Shown here in pieces: positions 1 to 64,000 of a stretch of 64,000 bases of DNA; position 1 is the stretch's first letter; every line of letters starts with the position of its first letter. Made by a program: the position numbers and the translations under genes. The stretch covers positions 61,419 through 125,418 of the forward strand of contig NZ_LMJA01000032.1 in NCBI RefSeq assembly GCF_001428895.1, in the 5' to 3' direction. The notes beneath the pieces were generated by a model that was not told the origin of the DNA, made no database searches, and was given only the letters and a program-made list of their open reading frames with translations. This stretch comes from Mycobacterium sp. Root265. Lineage in GTDB: Bacteria > Actinomycetota > Actinomycetes > Mycobacteriales > Mycobacteriaceae.

Positions 1-540
1 GATCCGTACCTGCCGATGATCGCGCCGTTCCTGGACGACCTGCGCACCGACTGGGGCGAAACCTTCCACCTGGGTCGCCTCGATGGCACCGACATCGTCT
101 ATCTGGCCACCCGCGAGTCCCAGCAGTACCGGCGAGCCGCCAGCCGGGTGGGCCGGCGGCTGCCCGCGCACGCCACCGCGCTCGGCAAGGCTCTGCTGGC
201 CGAAAGGGTGGGGGCTGAGCGCCGCAGTCATCTGCCCGGCGAGCTGATGGCGCTGACGCCGCGCACCCTCACCTGCCACGACGAACTCGACGACGCCCTG
301 GAGACCGTGCGCATCCGCGGCTATGCCACCGACGACGAGGAGAACACCGCGGGTCTGCGGTGCTTCGCGGTGGCGTTGCGCTACACCTGGCCCGCCCAGG
401 ACGCCATCAGCGCCTCGGTGCCGGTGTCCCGGCTCACCGGCGAGCGCGAGCGGGCGTTGGTCGAGGCGCTGTGCGCGGTGGGCGACAAGGTGACCCGGGT
501 GCTGCGGCCTGTCGCCAACGGTGACAAGTGGTTTGGGTGA
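1..540 (+). CDS. IclR-family regulator, C-terminal part (partial)
   Basis: The reading frame is open from base 1, so the gene begins upstream and only about 179 C-terminal residues are present. They look like the IclR effector-binding domain: the segment around LPAHATALGKALLAE, the DDEENTAGLRCFAVALR stretch and the SASVPVSRLTGER stretch are family hallmarks. The N-terminal winged-helix DNA-binding domain is outside the window. It sits directly upstream of and co-oriented with glucarate dehydratase and a hydroxyacid dehydrogenase, so it probably controls sugar-acid catabolism (inference). Candidate operator repeats lie in the 97-bp gap after it. Confidence 0.85.
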   Translation, partial: DPYLPMIAPFLDDLRTDWGETFHLGRLDGTDIVYLATRESQQYRRAASRVGRRLPAHATALGKALLAERVGAERRSHLPGELMALTPRTLTCHDELDDALETVRIRGYATDDEENTAGLRCFAVALRYTWPAQDAISASVPVSRLTGERERALVEALCAVGDKVTRVLRPVANGDKWFG

Positions 541-582
541 TCAGGGTGTCCGGCCAGGTGGGCCATATCAGTGTTGGATCAA

Positions 583-614
583 TTGATGCGATAACAGTGT
601 TGGACGTGCATCAA
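583..614. promoter_or_regulatory. Candidate operator upstream of gudD
   Basis: Inverted arms TTGATGC (583-589) and GCATCAA (608-614) flank an 18-nt spacer. A direct repeat CAGTGTTGGA occurs at 569-578 and 595-604. The block lies just upstream of the gudD -10 hexamer, where a regulator would act. Binding by the adjacent IclR protein is inference. Confidence 0.45.
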
Positions 615-624
615 CCGCAATTTA

Positions 625-630
625 TAGGCT
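625..630 (+). promoter_or_regulatory. -10 element (TAGGCT) of gudD, near-leaderless
   Basis: TAGGCT fits the mycobacterial -10 consensus TANNNT and ends 8 nt before the ATG at 638, which predicts a leaderless or nearly leaderless mRNA. There is no clear Shine-Dalgarno sequence before the ATG. Confidence 0.5.
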
Positions 631-637
631 GGCAGAT

Positions 638-1984
638 ATGAGCGTTCAGACCCCGATTGTCACCGAGATGCGGGTCGTCCCCATCGCCGGCCACGACAGC
701 ATGCTGCTGAATCTCAGCGGTGCGCACGGCCCGTTCTTCACCCGGAACCTGGTGATCCTGAAGGACTCCGACGGCAACACCGGTGTCGGAGAAGTCCCCG
801 GCGGCGCGGCCATCCAGACCACACTCGAGGACGCCCGCCCGCTCGTCGAGGGGCGCGGCATCGGCGCCTACAACGCGGTGCTTGCCGACATCAGGCGCAC
901 CTTCGCCGACCGCGACTCTGGTGGCCGCGGCGCCCAGACCTTCGATCTGCGGATCACAGTGCACGCGGTCACCGCAGTGGAATCGGCGATGCTCGACCTG
1001 CTCGGTCAGCATCTCGGCGTGTCGGTGGCCGCCCTGCTCGGCGACGGACAGCAGCGGGACCGGGTGCAGGCCCTGGGATATCTGTTCTTCGTCGGTGACC
1101 GCGACCGCACCGATCTGGCCTACCGCAGCCCCGCCGATGAGGATTCCGGCGCCGATGACTGGCTGCGGATCCGGCACGAGGAGGCGATGACCCCGGAAGG
1201 CGTGGTACGCCTGGCCGAGGCGGCCCGGGAACGTTACGGCTTCCGCGATTTCAAGCTCAAGGGCGGCGTGCTGCCCGCCGCGGACGAATCCAAGGCCGTC
1301 ATCGCGTTGGCCGACCGGTTCCCCGACGCCCGGATCACGTTGGACCCCAACGGCGGATGGCTACTCAAGGACGCCATCACCACCTGCCGGGAGCTCACCG
1401 GGGTGCTGGCCTACGCCGAGGATCCGGTGGGACCCGAGGGCGGCTTCTCCGGCCGCGAGGTGATGGCCGAGTTCAAGCGGGCCACCGGACTGCCGACCGC
1501 CACCAACATGATCGCCACCGATTGGCGTGAGATGGGCCATGCCATCCGCTCCGGCGCGGTCGACATCCCGCTGGCCGACCCGCACTTCTGGACCATGGGT
1601 GGTTCCGTGCGCGTCGCCCAGCTCTGCGATGCGTGGGGACTGACCTGGGGGTCGCACTCCAACAACCACTTCGACGTTTCACTGGCGATGTTCACCCAGG
1701 TGGCCGCCGCGGCGCCCGGCGACATCACCGCCATCGACACGCACTGGATCTGGCAGGACGGGCAGCGAATCACCAAGGAGCCGTACCGGATCGTGGACGG
1801 TTACCTCGACGTACCTGCCGCGCCGGGCCTGGGTATCGAACTCGATGAGGAACGGGTGGCCGCTGCGCACGAGCTGTACCTGGCCGAGGGGCTAGGCGCC
1901 CGCGATGATGCCGTGGCCATGCAGTATCTGATCCCCGGCTGGAGCTTCGACAGCAAACGCCCCTGCCTGCAACGTCACTCGTGA
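638..1984 (+). CDS. gudD: Glucarate dehydratase
   Basis: This 448-residue protein belongs to the enolase superfamily (mandelate racemase/muconate lactonizing group) and matches the usual length of GudD, which dehydrates D-glucarate or L-idarate to 5-keto-4-deoxyglucarate. Visible hallmarks are FRDFKLKGG with the catalytic-lysine motif KxK, the metal ligands in TLDPNGGW and [22 protein letters not shown], and the His-containing [13 protein letters not shown]. The next gene starts within its last codons (4-bp overlap), so the two are translationally coupled. The -10 hexamer lies immediately upstream, and the IclR gene in front is the likely regulator. Related enolase-superfamily sugar-acid dehydratases are the main alternative. 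Confidence 0.93.
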
Positions 1985-2973
1985 AGATGAAAGTTCTCAT
2001 CGGCGATCGCAACCTGGTCCCGCACCGCCGTCGCTTCGAGGCCGCCCTCCCGCCGGAGGTCAAGACGATCTGGGCCGGCGGCGATATCAGTCCGGACCGG
2101 TTGCGCGAGGCGCAGGTCTTCGTCGGCGGCCTGTTCACCGCGGAGATGGCGGCCATCGCCGAGAAGCTGCGGTTGGTGCACGTGGCCGGTGCCGGCACCG
2201 ACCGGGTCGCCTTCGACGCGCTCGGTGCTGACGTCCTGGTGGCCAACACCTTTCACCACGAGCGTTCCATTGCCGAGTTCATCCTGGCCGCCGCCATCAT
2301 GCTGCGCCGCGGCTTCCTGCAGCAGGACCGTGCCCTGCGCAGCGGGGTGTGGGCCAGTTCGGTCTATGACGACACCATCGCCCAGCCGCCGACCCTGCAC
2401 GGAGCCCGGATCGGTTTCGTCGGGTTCGGTCATATCGGTCAGCAGAGCTGGAAGCTGTTGAGCGCCTTGGGCTGCCAGGGTGCCGCGGTCACCGGATCGG
2501 GACGGGTTCGCGACGGCGCGGGGTTGGTGTGGGCCGGTGACGTGTCCCGGCTCGATGACCTTGCCCGAGAATCGGACGTGCTGGTGGTGTCGGCACCGCT
2601 GACCCGGGAGACCACCGGCATGATCGGCCGCAGCCAGCTCAGCGCGCTGGGGCCCGACGGCGTGCTGATCAACGTCGGGCGCGGCCCGCTGGTCGACGAG
2701 AACGCGCTGTATGACGCGCTGCTCACCGGCCGCGTCGGGGCCGCCGCCATCGACGTCTGGTATCGCTACCCGGACGCCGCAAACCGTACCGGCGCGCCGT
2801 GCCCACCCAGTGAGCTGCCGTTCGCCGAGTTGCCGAACGTGTTGATGACCCCGCACGCCTCCGGGGTCACCGCCGACACCTTCAAGGGCAGAGGCGACGA
2901 TATCGCCGCCAACATCGGGCGGTTGCTGCGAAACGAGCCGCTGCAGAACGTGGTTCAGCCCAGCACGTCGTAG
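1981..2973 (+). CDS. D-isomer-specific 2-hydroxyacid dehydrogenase
   Basis: This NAD(P)-dependent oxidoreductase has about 330 residues. The Rossmann fingerprint [11 protein letters not shown] is near residue 143, followed by [19 protein letters not shown] with the substrate-binding Arg, and [12 protein letters not shown] with the catalytic His. The GTG at 1981 overlaps the gudD stop by 4 bp (GTGA); an ATG at 1987 is the alternative start. Coupling to gudD suggests action on a 2-hydroxy or 2-keto acid in sugar-acid catabolism, but the substrate cannot be read from sequence. The 3' end overlaps the convergent serine hydrolase gene by 19 bp. Confidence 0.85.
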
Positions 2974-4106
2974 ATGAGCCGGAAGTAGCGGTCGGTCCGC
3001 GCGGAGCCCTCGATCCCGGGGCCCATCTTGTTCATCACGTAGGCGATGGTGGTGCGACGGTCCGGGTTCATGGATTGCCATGACCCGCCCCAGCCGCCCC
3101 AGAAGCAGATCTTGCCGTCCGGGATGTATCCGATGGCGGGGCTGGGCAGGCCGAATCCGAGACCCATCCGGAGGTGGTGGCCGGCGAGCACCAGGTCGGG
3201 TCCCTCGATCTCGGTCTCGAAGATGCGCTCCACGGTATGCGGTTTCAGCAGTTGCACGCCGTCGACGGTGCCGCCCAACGAGACCGCCGAGAGGATCTTG
3301 GCCAGTGCGCGGGCGTTGGTGTGACCGTTGGCGGCGCCGATATCGGCGGCCCGCCACGCCGCGGAGTTTGCGATCAGCGGGTCAGGCGCAGGCCCGGTGA
3401 ACGTCTTGATCATCTGCTCGCTCCACTGCTCGAACGGCGGAATGCCCTCGAATGGGTCTGCGGGCGCGATGATCTCGGCGATGCGGGCGTCGTCCTGCGG
3501 TGCCGCACCGATCTGGAAGTCCACGCCCAGCGGCCCGGCGATCTCTTCGGCGACGAACCGCTTCAACGTCCGGCCGGTGACCCGGCGCACCACCTCGCCG
3601 ATCAGGTGCCCGTGGGTCAGGGCGTGGTAACCGGTGGCCGTGCCCGGTTCCCACCACGGCGCCTGCGCCGCGAGCATCGAGGTGGACCGGTCCCAGTCGA
3701 GTACGTCCTCGGGGGTCACCGGCTGCTCCCACGCCGACAGCCCCGACGAGTGGGTGAGCAGATGGCGGAACTCGATGTGCTGTTTGCCGTTCGCGCCGAA
3801 CTCCGGCCACACCTCGGCCACCGGGGTGCGTGCGTCGATCAGGCCGCGGTCGATGAGCATCAGCCCGGCCAGCGCGGTGATGTTCTTGGTCGATGACCAG
3901 ACGTTGACGATGGTGTCGGCCGTCCACGGTGTGCTGCGGGCCGCATCGGTGTGCCCGCCCCAGATATCCACCACCAATTCGCCGTCGACATCGATGGCGA
4001 TCGCGGCGCCGCACTCCTCGCCGGTCGCGATGGCCTGGTCCAGTGCCTCGGCGAGTGGGGCGAATTCCGGCGCGAAGTGGCCGTCGATGTTTCCCATACC
4101 CGACAT
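2955..4106 (-). CDS. Serine hydrolase, class C beta-lactamase/esterase family
   Basis: The protein has about 383 residues and is probably an esterase or peptidase of the beta-lactamase fold rather than a true beta-lactamase. The nucleophile motif SxxK appears as SSTKN after TIVNVW, the Tyr motif as TGYHALTHG, and the third motif as FWGGWGGS near the C-terminus. No signal peptide is seen, so it is probably cytosolic. Start choice is uncertain: two adjacent ATGs (4107-4109 and 4104-4106) and one at 4097 are possible. Open frame further upstream is only the shadow of the next gene. It follows the UraD-like gene by about 14 bp and may be co-transcribed with it. Confidence 0.82.
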   Translation of the reverse strand: MSGMGNIDGHFAPEFAPLAEALDQAIATGEECGAAIAIDVDGELVVDIWGGHTDAARSTPWTADTIVNVWSSTKNITALAGLMLIDRGLIDARTPVAEVWPEFGANGKQHIEFRHLLTHSSGLSAWEQPVTPEDVLDWDRSTSMLAAQAPWWEPGTATGYHALTHGHLIGEVVRRVTGRTLKRFVAEEIAGPLGVDFQIGAAPQDDARIAEIIAPADPFEGIPPFEQWSEQMIKTFTGPAPDPLIANSAAWRAADIGAANGHTNARALAKILSAVSLGGTVDGVQLLKPHTVERIFETEIEGPDLVLAGHHLRMGLGFGLPSPAIGYIPDGKICFWGGWGGSWQSMNPDRRTTIAYVMNKMGPGIEGSARTDRYFRLIYDVLG

Positions 4107-4123
4107 CATGCGCCGGGCGGGGC

Positions 4124-4672
4124 CTACCAGTTGTGGTATCCGCCTTCGGGACCCAGCATCCGTTCCAGCCGGCTGCGCCCGATCTTGGCGAGCTCGTTGC
4201 GCAGGATCTTGCGTTCCATCTCGACCTCGTGGTGCATGCGGTTCGACAACGCGCTCAGCACGTCGCCGGCGCAGTGCCCGTCGACGAACATCACGAAGGG
4301 GAAGCCGTACCGGCCCACATAGCTGCGCGATGCCGCGCCCAGTTCCGTCATCGTCGCGGCGTCGTCGTCCCACACCGAGCACTGCTCGGAGGCGGAACGG
4401 ACACTTCGGGGTCGCCGTCCGACGTCGGGGCAGGTGTCGAGGATCTGATCGACGGCGGCCTCGGGGAGTTCGAACAGCAGCGCGTCCGCGCGACGGAAGA
4501 GGGCGTCGTGATCGGGGTAGGCACGTCCCCTGACCAGTTCACGGGCCATCGCGTAGCTGTTGCAGCACTCGTAGAGCGCATGCACGGCCTTGCGTTCGGG
4601 CAACGTGTTGAACACGTCCAGGCCGATTCCTTGATGCAGCAGCACACACCCATGATCAAAGGGCCAGGACAC
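4124..4672 (-). CDS. UraD-like OHCU decarboxylase family protein
   Basis: The 182-residue protein resembles 2-oxo-4-hydroxy-4-carboxy-5-ureidoimidazoline decarboxylase, the last step converting urate to S-allantoin. Family features are FNTLPERKAVHALYECCNS near the N-terminus, a SASEQ segment, GRYGFPFVMFVDGH, and a C-terminal helix ending RNELAKIGRSRLERML. The motif that normally reads HPxLG, with the catalytic His, reads CPDVG here (Cys codon TGC). That makes the classical activity doubtful. No uricase or HIU hydrolase gene is nearby. An in-frame start slightly inside is possible. The pyrophosphatase gene lies upstream on the same strand. Confidence 0.72.
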   Translation of the reverse strand: MSWPFDHGCVLLHQGIGLDVFNTLPERKAVHALYECCNSYAMARELVRGRAYPDHDALFRRADALLFELPEAAVDQILDTCPDVGRRPRSVRSASEQCSVWDDDAATMTELGAASRSYVGRYGFPFVMFVDGHCAGDVLSALSNRMHHEVEMERKILRNELAKIGRSRLERMLGPEGGYHNW

Positions 4673-4718
4673 GCCCGGGTTACCGCGTGTTACAGCGGTG
4701 CTAAATCAATTCCCGCGA

Positions 4719-5207
4719 TCAGTGACCGTCGGCCTTGAACCGCTCGATCGAACGCTGCAGCTCGGCCTCGGCCTCTTCGCGACCCGCCCAGTCGGCGGCC
4801 TTCACGAACTTGCCCGGCTCCAGGTCCTTGTAGTGGACGAAGAAGTGCTTGATCGCTTCCAGCTCGAACGGCGGGACATCGGCGAGATCCTGGATGTGGT
4901 CCCAGCGCGGATCGCCCGCGGGCACGCACAGCAGCTTGTCGTCGCCGCCGGCCTCGTCGGTCATCTTGAACATCGCGACCGGGCGGGCCTCGACGATGCA
5001 GCCCGGGAACACCGATTCGGGCAGCAGCACCAGAGCGTCCAGCGGGTCGCCGTCCTCGCCGAGGGTGTCTTCGAAGAATCCGTAGTCGGCGGGGTAACCG
5101 AACGACGTGTAGAGGTACCGGTCGAGCTTGACGCGGCCGCTCTCGTGGTCCACTTCGTACTTGTTGCGCGAACCCTTGGGGATCTCGATGACGACGTCGA
5201 ACGACAC
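4719..5207 (-). CDS. ppa: Inorganic pyrophosphatase
   Basis: This 162-residue soluble family I pyrophosphatase hydrolyses PPi to phosphate and pulls biosynthetic reactions forward in the cytosol. Diagnostic segments are [37 protein letters not shown] with the metal-binding Asp cluster, and [10 protein letters not shown]. Start: GTG at 5205-5207, because the sequence before it carries AAGGAG at good spacing and the resulting N-terminus ([11 protein letters not shown]) matches the mycobacterial family; the open frame extends much further upstream but overlaps dacB antisense. It is divergent from dacB. Confidence 0.95.
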
Positions 5208-5260
5208 CGGCGTTGCTCCTTCGGCTGGCTTGGTCTGGCGGGTCCACATTAGAGGAGCGA

Positions 5261-5266
5261 TACGCT
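5261..5266 (+). promoter_or_regulatory. -10 element (TACGCT) of dacB, leaderless
   Basis: TACGCT fits TANNNT and ends 8 nt before the dacB ATG at 5274, predicting transcription start at or next to the start codon. No Shine-Dalgarno sequence is present. Confidence 0.5.
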
Positions 5267-5273
5267 GCACGTT

Positions 5274-6650
5274 ATGCGGCCCGGGAGATGGCGCCGATCC
5301 ACCCACCTGGTGATCGGCCTGGTGGTACTCGTGCTGGTGGCTGCCGTGGTCGGGGTTGCCGCGGTGGTCACATCCACCCGTACCTCGGCGAACAAGGCGC
5401 TGCCCGAACAACCCGCCGCCGTGGCGGCCGCGCCGGGAGTCCGCCCGCTCGGCGAGGCCACCACCGAACCGACCCCGAAGGGCCTCGCCGCCACACTGGC
5501 CGCGGCGCTGGCCGACCCGAACCTGGGCATGCTGACCGGCCGGATCACCGACGCCGACGACGGCACCGAATTGTGGGAGCAGGGCGAGCGCATCCCCATG
5601 CAGCCTGCGTCGACGAACAAGGTGCTCACCACCGCAGCCGCCCTGCTGACCCTGGACCGTGACGCGACGCTGACCACCCGGGTGGTCGCCGGTGACCGGC
5701 CCGGTGTGGTGGTGCTGCACGGCGGCGGGGACCCGACGCTGTCGGCCGTCGCCGCCGACAAGCGCACCTGGTACAAAGGCGCTGCCCGGATCAGCGACCT
5801 GGCCGGGCAGGTCCGGGAGAACGGCACCCGCGTCACCGCCGTGCAGGTCGACCTCGGTGAATACAGCGGGCCGACGATGGCGCCGGGGTGGGATCCGCTG
5901 GACATCGACGGCGGCGATATCGCCCCGATCGAATCGGTGATGCTCGACGGCGGTCGAACCCAGCCGGTCTCGCCGGAATCGCGACGGTCCCGGACACCGG
6001 GCCTGGACGCCGGTCGCGCGCTGGCCACCGCACTCGGTGTGGACCCGGCCACCGTCACCGTGACATCGATCTCGTCGGACGCCGAGGAACTCGCCGAGGT
6101 GCACTCGCCCCCGCTCATCGAGCGGCTGCGCCAAATGATGAACGAGTCCGACAACGTGATGGCCGAGTCGATCGGCCGCGAGGTGGCCGCCGCGCTGAAC
6201 CGTCCGCAGAGTTTCGACGGGGCGGTGCAGGCGGTGCTCGGCCAGTTGCGCGGCGCCGGCGTGGACACCGCCAACGCCACCCTGCTGGACTCCAGCGGGC
6301 TGTCGGTGGACAACCGGCTCACCGCGCTGACCCTGGACGGTGTCATCGCCGCCGCGGTCGGTGCGGATCAGCCGCAGCTGCGCCCGCTGGTGGACCTGTT
6401 GCCCATCGCCGGCGGCAGCGGCACCCTGTCCAACCGGTACCTGGACACCGATGAGGGCCGGGAGTCGGCGGGCTGGCTGCGCGCCAAGACCGGCTCGCTC
6501 ACCGGCACCAACTCGTTGGCCGGCATCGTCACCGATTCCAGCGGCCGGGTGCTGACCTTTGCGTTGATCTCGAACAACGCCGGGCCCACGGGACGCACGT
6601 CGCTGGATGCACTGGCCGCCAAATTGCGGTCCTGCGGGTGCGGCGGATGA
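5274..6650 (+). CDS. dacB: D-alanyl-D-alanine carboxypeptidase/endopeptidase (PBP4 type)
   Basis: This 458-residue penicillin-binding protein of the S13 (DacB/PBP4) family trims or cuts peptidoglycan peptides outside the membrane. A single hydrophobic segment at residues about 12-33 anchors it or acts as an uncleaved signal. The catalytic motifs are PASTNK (SxxK), MNESDN (SxN) and AKTGSLTG (KTG), in the right order. It overlaps the following metalloprotease gene (ATGA). Gene order ppa / dacB / metalloprotease / tilS / hpt agrees with M. tuberculosis Rv3628-Rv3624c as remembered. Confidence 0.92.
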
Positions 6651-7741
6651 GCGACCGGGGAGGCAGCTCGGTGGGCGGTGCGGTCGACTGGACCTTCGCC
6701 GCCGATATCGGTGCCAAGCTGAGCAGGCCCGGCCCGGCGACCACCGATTACACCCGCGATCAGGCGATCGCGCAGCTCTACGAGTCGGCCCGTTCCGCCG
6801 AATTACCGGTGCGCGAGGTGACTCACCTCAACGAGGGTGCCGAGGTCCCCGAGGCCCGGGTGATCGACCGCAAGATGTGGGTGCGCGCGGCGACGCAGTC
6901 GATGCGGGTGATGACCGGCGCTGCGGAGCAGACGTCGAAGGGGCCCGGCGGTGCGCTGACGGCCAAGGTGACCGGCGCTCAGACCGGTGCCGTGCTGGCG
7001 TTCATCTCGTCGGGGATCCTGGGGCAGTACGACCCCTTCGGCGGCGACGGCGGGCAGGAGCGAAGCGACCCGGGGAGTCAGTCACGCGGGGAGCTGCTGC
7101 TGGTCTACCCGAATGTCATTGCGGTCGAACGGCAACTGCGGGTCAAGCCCGCCGACTTCCGGCTCTGGGTATGCCTGCACGAGGTCACCCACCGGGTGCA
7201 GTTCCGGGCGAATCCCTGGCTGGCCGAACACATGTCGTCCTCGCTGGCCGTGCTGACCAATGACGGCGGCGAGCAGGTCGGCGATGTCATCGGCAGGCTC
7301 AGCGCCCATGTCCGCGCCCAGCGCGGCGGTAAGCCGGTCGACGTGAATTCGGCGGGCGTGCTCGGCTTGTTGCGCGCCGTGCAAGCCGAGCCGCAGCGCG
7401 AGGCGCTGGACCGGCTGCTGGTGCTGGGCACCCTGCTGGAGGGGCATGCCGAGCACGTTATGGACGCCGTCGGGCCCGCCGTGGTGCCGACGGTGGCGAC
7501 CATCCGCCGCCGTTTCGACGAACGGCGGCAACGCAAACAGCCACCGCTGCAACGCATCATCCGCACCCTGCTGGGTTTCGACGCCAAGCTCAACCAGTAC
7601 ACCCGGGGCAAGGTGTTCGTCGACGAGGTGGTGGCGCGGGTCGGAATGGACCGCTTCAACGTCATCTGGACCGACGCCGGCACCCTGCCCAGGCCCGATG
7701 AGATCGAAGAACCGCAGCGATGGATCGATCGGGTCCTGTAG
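6647..7741 (+). CDS. Zinc-dependent metalloprotease of the actinobacterial F420-associated family
   Basis: The protein has about 364 residues and a zincin-like active-site helix, [11 protein letters not shown] (HExxH), preceded by [15 protein letters not shown]. It matches the conserved actinobacterial family once annotated as coenzyme-F420-biosynthesis associated (Rv3626c type); substrate and role are not established. The ATG at 6647 overlaps the dacB stop (ATGA), which decides the start over the upstream GTG. Residues near 135-150 ([14 protein letters not shown]) are encoded by a ~30-bp repeat also found in two other genes of this window, and look like an insertion in a surface loop. Confidence 0.85.
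7051..7080 (+). repeat. Dispersed ~30-bp repeat, copy A (inside metalloprotease gene)
   Basis: The core GGGCAGGAGCGAAGCGACC followed by CGGGGAGT recurs with one or two changes at 30123-30150 and 59637-59666. Here it is read in frame as GQERSDPGS. The copies lie in unrelated genes and in different frames or strands, so shared protein ancestry cannot explain them. Confidence 0.65.
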
Positions 7742-8676
7742 CGCAGCTGCGCGCGGTGGTCGCGGCGTTCGCCAAGGCCCGTCTCGGCGACGATGAGCGC
7801 TGGTGTGTGGGGCTCTCCGGCGGTGCGGACTCGCTGGCACTGACGGCGGTCGCCGCCCGGTTGCGGCCCACCACGGCGTTGATCGTGGATCACGGCCTGC
7901 AGGCCGACTCGGTCGCCGTCGCCGAACAGGCCCACGCACAGGCCATCGCGCTCGGATGCGTTGACGCACAGATTCTCCGGGTCGAGGTCGGATCCGCGGG
8001 GGGACCGGAGGCGGCGGCGAGAACGGCCCGCTACGCGGCACTGCAGACCGCCCGGGACGGTGCGCCGGTGCTGTTGGCGCACACCCTCGACGATCAGGCC
8101 GAGACGGTGTTGCTGGGCCTGGGCAGGGGGTCGGGCGCCCGGTCGCTGGCCGGGATGCGGGCCCACGACGCGCCCTGGTGCCGTCCGCTGCTCGGGGTGC
8201 GCCGGGCTACGACGGTGGCGGCGTGCTCCGAACTGGGTCTGACGCCCTGGCAGGATCCGCACAACAGCGACCCGCGTTTCACCCGGGTCCGGCTGCGCAC
8301 CGAGGTGCTCCCGCTGCTGGAGCAGGTGCTCGGCGGTGGGGTGGCCGAGGCGCTGGCCCGCACCGCCGCAGCGCTGCGCGAGGACACCGAGGCGCTGGAT
8401 GCCGCGGCCGCCGAGATCGGGATCGGGGCGGGCGCCCTGCCGATCGCCGACCTGGACGGCCTGTCCGCCGCCGTCCGGCGCCGTGTCATCCGGAGCTGGC
8501 TGCTGGCCGGGGGAGCCTGCGATCTCACCGACGCCCAGATCCGTTCCGTCGACCTTCTGGTCACGGCGTGGCGGGGTCAGGGCGGGGTCGCGGTGCCGAG
8601 CGGATTGACCCGGGAGCGTCTGTTCGCGGGCCGCCGGAACGGCGCTCTGGTGCTCTACGGTCAGCCGGTCGCCTGA
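7720..8676 (+). CDS. tilS: tRNA(Ile)-lysidine synthetase
   Basis: The 318-residue protein converts the wobble cytidine of tRNA-Ile(CAU) to lysidine using ATP and lysine, so the tRNA reads AUA and accepts Ile. The N-type ATP pyrophosphatase P-loop SGGADS is at residues 33-38; [15 protein letters not shown] and [12 protein letters not shown] are further TilS signatures. Actinobacterial TilS is short, as here. It overlaps the metalloprotease gene by 22 bp and is followed at once by hpt, the order known in mycobacteria and many other bacteria (tilS-hpt-ftsH). Confidence 0.94.
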
Positions 8677-8683
8677 TCCCGGC

Positions 8684-8689
8684 TACGCT
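8684..8689 (+). promoter_or_regulatory. -10 element (TACGCT) of hpt, leaderless
   Basis: TACGCT ends exactly 7 nt before the GTG at 8696, the spacing expected for a transcript beginning on the start codon. It also helps choose between GTG 8690 and GTG 8696. Confidence 0.45.
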
Positions 8690-8695
8690 GTGACG

Positions 8696-9265
8696 GTGAC
8701 TGCGGAGTTGTATCCGGGCGATATCAAGTCGGTCTTGCTGTCCGAAGACCAGATCAAGGCCAAGACCGCCGAACTGGCAGAACTGATCGCCGCGGATTTC
8801 CGCGACGGCGGGCCCGATCAGGACCTGCTGCTGATCACTGTTCTCAAGGGCGCGGTCCTGTTCGTCACGGACCTGGCCCGGGCCATCCCGGTGCCCACCC
8901 AGTTGGAGTTCATGGCGGTCAGCTCGTACGGATCCTCGACATCATCTTCGGGTGTGGTGCGCATCCTCAAGGACCTGGATCGCGATATCAACGACCGCGA
9001 TGTGCTGATCGTCGAGGACATCGTCGATTCCGGGCTCACCCTGTCCTGGCTGCTGCGCAACCTCGCGACGCGGCGTCCGCGGTCGCTGAAGGTATGCACG
9101 TTGCTGCGCAAGCCTGACGCCGTGCGCGCCGATGTGGAGATCGAGTACGTCGGCTTCGACATCCCCAACGAGTTCGTGGTGGGCTACGGGCTGGACTACG
9201 CCGAGCGCTACCGCGATCTGCCCTATATAGGCACGCTGGAGCCCAAGGTCTACGAGAACCGTTAG
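8696..9265 (+). CDS. hpt: Hypoxanthine-guanine phosphoribosyltransferase
   Basis: This purine-salvage enzyme makes IMP or GMP from hypoxanthine or guanine plus PRPP. The PRPP-binding loop is [17 protein letters not shown]. The flexible-loop region [17 protein letters not shown] and the C-terminal [18 protein letters not shown] agree with mycobacterial Hpt over the full length. Start: GTG at 8696 is favoured by the -10 element 7 nt upstream; GTG 8690 would add two residues. In M. tuberculosis the gene lies near ftsH; here a 13E12-type gene and a four-gene minus-strand block separate them. Confidence 0.93.
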
Positions 9266-9370
9266 AGGTTCTGCAGAGATGACGCTTTCCTCGCGGGATG
9301 CGTCCGTCTGTGTGTATGTGGGTAACGCGTAGAACGACTTCCGAGCGTTGCCGTGCTCTAGATCAACACC

Positions 9371-9399
9371 TTGCGCGGGGTCTTTGGGCCGCGTAGAAT
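9371..9399 (+). promoter_or_regulatory. Promoter (TTGCGC - 17 nt - TAGAAT) of the 13E12-family gene
   Basis: The -35-like TTGCGC is at 9371-9376 and the -10 TAGAAT at 9394-9399, separated by an ideal 17 nt. The last base of the -10 is the first base of the SOS box, so repressor binding would block RNA polymerase directly. It predicts a 5' leader of about 150 nt before the ATG at 9559. Confidence 0.6.
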
Positions 9400-9414
9400 C
9401 GAACACAAGTTCGA
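9399..9414. promoter_or_regulatory. LexA (SOS) box
   Basis: TCGAAC-ACAA-GTTCGA is a perfect match to the mycobacterial LexA consensus TCGAAC-N4-GTTCGA. It overlaps the -10 of the promoter for the downstream 13E12 gene. Known biology: several 13E12-repeat genes of M. tuberculosis are in the LexA regulon. Confidence 0.85.
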
Positions 9415-9558
9415 ATGCGACGTAGCTCCCAGCGCGACTCGGTGAGCTGCAGACCGCGACTCCGGTCGCCGCGAGGTTCGACGGCCCCTGTGGGGCTGTG
9501 TGGACCGTTGTGACTGATCGTGCCCCGTTGGGCACCTTCTGTGAAAGTCGTTATCCCT

Positions 9559-10869
9559 ATGGACGCCACCCATCTCAATACGTTCATTGATGCGCTCATC
9601 GATGATCTTGCTGTTGCGCCGCCGCCCGATGACGATGCTGATCGCCGGTTGTTTGATCTGTTGGACTCTCCGCGGCGGGTGCTCGATGAGCAACCGCTGC
9701 TGGCGGTGCTGGCCGCCGCGGTGGTGACACGCAACCTGGCCGATCATGTGATCGCCCAGGCGGTGGCGGCCGCGGAGCGGGCCGGGATCCCGGCGCGGCG
9801 GCACCTGAGCTCTGGCAGCGACCTGCTCATCAGCTGCGGCATGGCTCCCGGTGCCGCGTACCGCGCGGCACGGGTAGGGCGCGCGGCGCACACCCTGCCG
9901 GCGTTGACCCGGGCCCAGCGCCTCGGTGGGATCGGTATCGAGTTCGCCGACGCCATCGGCAAAGGAGTCGCGCAGGTATCGGGCAGGGTCGCGTTGTCCG
10001 AGGATGACCGGGCGGGCGTCGTCACGTCGTTGATGATTCAGACCACGCCCTCTGGTGTCGATAAGAAGGCCCGCGAGATCGCCATCTTCAAAGCCGCAAC
10101 GCAGCCTCGCGACGACGGCGCGGTGCCGGTCGTGGAGAACGCCGACCTCAACGAGATGACCGTGGTGCAGACCGACGACAGGCGGGTCGCGGCCAGCCTC
10201 GATCTCGTCGCGCTCACGGCAGAGGAACTGTTGGCCGCGCTGGATCCGTTGTGCCGGCCCGTCCCGCTGCCCGACGGGTCGCCGGACCCCCGCCCGGCCG
10301 GCCGCCGTCGCGCCGATGCGTTCGGGCAGATCATGCGCACCTACCTGTCGAGCTCGCAGCGCCCGATGAGCGGTGGTGTGCTTCCCCACGTCACCTTGAT
10401 CCGGCCTGCCGCAGCTAGGTCCGTGGATGTTCTCGGGTTCGGCGGGCCTATCAGCGCCCGCACCGCGGACCTGATTGCGTGCGACAGCACCCTGACCGCG
10501 GTAACCGTCGACGCCGCGGGCGCGCCGTTGGACGTCGGCCGCGCCGAACGGCTATTCACACCTCTGATTCGTAAAGGGTTGGCGGTGCGCGATGGTGGCT
10601 GCGCGCACCCCGGCTGCGGCAGACCCGTGTCCTGGTGCGACGCCCACCACATCACTCCATGGGCCTCCGGGGGCGCCACCAGCATCGACAACGGTGTGCT
10701 GCTCTGCCGGCTGCACCACACCGCGATCCACCACGGCGGCTGGCAGGTCTACCTCGGCGCCGACCGCCATCCCTGGTTCATCCCACCGCATGACCCCGCC
10801 GGGCCCAAACCGGCACACCTGCGATCCCACGCCCGACGCACCATGACCACCCTGCCCACCGCCGCATAA
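9559..10869 (+). CDS. 13E12-family HNH endonuclease domain protein (DUF222)
   Basis: About 436 residues. The N-terminal and middle parts are the DUF222/13E12-repeat domain (residues about 10-310). The C-terminus has an HNH motif with zinc Cys pairs: CAHPGCGRPVSWCDAHHI, then SIDNGVLLCRLHHTAIH. These proteins are common in mycobacterial genomes, often multicopy, and tied to mobile REP13E12 elements; their function is unproven. The upstream SOS box indicates induction by DNA damage. Start is uncertain: ATG 9559 is chosen, with an in-frame GTG at 9520 possible and no strong Shine-Dalgarno. It interrupts the hpt-ftsH neighbourhood known from other species. Confidence 0.85.
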   Translation: MDATHLNTFIDALIDDLAVAPPPDDDADRRLFDLLDSPRRVLDEQPLLAVLAAAVVTRNLADHVIAQAVAAAERAGIPARRHLSSGSDLLISCGMAPGAAYRAARVGRAAHTLPALTRAQRLGGIGIEFADAIGKGVAQVSGRVALSEDDRAGVVTSLMIQTTPSGVDKKAREIAIFKAATQPRDDGAVPVVENADLNEMTVVQTDDRRVAASLDLVALTAEELLAALDPLCRPVPLPDGSPDPRPAGRRRADAFGQIMRTYLSSSQRPMSGGVLPHVTLIRPAAARSVDVLGFGGPISARTADLIACDSTLTAVTVDAAGAPLDVGRAERLFTPLIRKGLAVRDGGCAHPGCGRPVSWCDAHHITPWASGGATSIDNGVLLCRLHHTAIHHGGWQVYLGADRHPWFIPPHDPAGPKPAHLRSHARRTMTTLPTAA

Positions 10870-10975
10870 ACCGAACGCTCATGGCAGCTTGACAACTACA
10901 CAGAGAAACCGGCCGCAGCGCCGATTGCGTTGGTGGCCAACCCGACTGCTGCGAACCAGCTAGCGAATCAGGGCG

Positions 10976-11716
10976 CTAGGTCAGTTCCCAGATGACCGTC
11001 ACCGAGAAGCCCACGGTCTGCTCGCCGGGTGCCAGCGGCACCGACTCGGCCATTGCAGAGCGTGGCATCGGGACCGGCGGCGGCGGTGTGGTTCCGTCGG
11101 CCTCCGAGATCGAGATGACGTCTCCAAGGTTCAGCCCGGACAGTTCGGCGTACTGCTGGGCGCGGTCCTTGGCATCCTCGAAGGCGCGGGTGCGCGCATC
11201 GCGCACCAGTGCGGAGTCATCGGCGATCGAATAGTTCACCGAGTTGATCCGGGTGTTGTCCCCGCCGGTGGTGACGATCAGAGCCAGGATGTCCGACGCA
11301 CGGTCGGCGTCGCGGATCTTCACGTCGATGGCATTGCTCGCCCGGTAGGAGGCGATGCTGGTGCCATCGGAGTTGTACTGCGGTTGCAGCGACACCTGCG
11401 TGGTGCTGATGTCCTTCTGCTCGATGCCCGCGCCGGTCAGCGCATCCAGGACGGCCTGCTGCCGCTGGCTGGTCTGGTTGAGCGCGCCCGTGACATCGGC
11501 GGCGATGGCTTCCATTGCCGCCGAGACGGTCAGCGTGTCCGGGGTGCCCTGCACCTCACCGGATCCGACCACGGTGACCTGGCGGGCGGCCGCGGCGGAC
11601 GGGTCACCGACGGGCGCGGGACCCGATTGTGCGTCACAGGCGCTGACCCCGACGGCGAGCACCGCCCCGGCGAGAGCGAGACAGACACGGGCCGGCAATC
11701 GTCGCGCGAGTGGCAT
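10976..11716 (-). CDS. SIMPL-domain (DUF541) lipoprotein
   Basis: The predicted lipoprotein has about 246 residues. A signal peptide ends in the lipobox VSAC (Cys near residue 27), so the mature protein should be lipidated outside the cytoplasmic membrane. The rest is one SIMPL/DUF541 domain (VTVVGSGEVQGTPDTLTV at the start, ALVRDARTRAFEDAKDRAQQYAELSG in the middle, TVGFSVTVIWEL at the end). The family includes oxidative-stress and surface proteins, but no molecular function is settled. The ATG giving MPLARRL is preferred because it starts the signal peptide directly. It lies 17 bp after the dehydrogenase gene and is probably the last gene of that operon. Confidence 0.8.
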   Translation of the reverse strand: MPLARRLPARVCLALAGAVLAVGVSACDAQSGPAPVGDPSAAAARQVTVVGSGEVQGTPDTLTVSAAMEAIAADVTGALNQTSQRQQAVLDALTGAGIEQKDISTTQVSLQPQYNSDGTSIASYRASNAIDVKIRDADRASDILALIVTTGGDNTRINSVNYSIADDSALVRDARTRAFEDAKDRAQQYAELSGLNLGDVISISEADGTTPPPPVPMPRSAMAESVPLAPGEQTVGFSVTVIWELT

Positions 11717-11733
11717 GTTCGAACCATAGCGCG

Positions 11734-12750
11734 TCAGGGCGTCACGACGATCTTGCAATGCCGGTCCGGATCGCCCAGATCGGCGAACGCATCCGCCACC
11801 CCGTCCAGATCGACCTCGCCGGTGATCAGCGGGGCGACGTCGATGTCACCCTCGGCGATGGCACGCAGCGATTCGGCGAATTCGGATGGGTCGTAGCCGA
11901 ATACGAAGTGCAGGCTGAGCTGTTTGGCGCTGGCGAAGAACGGGTGCACGGTGTCGGGCTGCATGCACACACCGGCGACCACCACCCTGGCGCCTGCCGG
12001 TGCGCGGCGCAGCACGTCGTCGATCACGCCCGGGGCGCCGACCGCTTCGAACACCACCACCGGTGTGCTCTGGTGGAACGGCGAACCCTGTGCCGGGTCG
12101 ACGGTCACGTGGGCACCCACAGTCTCGGCGAGTGCGCGCCGAGTGGAGGAGAAGTCGGCTGCCACAATGGTTTCCACCCCGCGGTACTTCAGGGCGGCGA
12201 TGATCGCGATGCCGATCGGGCCGCACCCGATGACCAGGGCGGGTTCACCGCGTTCGATCTTCGAGGTGTTGACGGCGTGCAGGCCGACCGCCATCGGCTC
12301 GGTCAGGGCGGCGTGGCGGGCGTCCAGGCCGTTGGGCACCGGCAGCAGCAGCGGTGCGGAGAGCAACATGCGCTCGGCGTAACCGCCGACGGTGGTGTTG
12401 CTGTACACGATCATGTCGAGCCCGGTCGGCGTCAGCAGCACCGGGACCGAGGTCACCAGAGTGCCGGGGGCCGGCGCGTCGGTGCCGGGTCCGGCCTCCA
12501 GGACCTCGGCGCTGAATTCGTGCCCCATGTAGATGTCGGCGGACAGGTCGATACCGGACATGGTGTCCGGCATGCCTTCCATCTCCGCGCCCGCGGCCAG
12601 CATCTGATCGCCGTGCGCGGCGAAATGCAGGTCGGATCCGCAGATTCCGCATGCCTTCACCGCCACCAGCACCTGGCCGGGGCCTGGCACGGGTTCGGGC
12701 ACGTCATCGCGCACCACCATGGCGCCGTCGCGCAACACCGCCGAGCGCAT
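11734..12750 (-). CDS. Zinc-binding alcohol dehydrogenase (MDR family)
   Basis: This 338-residue medium-chain dehydrogenase has the catalytic-zinc site CGICGSDLHF near residue 37 and GHEFSAEV. The nucleotide-binding fingerprint is VIGCGPIGIAIIAALK. The usual structural-zinc lobe with four clustered cysteines is absent, as in several mycobacterial MDR subgroups. The substrate is unknown; its partner genes suggest oxidation of alcohols or of hydroxylated terpenoid or xenobiotic compounds. The ATG overlaps the stop of the upstream LLM oxygenase by one base (TGATG), so the two are coupled. Confidence 0.85.
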   Translation of the reverse strand: MRSAVLRDGAMVVRDDVPEPVPGPGQVLVAVKACGICGSDLHFAAHGDQMLAAGAEMEGMPDTMSGIDLSADIYMGHEFSAEVLEAGPGTDAPAPGTLVTSVPVLLTPTGLDMIVYSNTTVGGYAERMLLSAPLLLPVPNGLDARHAALTEPMAVGLHAVNTSKIERGEPALVIGCGPIGIAIIAALKYRGVETIVAADFSSTRRALAETVGAHVTVDPAQGSPFHQSTPVVVFEAVGAPGVIDDVLRRAPAGARVVVAGVCMQPDTVHPFFASAKQLSLHFVFGYDPSEFAESLRAIAEGDIDVAPLITGEVDLDGVADAFADLGDPDRHCKIVVTP

Positions 12751-13928
12751 CAGGGCTTGTCCCCGGCATGCTCGGTGATGGCGTTGACGATGGCCTGCCC
12801 GGCGCGCCCGAGCAGTTGGTCCCGCATGCCCTTGGCCCAATCGTGGGAGGCGCGCGGTGCGGTCAGCTGTCCCTTGAAGTGCGGGATGACCTCCCGGGCG
12901 AACAGCTCATAGGAGTGGTAGGTGGCCGCCGGTGACGCCCAGTCGTGACCGAGCAGCAGGAACGTGCCGAAACCGCCGGAGCGGTCCAGCAGGTCCTGGA
13001 TGTAGGCGATCGCCTCCTCGGTCGTGCCGATACAGCAATTGCCTTTGGCCGCATAGTCTTCGACGAACTGCCGGGCATCGCCCTGACCTCCGTCCGCGGA
13101 GTTGGACAACGGCACGAACCCGGCCGCACCGAAGTAGTTCGCGAAATCTTGCAGCCCGTAGGTGCAGTCCTCGATGGCCTGCTCCTTGGTGTCGGCGACG
13201 TGCACGATGCCCAGCACCCGCCAGTCCTTGCGGTCGGGGGCCTCGCGTTCGGACTTCTGCGCCTGCTCGGTCACCATGTCCCAGGTGGTCTCCACGGCAG
13301 CGACCCCACCGGGCACCGACATCGACAGCGACAGCAGTGACGTGCCGAGCTGGCCGGCCAGTCGCGGCCCGGACGGCGAAACCATTGCTGCGGTCGATAT
13401 TTCGGGGTACGGCCAGGTGTAGGGGCGGATGTGCAGCGCGGCGTCACGCAGGGTGAACCAGTCGGTCTGGCGGTCGATCCGTTCCTCGGGCCCCGCCCGG
13501 AACAGGGCCAGGATGGCCTCCAGTGACTCCTGCATCATCCGGCGCTGGTCGACGGGATCGATGCCCATCATGTAGGCATCCGAGGGCAGCGCTCCCGGTC
13601 CGGTGCCGAACATGACCCGTCCCCTGGTCAGGTGATCGAGCAGCACCCAACGGTCGGCGACCATCAGCGGGTGGTGATAGGGCAGCGACACCACGCCGGT
13701 GCCGAACCTGATGTGCCGGGTGCGTTCGGCGGCCGCGGCGATGAATACCTCCGGGCAGGCGATGAGTTCGTAACCACCGGAATGGTGCTCGCCGAACCAG
13801 GCTTCGTCGTAGCCCAGCCGGTCCAACGCCTCCACCCGGTCCATGTCGTACTGCAGCGCGAGGGTGGGGGACTGACCGGTCGGATGGAACGGGGTGATGA
13901 AGACACCGAAGTCCAGCGGCGCGTTCAC
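12750..13928 (-). CDS. LLM-class flavin-dependent oxidoreductase (monooxygenase)
   Basis: This 392-residue luciferase-like (bacterial luciferase/F420 TIM-barrel) protein contains LGYDEAWFGEHHSGGYE, RIRFGTGVVSLPYHHPLMVADRWVLLDH-type strands and GRVMFGTGPGALPSDA, which bind flavin phosphate and substrate. It resembles limonene/alkane monooxygenase-type LLM proteins and M. tuberculosis Rv3618, beside ephA in that genome as remembered. The GTG start overlaps the epoxide hydrolase-like gene upstream by 4 bp (GTGA). The operon monooxygenase / hydrolase / dehydrogenase would fit oxidation and ring opening of a terpenoid or similar compound (inference). Confidence 0.85.
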   Translation of the reverse strand: MNAPLDFGVFITPFHPTGQSPTLALQYDMDRVEALDRLGYDEAWFGEHHSGGYELIACPEVFIAAAAERTRHIRFGTGVVSLPYHHPLMVADRWVLLDHLTRGRVMFGTGPGALPSDAYMMGIDPVDQRRMMQESLEAILALFRAGPEERIDRQTDWFTLRDAALHIRPYTWPYPEISTAAMVSPSGPRLAGQLGTSLLSLSMSVPGGVAAVETTWDMVTEQAQKSEREAPDRKDWRVLGIVHVADTKEQAIEDCTYGLQDFANYFGAAGFVPLSNSADGGQGDARQFVEDYAAKGNCCIGTTEEAIAYIQDLLDRSGGFGTFLLLGHDWASPAATYHSYELFAREVIPHFKGQLTAPRASHDWAKGMRDQLLGRAGQAIVNAITEHAGDKP

Positions 13929-14866
13929 GTCAGGTCCAATTCGCCGAGGAACTCCAGCAAGGCCGCATTGACCTCGTCGGGCCGCTCCTGCTGCAACCAG
14001 TGCCCGGCACCGTCGAGCAGCACTTCGCGGTATCCGCCGGTGGCCACCTCGGTGACCCGGTCACGCGGGGTGAATCCCAGCACCGGGTCGGCGCTGCCGG
14101 CGAGGAACAGCAGCGGGACGGTGATGGTGTGCGCGGTCAGCCCGCCGGCCGCCGGATCGGTCAGCTCCCAGTTGCGGTCGAAGTTGCGATACCAATTCAG
14201 CGGTCCGGTGAAGCCGGTCACCTCGAACGCCCGCACGTACTCGTCGAACTCCGCGGTGCTCAGCCAGTCCGGCAGCGGCGGCAGCGGCTGGTCGGCCATC
14301 TCGTCGATGGGCCCGCCGAAACCCTCCAGCGCCACCATCCGCTGCAGGGAGGCACGTACATCCGCGTTCAGCGCCGCGTCGGCCACCCCGGGCTCCTGGA
14401 AATACAGGATGTAGAAGAATTTGTCACCGAAGATCTTCCGCCAGATCTGCGTGGGCGGCGCCGAGGCCCGCGGGATCGGCGGGACGCTCAGCGCCACCAC
14501 CGCGCTCGCCCGGTCGGGGTGGTAGAGCGGGAAGTTCGTGGCCACCGGGGAACCCCAGTCGTGCCCGACGAGCACGGCGCGTTGCGCGCCGACATCATCG
14601 AGCAGTCCGGCGATATCGGCGGTCAGCTCGGCGATGTTGTAATCCTCGATCGCCTCGGGTCGCGAGGACCCGCCGTATCCGCGCTGATCGGGGGCGATGA
14701 CGTGGTACCCGGCCGCGGCCAGCGCGGGAATCTGGTGGCGCCATGAATGGGCCAGTTCGGGGAAGCCGTGGGCGAGCACGACGACCGGATTACCGGGCTC
14801 ACCGGCCTCGGTCACCCGCAACGTCACGCCATTGGTATCTACTAACCGGGTGGTTGGTGTGATCAC
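13925..14866 (-). CDS. ephA: Alpha/beta hydrolase, epoxide hydrolase EphA-like
   Basis: About 313 residues with the epoxide-hydrolase pattern: oxyanion motif HGFPE near the N-terminus, APDQRGYGGSSRP, nucleophile elbow VGHDWGSPVA with Asp as nucleophile, cap Tyr region WYRNFDRNW, and final GAGHWLQQERP with the catalytic His. It would hydrate epoxides to diols. Start: GTG at 14864-14866 gives the normal N-terminus; a TTG at 14905 and a GTG at 14884 are longer options with poor support. It is first in a minus-strand operon with the LLM oxygenase, dehydrogenase and SIMPL lipoprotein, divergent from ftsH. Confidence 0.82.
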   Translation of the reverse strand: MITPTTRLVDTNGVTLRVTEAGEPGNPVVVLAHGFPELAHSWRHQIPALAAAGYHVIAPDQRGYGGSSRPEAIEDYNIAELTADIAGLLDDVGAQRAVLVGHDWGSPVATNFPLYHPDRASAVVALSVPPIPRASAPPTQIWRKIFGDKFFYILYFQEPGVADAALNADVRASLQRMVALEGFGGPIDEMADQPLPPLPDWLSTAEFDEYVRAFEVTGFTGPLNWYRNFDRNWELTDPAAGGLTAHTITVPLLFLAGSADPVLGFTPRDRVTEVATGGYREVLLDGAGHWLQQERPDEVNAALLEFLGELDLT

Positions 14867-15012
14867 GATCTCAGCCAAGCACACGGGGTCTGCGTGGGCG
14901 AGCAAGTCGGGCGGGGAACTTCTGATCGTTGGTCAAGCGGTAGCCTTGAGTTTTCCAACTGCGCTTATCGGAAGGACCGGGCCGGCCGCACCCGTGCAGG
15001 CCGGAGATATCG

Positions 15013-17307
<2,295 letters not shown>

Positions 17308-17323
17308 ACAGAACGGAGCGTCG

Positions 17324-17941
17324 ATGACGACGTCGGAGAACGACCTCGCTGAAGCGGTCGGCTTCACCCCTGCCCACTTCGACCAGGAACGCGCGGAAGC
17401 GGCCGTACGCGAGCTGCTGATCGCGGTCGGCGAGGATCCGGACCGGCACGGTCTGGTGGACACCCCGGCGCGGGTGGCGCGGGCGTACCGGGAAATCTTC
17501 GGCGGCCTCTACACCGACCCCGACACGGTGCTCAACACCACCTTCGACGAGCAGCACGACGAACTTGTGCTCATCAAACAGATCCCGATGTACTCCACCT
17601 GTGAGCACCACCTGGTGTCCTTCCACGGGGTGGCTCATGTGGGGTACATCCCCGGGCTGGACGGCCGGGTCACCGGCCTGTCCAAGATCGCCAGGCTCGT
17701 CGATCTCTACGCGAAACGGCCGCAGGTCCAGGAGCGGTTGACCGCGCAGATCGCGGACGCCCTGATGCGCAAGCTGGATCCGCGCGGGGCGATCGTGGTG
17801 GTGGAGGCCGAGCACCTGTGCATGGCCATGCGTGGCGTGCGCAAGCCGGGTGCGGTGACCACCACCTCGGCGGTGCGCGGACAGTTCAAGACCGACAAGG
17901 CATCACGGTCCGAGGCGCTGGAACTGATCCTCCGGAAGTGA
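17324..17941 (+). CDS. folE: GTP cyclohydrolase I
   Basis: The 205-residue enzyme opens the folate (tetrahydropterin) pathway by converting GTP to 7,8-dihydroneopterin triphosphate. Zinc and catalytic residues are visible in [21 protein letters not shown] and [16 protein letters not shown]. The ATG at 17324 is chosen because GGAG lies 5-6 nt upstream; an ATG at 17300, overlapping the ftsH end, would add eight residues. The stop overlaps the folP start (GTGA). Confidence 0.94.
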
Positions 17942-18762
17942 CCGTGCCGGTGGTGATGGGTGTCGTCAACGTCACCGAGGACTCGTTCTCCGACGGCGGA
18001 CTCTTCCTCGATCGCGACCGTGCCGTGGAACGGGCGATGGCGCTGGTTGCCGCCGGTGCGGCGATCATCGACGTCGGCGGCGAGTCGACGCGCCCGGGTG
18101 CCACCCGGGTCGCCCCGGAACTCGAGAGCTCGCGGGTACTGCCCGTCATCCGGGACTTGGCCGCCGCCGGGGTCACCGTCAGCATCGACACCATGCACTC
18201 CTCGGTGGCCGCCGCCGCGCTGGAGAACGGCGCGCAGATCGTCAACGACGTCTCCGGCGGGCGGGCCGACCCGAATATGGCCGCCGTGCTGGCCGAGGCG
18301 AAAGCGCCGTGGGTGCTCATGCATTGGCGGTCGGTGCGCGCCGACGCCCCGCATGAGGTCCCCGCCTACGCCGACGTCGTCGGCGAGGTGCGCGAGGATC
18401 TGTTGCGCAGTGTCGACGACGCGGTCGCGGCCGGCGTGGACCCGGCGAAGGTGATCATCGATCCCGGCCTCGGTTTCGCCAAAACGGCACAACACAACTG
18501 GGAACTGCTGCGCGCGTTGCCGACGTTCGTGGCGACCGGGTTCCCGGTCCTGGTCGGGGCGTCGCGCAAACGGTTCCTGGGCGCGCTGCTGGAAGGACCC
18601 GACGGGGTGATGCGCCCGGCGGCCGGGCGCGAGACGGCGACCGCGGTGATCTCCGCGCTGTCCGTCCTGAACGGCGCGTGGGGTGTGCGGGTGCATGATG
18701 TGCAGGCCTCGGTGGATGCGCTCAAGGTAGTGGACGCGTGGTCCGGAGGGAAAAATGGCTGA
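17938..18762 (+). CDS. folP: Dihydropteroate synthase
   Basis: The 274-residue enzyme joins p-aminobenzoate to 6-hydroxymethyl-7,8-dihydropterin pyrophosphate and is the sulfonamide target. Signatures: [41 protein letters not shown], and [14 protein letters not shown] / GASRKRFLG. The GTG at 17938 overlaps the folE stop by 4 bp; another GTG at 17944 is possible. The extended open frame upstream is only the shadow of folE. The length equals FolP1 of M. tuberculosis. Confidence 0.95.
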
Positions 18763-19135
18763 TCGAATCGAACTGCGCGGGTTGACCGTTCGCGGGAACC
18801 ATGGCGTCTTCGACCATGAGCGCCGCGACGGCCAGGACTTCATCATCGATGTGACGGTGTGGATCGATCTGGAGGCCGCCGCCGCGACCGACGACCTTGC
18901 CGACACCCTGAACTACGGAACGCTGGCGGAGCGGGCGGCCGCGATTGTCGCGGGCCCACCGCGCAACCTGATCGAGACGGTGTCCGCCGAGATCGCCGAG
19001 GACGTGATGACCGACGAGCGCGTGCATGCCGTCGAGGTCGTCGTGCACAAGCCCAGCGCGCCGATCCCACTGACCTTCTCCGATGTGGCGGTGGTGGCGC
19101 GCCGGTCCCGCCGCGGCAGGGGACTGGCACCGTGA
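18755..19135 (+). CDS. folB: Dihydroneopterin aldolase
   Basis: The 126-residue protein forms 6-hydroxymethyl-7,8-dihydropterin and glycolaldehyde from dihydroneopterin. Family marks: [44 protein letters not shown] and the C-terminal [13 protein letters not shown]. It overlaps folP by 8 bp and folK by 4 bp, so expression of the three enzymes is coupled. Confidence 0.94.
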
Positions 19136-19644
19136 GCACCGCGGTGCTGTCCATCGGGTCGAATCTGGGTGACCGGCTGGCGCACCTGCAGTCCGTGCTC
19201 GACGGGATGGCGGCGCTGGGCAGCCGGATCGTGGCGGTCTCACCGGTCTACGAGACCGACGCATGGGGTGGCGTCGAACAGGGCGCCTTCCTCAATGCGG
19301 TGCTGATCGTCGAGGATCCGGCCTGCGACGGCCACGGCTGGCTGCGACGGGGTCAGCAGCTGGAGTCCGCGGCCGACCGGGTGCGCGACGTGCACTGGGG
19401 ACCGCGGACCCTCGATGTCGACATCGTCTCCTGCCGCGACGGATCCACCGAATTGCGTTCCGAGGACGCCGAACTGACGCTGCCGCACCCGTTCGCGCAT
19501 CAGCGCGCCTTCGTGCTGGTGCCGTGGCTGGACGCCGATGCCGGCGCCGAGCTGTCCGGCACGCCGGTGGCCGAACTGCTGGAGCGGCTCGGCGAAGAGG
19601 AGCGCGCCGGGGTGCGGCCCACCCACCTGACCCTGGACCGCTGA
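19132..19644 (+). CDS. folK: 6-hydroxymethyl-7,8-dihydropterin pyrophosphokinase
   Basis: The 170-residue kinase transfers pyrophosphate from ATP to hydroxymethyldihydropterin, supplying the folP substrate. Visible signatures: [15 protein letters not shown] at the N-terminus, [21 protein letters not shown], and [11 protein letters not shown] with the metal-binding Asp pair, then [14 protein letters not shown]. The start is the GTG that overlaps the folB stop (GTGA); longer open frame upstream is a shadow. Confidence 0.94.
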
Positions 19645-20129
19645 TGGGACCGACCCGAAAGCGTGACCTCGCGGCAACGGCGGGCATCGCCGCCGTCGTC
19701 TGCTACCTGCTGGTCGTCTTTCTGTACCGGTGGTTCCCACCGATCACGCTCTGGACGGGGGTGTCCCTGCTGGCGGTGGCGGTCGCCGAGGCCGTCTGGG
19801 GCTACGTCATACGATCGCGCATCGCCGACGGTCAGATCGGTATCGGCGCGGGGCGACTGCACCCGCTGGCGGTGGCCCGCTCGGTGGGGATCGCCAAGGC
19901 GTCGGCCTGGGTCGGCGCGCTGGTACTGGGTTGGTGGATCGGGGTTCTCGCGTATCTGCTGCCGCGCCGGGGCACCATGCGTGTCGCGGGCGAGGACACC
20001 GCCGGCGCCGTGGTGGCCGCGCTGTGCGCGCTGGCACTCCTGGCGGCCGGGCTGTGGCTGCAGCATTGCTGCACGTCCCCGGAGGACCCGAACGACAATC
20101 ACGACTCGTACAGTGGCGCAGCCGAGTAG
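19644..20129 (+). CDS. DUF3180 membrane protein
   Basis: A 161-residue integral membrane protein with four hydrophobic segments (about residues 11-28, 36-53, 83-105 and 120-142). It is the actinobacterial DUF3180 family, always next to folK in mycobacteria (Rv3605c type); function unknown. Its start shares a base with the folK stop (TGATG), so it is translated with the folate operon. The tail after the last helix is short and polar (SPEDPNDNHDSYSG). Confidence 0.85.
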   Translation: MGPTRKRDLAATAGIAAVVCYLLVVFLYRWFPPITLWTGVSLLAVAVAEAVWGYVIRSRIADGQIGIGAGRLHPLAVARSVGIAKASAWVGALVLGWWIGVLAYLLPRRGTMRVAGEDTAGAVVAALCALALLAAGLWLQHCCTSPEDPNDNHDSYSGAAE

Positions 20130-20173
20130 CCGAATCGCCGCGCAGGTCGACACGCGATGCGAGCTGTGAACGG

Positions 20174-20179
20174 TACAGT
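20174..20179 (+). promoter_or_regulatory. -10 element (TACAGT) before the DUF6779 gene, leaderless
   Basis: TACAGT ends 7 nt before the ATG at 20186, the spacing of a leaderless mycobacterial promoter. It indicates an internal promoter inside the long folate/pantothenate run. Confidence 0.45.
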
Positions 20180-20185
20180 CGCCCC

Positions 20186-21439
20186 ATGACCGATCCGTCC
20201 CGCGGCGTGCGCGTTCGACGCGCCAACCGCAGGCCGGGTTGGGTTCTGCTGACGGCGTTGCTGGTGCTCGCGATCGTCGCCAGCACCGTGCTGGTCTTCA
20301 CCAACCGGGTCGAACTGCTCAAACTCGCCGTGGTGCTGGCGTTGTGGGCGGCGGTCGCCGCGGCGTTCGTGTCGTTCATCTACCGGCGGCAGAGCGATCT
20401 CGATCAGGCCAAGGTGCGCGACCTCAAGTACGTCTACGACCTCCAACTGGATCGCGAGATCTCGGCGCGCCGCGAATACGAACTGGCAGTGGAAGCGCAA
20501 CTGCGCCGCGAGCTGTCGGCGGAGTTGCGGGCGCAGGCCGCCGACGAGGTCGCCGCGCTACGTGCCGAACTCGCCGCGCTGCGTACCAATCTGGAGATCC
20601 TGTTCGACACCGATCTGGACCACCGCCCCGCGCTGGAGACCGAACGCCCCGCCGGCCGGGTGATCGCCAGCCGCATCGACACCCCGGTGCGCGCCGAGGC
20701 AGAGCCGCGCACCGAGGAAAGCCCGATCATCGACGTGCCCGCCGAACCGCATCCACCGGAGTACCAGTGGGCGCCGGCCGAACCGATCGGCCCCGAACCG
20801 ATCGCGCCCGAACTGTTCGGCGGAGCCCACCGGCGGGCATCGGAAGCCGAGGAACCCGCTCCCTGGCAGCGCCGCGCCGCCACCTCCCCGCCCGTTCAAC
20901 CGCCGCCGCCACCGGCCGCCCCGCCCGTTCCGGAGCCGGTCGCCGCCCAGTGGTCGCCCGCCCCGGCCGCCACCTGGGGACCCCAGCCCGCCCCGCCGGT
21001 GCGCCATCCCGAGCCACCGGCATCCCCGCCTCCGGCGCCGGAGCCCGCACCCCGGGCAGAGCAGCCCGCCCCGGAAACCCCGGACCGCCGTGGCCGCCAC
21101 TACGGCTCGGACGCCGAATCGGCCCAGCCGCCGCGCCGCGCGCGGCACTCGGTGCCCGGCGAAACCGGTCCGCCGCCGCCACCTCCGTCCGCTCCGCCGC
21201 GCACCCGGCGGGCGGCCCAGCCGGACCGCGAACCCCCGGTGCAGGCGCCCATGCCGCCGCCTGCGCAGACACCCACCCCACCGCCGGCGCCCCGCCACCG
21301 CGGTGCCGAAGAACTCCAGCGCGAACAGCCGGAACCCGAGGGTGGCCAGCATGCAGGTGGTCAGCCGGTCTCCGAACTGCTCTCCCGCCTGCAGGCAACC
21401 CCCACCGGCGGTGGCCGGCGCCGTCGCCGCGAGGAGTGA
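20186..21439 (+). CDS. DUF6779-type membrane protein with long Pro-rich tail
   Basis: About 417 residues. Two adjacent hydrophobic segments at residues about 17-35 and 43-62 form a hairpin. Residues about 65-145 form a charged, probably coiled-coil segment rich in Ala, Glu and Arg (QLRRELSAELRAQAADEVAALRAEL). The remaining ~270 residues are low-complexity Pro/Ala/Glu, probably disordered, ending in a basic VSELLSRLQATPTGGGRRRRREE. It matches the Ala/Arg/Pro-rich membrane protein found at this site in other mycobacteria (Rv3604c type); function unknown. A wall- or division-linked scaffold is only a guess. Confidence 0.78.
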   Translation: MTDPSRGVRVRRANRRPGWVLLTALLVLAIVASTVLVFTNRVELLKLAVVLALWAAVAAAFVSFIYRRQSDLDQAKVRDLKYVYDLQLDREISARREYELAVEAQLRRELSAELRAQAADEVAALRAELAALRTNLEILFDTDLDHRPALETERPAGRVIASRIDTPVRAEAEPRTEESPIIDVPAEPHPPEYQWAPAEPIGPEPIAPELFGGAHRRASEAEEPAPWQRRAATSPPVQPPPPPAAPPVPEPVAAQWSPAPAATWGPQPAPPVRHPEPPASPPPAPEPAPRAEQPAPETPDRRGRHYGSDAESAQPPRRARHSVPGETGPPPPPPSAPPRTRRAAQPDREPPVQAPMPPPAQTPTPPPAPRHRGAEELQREQPEPEGGQHAGGQPVSELLSRLQATPTGGGRRRRREE

Positions 21440-21519
21440 GCTAGGCTCACCCCGACCGTGCGGTACCCGTATAAGGGACCGCAACGTTTATCACGACTGA
21501 ATTTGCGAGGTCGTCTGTC

Positions 21520-22443
21520 ATGGTCGACGGACTCCGTCCAGCGCGGCTCACTGTCGGCATCATCTCGGCCGGCCGGGTGGGAACCGCTCTCGGCGTGGCG
21601 CTCGAGCGCGCCGAGCACGTGGTGGTGGCCTGCAGCGCCATCTCCAACCAGTCCCGTGAACGCGCGGCCGCCAGACTCCCCGACACCGCGGTGCTGCCCG
21701 TGCAGGACGTGGCCGGACGGGCCGAGTTGCTGCTGCTCGCGGTGCCCGATGCCGAACTCGATGCGCTGATCTCCGGGCTGGCCGCCACCGACGCGGTACG
21801 CCCCGGCACCATCGTGATGCACACCTCCGGGATGAACGGGGTCGGCGTGCTGGAGCCGTTGACGGCACAGGGTTGCATCCCGCTGGCCATCCACCCCGCG
21901 ATGACGTTCACCGGTTCCGATGAGGACATCGCCCGGCTGCCGGACACCTGTTTCGGCGTCACCGCGCTCGACGAGATCGGTTACGCGATCGGCCAGGCGC
22001 TGGTGCTGGAGATCGGCGGAGAACCGTTCCGGGTCCCCGAAGACGCGCGCATGCTGTACCACTCGGCCCTGGCGCATGCCAGCAACCACCTCGTCACCGT
22101 CGCACTCGACGCGGTCGAGGCACTTCGGTCCGCGCTGCGCGGCCAGGAGCTCCTCGGCCAGGAACTCGTCGGTGACGCACCCGGCGGGATCGCCGAACGC
22201 ATCATCGGCCCGCTGGCAAGGGCGTCGCTGGAGAACGCGCTGCGGCGCGGCCAGGCGGCGCTGACCGGTCCGGTGGCGCGCGGCGACGCGGCCGCGGTGG
22301 CCGGTCATCTGCGCGCCTTCGGTGAGGTGGATCCCCAACTGGCCCAGGCATATCGGTCCAATTCACTGCGCACCGCCCAGCGGGCGCACGCACCGAAGGA
22401 CGTGTTCGACGTGCTCACCACACCCGGGACGGGACAGAAGTGA
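21520..22443 (+). CDS. Rossmann-like/DUF2520 protein
   Basis: The 307-residue protein has an N-terminal NAD(P)-binding Rossmann fold ([22 protein letters not shown]) and a C-terminal all-helical DUF2520 domain, resembling 6-phosphogluconate/ketopantoate-type reductases. Its place directly before panC (GTGA overlap), conserved in mycobacteria (Rv3603c type), suggests a role next to pantothenate synthesis, perhaps as a ketopantoate-reductase-like enzyme; this is unproven. GAGG about 9 nt before the ATG supports the start. Confidence 0.82.
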
Positions 22444-23375
22444 CCGTCCGCAAACCGCCGGCCTTCGCCGCCGGAGAGCTCAACGTCTATACCCGGCCCG
22501 CCGATGTCGCGGACGTCACCAGGGCGCTGCGCGGAACCGGCAAGCGGGTCATGCTGGTGCCGACGATGGGCGCCCTACATGAGGGCCACCTCACGCTGGT
22601 CCGTCATGCCAAGCGCATTCCCGGTGCGGTGGTGGTGGTTTCGATCTTCGTCAATCCGCTGCAGTTCGGTGCCGGGGAGGATCTCGACGCCTACCCGCGC
22701 ACCCTGGAAGACGATCTCGCGGCGCTACGGGGCGAGGGAGTGCAGATCGCCTTCACCCCGACCGCGGCGGACATGTACCCGTCGGGACCGCGCACCAGCG
22801 TGCACCCCGGGCCGCTGGGTGCAGAACTCGAAGGCGCTTCCCGGCCCACGCATTTCGCCGGGATGCTGACCGTCGTCATGAAACTGCTGCAGATCGTCGG
22901 GCCGGATCGCGCGTTCTTCGGCGAGAAGGACTATCAGCAACTGGTGCTGATCCGGCAGATGGCCGACGACCTGAACCTCGGCGCCCGCATCGTCGGGGTG
23001 CCGATCGTGCGGGAGGCCGACGGACTGGCGATGTCCTCACGTAACCGCTACCTCGACGAGGTGCAGCGTGAGCAGGCCTGTGCCATACCGTCGGCGCTGC
23101 TGGCCGGCATGTACGCCGCGGGCGAGGGTGTGGACGCCGCACTGGACGCCGCGCGGGCCGTGCTCGACGAGGTACCGGCGATCAGCGTCGACTATCTGGA
23201 GGTCCGCAACACCTGGCTGGGCCCGGCGCCGCAGACCGGCGCGGCCCGCCTGCTGGTGGCGGTTCGCCTGGGCGGCACCCGACTGCTGGACAACATCGCG
23301 ATCGACATCGGCGTGCCCTCGGGCGACGGTCCGGATGTCGCGTACGACGAACACGAATTGCCCTGGAGGAACTGA
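22440..23375 (+). CDS. panC: Pantothenate synthetase
   Basis: The 311-residue enzyme condenses pantoate and beta-alanine with ATP to pantothenate. Nucleotidyltransferase motifs: [11 protein letters not shown] (HIGH-type), FGEKDYQQL and the KMSKS-like AMSSRNRYL. The start GTG overlaps the stop of the DUF2520 gene, and its stop overlaps the panD ATG (TGATG), so panC, panD and coaX form one translational block. Confidence 0.95.
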
Positions 23376-23782
23376 TGTTACGGACCATGCTGAAGTCCAA
23401 GATCCACCGTGCCACGGTCACCCAGGCCGACCTGCACTATGTGGGTTCGGTGACCATCGACGCGGACCTGATGGATGCGGCGGACCTGCTCGAAGGCGAG
23501 CAGGTCACCATCGTCGACATCGACAACGGCAGCCGACTGGTCACCTACGCCATCACCGGTGAGCGCGGCAGTGGTGTCATCGGGATCAACGGTGCCGCAG
23601 CGCATCTGATACATCCCGGAGATCTGGTCATCCTCATCGCCTATGGCACCATGGAGGACGCGCAGGCCCGCGAGTACCAGCCCAGGATCGTCTTCGTCGA
23701 CGCCGGGAACCGTCAGATGGACCTGGGTACCGATCCCGCCTTCGTGCCGGCTGATGCGGCCGGCCTGATGTCGCCCCGCTGA
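23375..23782 (+). CDS. panD: Aspartate 1-decarboxylase (pyruvoyl enzyme)
   Basis: The 135-residue precursor makes beta-alanine from L-aspartate. Self-cleavage at Gly24-Ser25 (HYVGS) generates the pyruvoyl group on Ser25; [18 protein letters not shown] and a C-terminal tail after IVFVD are typical of mycobacterial PanD. Known from M. tuberculosis: this C-terminal tail affects degradation by ClpC1-ClpP and pyrazinoic-acid susceptibility; clpC1 lies 3 kb downstream in this window. Start and stop overlap panC and coaX. Confidence 0.95.
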
Positions 23783-24585
23783 TGCTGCTGGCCATAGACG
23801 TCCGTAACGCGCACACCATCGTCGGGCTGATCTCGGGTGCGGGCGAGAACGCCAAGGTGGTGCAGCACTGGCGGATACGGACCGAATCCGAGGTGACCGC
23901 CGACGAGCTGGCGCTCACCATCGACGGTCTGGTCGGTGACGATGTGGAGCGGTTGACGGGTGCGGCGGCGCTGTCGACCGTGCCCTCGGTGCTGCACGAG
24001 ATCAGGCTGATGCTGGAGCAGTACTGGCCCGCGGTGCCGCACGTCCTCATCGAGCCCGGGGTGCGTACCGGTATCCCGCTGCTGGTGGACAACCCCAAGG
24101 AAGTCGGTGCGGACCGGATCGTCAACTGCCTGGCCGCTTTTCACAAGTACAACTCGCCGGCGATCGTGGTCGACCTGGGGTCCTCCATCTGTGTCGACGT
24201 GGTGTCGGCCAAGGGGGAGTTCCTCGGCGGCGCCATCGCCCCGGGCGTGCAGGTGTCCTCCGATGCCGCGGCGGCAAGGTCGGCGGCGCTGCGGCGCGTG
24301 GAACTGACCCGTCCGCGTTCGGTGATCGGCAAGAACACCGTGGAGTGCATGCAGGCCGGCGCGATCTTCGGCTTCGCCTCGTTGGTCGACGGTCTGGTGG
24401 ACCGCATCCGCGCCGATGTGGACGGTTTCGGGGGCAGCGATGTCGCGGTGGTCGCGACCGGGAACTCCGCGCCACTGGTGCTGCCCGACCTGCGCACCGT
24501 CGGGCATTACGACCAGCACCTGACGTTGCAGGGGCTGCGGCTGGTGTTCGAGCGCAACCGCGACAACCAGCGTGGCCGACGCTGA
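23782..24585 (+). CDS. coaX: Type III pantothenate kinase
   Basis: The 267-residue ASKHA-fold kinase phosphorylates pantothenate, the first committed CoA step. Family marks: [16 protein letters not shown] at the N-terminus with the phosphate-binding Asp, [28 protein letters not shown] and [14 protein letters not shown]. Family III enzymes usually have GT in the DxGTxxT-type second motif; here it is GSS. It follows panD with a TGATG overlap and ends 15 bp before lysS. Confidence 0.93.
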
Positions 24586-24586
24586 T

Positions 24587-24592
24587 TAAGCT
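24587..24592 (+). promoter_or_regulatory. -10 element (TAAGCT) of lysS
   Basis: TAAGCT fits TANNNT and ends 9 nt before the lysS GTG at 24601, close to leaderless spacing; no Shine-Dalgarno sequence is evident. Confidence 0.4.
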
Positions 24593-24600
24593 GGCTGTTC

Positions 24601-26130
24601 GTGAGTTCTTCTGACGATCCGGCCGCACCCACCCAGCCCGAGCACGACGACACCCCGGAGCAGTACCGGATCCGTCAGGCCAAGCGTGAGCGCCTGCTCG
24701 CCGAGGGGCGTGACCCGTACCCGGTGCAGGTGGCGCGCACCCATTCGCTGGCCGAACTGCGGGCCGCGTACCCGGATCTGCCGGTGGACACCCAGACCGG
24801 CGACATCGTCGGGGTCGCGGCCAGGGTCGTGTTCGCCCGCAACTCCGGGAAGCTGTGTTTCGCCACCCTGCAGGACGGCGACGGGACCCAGCTGCAGCTG
24901 ATGATCAGCCTGGCCGAGGTGGGCCAGGAATCACTCGATGCCTGGAAGGCGGATGTCGACCTCGGCGACATCGTCTTCGCGCATGGACAGGTCATCAGTT
25001 CACGGCGCGGCGAGCTGTCTGTGCTGGCAGATTCCTGGCAAATAGTCTCCAAGGCATTGCGGCCGCTCCCGGTGGCCCACAAGGAGATGAGCGAAGAATC
25101 TCGGGTCCGGCAACGTTACGTCGACCTGATCGTCCGTCCCGAGGCGCGTGCCGTTGCCCGGCAGCGCATCGCGGTGGTGCGTGCGGTGCGGTCGGCACTG
25201 GAGCGCCGCGGGTTCCTCGAGGTCGAGACGCCGATGCTGCAGACCCTGCCCGGCGGCGCGGCCGCCAGGCCGTTCGTCACGCACTCCAATGCCCTCGACG
25301 CCGATCTGTATCTGCGAATCGCGCCGGAGTTGTTCCTCAAGCGCTGTCTCGTCGGCGGATTCGAGAAGGTTTTCGAGTTGAATCGGAACTTTCGAAACGA
25401 GGGTGCGGATTCCACACATTCCCCGGAATTTGCGATGCTGGAGACTTATCAGGCCTATGGCACATATGACGATTCGGCCACCGTCACCCGTGAGCTGATT
25501 CAAGAAGTGGCCGACGAGGCCCTTGGTACGCGCGAGGTCCAGCTACCCGACGGCAGTACGTATGACTTGGACGGCGAATGGCAGACGCTGGAAATGTATC
25601 CGTCGCTGTCGGCGGCACTCGGTGAAGAGATAACGCCGGAGACCAGCCTGCAACATCTGTTGTCCATCGCCGAACGTCTCGAGGTCGAGATTCCCGCCGA
25701 TCGCGGTTATGGACACGGGAAATTGGTCGAGGAACTGTGGGAACACACCGTCGGTGAAACCCTGTGGGCGCCCACCTTCGTCCGTGACTTCCCAGTGGAG
25801 ACGAGCCCGCTGACACGTGCTCACCGCAGCATTCCCGGTGTCACCGAAAAGTGGGATCTCTATGTGCGTAAATTCGAATTGGCCACCGGTTACTCCGAGC
25901 TCATCGACCCGGTGATTCAGCGCGAACGTTTTGTCGCGCAGGCCGCCGCGGCCGCCGCAGGCGACGATGAGGCGATGCGCCTCGACGAGGATTTTCTCGC
26001 CGCTCTGGAGTACGCGATGCCGCCGACGACGGGTACCGGAATGGGTATTGATCGCCTGTTGATGGCATTGACGGGGCTGACGATTAGAGAGACAGTTTTG
26101 TTCCCGATTGTGCGCAGACACTCAAACTGA
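24601..26130 (+). CDS. lysS: Lysyl-tRNA synthetase, class II
   Basis: The 509-residue enzyme charges tRNA-Lys. It has an N-terminal OB-fold anticodon domain (residues about 55-160), class II motif 2 ([18 protein letters not shown]), the [12 protein letters not shown] segment and motif 3 ([11 protein letters not shown]). The GTG start is the only good option. From about 25,380 to the stop the codon use is visibly richer in A/T than in the neighbours (AAT, AAA, GAA, TTT, TAT), although the protein stays collinear with LysS. Confidence 0.95.
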
Positions 26131-26236
26131 CTGCATATCCGCAGTGGTTGTTGAATGAATTCCATCCGTATGCAAGCATTACCGCAGGGGTTCGGGGTGA
26201 ATCTACGAGTGGCCACAGAAGGGTCGTGTGAGCTAT

Positions 26237-26578
26237 ATGGCAAAGAAAGTGACCGTCACACTAGTTGACGATTTCGACGGCGAAGCCGCCGCAGATGAGA
26301 CCGTCGAATTCGCACTGGACGGCGTGAGCTACGAGATCGATCTTTCTTCGAAGAACGCCTCGAAGCTGCGCGGCGACCTGAAGCAGTGGGTCGAGGCCGG
26401 CCGCCGCGTCGGTGGCCGCCGCCGGGGCCGTTCGGCGGGCACGGGCCGCGGGCGCGCTGCCATCGATCGGGAACAGAGCGCGGCCATCCGGGAATGGGCC
26501 CGCCGCAACGGACACAATGTGTCGACCCGCGGGCGTATCCCCGCCGAGGTCATCGACGCATTCCACGCCGCGACGTAA
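26237..26578 (+). CDS. lsr2: Nucleoid-associated silencer Lsr2
   Basis: The 113-residue H-NS-like protein bridges and silences AT-rich DNA. The N-terminal dimerization domain begins [16 protein letters not shown]; a basic Gly/Arg linker follows; the C-terminal DNA-binding domain ends [28 protein letters not shown] with the AT-hook-like RGR motif. The ATG giving MAKK is used because it is the conserved N-terminus; a GTG nine bases earlier is also open. The order lysS-lsr2-clpC1 is standard for mycobacteria. Confidence 0.96.
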
Positions 26579-26850
26579 TTGACCCTCGCAAAATAATTGC
26601 CGGTAGCCAGCTCGTCCCTCGGCTGATCCGGGCCACTCCGCTCCTTCGCTCACGGCGAACTCATCTCGGTGCTTTTCGGGAAACGTTCGGCGGTCGTCGC
26701 GCGTTATGTCTGCAACGGCGGCACCAAGGCTGGACACCAAGAGCGGCACGGGTTTCCCCCGACCACTAGAGTGGACGGCAGGTGCGGTGCCCTGTGCAGC
26801 TCATGTACAGCGCACGTGGCCGCCCTATGTGAGGAAGCGCAGGTAAACCG

Positions 26851-29373
<2,523 letters not shown>

Positions 29374-29383
29374 CGCTGTGTAC

Positions 29384-29422
29384 CCAAAGCCCCCGACCGG
29401 AGTATCCGGTCGGGGGCTTTGG
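29384..29422 (+). terminator. Hairpin terminator after clpC1
   Basis: A perfect 17-bp stem (CCAAAGCCCCCGACCGG and its complement) closes a 5-nt AGTAT loop, starting 11 bp after the clpC1 stop. No long T run follows, as is common for mycobacterial intrinsic terminators. It separates clpC1 transcription from the riboswitch. Confidence 0.8.
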
Positions 29423-29429
29423 CGTAGTA

Positions 29430-29525
29430 TCCGTACTGCTCTCGACGGACAACGGAATCTGGTGTAATCCCAGAACGGTCGCGCCACTGTGAAAGTCAGA
29501 CCCGACGCCTGTCAACCCGCTTTTT
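29430..29525 (+). promoter_or_regulatory. Cobalamin (B12) riboswitch
   Basis: The B12 box is clear: GGAATCTGGTGTAATCC (29454-29470), then GCGCCACTGT (29481-29490) and AAGTCAGACCC (29492-29502). The arrangement matches the conserved core of the cobalamin aptamer, in a short leader. It ends before the cbtB Shine-Dalgarno, so B12 would lower expression of the cobalt transporter genes at translation or termination level. Exact boundaries are approximate. Confidence 0.85.
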
Positions 29526-29557
29526 ACCTGGGACGCGAACTCCCGAAAGGATCGGAT

Positions 29558-29782
29558 ATGACTTCTGCTGAGGCACCCAAGGCGCTCGGCGCCAGGGCCC
29601 GCGCCATCGACCTCTCCGCCGCCTCTGCGGTGGTGTGGCTGTCGGCGACCGCCTTCCTCGCACTGCTCGTGCTCTACTTCGTCGGGATGGATCAGGGTGC
29701 GACGTCGGTCTTCGGCGCCAACACCGTCATCCACGAATTCGTGCACGACGCCCGGCATCTGCTCGGCTACCCCTGCCACTAG
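29558..29782 (+). CDS. cbtB: Cobalt transporter small subunit CbtB
   Basis: The 74-residue protein has one membrane helix (residues about 22-43) and the C-terminal His motif HEFVHDARHLLGYPCH that is typical of CbtB. The start is the ATG with AAAGGAT 8 nt upstream; an in-frame GTG at 29489 lies inside the riboswitch and is rejected. CbtA and CbtB are predicted cobalt importers of B12-making bacteria, commonly under B12 riboswitches; direct transport proof is limited. cbtA follows after 24 bp. Confidence 0.88.
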   Translation: MTSAEAPKALGARARAIDLSAASAVVWLSATAFLALLVLYFVGMDQGATSVFGANTVIHEFVHDARHLLGYPCH

Positions 29783-29806
29783 ACGCCGGAAGCAGAAACA
29801 ACTCCG

Positions 29807-30643
29807 ATGGAAAAAAGAATCATCGGGCGCGGCCTGCTGGCCGGCGCCCTCGGCGGTGTACTCGCATTCATCTGGTCCTGGATCTTCATCGAACCGGTCA
29901 TCGACCGCGCGATCGAGTTCGAGGACGGCGTCAGCGCAGCCCATGAGGCGATCGAGCACGGTGGCCATGCCCACGAGCACGGCGCCGAAGGTGGCATCGA
30001 GATCACCCGCACCGTGCAGTCCACGATCGGCCTCGGCTTCGGGCTGGTGGCGTTCAGCGTCGCCATGGGCGCACTGCTCGCGGTGCTCTTCTGTGTGGCC
30101 TACGGACGGATCGCCGGACCGGCGGGCAGGAGCGCAGCGACCGGGGAATCAGCGTTGTCTGCCCGGGCCACCGCGGTGCTGCTGGCCGGTGGCATGCTGA
30201 TCTCGCTGTGGATCGTGCCGTCGCTGAAATACCCGCCGAACCCGCCCGCGGTCAGCCTGGACGAGACGATTCAGCAGCGCACGCTGCTGTACCTGTTGTT
30301 GACGGTGCTCTCGGCGGCGCTGCTGGTCGGGTCGGTGCTGCTGGCCCGCAAGCTGGCGCCCAAGTTCGGTGCGTGGAACGCCTCGCTGCTCGGCGCGGCC
30401 GACTACATCGTGTCGATGGCCGTGGTGTTCCTGCTGATGCCGACCATCTCCGAGACACCCGGACCGATCACCGACGATGCGGGCACCATCCTCTTCGGTG
30501 CCTTCCCGGCCGATGACCTCTACGAGTTCCGGCTCTACTCGCTGGGCACCCAGGTCGTGATGTGGACGACCATCGGCCTGGTGTTCGCCGCGCTGGTGTC
30601 GCGTCTGCTCGACCAGAGGCAACGCGACGAAGTCACCGTGTGA
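29807..30643 (+). CDS. cbtA: Cobalt transporter subunit CbtA
   Basis: The 278-residue membrane protein has about six hydrophobic segments (near residues 7-25, 75-98, 121-137, 161-179, 197-213, 248-266) and a His-rich loop HGGHAHEHG at about residues 51-59, probably metal-binding. It matches CbtA and partners CbtB. Residues near 106-116 (AGRSAATGES) are encoded by copy B of the ~30-bp dispersed repeat. The stop overlaps the GTG of the phosphatase-like gene. Confidence 0.87.
   Translation: MEKRIIGRGLLAGALGGVLAFIWSWIFIEPVIDRAIEFEDGVSAAHEAIEHGGHAHEHGAEGGIEITRTVQSTIGLGFGLVAFSVAMGALLAVLFCVAYGRIAGPAGRSAATGESALSARATAVLLAGGMLISLWIVPSLKYPPNPPAVSLDETIQQRTLLYLLLTVLSAALLVGSVLLARKLAPKFGAWNASLLGAADYIVSMAVVFLLMPTISETPGPITDDAGTILFGAFPADDLYEFRLYSLGTQVVMWTTIGLVFAALVSRLLDQRQRDEVTV
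30123..30150 (+). repeat. Dispersed ~30-bp repeat, copy B (inside cbtA)
   Basis: The core GGGCAGGAGCGCAGCGACC and then GGGGAATC match copies A and C except for one substitution and one missing C. It is read in a different frame from copy A (GRSAATGES). Confidence 0.65.
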
Positions 30644-31191
30644 GTGAGGTCGTCCGGCTGACCCTCGTATCGCATGGCATGACCGATGCGATGGCGGCCG
30701 GACGATTTCCCACCGACGAGCCCCTCAATGATCTCGGCCGCCGTCAGGTCGGCGGCTGTACCGGACTCGGAACGTTCGACGCGGCGGTATGCGGACCGGA
30801 ACAGCGGACGGTGCAGACCGCCGGGCAGTTGGGTGTGCAGGCCCTCATCGAGTCGGGTATCGCAGACCTCGACCATGGCCGCTGGCGCGGCAGTGCACTC
30901 GACCAGGTCGGTGCCGCCGAGATGACGACCTGGCTCACCGATCCGACGGCGGCCCCGCACGGCGGGGAATCGATCCTCACCCTGTGCAGGCGGGTCGGGG
31001 AGTGGATGGACGCCGTCGCGCTACGGCGCGGACGCCTGCTGGCCGTGACGCATCCGGCCGTGATCCGGGCGGCCATCGTGCACGTCCTGAATGCTCCACC
31101 GAAGTCGTTCTGGCGCATCGACATCGAGCCCGCCAGCGTCACCACCATGCACTACCGTGGGCACGCCTGGACGCTCAGGTCGCCGGGATGA
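30640..31191 (+). CDS. Histidine phosphatase family protein with altered RHG motif
   Basis: The 183-residue protein has the phosphoglycerate-mutase fold: VCGPEQRTVQTAG, DLDHGRWRG, PHGGES and the second-His motif VTHPAVIRAAIV are present. The first motif, normally RHG, is SHG here (RLTLVSHGMTD), so the catalytic His is kept but the phosphate-binding Arg is lost. The start is the GTG sharing bases with the cbtA stop (GTGA), so it belongs to the B12-controlled operon. An alpha-ribazole-phosphatase-like (CobC) or regulatory role in cobalamin synthesis is plausible but unproven. The 3' end overlaps the convergent lipoprotein gene by 17 bp. Confidence 0.75.
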   Translation: MSEVVRLTLVSHGMTDAMAAGRFPTDEPLNDLGRRQVGGCTGLGTFDAAVCGPEQRTVQTAGQLGVQALIESGIADLDHGRWRGSALDQVGAAEMTTWLTDPTAAPHGGESILTLCRRVGEWMDAVALRRGRLLAVTHPAVIRAAIVHVLNAPPKSFWRIDIEPASVTTMHYRGHAWTLRSPG

Positions 31192-32524
31192 GATCGAACG
31201 ACTGCGTGGCGATCGACAGCAGCCAGGTCGCCGCGGTCAGGCTCCGGTACTCCGGCCAGTTGAGCTGGTAGCTCACCACCCACCCCTGACCGGCGCGGTC
31301 CTCGGCGTACCAGCTGAAGGTCAGATCGCCGGGCAGGTTCCCGCCCTTGGCGCCGACATAGCTCCACTTCGAGCGGTCCAGTTCGATTCCGGGAGTCGCC
31401 GAGAGGATGTCGCGTACCGGTGCGGCCGGCCCGTGGGCGGCGACCTGAAGCGCGGCGTGCACACGGCAGATGTCCATCGGGGTGCCGTACCACTCGATGC
31501 CGTAGGGCGATGCCGGCGTCCGGTTGAGCATCGGATCCGGTTCGTAGGGAAGGGCTCTGGTGTGCTCGAGCATCTCGGCCCGGTGCGCACGCGAGGCCGT
31601 CTTCCATTCCTCGCGGACGTCTGGTTTTCCCCAGCCGATGGCGAACAGCTCGTAGGTGCTGGGGAAGGGGGTCATGGACGACGGGTCGTGGTGACGTGCT
31701 GTGACCAGGGCGCGCTCGACCCCTCCCGGACCGAGGCGGGCCATCAACATGTCGGTGGCCATATTGTCGCTGGCCGAGATCATCTGCTGCGCAGCATCTT
31801 TCACCGATACCATGGCGCCGGGTTCGAGATCGTTGAAACCGGCGGAGCCGACCGCCTTGTTCGCCTCGGTGATGGTGAGCTGTTCGTCCCAGCGCAGCGT
31901 TCCGTCGTTGACGGCCTCGGCGACCGCGAGCAGCACGTAGAGCTTGAAGATGGATGCCAGCGGCATCGGCCGGTCGACGTCGGTGCCGGCCACCTCGGTG
32001 CACTCGCCGCCGGAGACCTTGGACACCTGATAGGCGTAGCCGGCGCCGGACTCGGCGATCTCGGCATCGATATCGGGCCACTGCCGGATGGTCGGCTTGT
32101 CGATCTCGACCTCGAAGCGATCGACCAGGCCGCTGTCGCCGGTGCGCATCGTGACGGTCTGCCCGACGCTGTAGGAGTTCCGGACGTGCAGCGTGGCCTG
32201 CCCGGCACCCAGCGATATGGCCGTCACGGTGATCGGGCGGTCCGCCCACAACCGGTCCATCGCCGCGCCGACCGGTTCGACCATCTGGGGTTCGGCCAGC
32301 GTGCCGACCGTCACGGTGCCGATCGGCCAGTCGGAGTTGACCATGTCCAGCAGCTGCTTGGCGCGCAGCCCCTGTGGGGTGTTGGTGTCGATGTGCATGC
32401 CGTACGCCGCCTCGGCGACCGGCGGGCCGGTGTGTGCGCAGCTGGTGGCGAGCAGGACCACGGCGGTGGCCAGCGCGCCGGCACCGAGCGCGCGCCGCGG
32501 CGTGCTACTTGCCAGTCCCCGCAA
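31175..32524 (-). CDS. lpqF: LpqF-like lipoprotein with beta-lactamase-type domain
   Basis: About 449 residues. A signal peptide ends in lipobox LATSC, predicting a lipidated surface protein. An N-terminal region (about 60-190) precedes a class A beta-lactamase/transpeptidase-like domain with SIFK after PMPLA (SxxK), SDN after MISA, and GAKGGNLPG near the KTG position (K-G-G). It matches mycobacterial LpqF (Rv3593 type). The only start that gives the signal peptide is a TTG at 32522-32524, overlapping mhuD by 20 bp; the longer open frame upstream is a shadow of mhuD. Confidence 0.78.
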   Translation of the reverse strand: MRGLASSTPRRALGAGALATAVVLLATSCAHTGPPVAEAAYGMHIDTNTPQGLRAKQLLDMVNSDWPIGTVTVGTLAEPQMVEPVGAAMDRLWADRPITVTAISLGAGQATLHVRNSYSVGQTVTMRTGDSGLVDRFEVEIDKPTIRQWPDIDAEIAESGAGYAYQVSKVSGGECTEVAGTDVDRPMPLASIFKLYVLLAVAEAVNDGTLRWDEQLTITEANKAVGSAGFNDLEPGAMVSVKDAAQQMISASDNMATDMLMARLGPGGVERALVTARHHDPSSMTPFPSTYELFAIGWGKPDVREEWKTASRAHRAEMLEHTRALPYEPDPMLNRTPASPYGIEWYGTPMDICRVHAALQVAAHGPAAPVRDILSATPGIELDRSKWSYVGAKGGNLPGDLTFSWYAEDRAGQGWVVSYQLNWPEYRSLTAATWLLSIATQSFDLIPAT

Positions 32525-32816
32525 CGTCCAACACAACCTCGAACTCCAGCAGTGACGCGCCGGTGGAAACCGGCTTGGTCTGCTGTCCGGCGTGTGCCTC
32601 GACGGCCGGCCCCTGGGCCCACGCCTGGAACGCCTCATCGGACTCCCACTGGGTGACCACGAAGTAGCGGTTCTCGCCCTTGACCGGGCGCAGCAGTTGG
32701 AAGCCGAGGAAGCCGGGCTGGTTGTCCACGGCGTGTGCGCGATGAGCGAACCGCTTCTCCAGCTCCGGGCCTGCGTCGGCCGGTACCTCGATGGCATTGA
32801 TCTTCACGACGGGCAT
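32505..32816 (-). CDS. mhuD: Heme oxygenase (mycobilin-producing) MhuD
   Basis: The 103-residue ABM-fold protein degrades heme to mycobilin and iron in the cytosol. Residues known from M. tuberculosis MhuD are conserved: Asn7, Trp66 and the heme ligand His75, within MPVVKINAIE, SDEAFQAWAQGP and VEAHAG. It supports iron acquisition from heme. A TAGCCT element ends 7 nt before the ATG, so the mRNA is probably leaderless. It lies upstream of lpqF and divergent from the hydrolase gene. Confidence 0.93.
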   Translation of the reverse strand: MPVVKINAIEVPADAGPELEKRFAHRAHAVDNQPGFLGFQLLRPVKGENRYFVVTQWESDEAFQAWAQGPAVEAHAGQQTKPVSTGASLLEFEVVLDVAGTGK

Positions 32817-32823
32817 GCGGTTC

Positions 32824-32829
32824 AGGCTA
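32824..32829 (-). promoter_or_regulatory. -10 element (TAGCCT) of mhuD, leaderless
   Basis: On the minus strand TAGCCT is followed by 7 nt and then the mhuD ATG (32816), the spacing of a leaderless promoter. Confidence 0.45.
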
Positions 32830-32858
32830 CCCGGACCCGGTCGCGGCAGGATGGCGGC

Positions 32859-33641
32859 ATGCGGAGCGATCTACTCACTTCCCGCGGCGGCGCCGAGGAC
32901 ACCGGCGGCGAGCCACTCGTGCTGGTGCACGGGCTGATGGGCCGCGGCAGCACGTGGTCGCGGCAGCTGCCGTGGCTGACCCGGTTCGGCCCGGTGTACA
33001 CCTACGACGCGCCCTGGCACCGCGGCCGTGATGTCAGCGATCCGCACCCGGTCAGCACCGAGCGTTTCGTCGAGGATCTCGGGGCGGCGGTGGCCTCGCT
33101 GGGCCGCCCGGTGACGCTGGTCGGGCATTCGATGGGCGGGCTGCACTCCTGGTGTCTGGCCGCCGAGCGCCCGGATCTGGTGAGCGCCGTCGTGGTCGAG
33201 GACATGGCGCCGGACTTCAGGGGCCGAACCACCGGCCCGTGGGAGCCCTGGCTGCAGGCGCTGCCCGTCGAGTTCGGCTCCGCGCAGCAGGTCTATCAGG
33301 AGTTCGGGCCGGTCGCCGGGCAGTACTTCCTGGAGGCGTTCGACCGGACCGAGACGGGTTGGCGGCTGCACGGGCACACCGCCCGCTGGATCGAGATCGC
33401 CGCCCAGTGGGGCGTCCGCGACTACTGGCCGCAGTGGCAGGCGGTGCGCGCCCCGGTGCTGCTGCTGGAGGCCGGTGGCACCGTCGCGCCGCCGGGCCAG
33501 ATGCGGCAGATGCACGAGACCGGTTACCGGACAACATATCTGCACGTTCCGGGTGCGGGTCATCTGATCCACGATGATGCGCCGGAGGTGTACCGCGAGG
33601 CCGTGGAGTCGTTCCTATCGGCGCTCGCCCGAGGCGCTTGA
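32859..33641 (+). CDS. Alpha/beta hydrolase
   Basis: The 260-residue hydrolase has the oxyanion motif VHGLMGRGSTW, nucleophile elbow VGHSMGG, and catalytic-His region PGAGHLIHDDAPE. It is collinear with the hydrolase beside mhuD in M. tuberculosis (Rv3591c type); substrate unknown, possibly an ester or lipid. The ATG at 32859 is used because open frame further left is antisense to mhuD. The 3' end overlaps the convergent small membrane protein gene by 27 bp. Confidence 0.82.
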   Translation: MRSDLLTSRGGAEDTGGEPLVLVHGLMGRGSTWSRQLPWLTRFGPVYTYDAPWHRGRDVSDPHPVSTERFVEDLGAAVASLGRPVTLVGHSMGGLHSWCLAAERPDLVSAVVVEDMAPDFRGRTTGPWEPWLQALPVEFGSAQQVYQEFGPVAGQYFLEAFDRTETGWRLHGHTARWIEIAAQWGVRDYWPQWQAVRAPVLLLEAGGTVAPPGQMRQMHETGYRTTYLHVPGAGHLIHDDAPEVYREAVESFLSALARGA

Positions 33642-33893
33642 GGCCGGCCAGGACGGCTGATCCTCGAAGCGGGTCCGGATGGCATCGATATCGTGCATCG
33701 CCCGCAGGCCGTCGCGGTCATCGGGATGACCGCTGCCGGCAAGCCTGCCGACGAAGGGCGCCGCGGCGCTGAACTGGTCCAGGTGTAGCCGCAGGATTCC
33801 GGTGCGGCGGGCGATCCGGCTGAGCGTCCACGCCAGGGCGAACGGCGCGAGCAACACGGCGATGAGTGCGAGGTAGGTCAGTGGTGTAGTCAT
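33615..33893 (-). CDS. Small conserved membrane protein
   Basis: A 92-residue hypothetical protein with one strong hydrophobic segment at residues about 4-22 (TYLALIAVLLAPFALAW), a basic stretch, and a soluble acidic tail. GGAGA about 8 nt before the ATG at 33891-33893 supports this start. I do not recognise a family. It is divergent from the AraC/GlxA-type regulator (71-bp gap) and could be its target. Confidence 0.6.
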   Translation of the reverse strand: MTTPLTYLALIAVLLAPFALAWTLSRIARRTGILRLHLDQFSAAAPFVGRLAGSGHPDDRDGLRAMHDIDAIRTRFEDQPSWPASSASGERR

Positions 33894-33929
33894 GGCAGTA
33901 AGTCTCCGTTGATAAATATCCGGCCAACA

Positions 33930-33958
33930 GTGGCAGGAACGACACCTTGAGATAAAAT
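33930..33958 (+). promoter_or_regulatory. Promoter of the AraC/GlxA-type regulator, leaderless
   Basis: GTGGCA (33930-33935), 17 nt, then TAAAAT (33953-33958), with the ATG at 33965 exactly 7 nt after the -10. Transcription should begin on the start codon. Confidence 0.55.
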
Positions 33959-33964
33959 GCTGCC

Positions 33965-34936
33965 ATGGCAATAGCGAGCGTATCGGTGCTGGTGCTGGAC
34001 GGTCTAGCGATTTTTGAGTTCGGCGTGATCTGCGAGGTCTTCGGCATCGACCGCTCCTCCGACGGTGTCCCCAACTTCGATTTCAAGGTGTGCGGACCGG
34101 AAGCCGGCCGGCCCATCCGCACCGCGGTCGGTGCCACCCTCATCCCGGACCACGGGCTAGACGACCTGGTCGGCGCGGACCTGGTGGCCATCCCGGCGAT
34201 CAGTGGCTCCGACTACTCGCCCGCAGCACTGGCCGCGGTCCGCAGGGCCGTCGACTCCGGTTCGACGGTCCTGACCGTCTGCTCCGGTGCATTCCTGGCC
34301 GGTGCGGCGGGCCTGCTGGACGGCAGGCCGTGCACCACCCACTGGATGCACGCCGACGACCTGGCCGCCGCCTATCCGACGGCACGGGTGGACCGCAATG
34401 TGCTGTTCGTCGACGACGGGAACCTGATCACCAGCGCGGGCACCGCCGCGGGCATCGACGCCTGCCTGCACCTGGTGCGCCGCGAACTGGGTGCCGAGGT
34501 CACCAACAAGATCGCCCGACGGATGGTGGTGCCGCCGCAGCGCGACGGTGGCCAGCGCCAGTACATCGACCAGCCGATACCGGTGCGCTACTCGGAAGGC
34601 TTTGCCCCGCAGCTGGATTGGATCCTGGCGAACCTGGACAAGCCGCACACCGTCGCGAGTCTCGCGGCGCGCGCAAACATGTCGGCGCGCACCTTCGCCC
34701 GGCGGTTCGTCGACGAGACCGGGCGCACCCCGATGCAGTGGGTGACCGATCAGCGGGTGCTCTATGCGCGCCGGCTGCTCGAGGAGACCGACCTGGACAT
34801 CGACCGGGTGGCCGATCGCTGCGGGTTCGGCACCGCAACGTTGCTGCGACACCACTTCCGGCGCATCATCGGCGTCACGCCATCGGATTACCGGCGCAGG
34901 TTCTCCTGCGACGACGCCTGCGAGGCGACCGCCTGA
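33965..34936 (+). CDS. GlxA-type transcriptional regulator (DJ-1/PfpI domain + AraC HTH)
   Basis: The 323-residue regulator has an N-terminal class I glutamine-amidotransferase-like (DJ-1/PfpI) domain with TVCSGAFLAGAAGLLDGRPCTTHW (residues about 99-122), which places a Cys at the nucleophile elbow, and a C-terminal double HTH AraC domain (LAARANMSARTFARRFVDETG, then DRVADRCGFGTATLLRHHFRR). Relatives act on amine or amidated ligands; the ligand here is unknown. Its 3' end overlaps mutY, on the other strand, by about 49 bp. Confidence 0.88.
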   Translation: MAIASVSVLVLDGLAIFEFGVICEVFGIDRSSDGVPNFDFKVCGPEAGRPIRTAVGATLIPDHGLDDLVGADLVAIPAISGSDYSPAALAAVRRAVDSGSTVLTVCSGAFLAGAAGLLDGRPCTTHWMHADDLAAAYPTARVDRNVLFVDDGNLITSAGTAAGIDACLHLVRRELGAEVTNKIARRMVVPPQRDGGQRQYIDQPIPVRYSEGFAPQLDWILANLDKPHTVASLAARANMSARTFARRFVDETGRTPMQWVTDQRVLYARRLLEETDLDIDRVADRCGFGTATLLRHHFRRIIGVTPSDYRRRFSCDDACEATA

Positions 34937-35829
34937 CCGCCCTCGCCCGCCAGCGCGAACAGCCCGGCGGCGGTCTGCTCGACCAACCCGTCGACCAGCA
35001 GCGAATCCAGCGCCCGGTCGCGTTGCGCGGTATCGGTGAGCCACACCACGTCCAGCTGTGCCCGGGTGACCGGCGCGGCGCTGGCCCGCAGCACATCGAG
35101 CAGCCGCCCGCGGCACTGCCGGTCGGTTCCGGCGTAGCGCTGCACCCGCCGCGCCGGTGTGGCGGCCGCCGGGTACCCGGCGTTGCGCCAGCGGCAGCCA
35201 CGCAACGGGCACAGGCCGCACTTGGGGGAGCGTGCGGTGCAGACGATGGCCCCGAGCTCCATCAGGGCGGCGGAGAATCGCGGCGCCGCATCGCCTTCGG
35301 GCAGCAGTGCGGCGACCTCGTCGAGATCGCGTGCGCTGGCCGGCGCCTCGGCGCAGCCGTGCATCACCCGTGACACCACCCGGCGGACATTGGTGTCCAC
35401 CACGGGGACCCGCTGCCGGTAGGCGAAACACGCGATGGCCCTTGCCGTGTACGCGCCGACACCCGGCAGCGTCAGCAGGGTCTCCACGTCGGAGGGCACC
35501 TCGTCGCCGTATTCGGTGGCCAGGGTGACCGCACATTCGTGCAGGCGCTTGGCCCGGCGCGGATAACCCAACTTGCCCCAGGCGCGCAGCACGTCGGCGG
35601 GGCCGGCCGCCGCGGTGGCCGACGGCGTCGGCCACCGGGCCACCCAGGCCAGCCAGATCGGCTCCACCCGGTTCACCGGGGTCTGCTGCAGCATGAACTC
35701 GCTGACCAGGATCTGCCATGCGGTCACCGCGGGTCGCCGCCACGGCAGGTCCCGCTCGGCCACGTCGAACCAGCCCAGTAGCTCCTCCGGGTCGATGCCG
35801 GCATCAGGCTCGGGCACAATGACGGTCAT
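34888..35829 (-). CDS. mutY: A/G-specific adenine glycosylase
   Basis: The 313-residue DNA-repair enzyme removes A paired with 8-oxoguanine. The catalytic region SEFMLQQTPVNRV with Glu, the HhH-GPD segment LPGVGAYTARAIACFAYRQRVPVVDTNVRRV with the catalytic Asp, and the [4Fe-4S] cysteines in CGLCPLRGC are all present. The C-terminal NUDIX-like domain is reduced, as in mycobacteria. The ATG (minus 35829-35827) shares the tetranucleotide CATG with the canB start on the opposite strand; a GTG at 35817 would avoid this overlap. The ATG gives the conserved N-terminal spacing. Confidence 0.92.
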   Translation of the reverse strand: MTVIVPEPDAGIDPEELLGWFDVAERDLPWRRPAVTAWQILVSEFMLQQTPVNRVEPIWLAWVARWPTPSATAAAGPADVLRAWGKLGYPRRAKRLHECAVTLATEYGDEVPSDVETLLTLPGVGAYTARAIACFAYRQRVPVVDTNVRRVVSRVMHGCAEAPASARDLDEVAALLPEGDAAPRFSAALMELGAIVCTARSPKCGLCPLRGCRWRNAGYPAAATPARRVQRYAGTDRQCRGRLLDVLRASAAPVTRAQLDVVWLTDTAQRDRALDSLLVDGLVEQTAAGLFALAGEGGQAVASQASSQENLRR

Positions 35830-36448
35830 GCCCAATTCGAATCCGATCTCCGCGTGGAAGGCACTCAAAGAGGGTAACGAGCGTTTCGTTGCCGGACAGC
35901 CAGAGCACCCGAGCCAGGGCATCGAGGACCGCGCCCGGCTCACCGAGGCGCAGAAGCCGACGGCCGTGCTCTTCGGCTGCGGTGACAGCCGCGTCGCCGC
36001 CGAGCTCATCTTCGACCAGGGCCTCGGTGACATGTTCGTCGTCCGCACCGCGGGCCACGTCATCGATTCCGCGGTGCTCGGTTCCATTGAGTACGCCGTC
36101 GGCGTGCTCAACGTGCCGCTGATCGCGGTGCTCGGCCACGACAGTTGCGGCGCGGTGAAGGCCACGCTGAACGCACTCGACGAGGGCGACATCCCGGGCG
36201 GCTACATCCGCGACATCGTCGAGCGCGTCATGCCCTCCATCCTGCTGGGCCGCCGTGACGGGCTGACCAGGGTCGACGAGTTCGAGGCCCGCCATGTCGC
36301 CGAGACCGGCGCCCAGCTGCTGGCCCGCTCGACACTCATCGCCGACCGGGTGGAGTCGGGCGACCTGGCGATCGTCGGACTGACCTATCACCTGGCCGAC
36401 GGCCGGGTGGCGCTGCGCCACCATCTGGGCGATATCGGCGAAGCCTGA
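35828..36448 (+). CDS. canB: Beta-class carbonic anhydrase
   Basis: The 206-residue zinc enzyme interconverts CO2 and bicarbonate. Zinc ligands are in CGDSRV (Cys, with the Asp-Arg dyad) and HDSCGAV (His and Cys). The ATG at 35828 gives MPNSNP, the N-terminus conserved in mycobacterial CanB (Rv3588c type); an upstream in-frame ATG at 35819 would overlap mutY more. The start is divergent and overlaps that of mutY. Confidence 0.93.
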   Translation: MPNSNPISAWKALKEGNERFVAGQPEHPSQGIEDRARLTEAQKPTAVLFGCGDSRVAAELIFDQGLGDMFVVRTAGHVIDSAVLGSIEYAVGVLNVPLIAVLGHDSCGAVKATLNALDEGDIPGGYIRDIVERVMPSILLGRRDGLTRVDEFEARHVAETGAQLLARSTLIADRVESGDLAIVGLTYHLADGRVALRHHLGDIGEA

Positions 36449-36504
36449 CCGATACCACACCCGACACGCCGACACGCCTCGAACGACTACACGCGAGCGC
36501 GGCT

Positions 36505-36510
36505 TACCGT
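36505..36510 (+). promoter_or_regulatory. -10 element (TACCGT), leaderless
   Basis: TACCGT ends 7 nt before the GTG start at 36518 of the Pro-rich membrane protein gene, the typical leaderless arrangement. Confidence 0.45.
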
Positions 36511-36517
36511 TGAGGTC

Positions 36518-37300
36518 GTGCTAGACACCGAGACCCCGCGCCAGATGCCACCGGAGATCTACCGGCGCCGCAGGGCGCTGGCCATAGGTGTCGCAGTGGT
36601 CGTGATCGCCATCGTCGCCGCCATCGTGGCCGTCGTGGTGGCCAACAGCGCCGGGTCCGAGGGCGCCACCGCCGATCCGTCGGCCAACACCGAAGCCGCG
36701 CCGCCGCCCACCCCGCTGCCGGGTGAGGAGCCCGGTGTCAAGACCCCGGTCGTTCCGCCCGCCGCGCAGGCCCCGCCGCCGGTGCCGACACCGACGACGG
36801 CGGTCGTTCCGCCCCCGGTGCTGCAGGAGGGCGATGACTGCCCGGACTCCACCCTGGCGGTCAAGGGCATCACCAGCGCGCCCGACTATGTGATGGGCGA
36901 TCAGCCGAAGTTCACCATGGTCGTGACCAACATCGGGTTGGTCGCCTGCCAGCGTGATGTCGGGGCCGCCGTGCTGGCCGCCTACGTGTACTCGCTGGAC
37001 AACAACCGCCTGTGGTCGAACCTGGACTGCGCGCCCTCCAACGAGACGCTGGTCAAGACGTTCAACCCGGGCGAGCAGGTCACCACCGAGGTCACCTGGA
37101 CCGGGATGGGTTCGGCGCCCAACTGCCCGCTGCCGCGCGAGCCGATCGGGCCGGGCACCTACAACCTGCTGGTTCAGCTCGGCAACCTGCGGTCGGCCTC
37201 GGTGCCGTTCGTCCTGGCCGAAGCCGCCCCGCCGCCACCGGCCGACGCGGCGCCGCCCGCGGACGCACCGCACGAGGGTGACGGACAGGCGCCGGGCTGA
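36518..37300 (+). CDS. Conserved mycobacterial membrane protein, Pro-rich linker
   Basis: A 260-residue protein: cytoplasmic N-terminus with a basic RRRR, one membrane helix at about residues 20-44, a Pro/Ala/Thr-rich linker to about residue 108, then an extracellular beta-sandwich-like domain with three or more cysteines (DDCPDSTLAVKG, VACQRDV, LDCAPSN, NCPLP), and a Pro/Ala tail. It matches the conserved membrane protein between canB and disA in mycobacteria (Rv3587c type); function unknown. GTG 36518 is used; an ATG at 36545 is possible. Confidence 0.78.
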   Translation: MLDTETPRQMPPEIYRRRRALAIGVAVVVIAIVAAIVAVVVANSAGSEGATADPSANTEAAPPPTPLPGEEPGVKTPVVPPAAQAPPPVPTPTTAVVPPPVLQEGDDCPDSTLAVKGITSAPDYVMGDQPKFTMVVTNIGLVACQRDVGAAVLAAYVYSLDNNRLWSNLDCAPSNETLVKTFNPGEQVTTEVTWTGMGSAPNCPLPREPIGPGTYNLLVQLGNLRSASVPFVLAEAAPPPPADAAPPADAPHEGDGQAPG

Positions 37301-37305
37301 CAGCT

Positions 37306-38418
37306 CTAGGCCAGCTGGTCGGCGATCGTCGACTCGGCCAGCTGGGACAGGCCCTCCCTGATGTGGCGGGCCCACATCGAGCCGATACCGTCCACCGACT
37401 GCAGGTCGGTGGCGCTGGCCGCGAGCACACCCTGCAACGAGCCGAAGGACCGCACCAGCAGATCGACATGGGCGAACTGCAGTCGCGGGATGCCCGCCAT
37501 CGCCCGGTAACCCCGTGAACTCATCGCGGAGTCCTGCGCCTCGATGGTCGACGGGTAACCGAAAACTCTTGCGAGAGCAGTGAAGTCGAGCAGCTCATTG
37601 TCCGAGAGGGCATCCAGTTCCTCCAGCGTGGCGCTCACCTGGGCGGCGCTCGGCGGATCCGGATTGGCGTGATAATCACGCATGATGAGCTCGCGGGCGG
37701 TGTCGTTGCCACCGACGAGCTCCTCCAGCTGCAGCTTGAGCTGACGGCCGTCGGTGCCCAGTTCGACGACATCGGCGTCGATCTCCAGGCTGATCCGGCG
37801 GACCATCTCCAGACGCTGGGCCACCGTCATCACATCGCGCAGCGTCACGAAGTCCTCGATCTCCGCGGTGGACAGCTGCCGGTTCACCTCGTCGAGCCGG
37901 GACTTGTAGCGCTCCAGGGTGGCGATGGTCTGGTTGGCCCGGGACAGGATGGTCGGGGTGTCGGGCACGACGTGCCGCTCACCGGCCGCGTACACGGTGA
38001 CGATGCTCATCGAATGGCTGACCGAGATGACCGGGTAGCCGGTCTGCACGGCGGCGCGTTCCGCGGAGCGGTGCCGGGTGCCGGATTCGTCGGTGGGGAT
38101 CGACGGGTCGGGCACCAGCTGCACGTTGGCCTTGAGGATGCGGGTGCCGTCACTGGAGAGCACCACCGCGCCGTCCATCTTGGACAGCTCGCGCAGTTTG
38201 GTCGGTGCGTAGCGGACGTCCAGGTTGAAGCCGCCGTCGCAGATGGCCTCGACGCTGTCGTCGTAACCCAGCACGATCAGCGCGCCGGTGCGGCCGCGCA
38301 GGATCCGTTCCAGGCCGTCCCGCAGGTCGGTGCCCGGCGCCAGTCGGCCGAGTGTCTCGCGCAGGGTGGGGCGGGCCAGATGTACCACGCTCCGGCTGCC
38401 TCTGGACTTCACCGCCAT
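37306..38418 (-). CDS. disA: Diadenylate cyclase, DNA-integrity scanning protein
   Basis: The 370-residue octameric protein makes c-di-AMP from two ATP and scans DNA for recombination intermediates. The N-terminal DAC domain has DGA at residues 82-84 and RHR at 115-117 (GTRHRSAER); a helical spine and C-terminal HhH DNA-binding domain ([23 protein letters not shown]) follow. It lies 8 bp after radA on the same strand, the conserved radA-disA pair; RadA is known to inhibit DisA in M. smegmatis. Confidence 0.96.
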
Positions 38419-38426
38419 CGCGCCTC

Positions 38427-39824
38427 CTAGGATCGGCCGCCATTGTTGCCGATCGACCGGAGCGCCCGCAATGCCGTGCCGATGTTGTCCGCGGTGGTCA
38501 GCCGCAGACCGGCGGGCACATCCTTGACCCCGGGCGGCACGATGGCGTCGGTGAAACCCAGCCGGGCCGCCTCGGCGAGCCTGCGGTCCATCCCGCTGAC
38601 CCGGCGCAGATCCCCGGCCAGCCCGACCTCGCCGATGGCGATCGCGGTCGCGGGCAACGGGACGTCGATATAAGCGGACCCGATCGCCATGGCGACGGCC
38701 AGGTCCGAGGAGGGATCGGTCAGCCGCATTCCCCCGACCGTGGACAGGTAGATGTCGTGCCGCCCGACCGGCAAATTGGCCCGCTTCTCCAGGACGGCGG
38801 TGATCATCGCCGCGCGCGCGGAATCGATACCGCTGACCGCGCGGCGCGGATTGGTGGCCGGTTCCTGTCCGATCAGGGCCTGCACCTCACCGATCATCGG
38901 GCGCTTGCCGTCCAGGGTGACCGTGATCGCGGTCCCGGACACCGGGGTCGGACGCTGATCCAGGAACAGCCCGGACGGATCGGCCACGCATTCGATACCG
39001 CTGTCGTGCAACAGGAAACAGCCGACCTCGTCGGCCGCGCCGAAACGGTTCTTCACCCCGCGCACCATCCGCAGGGCCGAGGCCCGGTCACCCTCGAAGT
39101 GCAGCACCACGTCGACGAGGTGCTCCAGCGAGCGCGGCCCGGCGATGGCGCCGTCCTTGGTGACGTGACCGACCAGCAGCACCGCCACCCCGTCGGCAGC
39201 GCGCGCCATCTTGGCGTAGGAGGTCAGCGCGGTGGTGACCGCGCGCACCTGGGTGACGCCGCCGGTGACACCGTCGGCCTCGGTGCTGGACATGGTCTGC
39301 ACCGAGTCGACCACCACCAGCGTGGGTTTGACCTGTTCGATGTGGCCGAGAGCGGTCGACAGATCGGATTCCGCGGCCAGGTACATCTCGTCGTGCGTGC
39401 ATCCGGTGCGTTCGGCGCGCAACCGGATCTGCCCCGCCGACTCCTCGCCGGACAGGTAGAGCGCGCGCCGGCCCCCACTGGCCCAGCGGTGCGCCACCTC
39501 CAGCAACAGCGTCGACTTGCCCACCCCCGGATCACCGGCCAGCAGGGTCACCGACCCGGGCACCAGTCCGCCACCGAGCACCCGGTCGAGTTCGCTCACG
39601 CCGGTGGGAAAGTGCCTGGTGACACCGGGATCGATGGTGGTGATCGGCACCGCGGGTGAGGACGGCGCGACGGCGCGCCGGGTCGAACTGCCGTTCAGCG
39701 CGGTGAGTGCGGCGACTTCGTTGACGGTTCCCCAGGTGCCACAGTCCGGGCAGCGCCCGACCCATTTGGGCATGACATGACTGCAGTCGGAACACCGGTA
39801 TTGCGAACGTACTTTCGAAGCCAC
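38427..39824 (-). CDS. radA: DNA repair protein RadA
   Basis: The 465-residue RecA-like ATPase promotes branch migration. It has an N-terminal zinc finger (Cys11, Cys14, Cys25, Cys28), Walker A GDPGVGKS (97-104), the RadA signature KNRFG, and a C-terminal Lon-protease-like domain. The GTG start has TACCGT 6 nt upstream on the minus strand, so the transcript is probably leaderless. It is the first gene of the radA-disA operon. Confidence 0.95.
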
Positions 39825-39830
39825 ACCGTG

Positions 39831-39836
39831 ACGGTA
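39831..39836 (-). promoter_or_regulatory. -10 element (TACCGT) of radA, leaderless
   Basis: On the minus strand TACCGT is followed by 6 nt and the GTG start (39824), fitting leaderless spacing. Confidence 0.42.
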
Positions 39837-39863
39837 GCCGTCACCCCTGACAGAACGTCAGAT

Positions 39864-40454
39864 TCAGTGCCCGCCGCTTTCGCCGTGTCCGCCGCCGCCC
39901 CCGACGACGGGTTCGCCGTCGCGGCGCGCGACCTCGCCTGCCGAGATCGGCACGGTGAACGTGCTGGCGCCGGCCTTCTCGAAGGTGAAGGTGAAGTCGT
40001 AGGTGAGGCCGTTGGAGATCGGTTCGGTCAGCGTGACCTGCGCCTGGACCTCGTCCTCGCGCTCCACCATGCCGAGTGCGTCATGGCCGTCGGGGTTGCC
40101 GACCAGCAGCAGGCCGTTGGCCGGGATCTCGGCGTCGCCGGTCAGCGTCACCGAGCCGATGTCGGAGGTGATCGACACCAGCTTGTCGTCCACATCGGCC
40201 GAGTTGTTGGCCGCCGCGAAGATGAGTTCGGCCTCGGTGCCGGGCTGCACGTAGTCGCTGGTCTGCGGCGCACGCAGGAAAACGTTGCGCAACGCGATGT
40301 TGCCCACGGCGTCGACGGTGCCGTTGACGGCGGGTTCCTGAACCGCGGTCTGGGACACCTGGCCGGCGCTGCAGCCGCTGAGGGCGAGGCCGGCGATCAG
40401 GGCGCCGGCGGCCAGTCGGGACGCGCGCACGTTGGAGCGGTTCACTGCGACCAC
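39864..40454 (-). CDS. lpqE: Lipoprotein LpqE
   Basis: The 196-residue lipoprotein has a signal peptide ending LALSGC and a conserved extracellular domain; the C-terminus is Gly/His-rich (GGGGGHGESGGH), possibly metal-binding. It matches LpqE (Rv3584 type) beside carD. The GTG at 40452-40454 is chosen because GGAGG lies 5 nt upstream; the second GTG, three codons inside, is less well placed. Function unknown. It is divergent from carD across about 250 bp that hold both promoters. Confidence 0.85.
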   Translation of the reverse strand: MVAVNRSNVRASRLAAGALIAGLALSGCSAGQVSQTAVQEPAVNGTVDAVGNIALRNVFLRAPQTSDYVQPGTEAELIFAAANNSADVDDKLVSITSDIGSVTLTGDAEIPANGLLLVGNPDGHDALGMVEREDEVQAQVTLTEPISNGLTYDFTFTFEKAGASTFTVPISAGEVARRDGEPVVGGGGGHGESGGH

Positions 40455-40633
40455 TGGAGCCTCCTGCTCAACCGAACTGATTCGACTATGCACTGTAGTA
40501 GGTGGTGATCCGGCGCGGTAGCCGAGGGCTTCCCAGCGCCGCGACGAGGTCCGAACTGGGCGCCCGGACAGCCGTCCACGTGCATGTATCCTCCCCGGTG
40601 TCAACCCCTAGTCTTTGGTCTCAGTGCCCCTGA

Positions 40634-41191
<558 letters not shown>

Positions 41192-41209
41192 CCGTCACGA
41201 AGCGACGAT

Positions 41210-41689
41210 GTGACGGATCTGCGCGTCGGTCTCGGAACCGACGTTCATCCCATCGAGGCTGGGCGACCGTGTTGGTTGCTGTGCCTGAAGTTCGACGAGG
41301 CTGACGGCTGCGCCGGTCATTCTGACGGTGATGTTGCCGCTCATGCGTTGTGCGATGCGCTGCTGAGCGCAGCCGGCCTCGGCGATCTCGGTGTCGTGTT
41401 CGGCACCGATCAACCCCAGTGGCGCGGTGTCGGCGGCGCAGACATGCTCCGCCATGTGCACGGTCTGCTGACGACCGAGGGTTTCCGGGTGAGCAACGCC
41501 GCCGTTCAGGTGATCGGCAACCGGCCCAAGATCGGGCCGCGCCGCACCGAAGCCCAGACCCTGCTCTCAGAACTGCTCGGCGCGCCGGTTTCGGTGTCGG
41601 CCACCACCACCGACGGACTCGGCCTGACCGGTCGCGGTGAGGGTTTGGCGGCCATCGCGACTGCCCTTGTGGTCGGTCCGGAACAGTAA
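41210..41689 (+). CDS. ispF: 2-C-methyl-D-erythritol 2,4-cyclodiphosphate synthase
   Basis: The 159-residue zinc enzyme of the MEP isoprenoid pathway converts CDP-ME 2-phosphate to MEcPP. Metal ligands are in GTDVHPI (Asp11, His13) and the later His of [35 protein letters not shown] is the C-terminal signature. GTG start; no Shine-Dalgarno is strong. Unlike M. tuberculosis and M. smegmatis, it follows carD directly with no ispD between. Confidence 0.93.
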
Positions 41690-41726
41690 CGCCACCAGGC
41701 TGGTGCGGCTGACGCCGGAAGGCCGG

Positions 41727-41732
41727 TAAGCT
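41727..41732 (+). promoter_or_regulatory. -10 element (TAAGCT) of cysS
   Basis: TAAGCT ends 8 nt before the cysS GTG at 41741, near-leaderless spacing, and suggests cysS has its own promoter. Confidence 0.4.
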
Positions 41733-41740
41733 GGCACGTC

Positions 41741-43138
41741 GTGACTGGACTGCGGCTTTACGACACGATGGCGGGAGCCGTTCGTGACTTCGTGCCGTTG
41801 CGCCCCGGCCACGCCTCGATCTATCTGTGCGGTGCCACCGTTCAGGGGCAGCCTCATATCGGGCATGTGCGCAGCGGTGTGGCTTTCGATGTACTGCGGC
41901 GGTGGTTGACCGCCAAGGGCTTCGACGTCGCCTTCGTCCGCAACGTCACCGATATCGACGACAAGATTCTCAACAAGGCCGCCGATGCGCGCCGCCCGTG
42001 GTGGGAGTGGGCCGCGACCTACGAGCGCGCCTTCACGGCCGCCTACGAGGCGCTGGGCGTGCTGCCCCCCTCGGTGGAGCCGCGCGCCACCGGGCACATC
42101 ACCCAGATGGTCGAACTCATCGAGCGGATGATCCAGCGTGGCCACGCCTATGAGGGCGGCGGCGACGTCTACTTCGATGTGCTCAGCCTGCCCGAATACG
42201 GCAAGCTCTCCGGGCACCGAATCGACGATGTGCACCAGGGCGAAGGCGCCGCGACCGGTAAACGCGATCCGCGCGACTTCACCCTGTGGAAGGGCGCGAA
42301 GCCCGGCGAACCGTCGTGGCCGACACCGTGGGGACCCGGGCGCCCGGGCTGGCACACCGAATGTGTGGCCATGTGCGAGGCCTACCTGGGAGCGGAGTTC
42401 GACATCCACGCCGGCGGCATGGATCTGGTGTTCCCGCACCACGAGAACGAGATCGCCCAGGCCGAGGCCGCCGGCGACGGTTTCGCCCGGTACTGGTTGC
42501 ACAACGGCTGGGTCACCATGGGTGGCGAGAAGATGAGTAAGTCGCTGGGCAATGTCTTGGCGATTCCCGCTGTGCTGCAACGGGTTCGGGCCGCCGAGCT
42601 GCGCTACTACCTGGGCAGCGCGCACTACCGGTCGATGCTGGAGTTCTCCGAGAACGCGCTGACCGACGCGGCCAAGGCCTACAGCGGTATCGAGGAGTTC
42701 CTGCACCGGGTGCGTAACCGGGTCGGCACGGTGGAACCCGGGACCTGGACCGACAAGTTCGCCGCGGCTCTCGATGACGATCTGTCCGTGCCGATCGCGC
42801 TGGCCGAGGTGCACACCGCGCGCGCCGAAGGCAACCGTGCGCTCGACGCCGGTGACCACGAGGGCGCGATGGCAGCGGCACGGTCGATCCGGGCCATGAT
42901 GGGCATCCTGGGATGTGACCCCCTCGATGAGCGCTGGGAGACCCGGGACGAGACATCGGCCGCGATGGCGGCGGTGGATGTGTTGGTGCACTGGGCACTT
43001 GCCGGCCGCGCCGAGGCGCGTGAGAAACGTGACTGGGCTGCCGCAGACGCCATCCGGGACCGGCTCAAAGAGGCAGGCATCGAGGTCACCGACACCGCAG
43101 ACGGACCCCAGTGGTCGCTGACCGAAGGGGAGAATTAG
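41741..43138 (+). CDS. cysS: Cysteinyl-tRNA synthetase
   Basis: The 465-residue class I synthetase charges tRNA-Cys. Signatures: the HIGH-type motif PHIGHVRS, zinc ligands from [15 protein letters not shown] and HHENEIAQ, and KMSKSLGN. The mycothiol enzyme MshC is a paralogue, but the length and C-terminal DALR/anticodon region fit CysS. It is followed by rlmB after 2 bp. Confidence 0.95.
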
Positions 43139-43140
43139 CA

Positions 43141-44082
43141 ATGGCCGGAAACTCACAGCGCCGCGGCGCCATTCGCAAAGAAGGCACCAAGAAGGGCCCG
43201 GTCGTAGGGTCCGGCGGCGTCCGCAGACGCGGCCTGGAAGGCAAGAAGGCGACGCCGGCGGCCAAGGACAGGCCGCACCATCCGGCCGCCAAGAAGGCGG
43301 CCAAGGCCGCACGCGCCGCCCAGGGCCGGCACCGCAAGACCGACGAGACCGAGGTCGTCCTCGGGCGCAACCCGGTGGTGGAATGCCTGCGCGCCGGTGT
43401 GCCCGCCACCGCACTGTGGGTGATGCTCGGGGTCGACGCCGATGAGCGGATCACCGAATCCGTGCAACGCGCAGCGGATTCCGGTATCTCGATCCTGGAG
43501 GTCCAGAAGCACGACCTGGACCGGATCGCCAGCAACGGGCTGCACCAGGGCCTGGCGCTGCAGGTGCCGCCCTACTCGTACACCCATCCCGATGACCTGC
43601 TCAAGGCCGCCCAGCGCGACAGCGTCCCCGCCCTGCTGGTGGCGCTGGACAACATCTCCGATCCGCGCAACCTCGGCGCCATCGTGCGCTCGGTCGCGGC
43701 ATTCGGCGGCCACGGTGTGGTCATCCCGCAGCGGCGTTCGGCATCGGTCACCGCGGTCGCCTGGCGGACGAGTGCCGGTGCGGCAGCACGCCTTCCGGTA
43801 TCGCGCGCGACAAACCTGAACCGCACCCTGAACAGCTGGTCGGACGCCGGCCTGCAGGTCGTCGGCCTGGACGCCAAGGGCGACACCGAACTCGACGAAC
43901 TGGATGCCTCCGGGCCGATGGTGGTCGTGGTGGGCTCGGAGGGCAAGGGCCTGTCCCGGTTGGTGCGGGAGAACTGCGACGTCATCGTCTCGATCCCGAT
44001 GGCCGGTCCCACCGAATCGCTGAACGCCTCGGTGGCCGCCGGTGTGGTGCTCGCCGAGATCGCCCGGCAGCGCCGCAGCTAG
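43141..44082 (+). CDS. rlmB: 23S rRNA 2'-O-ribose methyltransferase of the TrmH/SpoU family
   Basis: The 313-residue protein has a basic Lys/Ala-rich N-terminal extension (residues 1-75), a substrate-binding domain ([18 protein letters not shown]), and a SPOUT methyltransferase domain with [31 protein letters not shown] and [20 protein letters not shown], the three family motifs. Probably G2251-type methylation of 23S rRNA. It matches the gene beside cysS in mycobacteria. Confidence 0.9.
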
Positions 44083-44171
44083 CAAACCCGGTTACCGCGT
44101 TCTTCCCGCGCGGACACCACCTGCACGTTATGGTCGACGGACCCATCCCAGTGGAGTCCGAGGAAGCGCCC

Positions 44172-45014
44172 ATGAGTACTCCCGCGCAGCGCGCCGCCCA
44201 GCTGGAACTCGTCGCCCGGCTCAAGTCGTCCTACCCCGAGCTGCCCGACGCCCCGACACCCGATCTGCTCGACCACGAGCGCATCGCCGCCTACCTGAAG
44301 CCGGTGCACGACGTCGGTGGCGAACCGGACGCCCCGATGAAGTACGAGAACAAGCAGTACGAGGCGTGGGAGGAACTGACCTACGTGATCTGCGAGGTGC
44401 TGGCCTGGCGCGGCATCTGGCTGTCCGAGGAGCGGCGCCGGATCGGCAACGTCGACGTCGGCCGCGCCGAATACCTGGGACTCCCGTACTACGGACGCTG
44501 GTTGTTGTCGGTGGCGCGGATCCTGGTGGAAAAGCACCACATCGGGCTCACTGAACTCACCGAGCGGATGGCCGAGGTCAAGGCCCGCTACGCCGGCGGC
44601 CTCGACGGCCGCGCGATCGAGGCCCGGCCCAGGTACGAAGGCGACGGATCGGGGGTCAGGCGCAACACTCATCACCTGCATGCGGTCGGCAAGGGTGATC
44701 CGCAGGTGTACGCCGGGCAGGCGGGGACTCCCGCGTTCGGGGTCGGTGACCTGGTGGTGGTCCGCGACGAGCTGCCGGTGCTGTTCTACACCCGCACACC
44801 GGAGTACGTGCGCGGCGCCACCGGCGAGATCGCGGCGGTGGCCTATGAGAGCCCGGCCGCCGAGGACGAGACCTGGGACCGCCCCGACGCACCGCCGGAA
44901 TGGTTCTACGTGGTGCGGTTCAACATGTCCCAGCTGTGGCACGGCTATACCGGCACCACCACCGACACCTTGCAGACCGAGATCCCCGAGCATTGGCTCC
45001 GGGCCGCCAGTTGA
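44172..45014 (+). CDS. Nitrile hydratase beta subunit family protein
   Basis: The 280-residue protein resembles NHase beta. The N-terminal helical half contains HDVGG (KPVHDVGGEPDAP), EAWEELTYVICEVLAWRG and YYGRWLLSVARILVEK; the C-terminal half is an SH3-like barrel (FGVGDLVVVRDELPVLFYTRTPEYVRGATGEI). It is longer than most beta subunits, mainly at the N-terminus. GAGGAAG precedes the ATG at 44172; an earlier in-frame ATG at 44130 is weaker. It is first in a beta-alpha-accessory operon. Nitrile hydratase or thiocyanate hydrolase activity is possible; the true substrate is unknown. Confidence 0.82.
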   Translation: MSTPAQRAAQLELVARLKSSYPELPDAPTPDLLDHERIAAYLKPVHDVGGEPDAPMKYENKQYEAWEELTYVICEVLAWRGIWLSEERRRIGNVDVGRAEYLGLPYYGRWLLSVARILVEKHHIGLTELTERMAEVKARYAGGLDGRAIEARPRYEGDGSGVRRNTHHLHAVGKGDPQVYAGQAGTPAFGVGDLVVVRDELPVLFYTRTPEYVRGATGEIAAVAYESPAAEDETWDRPDAPPEWFYVVRFNMSQLWHGYTGTTTDTLQTEIPEHWLRAAS

Positions 45015-45036
45015 TCTCAGTGAGAAGGGTTCTCCC

Positions 45037-45759
45037 ATGACCGGACACGGCCACGACCACGACCACGACCACGAGCGGACGGTCGCGCCGATGGTCGACG
45101 AGATCACCGACTTCGAGGTGCTGGAAGTCGCGCTGCGCGAACTGTGCATCGAGAAGGGCATCTTCACCGCGGCCGAGCACCGCCACTTCACCGAGTTCGC
45201 CGAACAGATCGGGCCGACACCCGCCGCGCACCTGGTCGCACGGGCCTGGCTCGATCCGGAGTTCAAGGCGCTTGCGCTGTCCGAGCCGATGTCGGCCAGC
45301 AAGGAGGTCGGTGTCGACTGGATGGAGCCCACCGGTTTCGGCACACCCAGTGATTTCACCGCCTTCCAGATCCTTGCGGACACCCCGAACCTGCACCACG
45401 TGATCGTCTGTGCGTTGTGTTCGTGCTACCCCAGGCCGATCCTCGGCAACTCGCCGGAGTGGTACCGCACACCGAACTACCGTCGCAGACTGGTTCGTTG
45501 GCCCCGGCAGGTACTTGCCGAGTTCGGCCTCTACCTGTCCGATGACATCGAGGTACGGGTGCAGGACTCGAACCAGAAGCATCGCTTCATGGTCATGCCG
45601 ATGCGGCCGGAGGGAACCGAGGGCTGGTCCGAGGACCAACTGGCCGAGACCGTCACGCGTGATTCCCTGATCGGGGTTGCGTTACCCAAGGCGGGCGTGA
45701 CCACCAATGTCATCACCGACACCCGTCCGGCCGTCCACCCCATCCCGGACCGGCCGTGA
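45037..45759 (+). CDS. Nitrile hydratase alpha subunit family protein
   Basis: The 240-residue metal subunit has the active-site claw VCALCSC (Cys125, Cys128, Ser129, Cys130), whose outer cysteines are oxidised in mature enzymes. The second position is Ala, not the Thr usual in cobalt-type or Ser in iron-type enzymes. The N-terminus has a His/Asp-rich stretch (MTGHGHDHDHDHE), a possible metal-loading tag. WYRTPNYRRRLVRWPRQVLAEFGL and DSNQKHRFMVMP are family signatures. It is second in the operon and ends in a GTGA overlap with the accessory gene. Confidence 0.85.
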   Translation: MTGHGHDHDHDHERTVAPMVDEITDFEVLEVALRELCIEKGIFTAAEHRHFTEFAEQIGPTPAAHLVARAWLDPEFKALALSEPMSASKEVGVDWMEPTGFGTPSDFTAFQILADTPNLHHVIVCALCSCYPRPILGNSPEWYRTPNYRRRLVRWPRQVLAEFGLYLSDDIEVRVQDSNQKHRFMVMPMRPEGTEGWSEDQLAETVTRDSLIGVALPKAGVTTNVITDTRPAVHPIPDRP

Positions 45760-46097
45760 ACACGCCGATCGCCCCGCTGCAGCAGATCGTCGAACGCGAT
45801 CAGGTGTGGCCGCGGATGGCGGCCAAGCACGGGGTGGACAACCCGGTACCGCCGTGGAAGACCAGCCTGGACGGGCTGTGCGATGCCCTCGACGCGGCCT
45901 CGTGCAGCGCCGATGTGCCGACGTTCAAGGAGCGCCGCGACGAGGAGGATGAGCTGGTCGCCACCCTGTATGCCGGACTGCCGTACCCGGAGAACCAGTT
46001 GATGGCACTTGCGCATTCGCTGCTCGTGCGTGGTGTCATCACCGAGTCCGAACTCGAAGACCGGCTGGCCGCCGTCCGCGCCCGCCTGCAGTCCTGA
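45756..46097 (+). CDS. Nitrile hydratase accessory protein (beta-N-terminal-like)
   Basis: The 113-residue protein resembles the N-terminal half of NHase beta: QVWPRMAAKHGVDNPVPPWKTSLDGLCDAL, then ERRDEEDELVATLYAGLPYPENQLMALAHSLLVRGVITESELEDRLAAV, the conserved turn of the beta subunit. Such small proteins often deliver or insert the metal (activator role) in NHase operons, or form a third subunit as in thiocyanate hydrolase. It is coupled to the alpha subunit by a GTGA overlap. Confidence 0.8.
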   Translation: MNTPIAPLQQIVERDQVWPRMAAKHGVDNPVPPWKTSLDGLCDALDAASCSADVPTFKERRDEEDELVATLYAGLPYPENQLMALAHSLLVRGVITESELEDRLAAVRARLQS

Positions 46098-46098
46098 G

Positions 46099-47331
46099 TC
46101 AGCCCGACCGGGTGACCACCCACAGGCACACCACCGCCACGATCAGCGTGAGCGGAGTGGTGCACAGCCCGACCCTGCTGAACTCGGTGAACCGCGCAGG
46201 CATCCCGTCGCGGTGGACGACGCCGCGCCACAACAGGTTTGCCAGCGATCCGGGGTAGGTGAGGTTCGGCCCGATGTTAACCCCGATCAGTACCGCCAGC
46301 ACCGCGGCGGGTCCCACCGGCGTCACCAGCGGCAGCATCACCAGTACCGCGGGCAGATTGTTGACGACATTGGACAGCAGCGCCGCCACCGCGGCGATAC
46401 CCAGCAGCGCGAGCAGGCCCTGGCCGTCGGGGATGAGGCGATGCATCGCGGTTTCGAGACCGTTGCTCATCACGGCGGCGACCACGACGCCCAGGCACAG
46501 CACGAATGCCAGGAACGGAAGGTCCAGCGCGGCAAAGATTCCGGACACCGTGCTGTGCTTCTGGACCAGGCTGCGCACGCCGAGCACCAGTGCACCGGCC
46601 AGCGCGGCCCAGGCCGGTGACAGTCCGAGCGCCGACGTGACCGCGAATCCGGCGAGGGTCAGGAACACCACCGCGAGCGCGAAGACCGGCACGGACAGCG
46701 GCTCGTCGGGTGCGGTGTGGTGTGGTTCGACGGCCAGGTCTTTGGCGAAGATCCAACGCAGCAGCACGAACTCGACCAGGATCGCGGCCAGCCAGGGCAG
46801 CGCCATGGTGGCGGCGAAATGTAGGAACGTCAGACCGGCCGCGCTGAAGGCCAGCAGGTTGGTCAGGTTGGACACCGGCAGCAGCAGCGACGCGGTGTTG
46901 GACAGATGCGCCGTGGCATAGGCGTGCGGGCGGGCCGGCACGGACAGGGTGCGTGCGGTGGCGAGCACCACCGGTGTCAGCAGCACCACGGTCGCGTCCA
47001 GGCTCAGCACCGCGGTGACCGCCGCCGAGATACCGAATACCGAGGCGAGTAAACGGTTCTGGCCGCTGGAGGTGACCCGCGCCATGAACACCCCCGCCGC
47101 GTGGAACAACCCTACGTCAGCGCAGAGCCGCGCCAGCACCAGGATGGCGGCCAGGAATCCGACCACCGGCGCGAGCTCGGACACCTCGGCGACCGCCGCA
47201 TCCCAGGACACCGCGCCGGTCACGATGACAGCTGCCGCCGCGGCCACCGCCACCACGGCCTGAAAGCGAGGGCACAGCAGCGCGAACCCGAGGACCGCGG
47301 CGAGCGCGGCGACGGAGAGAATCAGCGCCAT
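46099..47331 (-). CDS. ArsB/SLC13-type ion permease
   Basis: The 410-residue membrane protein has about 11 hydrophobic segments. It belongs to the ion transporter superfamily with ArsB/NhaD/citrate carriers (ASVFGISAAVTAVLSLDATVVLLTPVV, LSNVVNNLPAVLVMLPLV, NIGPNLTYPGSLANLLW). It is collinear with the arsB2 locus of M. tuberculosis (Rv3578 type); arsenite efflux is the named function but is not proven, and no ArsR/ArsC is adjacent. The ATG at 47329-47331 starts inside the end of the MBL gene (10-bp overlap), so the two are coupled. The open frame upstream is a shadow. Confidence 0.82.
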   Translation of the reverse strand: MALILSVAALAAVLGFALLCPRFQAVVAVAAAAAVIVTGAVSWDAAVAEVSELAPVVGFLAAILVLARLCADVGLFHAAGVFMARVTSSGQNRLLASVFGISAAVTAVLSLDATVVLLTPVVLATARTLSVPARPHAYATAHLSNTASLLLPVSNLTNLLAFSAAGLTFLHFAATMALPWLAAILVEFVLLRWIFAKDLAVEPHHTAPDEPLSVPVFALAVVFLTLAGFAVTSALGLSPAWAALAGALVLGVRSLVQKHSTVSGIFAALDLPFLAFVLCLGVVVAAVMSNGLETAMHRLIPDGQGLLALLGIAAVAALLSNVVNNLPAVLVMLPLVTPVGPAAVLAVLIGVNIGPNLTYPGSLANLLWRGVVHRDGMPARFTEFSRVGLCTTPLTLIVAVVCLWVVTRSG

Positions 47332-48236
47332 GGATCCGTCGGCTGCCACAGCGTCGGCAGATGCAGCTCGACACCGTCCTCGGCGGCCAGCGCGGACAGC
47401 GTCCGCATCGACGCGTCCAGATCGTCGGCCGCGAACGGCAGCGCACGCAGCGGGCGGTCCAGCGGCCGGAAGAAGTCGTCCCAGTGGATCAGCACCACGC
47501 GACGCGCGCCGACGGTGCGGACCGTCTCGGCCCAGTAGTCCAGCAGGTAGCGCTCGGGCTGCAGGCCCAGTTGCCCGATGCCCAGATACACCACCTCGGC
47601 GCGCTGACCGACCAGCGCACCCGCAACGAAGCCGGCGCTGCCGACCACCAGCATCCGGCGTCCGCTGGGCCGGTGCGCCACCATCGTCGACCACGCTTCA
47701 CCGCACCGGTAGACCGAGGCCCGCACCGGGGGGTCGACCGGCGCGTCGATCACGCCGGGAAACCGGTCCGGTGGGCAGTGGTCGCCGACGATCAGGGTGA
47801 CGTCGAAGGCGCCGAGGCGCATCGGCTCACCCGGGGTGGCCACCACGACGCGGTCGGCGGGCAACCGGTGCCCGACGTGCGCCGCCGAGGCGCCGCCGAC
47901 GAGTGTCGCACCGGTCCGCTGCGCCACCACCGCCGAGTCCATGGCGTGGTCGAAGTGGGTGTGCACCGGGAGCACCGCATCGAGGGTGCGCACTCCGAGC
48001 CGGCCGAGACAACCGTCGATGCGGGGCTCCGAGGGCGCGATCCGGCCCAGCCCGACCTGCAGCAGCGAAGGCCTGCTGAAGAAGCCGTCGGTCAACACCG
48101 CCGATGTCCCATCGGAGATCAGCAGGGTGGTGACACCGGCCCAGGTCACCGTCGGCGCCGCGGCCGGGCCGGCCGGCGGCAGGTCGAAGTACCGCGCGTA
48201 GTCGTCGATATCGGGCCGGCCGGCTTTCAGGCGCAT
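47322..48236 (-). CDS. MBL-fold metallo-hydrolase
   Basis: The 304-residue hydrolase has the metallo-beta-lactamase zinc motif HTHFDHAMD near residue 91, preceded by LLISDGTSAVLTDGFFSR and followed by metal-ligand strands near VGDHCPP and VLIHWDDF. No signal peptide. It is collinear with Rv3577 as remembered. Substrate unknown; UlaG/RomA-like lactonase or phosphodiesterase is possible. It is upstream of and coupled to the permease gene. The zinc-starvation genes begin just to its right. Confidence 0.8.
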   Translation of the reverse strand: MRLKAGRPDIDDYARYFDLPPAGPAAAPTVTWAGVTTLLISDGTSAVLTDGFFSRPSLLQVGLGRIAPSEPRIDGCLGRLGVRTLDAVLPVHTHFDHAMDSAVVAQRTGATLVGGASAAHVGHRLPADRVVVATPGEPMRLGAFDVTLIVGDHCPPDRFPGVIDAPVDPPVRASVYRCGEAWSTMVAHRPSGRRMLVVGSAGFVAGALVGQRAEVVYLGIGQLGLQPERYLLDYWAETVRTVGARRVVLIHWDDFFRPLDRPLRALPFAADDLDASMRTLSALAAEDGVELHLPTLWQPTDPWR

Positions 48237-48275
48237 GCCCCAGAGCCTATTGCCCGAAGCTGGCGGACCCCTGCG

Positions 48276-48518
48276 CTACTGGGTCCCGTACCGGCGGCGG
48301 AACTTCTCCACCTGTCCGGCCGTATCGAGGTGGCGGTTGGTGCCGGTCCAGAACGGATGAGAGTCCGCGGTGACATCGACGACGACCAGCGGGTAGGTGA
48401 CGCCCTGATAGTCGATGGTGCGGTCGCTGGTGACCGTCGACCGGATCAGGAACGTCTTGCCGGTGCCGGCGTCCTGGAAGACCACCGGGTGGTAGTCGGG
48501 GTGGATATCGGGTTTCAT
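48276..48518 (-). CDS. rpmE2: 50S ribosomal protein L31 type B, zinc-independent
   Basis: The 80-residue type B L31 ([16 protein letters not shown], then [38 protein letters not shown]) lacks the zinc-binding cysteine pairs of L31A. Such C-minus paralogues replace zinc ribosomal proteins when zinc is scarce and are repressed by Zur. It is translationally coupled to the MRF-like gene upstream (ATG and TGA share bases, ATGA). Confidence 0.95.
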
Positions 48519-49705
48519 TCTTCTCCGTTCAACATGATGTGTTCGTCGGCCAGGTCGTGGGACAGCTCGGCGCAGGGATCTTCGTGCCACTCCCCGAACG
48601 GGTCGGGGTAGGAGGCCCAGTCTCCCGGGCGGTCCAGTTCGGCATCGGTGAGCAGTGCTGTGTTCAGAGCAGCCGTGATGAACTCCGGGTTCGCCCCGCA
48701 GACCAGGACGGTCAGGGCGATGTGCCGGTCGCCGAACCGTTCGTCCCAGTGCGAGGCGGCCATGGCAGTGCGCTCCGGGTCGACGTAGGCGCGGTCGCGT
48801 TCGGCCATGCCCGCCAGCCAGCGTCCGGCATCGCCGACGCCGAGACCGCCACCCGCCGATTCGATCCACACCACGGTGTCGGGTTGACTGGCCAGCCAGG
48901 CCCGTCCGCGCACCCGCACCACGCCGTCGAGCAGCGCGTCGATGGCGTGGTGCAGGCGCTCGGGATGAAATGGCCTGCGCGCGTTGAATTCCAGCAGCTC
49001 GACCTCGCCGTCCGGTTGCAGCGGGGGTTGCCCGGCCAGCAGCGAATCGTGCGGGTCGTCGGAACGGCCGCGGCGTGACTGCGCATCGAGATGCTTCAAC
49101 GCCGTGGTGACATGCTGCAGTCCGACGGTGATCCGGGCCCGCGGCGCCAGTCTGCGCAGCACGGCCAGGGTGGCCCGGTCGGCCTCGGTCAAAACCAGCA
49201 CGTCGGCGAACTCGGCCTGGCCGACCACCGCCTGGGCCACGGTGCGGGAAGCGTCGAGCTCGTCGTCGCCGAGCGCCTGGCTGAGCCACACCCCGGTGTC
49301 GACACAGGTCACGACCGCCTGGATCTCGACGTCACGACCGGCCGGGCCATCGATATAGCCCGGCCCCAGCTGCACGGGTGTGTCGTTGATGGCCGTGCAG
49401 ATCGCTTCCGGGTCAAGCCATTCCATCAAGTGCACGACGATGCGATGCACGTCGCTGCGCCGGTGCAGTTGGCGCAGCAGGATCAGCAGGTCGTTGCGGA
49501 TGGTGCAGGTGACACAGCAGTTGGCGATCTCCAGCGGCCACTGGGTGATCACCAGCTTGGTGTCCCGCATACCGCTGACCCGCCGGATCACGACGTGTCC
49601 TTCGGCCGCGTATCCGACCACTGCGGTCCCCGGCGTGCGGATCAGCACGTCGGCGACATCGGTCCCGGCACCCTGCCCGGCTACCAGTACAACTGGCGTC
49701 CGCAT
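48515..49705 (-). CDS. mrf: CobW-like MRF-type protein (ribosome hibernation partner), P-loop lost
   Basis: The 396-residue protein has the CobW/COG0523 layout. The N-terminal position of Walker A reads [14 protein letters not shown] (no GKT), so GTP hydrolysis is unlikely. The metal motif NCCVTCTI keeps Cys63, Cys64 and Cys67. The C-terminal CobW_C part begins [17 protein letters not shown]. In M. smegmatis a CobW paralogue in the Zur-controlled ribosomal operon, MRF, recruits the hibernation factor MPY to ribosomes in zinc starvation; this gene sits in the same context. The ATG faces the L28 operon across a Zur-box region. Confidence 0.85.
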
Positions 49706-49720
49706 CTCATCACACCCTTA

Positions 49721-49739
49721 TCGGTAACGATTGTCATTA
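49721..49739 (-). promoter_or_regulatory. Zur box-like site before the MRF-L31 genes
   Basis: On the minus strand TAATGACAATCGTTACCG keeps the left half of the mycobacterial Zur consensus (AATGANAATNATTNTCATT) well and the right half poorly. It is about 16-35 nt upstream of the mrf ATG. Confidence 0.6.
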
Positions 49740-49776
49740 AGTCGATTCGTACGTTACCGTGTGTCGGTCAGCTTGT

Positions 49777-49794
49777 CGAAAATCGTTTTCATTA
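49777..49794 (+). promoter_or_regulatory. Zur box before the alternative ribosomal protein operon
   Basis: CGAAAATCGTTTTCATTA fits the Zur consensus, with an imperfect dyad around ATCGTT, and lies about 30 nt before the rpmB2 ATG. It is expected to repress the L28-L33-S14-S18 operon when zinc is sufficient. Confidence 0.75.
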
Positions 49795-49822
49795 ACGAGT
49801 GAGCATGTATGAGGAGCCGCCG

Positions 49823-50059
49823 ATGTCTGCGCACTGCCAGGTCACCGGGCGCGCACCGGGTTTCGGTAACCGGGTGTCACATTCGAATCGGCGCACCCGT
49901 CGCCGGTGGAACCCGAATATTCAGGTCAAGACCTATTACCTGCCCTCGGAGGGCCGGCGTATCCGGCTGCGGGTCAGCACCAAGGGCATGAAGGTCATCG
50001 ACCGGGACGGCATCGAGGCGGTCGTCGGTCGGCTGCGCAGGGAAGGGCAGAAGATCTGA
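49823..50059 (+). CDS. rpmB2: 50S ribosomal protein L28, zinc-independent
   Basis: The 78-residue L28 paralogue ([36 protein letters not shown]) keeps a single Cys and lacks the paired zinc-binding cysteines. GAGGAG about 8 nt before the ATG at 49823 decides the start over upstream GTG/ATG codons (49799, 49805). It is first in a four-gene coupled operon. Confidence 0.94.
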
Positions 50060-50226
50060 TGGGCAAGAGTAATGACATCCGGCCGATAGTGAAGCTGAAA
50101 AGCACTGCCGGCACCGGATATACCTACGTCACCCGCAAGAACCGGCGCAACGATCCGGATCGCCTGGTGTTGAAGAAGTACGACCCGGTGCTGCGCAGGC
50201 ATGTCGATTTCAAGGAAGAACGCTGA
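50059..50226 (+). CDS. rpmG: 50S ribosomal protein L33, zinc-independent
   Basis: The 55-residue protein ([23 protein letters not shown], ending [16 protein letters not shown]) contains no cysteine, so it is the zinc-free form. It starts on the last base of the rpmB2 stop (TGATG) and runs into rpsN2 the same way. Confidence 0.94.
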
Positions 50227-50531
50227 TGGCCAAGAAGTCGAAGATCGTCGCCGATGAGCGTCGCCGTGCCATTGTGGCGCGCTACGCCGAGCGGCGCGCC
50301 GAGCTCAAAGACCTGATCCGCAGGCCGGATGCCGATGCAACACAACGTATGTCGGCGCAAGCCGAGCTTGCGCGGATGCCGCGCGACGCCAGTGCGGTCC
50401 GGTTGCGTAACCGCGACGCCGTCGACGGCCGGCCGCGTGGGCACCTGCGCAAGTTCGGGCTGTCCCGGGTGCGCATGCGTGAGATGGCGCACCGAGGTGA
50501 GCTTCCCGGCATCAAGAAAGCGAGTTGGTGA
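50226..50531 (+). CDS. rpsN2: 30S ribosomal protein S14, zinc-independent
   Basis: The 101-residue long (zinc-free) S14 starts [17 protein letters not shown] and ends [24 protein letters not shown]. It has no zinc finger, whereas the housekeeping type Z S14 is shorter and binds zinc. It is coupled to its neighbours by TGATG overlaps. Confidence 0.95.
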
Positions 50532-50785
50532 TGGCACCCCGCGCGCCGAAGAAGCGCAGACCCGCACCGGAGGAGATCAAGCGGCCGCGGCAGAACAAGC
50601 TCAAGGCGCTCGGCGTCACCGAGGTCGACTACAAGGACGTCTCGCTGCTGCGGACGTTCATCTCCGAACGCGGCAAGATCCGTTCCCGGCGGGTCACCGG
50701 GCTCACTCCGCAACAACAGCGCCGGGTCGCGATTGCGATCAAGAACGCCCGAGAGATGGCGTTGCTGCCTTACGGTGGTCCCTAG
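50531..50785 (+). CDS. rpsR2: 30S ribosomal protein S18, zinc-independent
   Basis: The 84-residue S18 paralogue ([49 protein letters not shown]) lacks the cysteines of the C-plus form. It is the last gene of the alternative ribosomal operon. Its end overlaps the convergent bluB gene by 4 bp. Confidence 0.95.
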
Positions 50786-51456
50786 CGATCCGCCAGATCC
50801 TCTGAAGACGTTGCCGTCCAGCTGTTCTCGGCGACGAACTCGGACAGCGGCCGGCCGTGGGTCCAGTCGTCGATCTCCAGGGCCGGGCGGTCCGGGAACT
50901 CCGGCACCGGGCCCAGACACAGGATCGCGACGGGCTCGGCGCCTTCGGGCATGCCGAGCAGGTCGGCAAGGAGGGCGGGTTCGAAGATCGACACCCAGCC
51001 CATGCCGAGGCCTTCGGCACGGGCGGCCAGCCACATGTTCTGGATCGCACAGGACACCGATGCCAGGTCCATCTGCGGCATGGTCCGGCGCCCGAACACG
51101 TGCCGTTGCCGGTCATCGCGCAGCGCGACCACCAGCAGTTCGGCGCACTCCAGGATGCCCTCGACCTTCAGTTCCAGGAATTCGTCACCCCGGGTGCCCA
51201 ACGCTTCGGCGGTGTGCTTGCGTTCCTCGTCGACCAGATCGTGCATGGCGGTGCGCAGGTTCGCGTCGCTGATGCGGATGAAGCGCCACGGCTGCATCAG
51301 TCCCACACTCGGGGCGGCATGCGCCGCCTGCAACAGCCGGGCCAGGACGTCCTCGTCCACCGTGGCGCCCGGCACGAATCGGCGAATGTCCCGGCGTTCG
51401 GCGATGGTCCGGTAGACGGCCCGGCGTTCGGCGGCGCTGAACGCGTGATCGGTCAC
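50782..51456 (-). CDS. bluB: 5,6-dimethylbenzimidazole synthase
   Basis: The 224-residue nitroreductase-fold flavoenzyme cleaves reduced FMN to give DMB, the lower ligand of vitamin B12. Signatures: [31 protein letters not shown] with the catalytic Asp region nearby, and [12 protein letters not shown]. It matches mycobacterial BluB (Rv0306 type). It lies between the zinc operons with no zinc box of its own, and complements the cobalt/B12 module at 29-31 kb. A general nitroreductase is the alternative. Confidence 0.88.
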
Positions 51457-51465
51457 GCCGTCAGC

Positions 51466-52668
51466 CTAGAGACCCCGGGCCGCCCTGGTGCTACGCAGCC
51501 CCGCGGCGGCCGCGCCGAGGCAGGCCGCGGCGACGGCACCGGCAAACCACGGGAACACCGAGGCCAGATCCCACCGGGTGGCGGCCCAGCCGGCAATCAG
51601 GGTCGGGACGGCCATCGCGGTGTAGGCCAGCAGGTAGAACGCCGACATCGTCTCGCCGCGCCGCGTCGCGGGCACCACATCGGAGAGGTGGCGCAGCGAG
51701 CCGCCGAATCCCAGTCCGAATGTCGCGCCGAGCAGCACCGCGGCCACGAACACCAGCTCCCAGCGGTGGGTCAGCAGGACCGGGATCGTCAGCAGCAGCG
51801 ACACGGCCATCCCGACGTCACCGATGATCGCCGAGTACCTGGCCGGCAGCCGGGTGGCGGCGAGCTGGGCCATGGCGGCGGCGAACGCGGTGGTGGCGAC
51901 CACCGCACCGCCGAAGACGAGATTGTCGATGTGCGTCTGCTGGGCGGCCAGTGACGGGTACAGCGAGAGCAGCACACCGAGCACCGACCAGGACGCCATG
52001 GCGCCCAGGGCCGAGAACCAGAAGTCGGCGCGGATCTCCGCGGGCACAGCCGGTTTGGCCAGCCGGATGGGACCCTGGGTGCGCGCGGTGTGTGGCTCGT
52101 CGAGTGCCAGCAGCCCGACGCCGATGACCAGGCAGATGACCGCGACAACGGCATACGGTGTGCGCAGCGGATGCGGTGCGTACTGGGCCAGCAGCGCCGA
52201 ACCGATGATCGCGACTGTCATGCCGATGTTGAAGCTGACGCCACTGAGCTGGCCGGTGCGCACCCCGTGGTTCGGGCGCAGGTCCAGCAGTGCCGCCGCG
52301 CCGGCGACGACGATGGAGCCGACCGCGGCGCCGTGGATGGTGCGGGCCAGCAGCAGCATCGCCATGCTGTCCGCGATCAGGAACACCCCGAGCCCGATCA
52401 GCAGCGCCACCAGCGCCCCGATCAGGACCGGCTTGCGGCCGACGACATCGGAGATCTTGCCCGACACCAGCACCGCCGCCAGGGCCGCCAGCGCGTACAC
52501 CGCGAAGACGATGGTGGTGGCCAGCGGAGACAGATGCCAGTTCGCCTCATAGATCCCGTACAGCGGGGCGGGCAGTCCGGAGACGCCCAGTGCGACGCCG
52601 CTCAGTACGAGTACGAGGGGGTAGGCCCAGCGTTGCACCGGGCTGGTCGCAGGGTCGAATGCCACCAT
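51466..52668 (-). CDS. MFS transporter
   Basis: The 400-residue major facilitator has about 12 hydrophobic segments and the loop 2-3 motif GKISDVVGRKPVLIG. It resembles drug/multidrug exporters; the substrate is unknown. GAGGAGG 7 nt before the ATG (52666-52668) fixes the start. It is divergent from an ArsR-type regulator with two copies of a palindromic operator between them, so it is probably that regulator's target. It starts 9 bp after bluB. Confidence 0.87.
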   Translation of the reverse strand: MVAFDPATSPVQRWAYPLVLVLSGVALGVSGLPAPLYGIYEANWHLSPLATTIVFAVYALAALAAVLVSGKISDVVGRKPVLIGALVALLIGLGVFLIADSMAMLLLARTIHGAAVGSIVVAGAAALLDLRPNHGVRTGQLSGVSFNIGMTVAIIGSALLAQYAPHPLRTPYAVVAVICLVIGVGLLALDEPHTARTQGPIRLAKPAVPAEIRADFWFSALGAMASWSVLGVLLSLYPSLAAQQTHIDNLVFGGAVVATTAFAAAMAQLAATRLPARYSAIIGDVGMAVSLLLTIPVLLTHRWELVFVAAVLLGATFGLGFGGSLRHLSDVVPATRRGETMSAFYLLAYTAMAVPTLIAGWAATRWDLASVFPWFAGAVAAACLGAAAAGLRSTRAARGL

Positions 52669-52689
52669 CGCAGGCAACCTCCTCGGCTG

Positions 52690-52707
52690 GTTTGACGGAC
52701 ATCGAAC
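52690..52707. promoter_or_regulatory. Operator half-perfect palindrome, copy 1
   Basis: GTTTGACGGACATCGAAC is a near-copy (two changes) of the palindrome at 52727-52744. It sits 22 bp upstream of the MFS ATG. Confidence 0.65.
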
Positions 52708-52725
52708 TGGATCCAGGCTACGCTG

Positions 52726-52745
52726 GGTTTGACAGACATCAAACC
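52726..52745. promoter_or_regulatory. Operator palindrome, copy 2
   Basis: GGTTTGACAGACATCAAACC has perfect 7-bp arms (GGTTTGA/TCAAACC). It lies immediately upstream of the ArsR-type gene, overlapping the likely transcription start (TACGCT -10 at 52719-52724). Autoregulation is likely. Confidence 0.7.
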
Positions 52746-52767
52746 GAATATGACCGAGGTTATTCCG

Positions 52768-53103
52768 ATGCCGAACAATGCGCTGGTCACCGAGTACCCG
52801 GTGCATGCGGTGGGTCCGGTGCAGAGGGTGCTGGCGGCGATCCACGACCCGGTGCGTCTGGAGGTCGTCCGTCGCCTCTACAACGCCGGGACGCCACTGC
52901 AGTGCGGGGTGCTCTACGACGGCATCAACAAATCCACCGCCACCCACCATTTCAAGATTCTGCGTGAGGCCGGCATCACCGAGCGCATGGTGATCGACGG
53001 GTTGACCTATCAGAAGCTGCGTCTCGACGAGGTCGAGTCGGCCCTGCCCGGATTGCTGGCCAGTGTCGTCGGCGGCGCCAACCGGGACGCCGCCGCTAGC
53101 TGA
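52768..53103 (+). CDS. ArsR-family helix-turn-helix regulator
   Basis: A winged-helix protein of about 111 residues. The HTH is DPVRLEVVRRLYNAG, then YDGINKSTATHHFKILREAGITERM with the recognition helix. No clear metal-binding cysteine pair is seen (one Cys in QCGVL), so it probably senses an organic ligand, fitting the divergent MFS exporter. ATG 52768 has GAGG about 8 nt upstream; ATG 52750 and TTG 52729 are possible longer starts, but the latter lies within the operator. Its end overlaps pxpA by 8 bp. Confidence 0.82.
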   Translation: MPNNALVTEYPVHAVGPVQRVLAAIHDPVRLEVVRRLYNAGTPLQCGVLYDGINKSTATHHFKILREAGITERMVIDGLTYQKLRLDEVESALPGLLASVVGGANRDAAAS

Positions 53104-53851
53104 ACGGCGCGGGCGTCATCCCGTGCTCGGAAAGCCGTGTCCGGACCGCCTCGGCGATCTGCACGGCCCCGGGCGAGTCCCCGTGCACGCACACCGATTC
53201 CACGCTGATCGGTATCTCGGTGCCGTCCTGCGCGGTGACCCGGCCCTCGGTGACCATGCTCAGCACCCGGACCGCGATCTGCTCGGCGTCGCGCAGTACC
53301 GCGCCCGGTTCGCGGCGGGACACCAATTGCCCGTCGGGCCGGTAGGCGCGGTCGGCGAAGGCCTCGGCCACGGTACGCAGACCGAATTCTCTTGCAGCGC
53401 CGAAGAACACCGAGCCCGCCAGCCCGAGCACCGGCAGCCCGGGGTCCACCGCGTGCACGGCCGCCGCGACGGCGCGAGCCTGCGGCTCATTGGTGACGAT
53501 CGAGTTGTAAAGCGCCCCATGTGGTTTGACGTAGGTCACCGATGACCCCGCAGCGGTGGCGATCGCGGACAGCGCACCGATCTGGTAGATCACCTCGGCG
53601 GTCAGCTCGTCGGGATCCACATCGATGAAGCGTCTGCCGAACCCGGCCAGATCGCGATAGCTGACCTGTGCACCGATGCGCACGCCGCGCTGGGCCGCGG
53701 CCCGGCAGACCCGCAGCAGCCCCGCCGGATCGCCGGCGTGGAAACCACAGGCCACGTTGGCCGAGGTGACGATGTCGAGCATGGCGTCGTCGTCGCCGAG
53801 GGTCCACACCCCGAAACCCTCGCCGAGGTCGGCATTGAGATCGACAGTCAC
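53096..53851 (-). CDS. pxpA: 5-oxoprolinase subunit A (LamB/YcsF family)
   Basis: The 251-residue protein (VDLNADLGEGFGVWTLGDDDAML, SANVACGFHAGDP, VKPHGALYN, AFADRAYRPDGQLVSR, CVHGD) is the PxpA subunit of bacterial 5-oxoprolinase. PxpB and PxpC, its usual partners, are not adjacent. It is 6 bp downstream of aztA on the same strand, but its metabolic role is unrelated to zinc uptake, so co-transcription with aztA would be coincidental or read-through. Confidence 0.88.
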   Translation of the reverse strand: MTVDLNADLGEGFGVWTLGDDDAMLDIVTSANVACGFHAGDPAGLLRVCRAAAQRGVRIGAQVSYRDLAGFGRRFIDVDPDELTAEVIYQIGALSAIATAAGSSVTYVKPHGALYNSIVTNEPQARAVAAAVHAVDPGLPVLGLAGSVFFGAAREFGLRTVAEAFADRAYRPDGQLVSRREPGAVLRDAEQIAVRVLSMVTEGRVTAQDGTEIPISVESVCVHGDSPGAVQIAEAVRTRLSEHGMTPAPFS

Positions 53852-53857
53852 GGTTTT

Positions 53858-54520
53858 CTAGCCTAGTGCGCGTCGATGCTCGTCGAGGTCGATCCGGTGC
53901 TCGGCGGAATCGATCAGCGCGTTGTCGTGAGTGGCGGCCACCACCGTGGTGCCGTGGGCCGCCAGCCTTCTCAGATGCCCGATCACCATGGCCGCCGATG
54001 CGGCGTCCAGCCCGGTGGTCGGCTCATCGAGCAGTAACAGCGGGGCCTCCTGCGCGAAGGCCTGAGCCAGCAGGACGCGTTGCCGTTGGCCGCCGGAGAG
54101 TTCGCCGAGCGTGCGGTGACGCAGATCGGCGAGTCCGAGTTCGGTCAGCCAGAATTCGACGACGGCACGGTCGTCGGCTGCGGGCCGGCGCAGCAGGCCG
54201 AGGTGGCGCCACCGCCCCATCATGACGGCCTGCGCCGCGGTCAAGGGGAATGAATCGGTGACCGCGCTGCGCTGCACGGCGAACGCGATATTGCGCGTAC
54301 CGGGGGCGACGGTGCCGGCGTCGGGGTGATGCACACCGGCCAGTAGTCCGAGCAGCGTCGACTTCCCACAGCCATTGGAACCCACGACGGCGGTGACGGC
54401 GCCCGAGGCGATCGACAGCGTCAGCCCACGGAAAACCGTTGTGCCGGAAAAGCCGAAGTCGATCCCGGACACCTCGATGGCGTCGGTGACCCGAGTCACC
54501 TTATTGAAAATGAGTTTCAT
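53858..54520 (-). CDS. aztA: Zinc ABC transporter ATP-binding protein AztA
   Basis: The 220-residue ATPase has Walker A GSNGCGKST, signature LSGGQRQRVL and Walker B LLLLDEP, and resembles AztA/ZnuC. It is divergent from the permease-fusion aztB, which belongs to the same importer. The listed ATG (54518-54520) lies inside the Zur box, so a GTG at 54497-54499 giving VTRVTDAIEV may be the real start; it would follow a leaderless-like 5' end. Zinc import driven by this ATPase is inferred from family and context. Confidence 0.85.
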   Translation of the reverse strand: MKLIFNKVTRVTDAIEVSGIDFGFSGTTVFRGLTLSIASGAVTAVVGSNGCGKSTLLGLLAGVHHPDAGTVAPGTRNIAFAVQRSAVTDSFPLTAAQAVMMGRWRHLGLLRRPAADDRAVVEFWLTELGLADLRHRTLGELSGGQRQRVLLAQAFAQEAPLLLLDEPTTGLDAASAAMVIGHLRRLAAHGTTVVAATHDNALIDSAEHRIDLDEHRRALG

Positions 54521-54522
54521 TA
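54503..54522. promoter_or_regulatory. Zur box at the aztA/aztB divergent promoter
   Basis: ATTGAAAATGAGTTTCATTA is close to the mycobacterial Zur consensus. One site can serve both aztA and aztB; it overlaps the annotated aztA start codon. Confidence 0.8.
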
Positions 54523-54540
54523 CTGATAAGACTCTACGGC

Positions 54541-56520
54541 ATGACGTCCTGGCTCATCGACCCCTTCCAGGCGGACCTGGTCCTTCGAGCCTTGGTGGCC
54601 GGGGTGACCGCCGCCTGTCTGTGCTCTCTGGTCGGCTGCTGGGTGTTGTTGCGGCGCAGTGTCTTCCTGGGTGAAGCCATGACCCACGGCATGCTCCCGG
54701 GTGTCGCCGTCGCCGCTCTGCTGGGTGGCAGCCTGATGGCCGGTGGCCTGGCCGCCGCCCTGATCATGGCCTTCGGTGTCGCCGCGATCGGCAGATCCTC
54801 GAAGCTGTCCGCCGATACCAGCATCGGACTGTTGCTGGTGGGCATGCTCGCGCTCGGGGTCATCGTGGTGTCCCGGTCCCAGAGCTTCGCCGTCGACCTC
54901 ACCGGTTTCCTGTTCGGGGATGTCTTCGCGGTGCGCACCACCGATCTCGCGGTGCTCGGCGTCGCGCTGCTGCTGACACTGGGTGCCGTGGTCGCGGGGC
55001 ACCGTGCCTTTGTCGCGGTGACCTTCGATCCACGTAAGGCCGCCACCCTCGGTCTGCGTCCGCAGCTGGCGATCCCGGCGCTCACGGTCCTGATGGCAGT
55101 GGCCATGGTTGCGTCGTTCCACGTGGTCGGGACCCTGCTGGTGCTCGGTCTGCTGGTCGCTCCGCCGGCCGCGGCGCTGGCATGGGCCACCTCGATACCC
55201 CGTGTCATGGCGCTGTCGGCCGTCATCGGGTCACTCGCGGTGTACGTCGGCCTGCTGATCTCCTGGCATGCCGGTACGGCGGGTGGCGCGACGATCGCCG
55301 GTGTCGCGGTGCTGCTGTTCTTCGTGTCGGCGCTGTTGGCCCAGCTGCGCATCCGGTGGACGAAGGCCGCGGCGGTGGCGGTGGTTTCCTGCGCGGTGGC
55401 CGGATGCGCCACCGCGCCGACGCCGGCGCCGGCTGCCGGTACGGGCGACGAGGTTGCCGTCGAGGACGGCGCCCGCGAGGCCGACGGGCCCCTGACGAAG
55501 CTGGTGCTCGTCGACCCCGTGACCGGTGCCACCTCGGTGTACGACGCGGTCGACGAGGTCGAGACCCCGGTCGGCACCCACGGACCGGTGACCGGACTGG
55601 AGGGTGATGGACGGTTCGCCTACCTGCAGACCCGCAGCGGCACCACTGTCGTCGATGCCGGGGCGTGGACCTTCGACCACGGAGACCACTACCACTACTT
55701 TTCCGGCACTGCGGCCGAGGCCGCGACGCTCGATGTGTCGGCGGCCTCGGTCAGCGCGAGCAATTCCATCGTGGCGCTCCGTTCACCCTCGGGGACAACC
55801 GAACTGATCGACCGGGAACGCCTCGGGCAGAAGTCCGTCGCACCGTCCGAACTCACCGTCCCGCCGGATGTGGCCGCGGCCGCGCCGTACGGCAGCAGGC
55901 TGGTGACGGTCACCTCCGGCGGCCGCCTGCAGGTCACCGACGACGCCGGCACCTCCGAGTTGGCGGGAGACTGCCCGCAGCCCTCCTGGGTGATGACCAG
56001 CAGGCGGGCCGTGGTGTTCGGATGCGAGACCGGCGCCGTCCGGGTCACCGGAGGTGACAAGGATCTGACGGTGACGGCGGCCCCGTATCCGGCCGACGCA
56101 CCGTCCCAACGTCCGGCGAGCATGGAGCACCGCGACCGGGCCGACGTGTTCGCGGGACTGGCCGCCGGGAACGTCTGGGTACTCGACAGCCGTCAGCGAT
56201 CCTGGACGCTGATCCCGGTCCCGGACGCGGTGGCGACCAACACCGCCGGCGACGGGACCGTACTGGTGCTGCACCGCGACGGGACACTCAGCGCCTTCGA
56301 CATCGGAACCAGAACCGAGACGGCACGAATCGCGTTGTTCCCCGGCCCCATTCCGCACGACGGCCCGCAGCCGGTGGTCGATCTGGACTCCGATCGCGCG
56401 TATGTCAACAACGCCGCCACCCACGAGGTGTACGAGATCGACTATGCCGACGGACTGCGCGTCGCCCGCACCCTGCGCACCGAGGTGGCGCCCGGTCTCA
56501 TGGTGGAGGCCGGCCGGTGA
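54541..56520 (+). CDS. aztB: Zinc ABC permease AztB fused to lipoprotein-like metallochaperone domain
   Basis: A 659-residue protein. Residues 1-270 are an AztB/ZnuB-type permease with about eight membrane helices ([41 protein letters not shown]). Residues 275-289 look like a lipoprotein signal ([15 protein letters not shown], Cys289). The rest is a secreted beta-propeller-like domain with a His-rich site DHGDHYHYF (379-387), related in layout to AztD proteins. No stop separates the parts, so it is a true fusion. AztC and AztD follow with a GTGA overlap. Separate permease and AztD genes are the norm. Confidence 0.85.
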
Positions 56521-57416
56521 GCCGCCTGCTGGCTGTCCTCGCGCTGCTCGGGGCGCTGCTCACCGCGTGTGCGGACAGCGCCGGCGGTAGCGAGATCGTG
56601 GTGACCACCAACATTCTCGGCGACGTGGTGCGCAACGTGGTGGGTGATGCCGCGACCGTGCGGGTGCTCATGCAACCCAACGCCGACCCGCATTCGTTCG
56701 GGGTGTCCGCGCAGGACGCCGCGGCGATGGGCAGCGCCGGACTGATCGTCCACAACGGACTCGGACTGGAAGAGAACATCATCCGAAACGTGGAAAGCGC
56801 ACGGGCACAAGGCGTTCCCGCGCTCGCGGTCGGTGATCACATCGATCCCCTCGAGTACCGCGGCGGCGACAGTGCGGGCACGCCCGACCCGCATTTCTGG
56901 ACCGATCCGCAACGCATGATCACGGCCGTCGACGTCATCGAGCAGACGATCACCCGTGAGGTGGACGGGATCGACACCGCGGCAGTGACCCGCAACGCCG
57001 ACACCTACCGCGAACAACTGCGCGCCCTCGATCGGTCCATGGGTGACGGTTTCGGCGCCCTGGCGCCGGAGCGCCGCAAGCTCGTCACCAATCACCACGT
57101 GCTCGGCTACCTCGCCGAGCGCTTCGGCTTCGCCGTGATCGGCGCCGTCGTGCCCAGCGGCACCACCCTGGCGGCACCCAGTCCGTCGGACCTGCAATCT
57201 CTGGTCGGGGCCATCGAATCCGCCCGGGTGCCGGCCATCTTCGTCGACTCCTCACAGCCGGAGAAGCTGGCCCGGGTGCTCGCCGAAGACGCCGGTGTCG
57301 AGGTGCGCATCGTGCCGCTCTACAGCGAATCCCTCGGCCCGCCCGGCACGCCGGGCGCCACCTACCTCGACATGATGCGCGCCAACACCGACGCCATCGT
57401 CACTGGTCTGCGATAG
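56517..57416 (+). CDS. aztC: Zinc ABC transporter substrate-binding lipoprotein AztC
   Basis: The 299-residue cluster A-I binding protein has lipobox LLTAC (Cys18). Candidate zinc ligands are His59 (PNADPHSFG), His126 (DPHFW), His193/194 (TNHHVLGYLAERFG) and the C-terminal Asp of VDSSQPEK. AztC delivers zinc to AztB and, in Paracoccus, receives it from AztD. The long His-rich loop of ZnuA is short here, as in AztC. Starts by GTGA overlap with aztB. Confidence 0.9.
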   Translation: MSRLLAVLALLGALLTACADSAGGSEIVVTTNILGDVVRNVVGDAATVRVLMQPNADPHSFGVSAQDAAAMGSAGLIVHNGLGLEENIIRNVESARAQGVPALAVGDHIDPLEYRGGDSAGTPDPHFWTDPQRMITAVDVIEQTITREVDGIDTAAVTRNADTYREQLRALDRSMGDGFGALAPERRKLVTNHHVLGYLAERFGFAVIGAVVPSGTTLAAPSPSDLQSLVGAIESARVPAIFVDSSQPEKLARVLAEDAGVEVRIVPLYSESLGPPGTPGATYLDMMRANTDAIVTGLR

Positions 57417-57434
57417 CAGAGAAAAGGAGCCAAA

Positions 57435-58625
57435 ATGTCCCATCCGCGGTGGCTTTACCGCGTCGGAGCCGTGTCGTTCGCGACGGCCGCGCTGGCGGCG
57501 TGCTCATCGAGCACCGAGAACGCCGACAGCACAGCCAGTTCCGAGTCGACCTCGAGCGCGCCGATCGCCGAACCGCTGGTGGCCACCTACGACGGGGGCC
57601 TCTACATCCTCGACGGCGAGACGCTCGAGGTGAGACAGGACATCCCACTCGAGGGATTCCTGCGGGTCAACCCGGCAGGGGACCACGGCCACGTGTTGGT
57701 CACCACCACCGAGGGTTTCCGCATCCTCGATGCCGCGGGCGGGCAGCTGACCGAGGACACCTTCCCCGCCGTCGAGGCCGGTCATGTCACGCCGCACGGC
57801 GAGAACACCGTGCTGTTCGCCGACGGCACCGGGGAGATCACCGCCTTCGATCCGCATGACCTGGAAAAGGGCGGTATGCCCGAAACCCGGAAGTTCACCA
57901 CCCCCGAGGCGCATCACGGGGTGGCCGTGATCCTGGCGGACGGCACCCTGCTGCACACCCTGGGCAACCCGGACACCCGCGTCGGCGCCGTTGCGCTGGA
58001 CGGGGACCGCGAGATCGCGCGCAGCGAGGAGTGTCCGGGCGTGCACGGCGAGACCGCGGCCGCGGACGAGGTGGTGATTCTGGGCTGCGAGAACGGCGTG
58101 CTGGAGTTCGCCGACGGAAAGTTCACCAAGATCGCCAGCCCCACGCCGTACGGGCGGGTCGGCAACACCCGGGGTCACGAAGACTCGCCGGTGGTGCTGG
58201 GGGACATGAAGGTCGATGCGGATGCCGAAATGGAACGTCCCGAGCAGTTCGCGCTCGTCGACACCACCACCGACAAGATGCGGCTGGTGAAACTTCCACC
58301 GGGCGTGAGCTATTGGTTCCGTTCACTGGGACGCGGCCCGCAGGCCGAGGCGTTGATCCTCGGTACCGACGGCAAGCTGCATGTGTTCGATCCGGTGACC
58401 GGTGACCTGGTCACGTCGATCGAGGTGGCTGCGCCATGGACCGAGCCCGACGACTGGCAGCAGCCAGGTCCTGCTGTCTTCACCCGTGAGGGCGCGGTCT
58501 ACGTCAGCGACCCGGCGGCCAAGCAGATCCACCTGGTGGATCTGGCGGCGGGCACCGTCACCGAATCGGTGACGCTGGAGCAGACGCCCAACGAGCTGAG
58601 CGGGGCCGTCGGCCACGACCACTGA
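57435..58625 (+). CDS. aztD: Zinc metallochaperone AztD
   Basis: The 396-residue secreted protein has a lipobox LAAC (Cys23), a Ser/Thr-rich linker, and a beta-propeller-like domain with repeated strands (EPLVATYDGGLYILDGE, TTEGFRILDAAGG, ILGTDGKLHVFDP) and many histidines (DHGHVLV, HVTPHGEN, PEAHHGVA, C-terminal GHDH). AztD loads AztC with zinc in the periplasm of Paracoccus; here the site is outside the membrane. It is the second propeller-type chaperone in this operon, after the one fused to AztB. A terminator hairpin follows. Confidence 0.9.
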   Translation: MSHPRWLYRVGAVSFATAALAACSSSTENADSTASSESTSSAPIAEPLVATYDGGLYILDGETLEVRQDIPLEGFLRVNPAGDHGHVLVTTTEGFRILDAAGGQLTEDTFPAVEAGHVTPHGENTVLFADGTGEITAFDPHDLEKGGMPETRKFTTPEAHHGVAVILADGTLLHTLGNPDTRVGAVALDGDREIARSEECPGVHGETAAADEVVILGCENGVLEFADGKFTKIASPTPYGRVGNTRGHEDSPVVLGDMKVDADAEMERPEQFALVDTTTDKMRLVKLPPGVSYWFRSLGRGPQAEALILGTDGKLHVFDPVTGDLVTSIEVAAPWTEPDDWQQPGPAVFTREGAVYVSDPAAKQIHLVDLAAGTVTESVTLEQTPNELSGAVGHDH

Positions 58626-58638
58626 GCAGAACAGCAGT

Positions 58639-58664
58639 CCGGCCGGGGGCACGCCCCCGGCCGG
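58639..58664. terminator. Hairpin between convergent aztD and cobW-type gene
   Basis: CCGGCCGGGGGC (58639-58650) and its perfect complement (58653-58664) leave a tight AC loop. It lies 13 bp after the aztD stop and 8 bp before the end of the convergent gene, so it can serve both strands. Confidence 0.7.
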
Positions 58665-58672
58665 GTTCTGTG

Positions 58673-59851
58673 TCAGTGCGAATGCTGTTGGGTCACACCC
58701 CAGGCCGGCAGCGGATCGGAGAAACCGAGCCACGCCGACTCGCCCTCGGCGATCTCGTCATCGGTGAGCAGCGCGCCGTTCAGCAGTCGGTAGACCTTGT
58801 CCCGGTCGAGTTCGACGCCGATGAACACGATCTCCTGGCCGGGCGTGATGTCCGTGTTCGACCAGTATTGGGCCGGTTCGATCACCAGGTTCGGTCCGGC
58901 CTGCGACCAGATCGCGGCAATCGATGGGCGGCTCGCGACCCAGCAGAATCCCTTGCTGCGCAACACCCTGGTGGTCTTGGCGAGTGCACCGGCGAGCCGA
59001 TGCGGATGGAACGGCCGGTCGGACCGGAAGGTCATCGAGCTGATGCCGTATTCCTCGGTCTCCGGCGTGTGTCCCTCGGCAATCTCCTCATCCCAGCCGG
59101 GAGACTGCGCCGCGGCGATCGGATCGAAGAGCCCGGTGCCCAGTACTTCTGCGATCTCGACGACACCGTGCCGAGTTCTGATCAGCTTTGCGGTGGGGTT
59201 GAGCCGGCGTAGCAGCGTCTCGACGGTGCCCAGGTGCGCCGGGCTCACCAGATCGGTCTTGTTGAGCAGCAACACATCTGCGAACTCGACCTGGTCGGTC
59301 AGCAGGTCGGCGATGCTGCGCGCGTCGCCCTCACCCGCGGAGAGGTCGCGGTCGGCCAGTGCCTCGCCTCTGGCGATCTCGGTGAGGAAGGTGGACGCGT
59401 CCACCACCGTCACCATGGTGTCCAGTTTCGCGAGCTGCCCCAGCTGGAAGCCGTCCTCGAACTCCCAGTCGAAGGTCGCTGCCACCGGCATCGGCTCGGA
59501 GATCCCCGTCGACTCGATGACCAGCTGGTCGAAACGGTTCTGCCGGGCCAGCGTGCCGACCGCCTCGACCAGATCCTCGCGCAGCGTGCAGCAGATGCAA
59601 CCGTTGGTCAGTTCGACCAGCTTCTCGTCGGTTCGGAGGGCAGAAGCGAAGCGACCCGGGGAATGATCACGTTCCAGGTGTCCCTGCCCGGCGATCAGGG
59701 CGGCGTCGATGTTGATCTCGCTCATGTCATTGACGATGACCGCGACGCGGCGGCCCTCGCGGTTGCCGAGGATGTGGTTGAGCAGGGTGGTCTTGCCGGC
59801 ACCGAGAAAGCCGGACAGGACGGTGACCGGAAGTAGAGCGGGGGCTGTCAT
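58673..59851 (-). CDS. CobW/COG0523 GTPase (zinc metallochaperone, ZigA/YjiA type)
   Basis: The 392-residue GTPase has intact Walker [10 protein letters not shown], the metal site GCICC, an NKTDL motif and a CobW_C domain starting [16 protein letters not shown]; the tail ends QQHSH. Zinc-starved bacteria use such proteins to deliver zinc to client enzymes. AGGAG precedes the ATG, next to a Zur box shared with the divergent znuA-like gene. Residues near 62-72 ([11 protein letters not shown]) come from copy C of the dispersed repeat, read antisense, and interrupt a stretch where relatives read directly into the RTDEKLVE segment. Confidence 0.9.
59637..59666 (+). repeat. Dispersed ~30-bp repeat, copy C (inside cobW-type gene)
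   Basis: The core GGGCAGAAGCGAAGCGACC and CGGGGAAT match copy A except for two substitutions. The host gene is on the opposite strand, so the repeat is read antisense here (SPGRFASAL). Confidence 0.65.
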
Positions 59852-59859
59852 GACACTCC

Positions 59860-59882
59860 TTATTGATAATGATTATCAATAA
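59860..59882. promoter_or_regulatory. Zur box 1 at the cobW/znuA divergent promoter
   Basis: A near-perfect 23-bp palindrome (TTATTGATAAT / ATTATCAATAA around a central G) matches the Zur consensus very well. It abuts the AGGAG of the minus-strand cobW-type gene and is about 50 nt before the znuA-like start. Confidence 0.9.
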
Positions 59883-59906
59883 GACATTGTCCGATGCGGC
59901 GTTTAC

Positions 59907-59927
59907 TAATGCAAACGGTTATCGTTA
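59907..59927. promoter_or_regulatory. Zur box 2, close to the znuA-like start
   Basis: TAATGCAAACGGTTATCGTTA fits the TAATGANAA-N3-TTNTCATTA layout with a few mismatches. It ends 6 nt before the GTG at 59933, making the upstream ATG at 59894 unlikely as the start. Confidence 0.6.
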
Positions 59928-59932
59928 TCGGC

Positions 59933-60916
59933 GTGATCTCGTTTGCGTCCTCCCGCGCCCTGGCCGCGGGTCTGCTGCTGGCCGTCCCCTTTGCGCTGAG
60001 TGCCTGCGGAACGAACGACGGACCGGCTCCGGCGTCGACCGCCGCCCAGGGGGACTGCCCGACCGAGCCCGTCGACGTGGTGGTCAGCGTCGACCAGTGG
60101 GGCAAGATCGTGTCCTCGCTCGCCGGAGCCTGCGCCAACGTGACGACAGTGCTGTCCGGCTCGTCGGTCGACCCGCACGATTTCGAACCGGCACCCTCGG
60201 ACGCTGCCGCCTTCGAAGGCGCCCAGTTGGTCGTGGTCAACGGCGGCCACTATGACGAATGGGCGGCCAAATTGGCCGAGAACAGCGCCCCGGAAGCACC
60301 GGTCGTGGACGCCATGGCGATCCTCGGTGGCGATCACGCGGGCCACGACCACGAAGACCACGATCATGAGGGCCACGATCCTGACGACGCCAACCCGCAC
60401 GCCTGGTACAGCCCGGTCGCGGTGACCGACGTCGCCACCGCGGTGACCGCCGAGCTCACCAAGCTCGCCCCGGCCGCAGGCGAATACTTCGCCGCCCGGA
60501 ACACCGCGTTCACCGCGGCGCTGCAGCCTTACCGCGATCTCATCGCCCAGATCAAGGCCGGCGCCACCGGTAAGAGCTACGCCGCCACCGAGAGCCTGTT
60601 CGACGACATGGCCGCCGAACTGGGGCTGGCCAACCGCACCCCGCAGGGCTATCAGGTCGCCTCGTCGAACGAAACCGATCCCTCCCCGGCCGACCTCGAC
60701 GCATTCCTGCGTCTGCTGTCGGATCGCGGCGTGGACGTGCTGCTCTACAACACCCAGACCGAGGGCTCGGTGCCCGAACAGCTGCGCGCCGCGGCCGAGA
60801 GCGCCGGTGTTCCGGTGGTCGATGTCACCGAAACGGTGGCACCGGGCGCGCCGACGTTCGAGGCTTGGCAGGTGGATCAACTCACCGCTCTTGCCGAGGC
60901 TCTTGGTGTCAACTAA
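59933..60916 (+). CDS. znuA: Zinc ABC transporter substrate-binding lipoprotein, ZnuA-like
   Basis: About 327 residues. A signal peptide ends FALSAC (Cys25). The long loop GDHAGHDHEDHDHEGHDPDD is the zinc-sensing/recruiting loop of ZnuA proteins, followed by ANPHAWYSP. Two Zur boxes lie upstream. GTG 59933 is preferred because ATG 59894 lies upstream of the second box. Its stop overlaps the ATPase start (GTG 60906). With the two following genes it forms a complete second zinc importer. Confidence 0.9.
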   Translation: MISFASSRALAAGLLLAVPFALSACGTNDGPAPASTAAQGDCPTEPVDVVVSVDQWGKIVSSLAGACANVTTVLSGSSVDPHDFEPAPSDAAAFEGAQLVVVNGGHYDEWAAKLAENSAPEAPVVDAMAILGGDHAGHDHEDHDHEGHDPDDANPHAWYSPVAVTDVATAVTAELTKLAPAAGEYFAARNTAFTAALQPYRDLIAQIKAGATGKSYAATESLFDDMAAELGLANRTPQGYQVASSNETDPSPADLDAFLRLLSDRGVDVLLYNTQTEGSVPEQLRAAAESAGVPVVDVTETVAPGAPTFEAWQVDQLTALAEALGVN

Positions 60917-61685
60917 TCCGGTGTCCGATGACGCGCTTGTCTTCGACGATGTCAGCGTCGTCCGTGGCGGCCGGCTGATCTGGTCGGAAGGCACCTTCGC
61001 CATCCCGGCCGGCGGCATCGTGGCCGTGATCGGATCCAACGGCTCGGGCAAGTCGACGCTGCTGCAGGTCGTGCTCGGCCTGCTGCCGGTGGCATCCGGA
61101 TCGGTGCAGGTGCTCGGCGGGCGGCCCGGGGCCAACAACGACGCCATCGGGTACGTGCCGCAGGACTATGTGGCCGGCGCCGGGGAGGCGATCCGCGCGC
61201 GCGACGCCGTGATGCTGGGACTCACCGGTCGGCGGTGGGGCGTGCGTCGCGACACCGCGGCCGACAAGGCCCGGGTCACCGACGCGCTGGAGGCCGTCGA
61301 AGCCGGCGAGTTCGCCGACCGACGGGTGTCCCAGCTGTCCGGCGGGCAGCGTCAACGCATCGCACTGGCCAACGCCCTGGTGTCCCGCCCGCGCCTGCTC
61401 ATCCTCGACGAACCGCTCGCCGCGCTCGACCTGCGCAACCAGCACGAGATCGTGCAGCTGCTGTCCCGGCTGAACTCCGAGTACGACGTGACCATTCTCG
61501 TTGTCGCCCATGACCTCAATCCGCTGCTCTCGGTACTGGACAGCGCGGTGTACCTGCTCGACGGGCACGCCCATCACGCCGCCATCGATCAGGTCGTCGA
61601 CGCCGATCTGCTGACCCACCTCTACGGCACCACGGTGGCGGTGGCCAACACCCTGCAGGGGCAGATGTACATGAGGACCACCTAG
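60906..61685 (+). CDS. znuC: Zinc ABC transporter ATP-binding protein, ZnuC-like
   Basis: The 259-residue ATPase has Walker A GSNGSGKST, Q-loop IGYVPQDYV, signature LSGGQRQRIAL, Walker B LLILDEP and the His switch VVAHDLNPLL. GTG 60906 overlaps the znuA-like end by 11 bp; GTG 60921 is an alternative. It is the motor of the second zinc importer, expressed in one operon with the binding protein and permease. Confidence 0.9.
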   Translation: MSTNPVSDDALVFDDVSVVRGGRLIWSEGTFAIPAGGIVAVIGSNGSGKSTLLQVVLGLLPVASGSVQVLGGRPGANNDAIGYVPQDYVAGAGEAIRARDAVMLGLTGRRWGVRRDTAADKARVTDALEAVEAGEFADRRVSQLSGGQRQRIALANALVSRPRLLILDEPLAALDLRNQHEIVQLLSRLNSEYDVTILVVAHDLNPLLSVLDSAVYLLDGHAHHAAIDQVVDADLLTHLYGTTVAVANTLQGQMYMRTT

Positions 61686-62540
61686 ATGGGCAGTACCCAG
61701 GTGTATCTGGCGCTGGGCTATCAGGAGAACTGGTGGCAGATCCTGACGTCGGCGTTCATGCGCAATGCCTTGATCGGCGGGACATTGGTGGCCCTGGCCG
61801 CCGGTCTGATCGGCTACTTCATCATCGTGCGCAATACCGCGTTCGCCGCGCATGCGCTGGCCCATATCGGGCTGCCCGGAGCCACGGGTGCCGCCTTGCT
61901 CGGCCTGCCCGTGGTGCTCGGGCTGGGCGTGTTCTGCATCGGCGGCGCCTTGGTGATCGGGGCGATGGGTAAGCGCGCCGGTGACCGTGAGGTCACCACC
62001 GGCACGGTGCTGGCGCTGGCGACCGGCTTCGGCTTGTTCTTCAACTCGCTGGCCACCAAGAACTCGTCGACGCTGACCAATGTGCTGTTCGGCAATCTGC
62101 TGGCCATCACCCACCAGCAGTTGCTGACGTTCACCGCGCTGCTGCTGGTGATCGCCGCGACCGTCGTCATCGTGTACCGCCCCTTGCTGTTCGCCTCGGT
62201 GAACGCTCAGGTCGCCGAGGCCAAGGGCGTTCCGGTGCGGGCATTGTCGGTCATTTTCATGGCGCTGCTCGGCCTGTCCGTGACGATGGCCGTGCAGGCC
62301 GTCGGCACCTTGCTGCTGTTCGCACTGGTCGTCACCCCGGCCGCGACCGCGATCATGCTGACCGCGCGACCGCTGGCGGCGATGGCGATCTCCACGGTGA
62401 TCAGCCTGGTTTCGGTGTGGGCGGGCCTGGCGTTGTCGGCGCTGTTCAACATGCCACCGAGCTTCGTCATCGTCACCATCGCGTGCGCCATCTGGCTCGC
62501 GGTGTGGTCGGGTAACCGGATCGGCGCCGTCGTCCGCTAG
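61686..62540 (+). CDS. znuB: Zinc ABC transporter permease, ZnuB-like
   Basis: The 284-residue permease has about eight membrane helices. Family stretches: FIIVRNTAFAAHALAHIGLPGATGAALLG, LFGNLLAITHQQ, AKGVPVRALSVIFMALLGLSVTMAVQAVGTLLLFALVVTPAATAIMLT. It starts directly after the znuC-like stop. Metals other than zinc (Mn, Fe) are possible for this family, but the Zur boxes point to zinc. Confidence 0.9.
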   Translation: MGSTQVYLALGYQENWWQILTSAFMRNALIGGTLVALAAGLIGYFIIVRNTAFAAHALAHIGLPGATGAALLGLPVVLGLGVFCIGGALVIGAMGKRAGDREVTTGTVLALATGFGLFFNSLATKNSSTLTNVLFGNLLAITHQQLLTFTALLLVIAATVVIVYRPLLFASVNAQVAEAKGVPVRALSVIFMALLGLSVTMAVQAVGTLLLFALVVTPAATAIMLTARPLAAMAISTVISLVSVWAGLALSALFNMPPSFVIVTIACAIWLAVWSGNRIGAVVR

Positions 62541-62543
62541 CCT
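62538..62543 (+). promoter_or_regulatory. -10 element (TAGCCT) of the LacI-type gene
   Basis: TAGCCT, beginning at the znuB-like stop codon, ends 8 nt before the ATG at 62552, near-leaderless spacing; this would give the regulator its own promoter. Confidence 0.35.
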
Positions 62544-62551
62544 CAACAGGC

Positions 62552-63652
62552 ATGTCCAGAAGTCCGGCGCCGCGGAGGCGCGCGACGCTGGCATCGCTGG
62601 CCGCCGAACTCAACGTTTCGCGCACCACCATCTCCAATGCCTACAACCGGCCCGACCAGTTGTCGGCCGATCTGCGCGAGCGGGTGCTCGCCGCGGCAAA
62701 GGAATTGGGCTACGCCGGCCCCGACCCGGTCGCGCGGTCGCTCCGTACCCGTAGGGCCGGTGCGGTCGGCCTGATGATCACCGAGCCGCTCAACTATGCG
62801 TTCAGCGATCCGGCGGCCCTGGATTTTGTTGCCGGGCTTGCCGAATCGTGTGAGGAGGCCGGGCAGGGTCTGCTGCTGGTGGCGGCCGGCCCCAACCGCA
62901 GCGTCGACGACGGTTCGGCGGCGGTGCTCTCCGCGGGCGTCGACGGATTCGTCGTCTATTCGGCCTCCGACGACGACCCTTACCTACCGGTTCTGCTGCA
63001 ACGCCATCTGCCGATCGTCGTCGTCGACCAGCCCGGGGATGTCCCCGGCGCGTCGCGGGTCTGCATCGACGATCGTGCGGCCATGCGTGAACTCGCGGAA
63101 CATGTTGTGGGATTGGGCCATCGCGAGATCGGTGTGCTGACCATGCGGCTCGGTCGGGAATGGCCGCACGAGAGCACCAGACCCATGGTCGCCGATCCGG
63201 AGCGGCTCAACACCCCGCATTTTTTGGTCCAGCGTGAGCGGGTGCACGGGGTGTACGACGCGATGAGCGCGGCCGGACTGGATCCGGCGTCGGTGACCGT
63301 GGTGGAGAGCTACGAACATCTGCCGCAGTCCGGTGGTGCGGCGGCCGAGGTGGCGCTGGCCGCCAACCCGCGCATCACCGCCCTGATGTGCACCGCCGAC
63401 GTGTTGGCGCTCTCGGCGATGGACTATCTACGGGCGCACGGCATCTTCGTGCCTGGGCAGCTGACGGTGACCGGTTTCGACGGGGTGCCCGAGGCACTGG
63501 CCCGCGGCCTGACGACCGTCACCCAGCCCAGCATGGAGAAGGGCCGCCGCGCCGGGGACCTGCTGCACAACCCGCCGCGCTCGGGTCTGCCGGTCGTCGA
63601 GGTGCTCGGCACCGAGGTGGTGCGGGGACGCACCTCCGGCCCACCCGCCTAG
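62552..63652 (+). CDS. LacI-family transcriptional regulator
   Basis: The 366-residue repressor has an N-terminal HTH (TLASLAAELNVSRTTISNAYNRPDQLS, residues about 12-36) and a periplasmic-binding-protein-like sensor domain (AVGLMITEPLNYAFSDP, DGFVVYSASDDDP, VTGFDGVPEA). It is collinear with the LacI-type regulator Rv3575c of M. tuberculosis as remembered; ligand unknown. It follows the znu-like operon but is likely old core, marking the right edge of the zinc island. Confidence 0.87.
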   Translation: MSRSPAPRRRATLASLAAELNVSRTTISNAYNRPDQLSADLRERVLAAAKELGYAGPDPVARSLRTRRAGAVGLMITEPLNYAFSDPAALDFVAGLAESCEEAGQGLLLVAAGPNRSVDDGSAAVLSAGVDGFVVYSASDDDPYLPVLLQRHLPIVVVDQPGDVPGASRVCIDDRAAMRELAEHVVGLGHREIGVLTMRLGREWPHESTRPMVADPERLNTPHFLVQRERVHGVYDAMSAAGLDPASVTVVESYEHLPQSGGAAAEVALAANPRITALMCTADVLALSAMDYLRAHGIFVPGQLTVTGFDGVPEALARGLTTVTQPSMEKGRRAGDLLHNPPRSGLPVVEVLGTEVVRGRTSGPPA

Positions 63653-64000
63653 CTCCGGCGTCGCGCCAGCAGCACATCGTCATGGGTGTGCTGCCCGTCC
63701 GGGCCCGCAGGCACCGCGCGCTGCCGCCGGCGGTCCACGGTCACCTCCCAGTCGGTCCCGAACAGGGCGACCACATCGTCGTGCAGAAGGTAGAGCGCCG
63801 GATCGAATCCGTGTGACTTGGCCAGTTCCACGTCGATATCGGCGTGATGCACCACCAGCAGCAGACCGCCGGGCGCGACCGCGGCCAGCAGTGCCCGTTC
63901 GGCATCCCGTCCCGGCGAGTGCAGCAGGGCCGGATAGTGCGCGGTGACGAGATCGAAGCCGCCGTCGGGCAGGTCCAGATCCTCCAGGCGGGACCGGACC
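63649..64000 (-). CDS. SAM-dependent methyltransferase, C-terminal part (partial)
   Basis: The frame is open to the window edge, giving about 116 C-terminal residues. LPDGGFDLVTAHYPALLHSP followed by ERALLAAVAPGGLLLVVHHADID is the classical motif IV-VI region of class I methyltransferases, and the tail ends with HDDVLLARRRS. The SAM-binding motif I and the start lie beyond 64,000. The substrate cannot be inferred. The 3' end overlaps the LacI-type gene by 4 bp. Confidence 0.75.
   Translation of the reverse strand, partial: VRSRLEDLDLPDGGFDLVTAHYPALLHSPGRDAERALLAAVAPGGLLLVVHHADIDVELAKSHGFDPALYLLHDDVVALFGTDWEVTVDRRRQRAVPAGPDGQHTHDDVLLARRRS

Follow-up and report, generated by a model that had tools for sequence, protein, structure and literature searches.

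A zinc-starvation island is already known from M. smegmatis, a close relative of the strain studied here. The sections of the published study devoted to it report that the cluster MSMEG_6045-6071 responds to TPEN and to zur deletion, and it has in common with the present locus the ARPs, MRF, COG0523, ZnuABC, a second Azt-type importer, Zur sites and a terminal MBL gene (PMC7174638). The contents differ in part: mspD and genes for a P-type ATPase, a methyltransferase and a lipoprotein lie inside the M. smegmatis cluster (PMC7174638), and bluB, an MFS/ArsR pair and pxpA inside the present locus.

The Azt-type importer shares its importer families, propeller fold and ligand motifs with AztABCD of Paracoccus denitrificans and AztD of Citrobacter koseri. 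In the published portions describing these two systems, a single AztD holds both zinc sites, as established for the Paracoccus protein, and at least 95% of homologues are reported to conserve the AztD ligands, the C-terminal histidine excepted (PMC6689063, PMC7463823); here, in contrast, each site has a protein to itself, and the one with site 2 (AztD2 below) is mostly fused to the permease. Corynebacterium glutamicum cg0040-cg0043 likewise comprises a Zur-controlled ATPase, permease, binding protein and secreted protein; the part of the article covering it lists one secreted protein and makes no mention of a permease fusion (PMC2823685). In one further known importer, as partially described, a zinc acceptor is fused to an importer component, as here, the partner being the binding protein and not the permease. 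The fold of that acceptor differs from the AztD2 fold.

Gene content and Zur sites of the locus

The window, that is the whole 64-kb stretch of Mycobacterium sp. Root265 DNA under analysis, was searched with NCBIfam and Pfam profiles and scanned with a Zur matrix. The zinc-starvation gene block with Zur-like sites proposed in the first-pass annotation was borne out by gene content and by the scan. Its features, leaving the Azt genes for later, are as follows.

47322..48236, minus strand: MBL-fold hydrolase (flank), 39 nt behind rpmE2, weak NCBIfam matches only
48276..48518, minus strand: rpmE2, L31 type B without cysteines (NF002462, 123.2 bits, cut-off 86)
48515..49705, minus strand: MRF, ribosome-hibernation recruitment factor (NF047431, 549.8 bits, cut-off 375)
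49719..49742, minus strand: predicted Zur site, 33.1 bits (matrix scan)
49771..49794, plus strand: predicted Zur site, 37.2 bits (matrix scan)
49823..50059, plus strand: rpmB2 (L28), TIGR00009
50059..50226, plus strand: rpmG2 (L33), NF001860
50226..50531, plus strand: rpsN2 (S14), NF006477
50531..50785, plus strand: rpsR2 (S18), TIGR00165
50782..51456, minus strand: bluB (TIGR02476, 246.6 bits, cut-off 150)
51466..52680, minus strand: MFS exporter, divergent from ArsR, weak MFS matches below cut-off
52768..53103, plus strand: ArsR-type regulator (NF033788, 25.3 bits, below cut-off 55)
53096..53851, minus strand: pxpA, NF003814 (over its cut-off), 6 nt behind aztA
54499..54522, plus strand: predicted Zur site, 35.9 bits (matrix scan)
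58673..59851, minus strand: COG0523 GTPase, ZigA-like (profile searches)
59861..59884, minus strand: predicted Zur site, 39.9 bits (matrix scan)
59907..59930, minus strand: predicted Zur site, 30.6 bits (matrix scan)
59933..60916, plus strand: znuA (predicted start), PF01297 (ZnuA)
60906..61685, plus strand: znuC (predicted start)
61686..62540, plus strand: znuB, PF00950 (ABC-3)
62552..63652, plus strand: LacI-family regulator (flank), PF00356, 11 nt behind znuB

The zinc-independent ribosomal proteins, announced as four plus one, were indeed L28, L33, S14, S18 and L31 type B, all over their NCBIfam cut-offs, and no CxxC pair was found on reading the sequences of the five. MRF passed its NCBIfam equivalog cut-off; an intact P-loop was not seen in it. 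The COG0523 GTPase was closest to ZigA, yet its 477.8 bits fall below the NCBIfam cut-off of 600. For znuA, GTG 59933 is a likelier start than the called ATG 59894, because the latter lies upstream of a Zur site and a lipoprotein signal follows the GTG; znuC probably starts at GTG 60906. No RNA elements were detected at Rfam gathering scores within the window.

The matrix was built from 11 published M. smegmatis sites, whose leave-one-out scores ranged from 17.2 to 37.3. Five Zur-like palindromes had been claimed, and exactly five sites exceeded 30 bits (30.6-39.9, next best 11.4), all at three divergent promoters, against a maximum of 18.5 bits in 100 first-order Markov windows. This places the locus in a predicted Zur regulon, and Zur of this species would bind there. 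Site 59907..59930 is identical over 24/24 positions to one of these training sites, which in M. smegmatis lies upstream of MSMEG_6048. Genome-wide, 9 places carry the core TGAAAATSRTTTTCA with at most two mismatches, against 0 for the reversed control; 3 of the 9 are in the locus, among them both single-mismatch places. Neither bluB nor the MFS/ArsR pair had a Zur site of its own in the scan.

The MBL gene had been considered a flank. Its neighbouring position holds, its placement outside the block probably does not: only 39 nt separate it from rpmE2, which precedes it on the same strand, and the M. smegmatis counterpart MSMEG_6071 was, in that study, induced 5.2-fold by TPEN and 28-fold in the zur mutant (PMC7174638), so that it is probably within the Zur regulon, in the rpmE2 transcript.

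The MBL-LacI interval across the genus

Both flanking genes were present in 64 genomes of a 78-genome sample. In 58 of these (own genome included) they were neighbours, sharing a contig and lying on opposite strands; in the other 6 they were on different contigs. The 58 intervals measured 0.9-31 kb. ZnuACB was found in plus orientation in 18 of them and a different ABC importer in minus orientation in 32, never both together, 8 having neither. A metal importer accompanied by a Zur-type site occupies the slot in most of the genomes sampled. L28 with L33 occurred in 12 intervals, MRF in 13, COG0523 in 10, BluB in 16, MFS/ArsR in 9, and both AztB pieces in 8, one of which (G077) has them as two genes. 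AztB matches were obtained in 11 of the 78 genomes; three (G002, G012 and G044) were not counted, as they match the permease only partially or match a distant one. An MspA-family porin is also present at the G077 locus.

The block had been thought to be inserted or expanded as a unit between MBL and LacI. All eight genomes of the sample with both AztB pieces (own included) do have them in this interval, as a single insertion would predict. The 58 intervals are nevertheless a patchwork in which modules vary independently and in varying combinations, the slot is occupied by two alternative importers with Zur-type sites, and pxpA, listed as a passenger, is found in 56 of the 58, which makes it probably an ancestral resident. 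Insertion as a single unit is hence hardly credible, and the locus would have been assembled module by module at its chromosomal site.

AztB carries a second AztD-fold propeller

The two zinc importers noticed at first pass, AztABCD and ZnuACB, are both present; what had been overlooked is a second propeller domain in AztB. AztA, AztB, AztC and AztD all exceed curated NCBIfam cut-offs in one cluster, which makes this an AztABCD system.

53858..54520, minus strand: aztA, ATPase (NF040873, 233.1 bits, cut-off 220)
54541..55404, plus strand: aztB permease part, residues 1-288, with internal lipoprotein-type signal (NF040871 over residues 4-256, 326.9 bits, cut-off 280)
55405..56520, plus strand: AztD2 propeller domain, residues 289-659 from Cys289, HGDHYH at residues 380-385
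56517..57416, plus strand: aztC, zinc-binding protein (NF040870, 370.2 bits, cut-off 350)
57435..58625, plus strand: aztD, lipoprotein with site-1 histidines only (NF038015, 435.1 bits, cut-off 400; alignment to 6ck1)

For aztA, GTG 54499 is a likelier start than the called ATG 54520, since the latter is inside a Zur site. The 659-aa AztB consists of a permease followed by a propeller of the AztD fold. As this tail scored 27.6 bits, far below the NCBIfam AztD cut-off of 400, we name it an AztD-fold relative, AztD2, and not AztD; its identity to solved AztD chains is 16-20%. A lipobox-type Cys after a hydrophobic stretch precedes AztD2 in 44 of 44 cases (permissive pattern), even inside the fusion; this Cys (Cys289 here) is invariant in the alignments, and basic residues stand ahead of the stretch in all but one of the 44 (L111). 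These features suggest that Cys289 may be a point of cleavage or lipidation. A structural model of the whole fusion was poor in the permease part (mean pLDDT 68.1) and was excluded from use for topology.

The two zinc sites of AztD are divided between AztD and AztD2

Among distinct sequences, the site-1 histidines are retained and the site-2 motif is absent in 41 of 41 AztDs; 41 of 41 AztD2s have kept HGxHxH (site 2) and show no conserved site 1. The site-2 ligands HGxHx[DH] were present in 44/44 AztD2s, a count to be read knowing that the HG in the peptide pattern of the named-genome scan favours AztD2s with site 2 (10 of the 44 fail the pattern). The site-1 triad is lost from AztD2: of the 3 x 44 aligned positions, a single one is His. 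Conversely, the site-2 hairpin motif was found in none of 44 AztDs. The AztD of the window is one of these: an AztD by curated score, with an intact site-1 His triad, it is a site-1-only variant. HGxHxH is invariant in AztD2 against a mean column identity of 49%, and it matches the published AztD transfer site. Zinc binding by both proteins is predicted from these ligands.

The AztB matches in the 78 genomes, as well as the G021 and class-wide AztD matches, are independent of the HG pattern. Class-wide AztDs had their reading strand chosen by codon GC, and their 16-genome comparison omits G079 (fragmented matches) and two genomes of the own genus. One exception, G021, has a site-1-only AztD at the locus, with AztD2 undetected and AztB unmatched at E 1e-20. 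Five loci have AztD2 and AztD but lack aztABC, so that the pairing does not depend on AztB. As a possible correlate of AztD2, loss of the histidines in the AztC loop was considered and rejected, since these histidines are also missing from the one AztC-like protein observed next to a two-site AztD (L120). Among the matches listed in the open-access literature, judged by title and start of abstract, none concerned AztD fusions, divided AztD sites or internal lipoboxes; division of the two AztD zinc sites over two proteins, one mostly fused to a permease, is apparently undescribed.

Discussion

The reading that we favour, and judge rather probable, is that of a Zur-repressed, module-built locus with an AztABCD variant whose AztD chaperone spans two propellers, zinc relay included. 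At low zinc, Zur would leave the five sites and the three divergent promoters would fire, giving zinc-free ribosomal proteins with MRF, ZnuACB with the COG0523 GTPase, and the AztABCD importer. The AztD lipoprotein would offer the central-pore site (site 1) only, and AztD2, behind its lipoprotein-type signal, the hairpin site (site 2) only. Being mostly translated as the AztB tail, AztD2 would be a zinc donor made together with the channel. Zinc captured at AztD site 1 would pass to the AztD2 hairpin, then to AztC and AztB, a direction that we infer.

The relay may not exist. When Paracoccus AztD loaded at site 1 only was mixed with AztD holding site 2 only, zinc was not passed between them, as reported in the pertinent part of PMC6689063. 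This failure of transfer, together with the prior publication of the island as such (PMC7174638, the cluster sections), would fit an ordinary Zur island as in M. smegmatis, with AztB-AztD2 a fused accessory and the propellers parallel zinc traps without hand-over. We find this somewhat unlikely: the strict complementarity of the lost sites, 41/41 distinct each way, suggests interdependence, as does the fact that the two proteins occur together in a sample chosen independently of AztD2. The strong divergence of AztD2 from AztD could also indicate that AztD2 no longer acts as a chaperone and serves as a sensor bound to the permease or as a structural cap, with a structural role for HGxHxH; invariance of this motif at a mean column identity of 49%, and its match to the published transfer site, make this improbable.

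A bolder form of the two-propeller relay, which we put forward tentatively and with more doubt than belief, extends it to actinobacterial AztABCD at large, AztD2 being lipidated or cleaved at the internal lipobox so that one frame yields a channel and a lipid-anchored zinc donor. In the C. koseri crystal, two AztD chains meet in a hybrid site 1/site 2 contact that was judged an artefact; if the bolder form is true, this contact would be close to the physiological geometry.

Site 1 of AztD is conserved, yet its zinc could not be handed on in vitro, according to the sections of PMC6689063 on transfer. With the two sites on separate proteins in these Actinobacteria, each can be studied with no need for mutations. 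It would also be unusual for a transporter and its lipoprotein partner to be produced from a single frame, as a permease with a conserved internal lipobox-type Cys would allow. The two-gene form in G077 suggests that MSMEG_6051, called a 'pseudo' transporter in the M. smegmatis cluster description (PMC7174638), may be two overlapping genes. Our findings also suggest that this gene may be functional. Finally, our comparison suggests that, from one member of the genus to another, a single chromosomal slot accommodates different importers, each with Zur-type sites.

Gene block and Zur sites

Profile searches recovered the genes that the first-pass annotation had listed between the MBL-fold hydrolase gene (MBL) and the LacI-family regulator gene (lacI), mostly under the right names. 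The genes are arranged around three divergent Zur-type promoters:

Promoter 1: MRF (ribosome-hibernation recruitment factor)-rpmE2(-MBL) one way, rpmB2-rpmG2-rpsN2-rpsR2 the other way; two Zur-type sites
Promoter 2: aztA(-pxpA) one way, aztB-aztC-aztD the other way; one Zur-type site
Promoter 3: COG0523 GTPase one way, znuACB(-lacI) the other way; two Zur-type sites

Five Zur-box-like sites, with one or more at each divergent promoter, had also been proposed, and a matrix built on 11 published M. smegmatis sites bore this out. Exactly five sites in the 64 kb scored above 30 bits; the sixth score was 11.4, overlapping one of the five, and the highest score in 100 simulated windows was 18.5. Over the whole 6.67-Mb genome, the Zur core with at most two mismatches was found at 9 places, 3 of them in the island, and with one mismatch at only two places, both in the island. 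The reversed core, with at most two mismatches, was found at none.

Such an island has precedents: M. avium ssp. paratuberculosis reportedly has a zinc-responsive one (PMC4298942), and another is found in M. smegmatis. The latter, MSMEG_6045-6071, is induced both by TPEN and by zur deletion, according to the available part of the source (PMC7174638). Its gene kinds are the same, but the mix of modules differs, so that the present island is a system known from another species in another combination. The two importers are called ZnuABC and ZnuABC2 in the available text of PMC13098993, which cites an earlier double importer mutant with a growth defect rescued by zinc.

Accretion between MBL and lacI

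Insertion of the island as a unit, as first supposed, was not supported by a flank-to-flank comparison. Among 78 genomes of the genus, Root265 included, lacI was present in 66 and MBL in 72; 64 had both, 58 of them on the same contig, always on opposite strands (58/58) and 0.9 to 31 kb apart. Modules varied between these 58 intervals, and pxpA lay inside 56 (Root265 included). The pxpA-lacI slot (L017-L074) holds either of two ABC metal importers in opposite orientations: ZnuACB, in + orientation, in 18 intervals (Root265 included), or a distinct importer, about 36% identical and in − orientation, in 32. Both were never found together (0/58), and 8 intervals had neither. Two examples of the minus-orientation importer were scanned and fell among zinc/manganese importers, every cut-off being missed. 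It had a Zur-type site of at least 26 bits in 32/32 cases, at the upstream end of the binding-protein gene, on the lacI side, and ZnuACB(+) had one of at least 20 bits near znuA in 18/18. One of the two Zur-sited importers is thus present in 50/58 intervals, and 19/58 have ARP (zinc-independent ribosomal protein), MRF, COG0523, ZnuACB(+) or Azt modules. The history of the locus is one of accretion at a zinc locus instead of block insertion.

A 33-bit Zur site 64 bp before lacI, in an interval without any ABC importer (L063:2805), may have been left behind by an importer since lost. In the 4.0-Mb genome G002 (L012), a 71-residue AztB piece, 79% identical, in an 88-aa frame some 8 kb away from lacI, appears to be a degraded Azt-module copy. 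Further slot modules, several scoring under the cut-off, were seen in L075:3810-11728, L069:4599-5258 and L033:3693-12459: an F420-0/BtuC-type ABC importer, an FhuF-like protein, an SO_0444-like permease, a P-type metal ATPase, an MspA-family porin and a methyltransferase. Together they might form a set for metallophore uptake. bluB, the gene of a B12-ligand enzyme, occurs in 16/58 intervals, all with pxpA (directly adjoining in 13) and 12 with zinc modules; in the window, bluB (50782-51456) is not directly beside pxpA (53096-53851).

Zinc sites divided between AztD and AztD2

In Paracoccus AztD, site 1 (His124, His167, His218) lies in the central pore, site 2 is formed by His99, His102, Asp104 and the C-terminal His408, and AztC is fed from site 2, the purpose of site 1 being stated as unclear in the available part of PMC6689063. 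The window AztD aligns a His with all three site-1 ligands of 6ck1, and inspection for a site-2 motif gave none. AztD2, a second AztD-fold propeller behind the permease part of the 659-aa AztB (residues 289-659), is, judged by its sequence, the mirror image of this AztD in zinc-site content.

The comparison set held 44 AztDs and 44 AztD2s (41 of each distinct, three loci being second copies of the same genomes). Both were present in 43 loci, with AztD alone in L033 and AztD2 alone in L095, where a contig end cuts the locus. The site-1 His triad was found in 44/44 AztDs, and HGxHx[HDE] in 0/44. HGxHxH was found in 44/44 AztD2s, where its three His columns were the only ones with at least 90% His; the pattern used in the named-genome scan itself contained HG, and 10 of the 44 fail to match that pattern. 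Because the C-terminal His of site 2 is kept in many site-1-only AztDs, part of the old site 2 may persist in these.

Co-occurrence of AztD and AztD2

As a class-wide control, AztD was searched in 118 genomes of the class and found in 19, of which 16 were used (two from the genus of Root265 were dropped, as was one whose matches were fragmented). Nine had a two-site AztD; none of these gave an AztD2 at E 1e-10, and in five AztD itself was the sole match. Five had a site-1-only AztD, and all five had an AztD2, its motif reading HGDHxH in four genomes and HIDHFH in the fifth. G175 and G095 each combine an AztD whose site 2 is defective or missing with a second AztD elsewhere that has both sites. 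Site 2 is therefore kept somewhere in 16/16 control genomes (Fisher p 9e-5, or 0.005 counting AztD2 alone, shared ancestry uncorrected). The exception to the pairing rule is G021 (L033), of the same genus as Root265, with a site-1-only AztD and neither AztD2 nor AztB detected; a Zur site precedes its AztD.

The 19 AztD2s included in a 53-protein tree formed one group (100/100). Site-1-only AztDs correspond to three changes on this tree, rooted at midpoint only; because well-supported branches force only one of them, repeated loss of site 2 is suggested.

Five loci (L100, L102-L105), presumably mostly from M. fortuitum-group species, have AztD2 and AztD side by side without aztABC, which supports their action as a pair. 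ZnuB was the only AztB-like match in four of these genomes, and that of L103 had in addition a 40%-identical permease elsewhere. The pair perhaps serves ZnuA there.

A lipobox-type Cys in fused AztB-AztD2

G077 has aztB and AztD2 as two genes with a four-base overlap, and AztD2 begins there like an ordinary lipoprotein. Over the 44 loci, 34 were fused (31 distinct), 5 split, and 5 without aztABC. With a permissive pattern, a hydrophobic stretch and a lipobox-type Cys were found at the same place in 44/44, preceded by basic residues in 43 (L111 excepted); the class-wide AztD2s, one fused and four split, had the same stretch and Cys in 5/5. In 22 fused proteins, Cys289 alone was invariant among columns 261-309, most neighbouring columns being variable. 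That it has stayed conserved in the fused form suggests a continuing role of this Cys in lipidation, with cleavage or without. In L092:5155-8052, a single open frame runs across AztB, AztD2 and AztC with a frame change near the AztD2 end; either all three are fused or the sequence contains an error.

Proposed mechanism

Most likely, zinc starvation would release Zur, the ribosome would turn to zinc-free proteins and MRF, and two importers would be made, with AztD and AztD2 holding complementary sites in the Azt importer. This arrangement recalls a C. koseri AztD crystal where the pore of one chain is occupied by the site-2 feature of its neighbour, two zinc ions being present; as the available part of the source has it, its authors considered this in all likelihood an artefact, given that mixed Paracoccus AztD mutants passed no zinc (PMC6689063). 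If Actinobacteria use such a contact, AztD would load AztD2, which, made together with the channel, would then load AztC.

No precedent for the divided AztD pair or the permease fusion was found among the open-access literature matches listed. The two together offer a natural test of the site-1 question.
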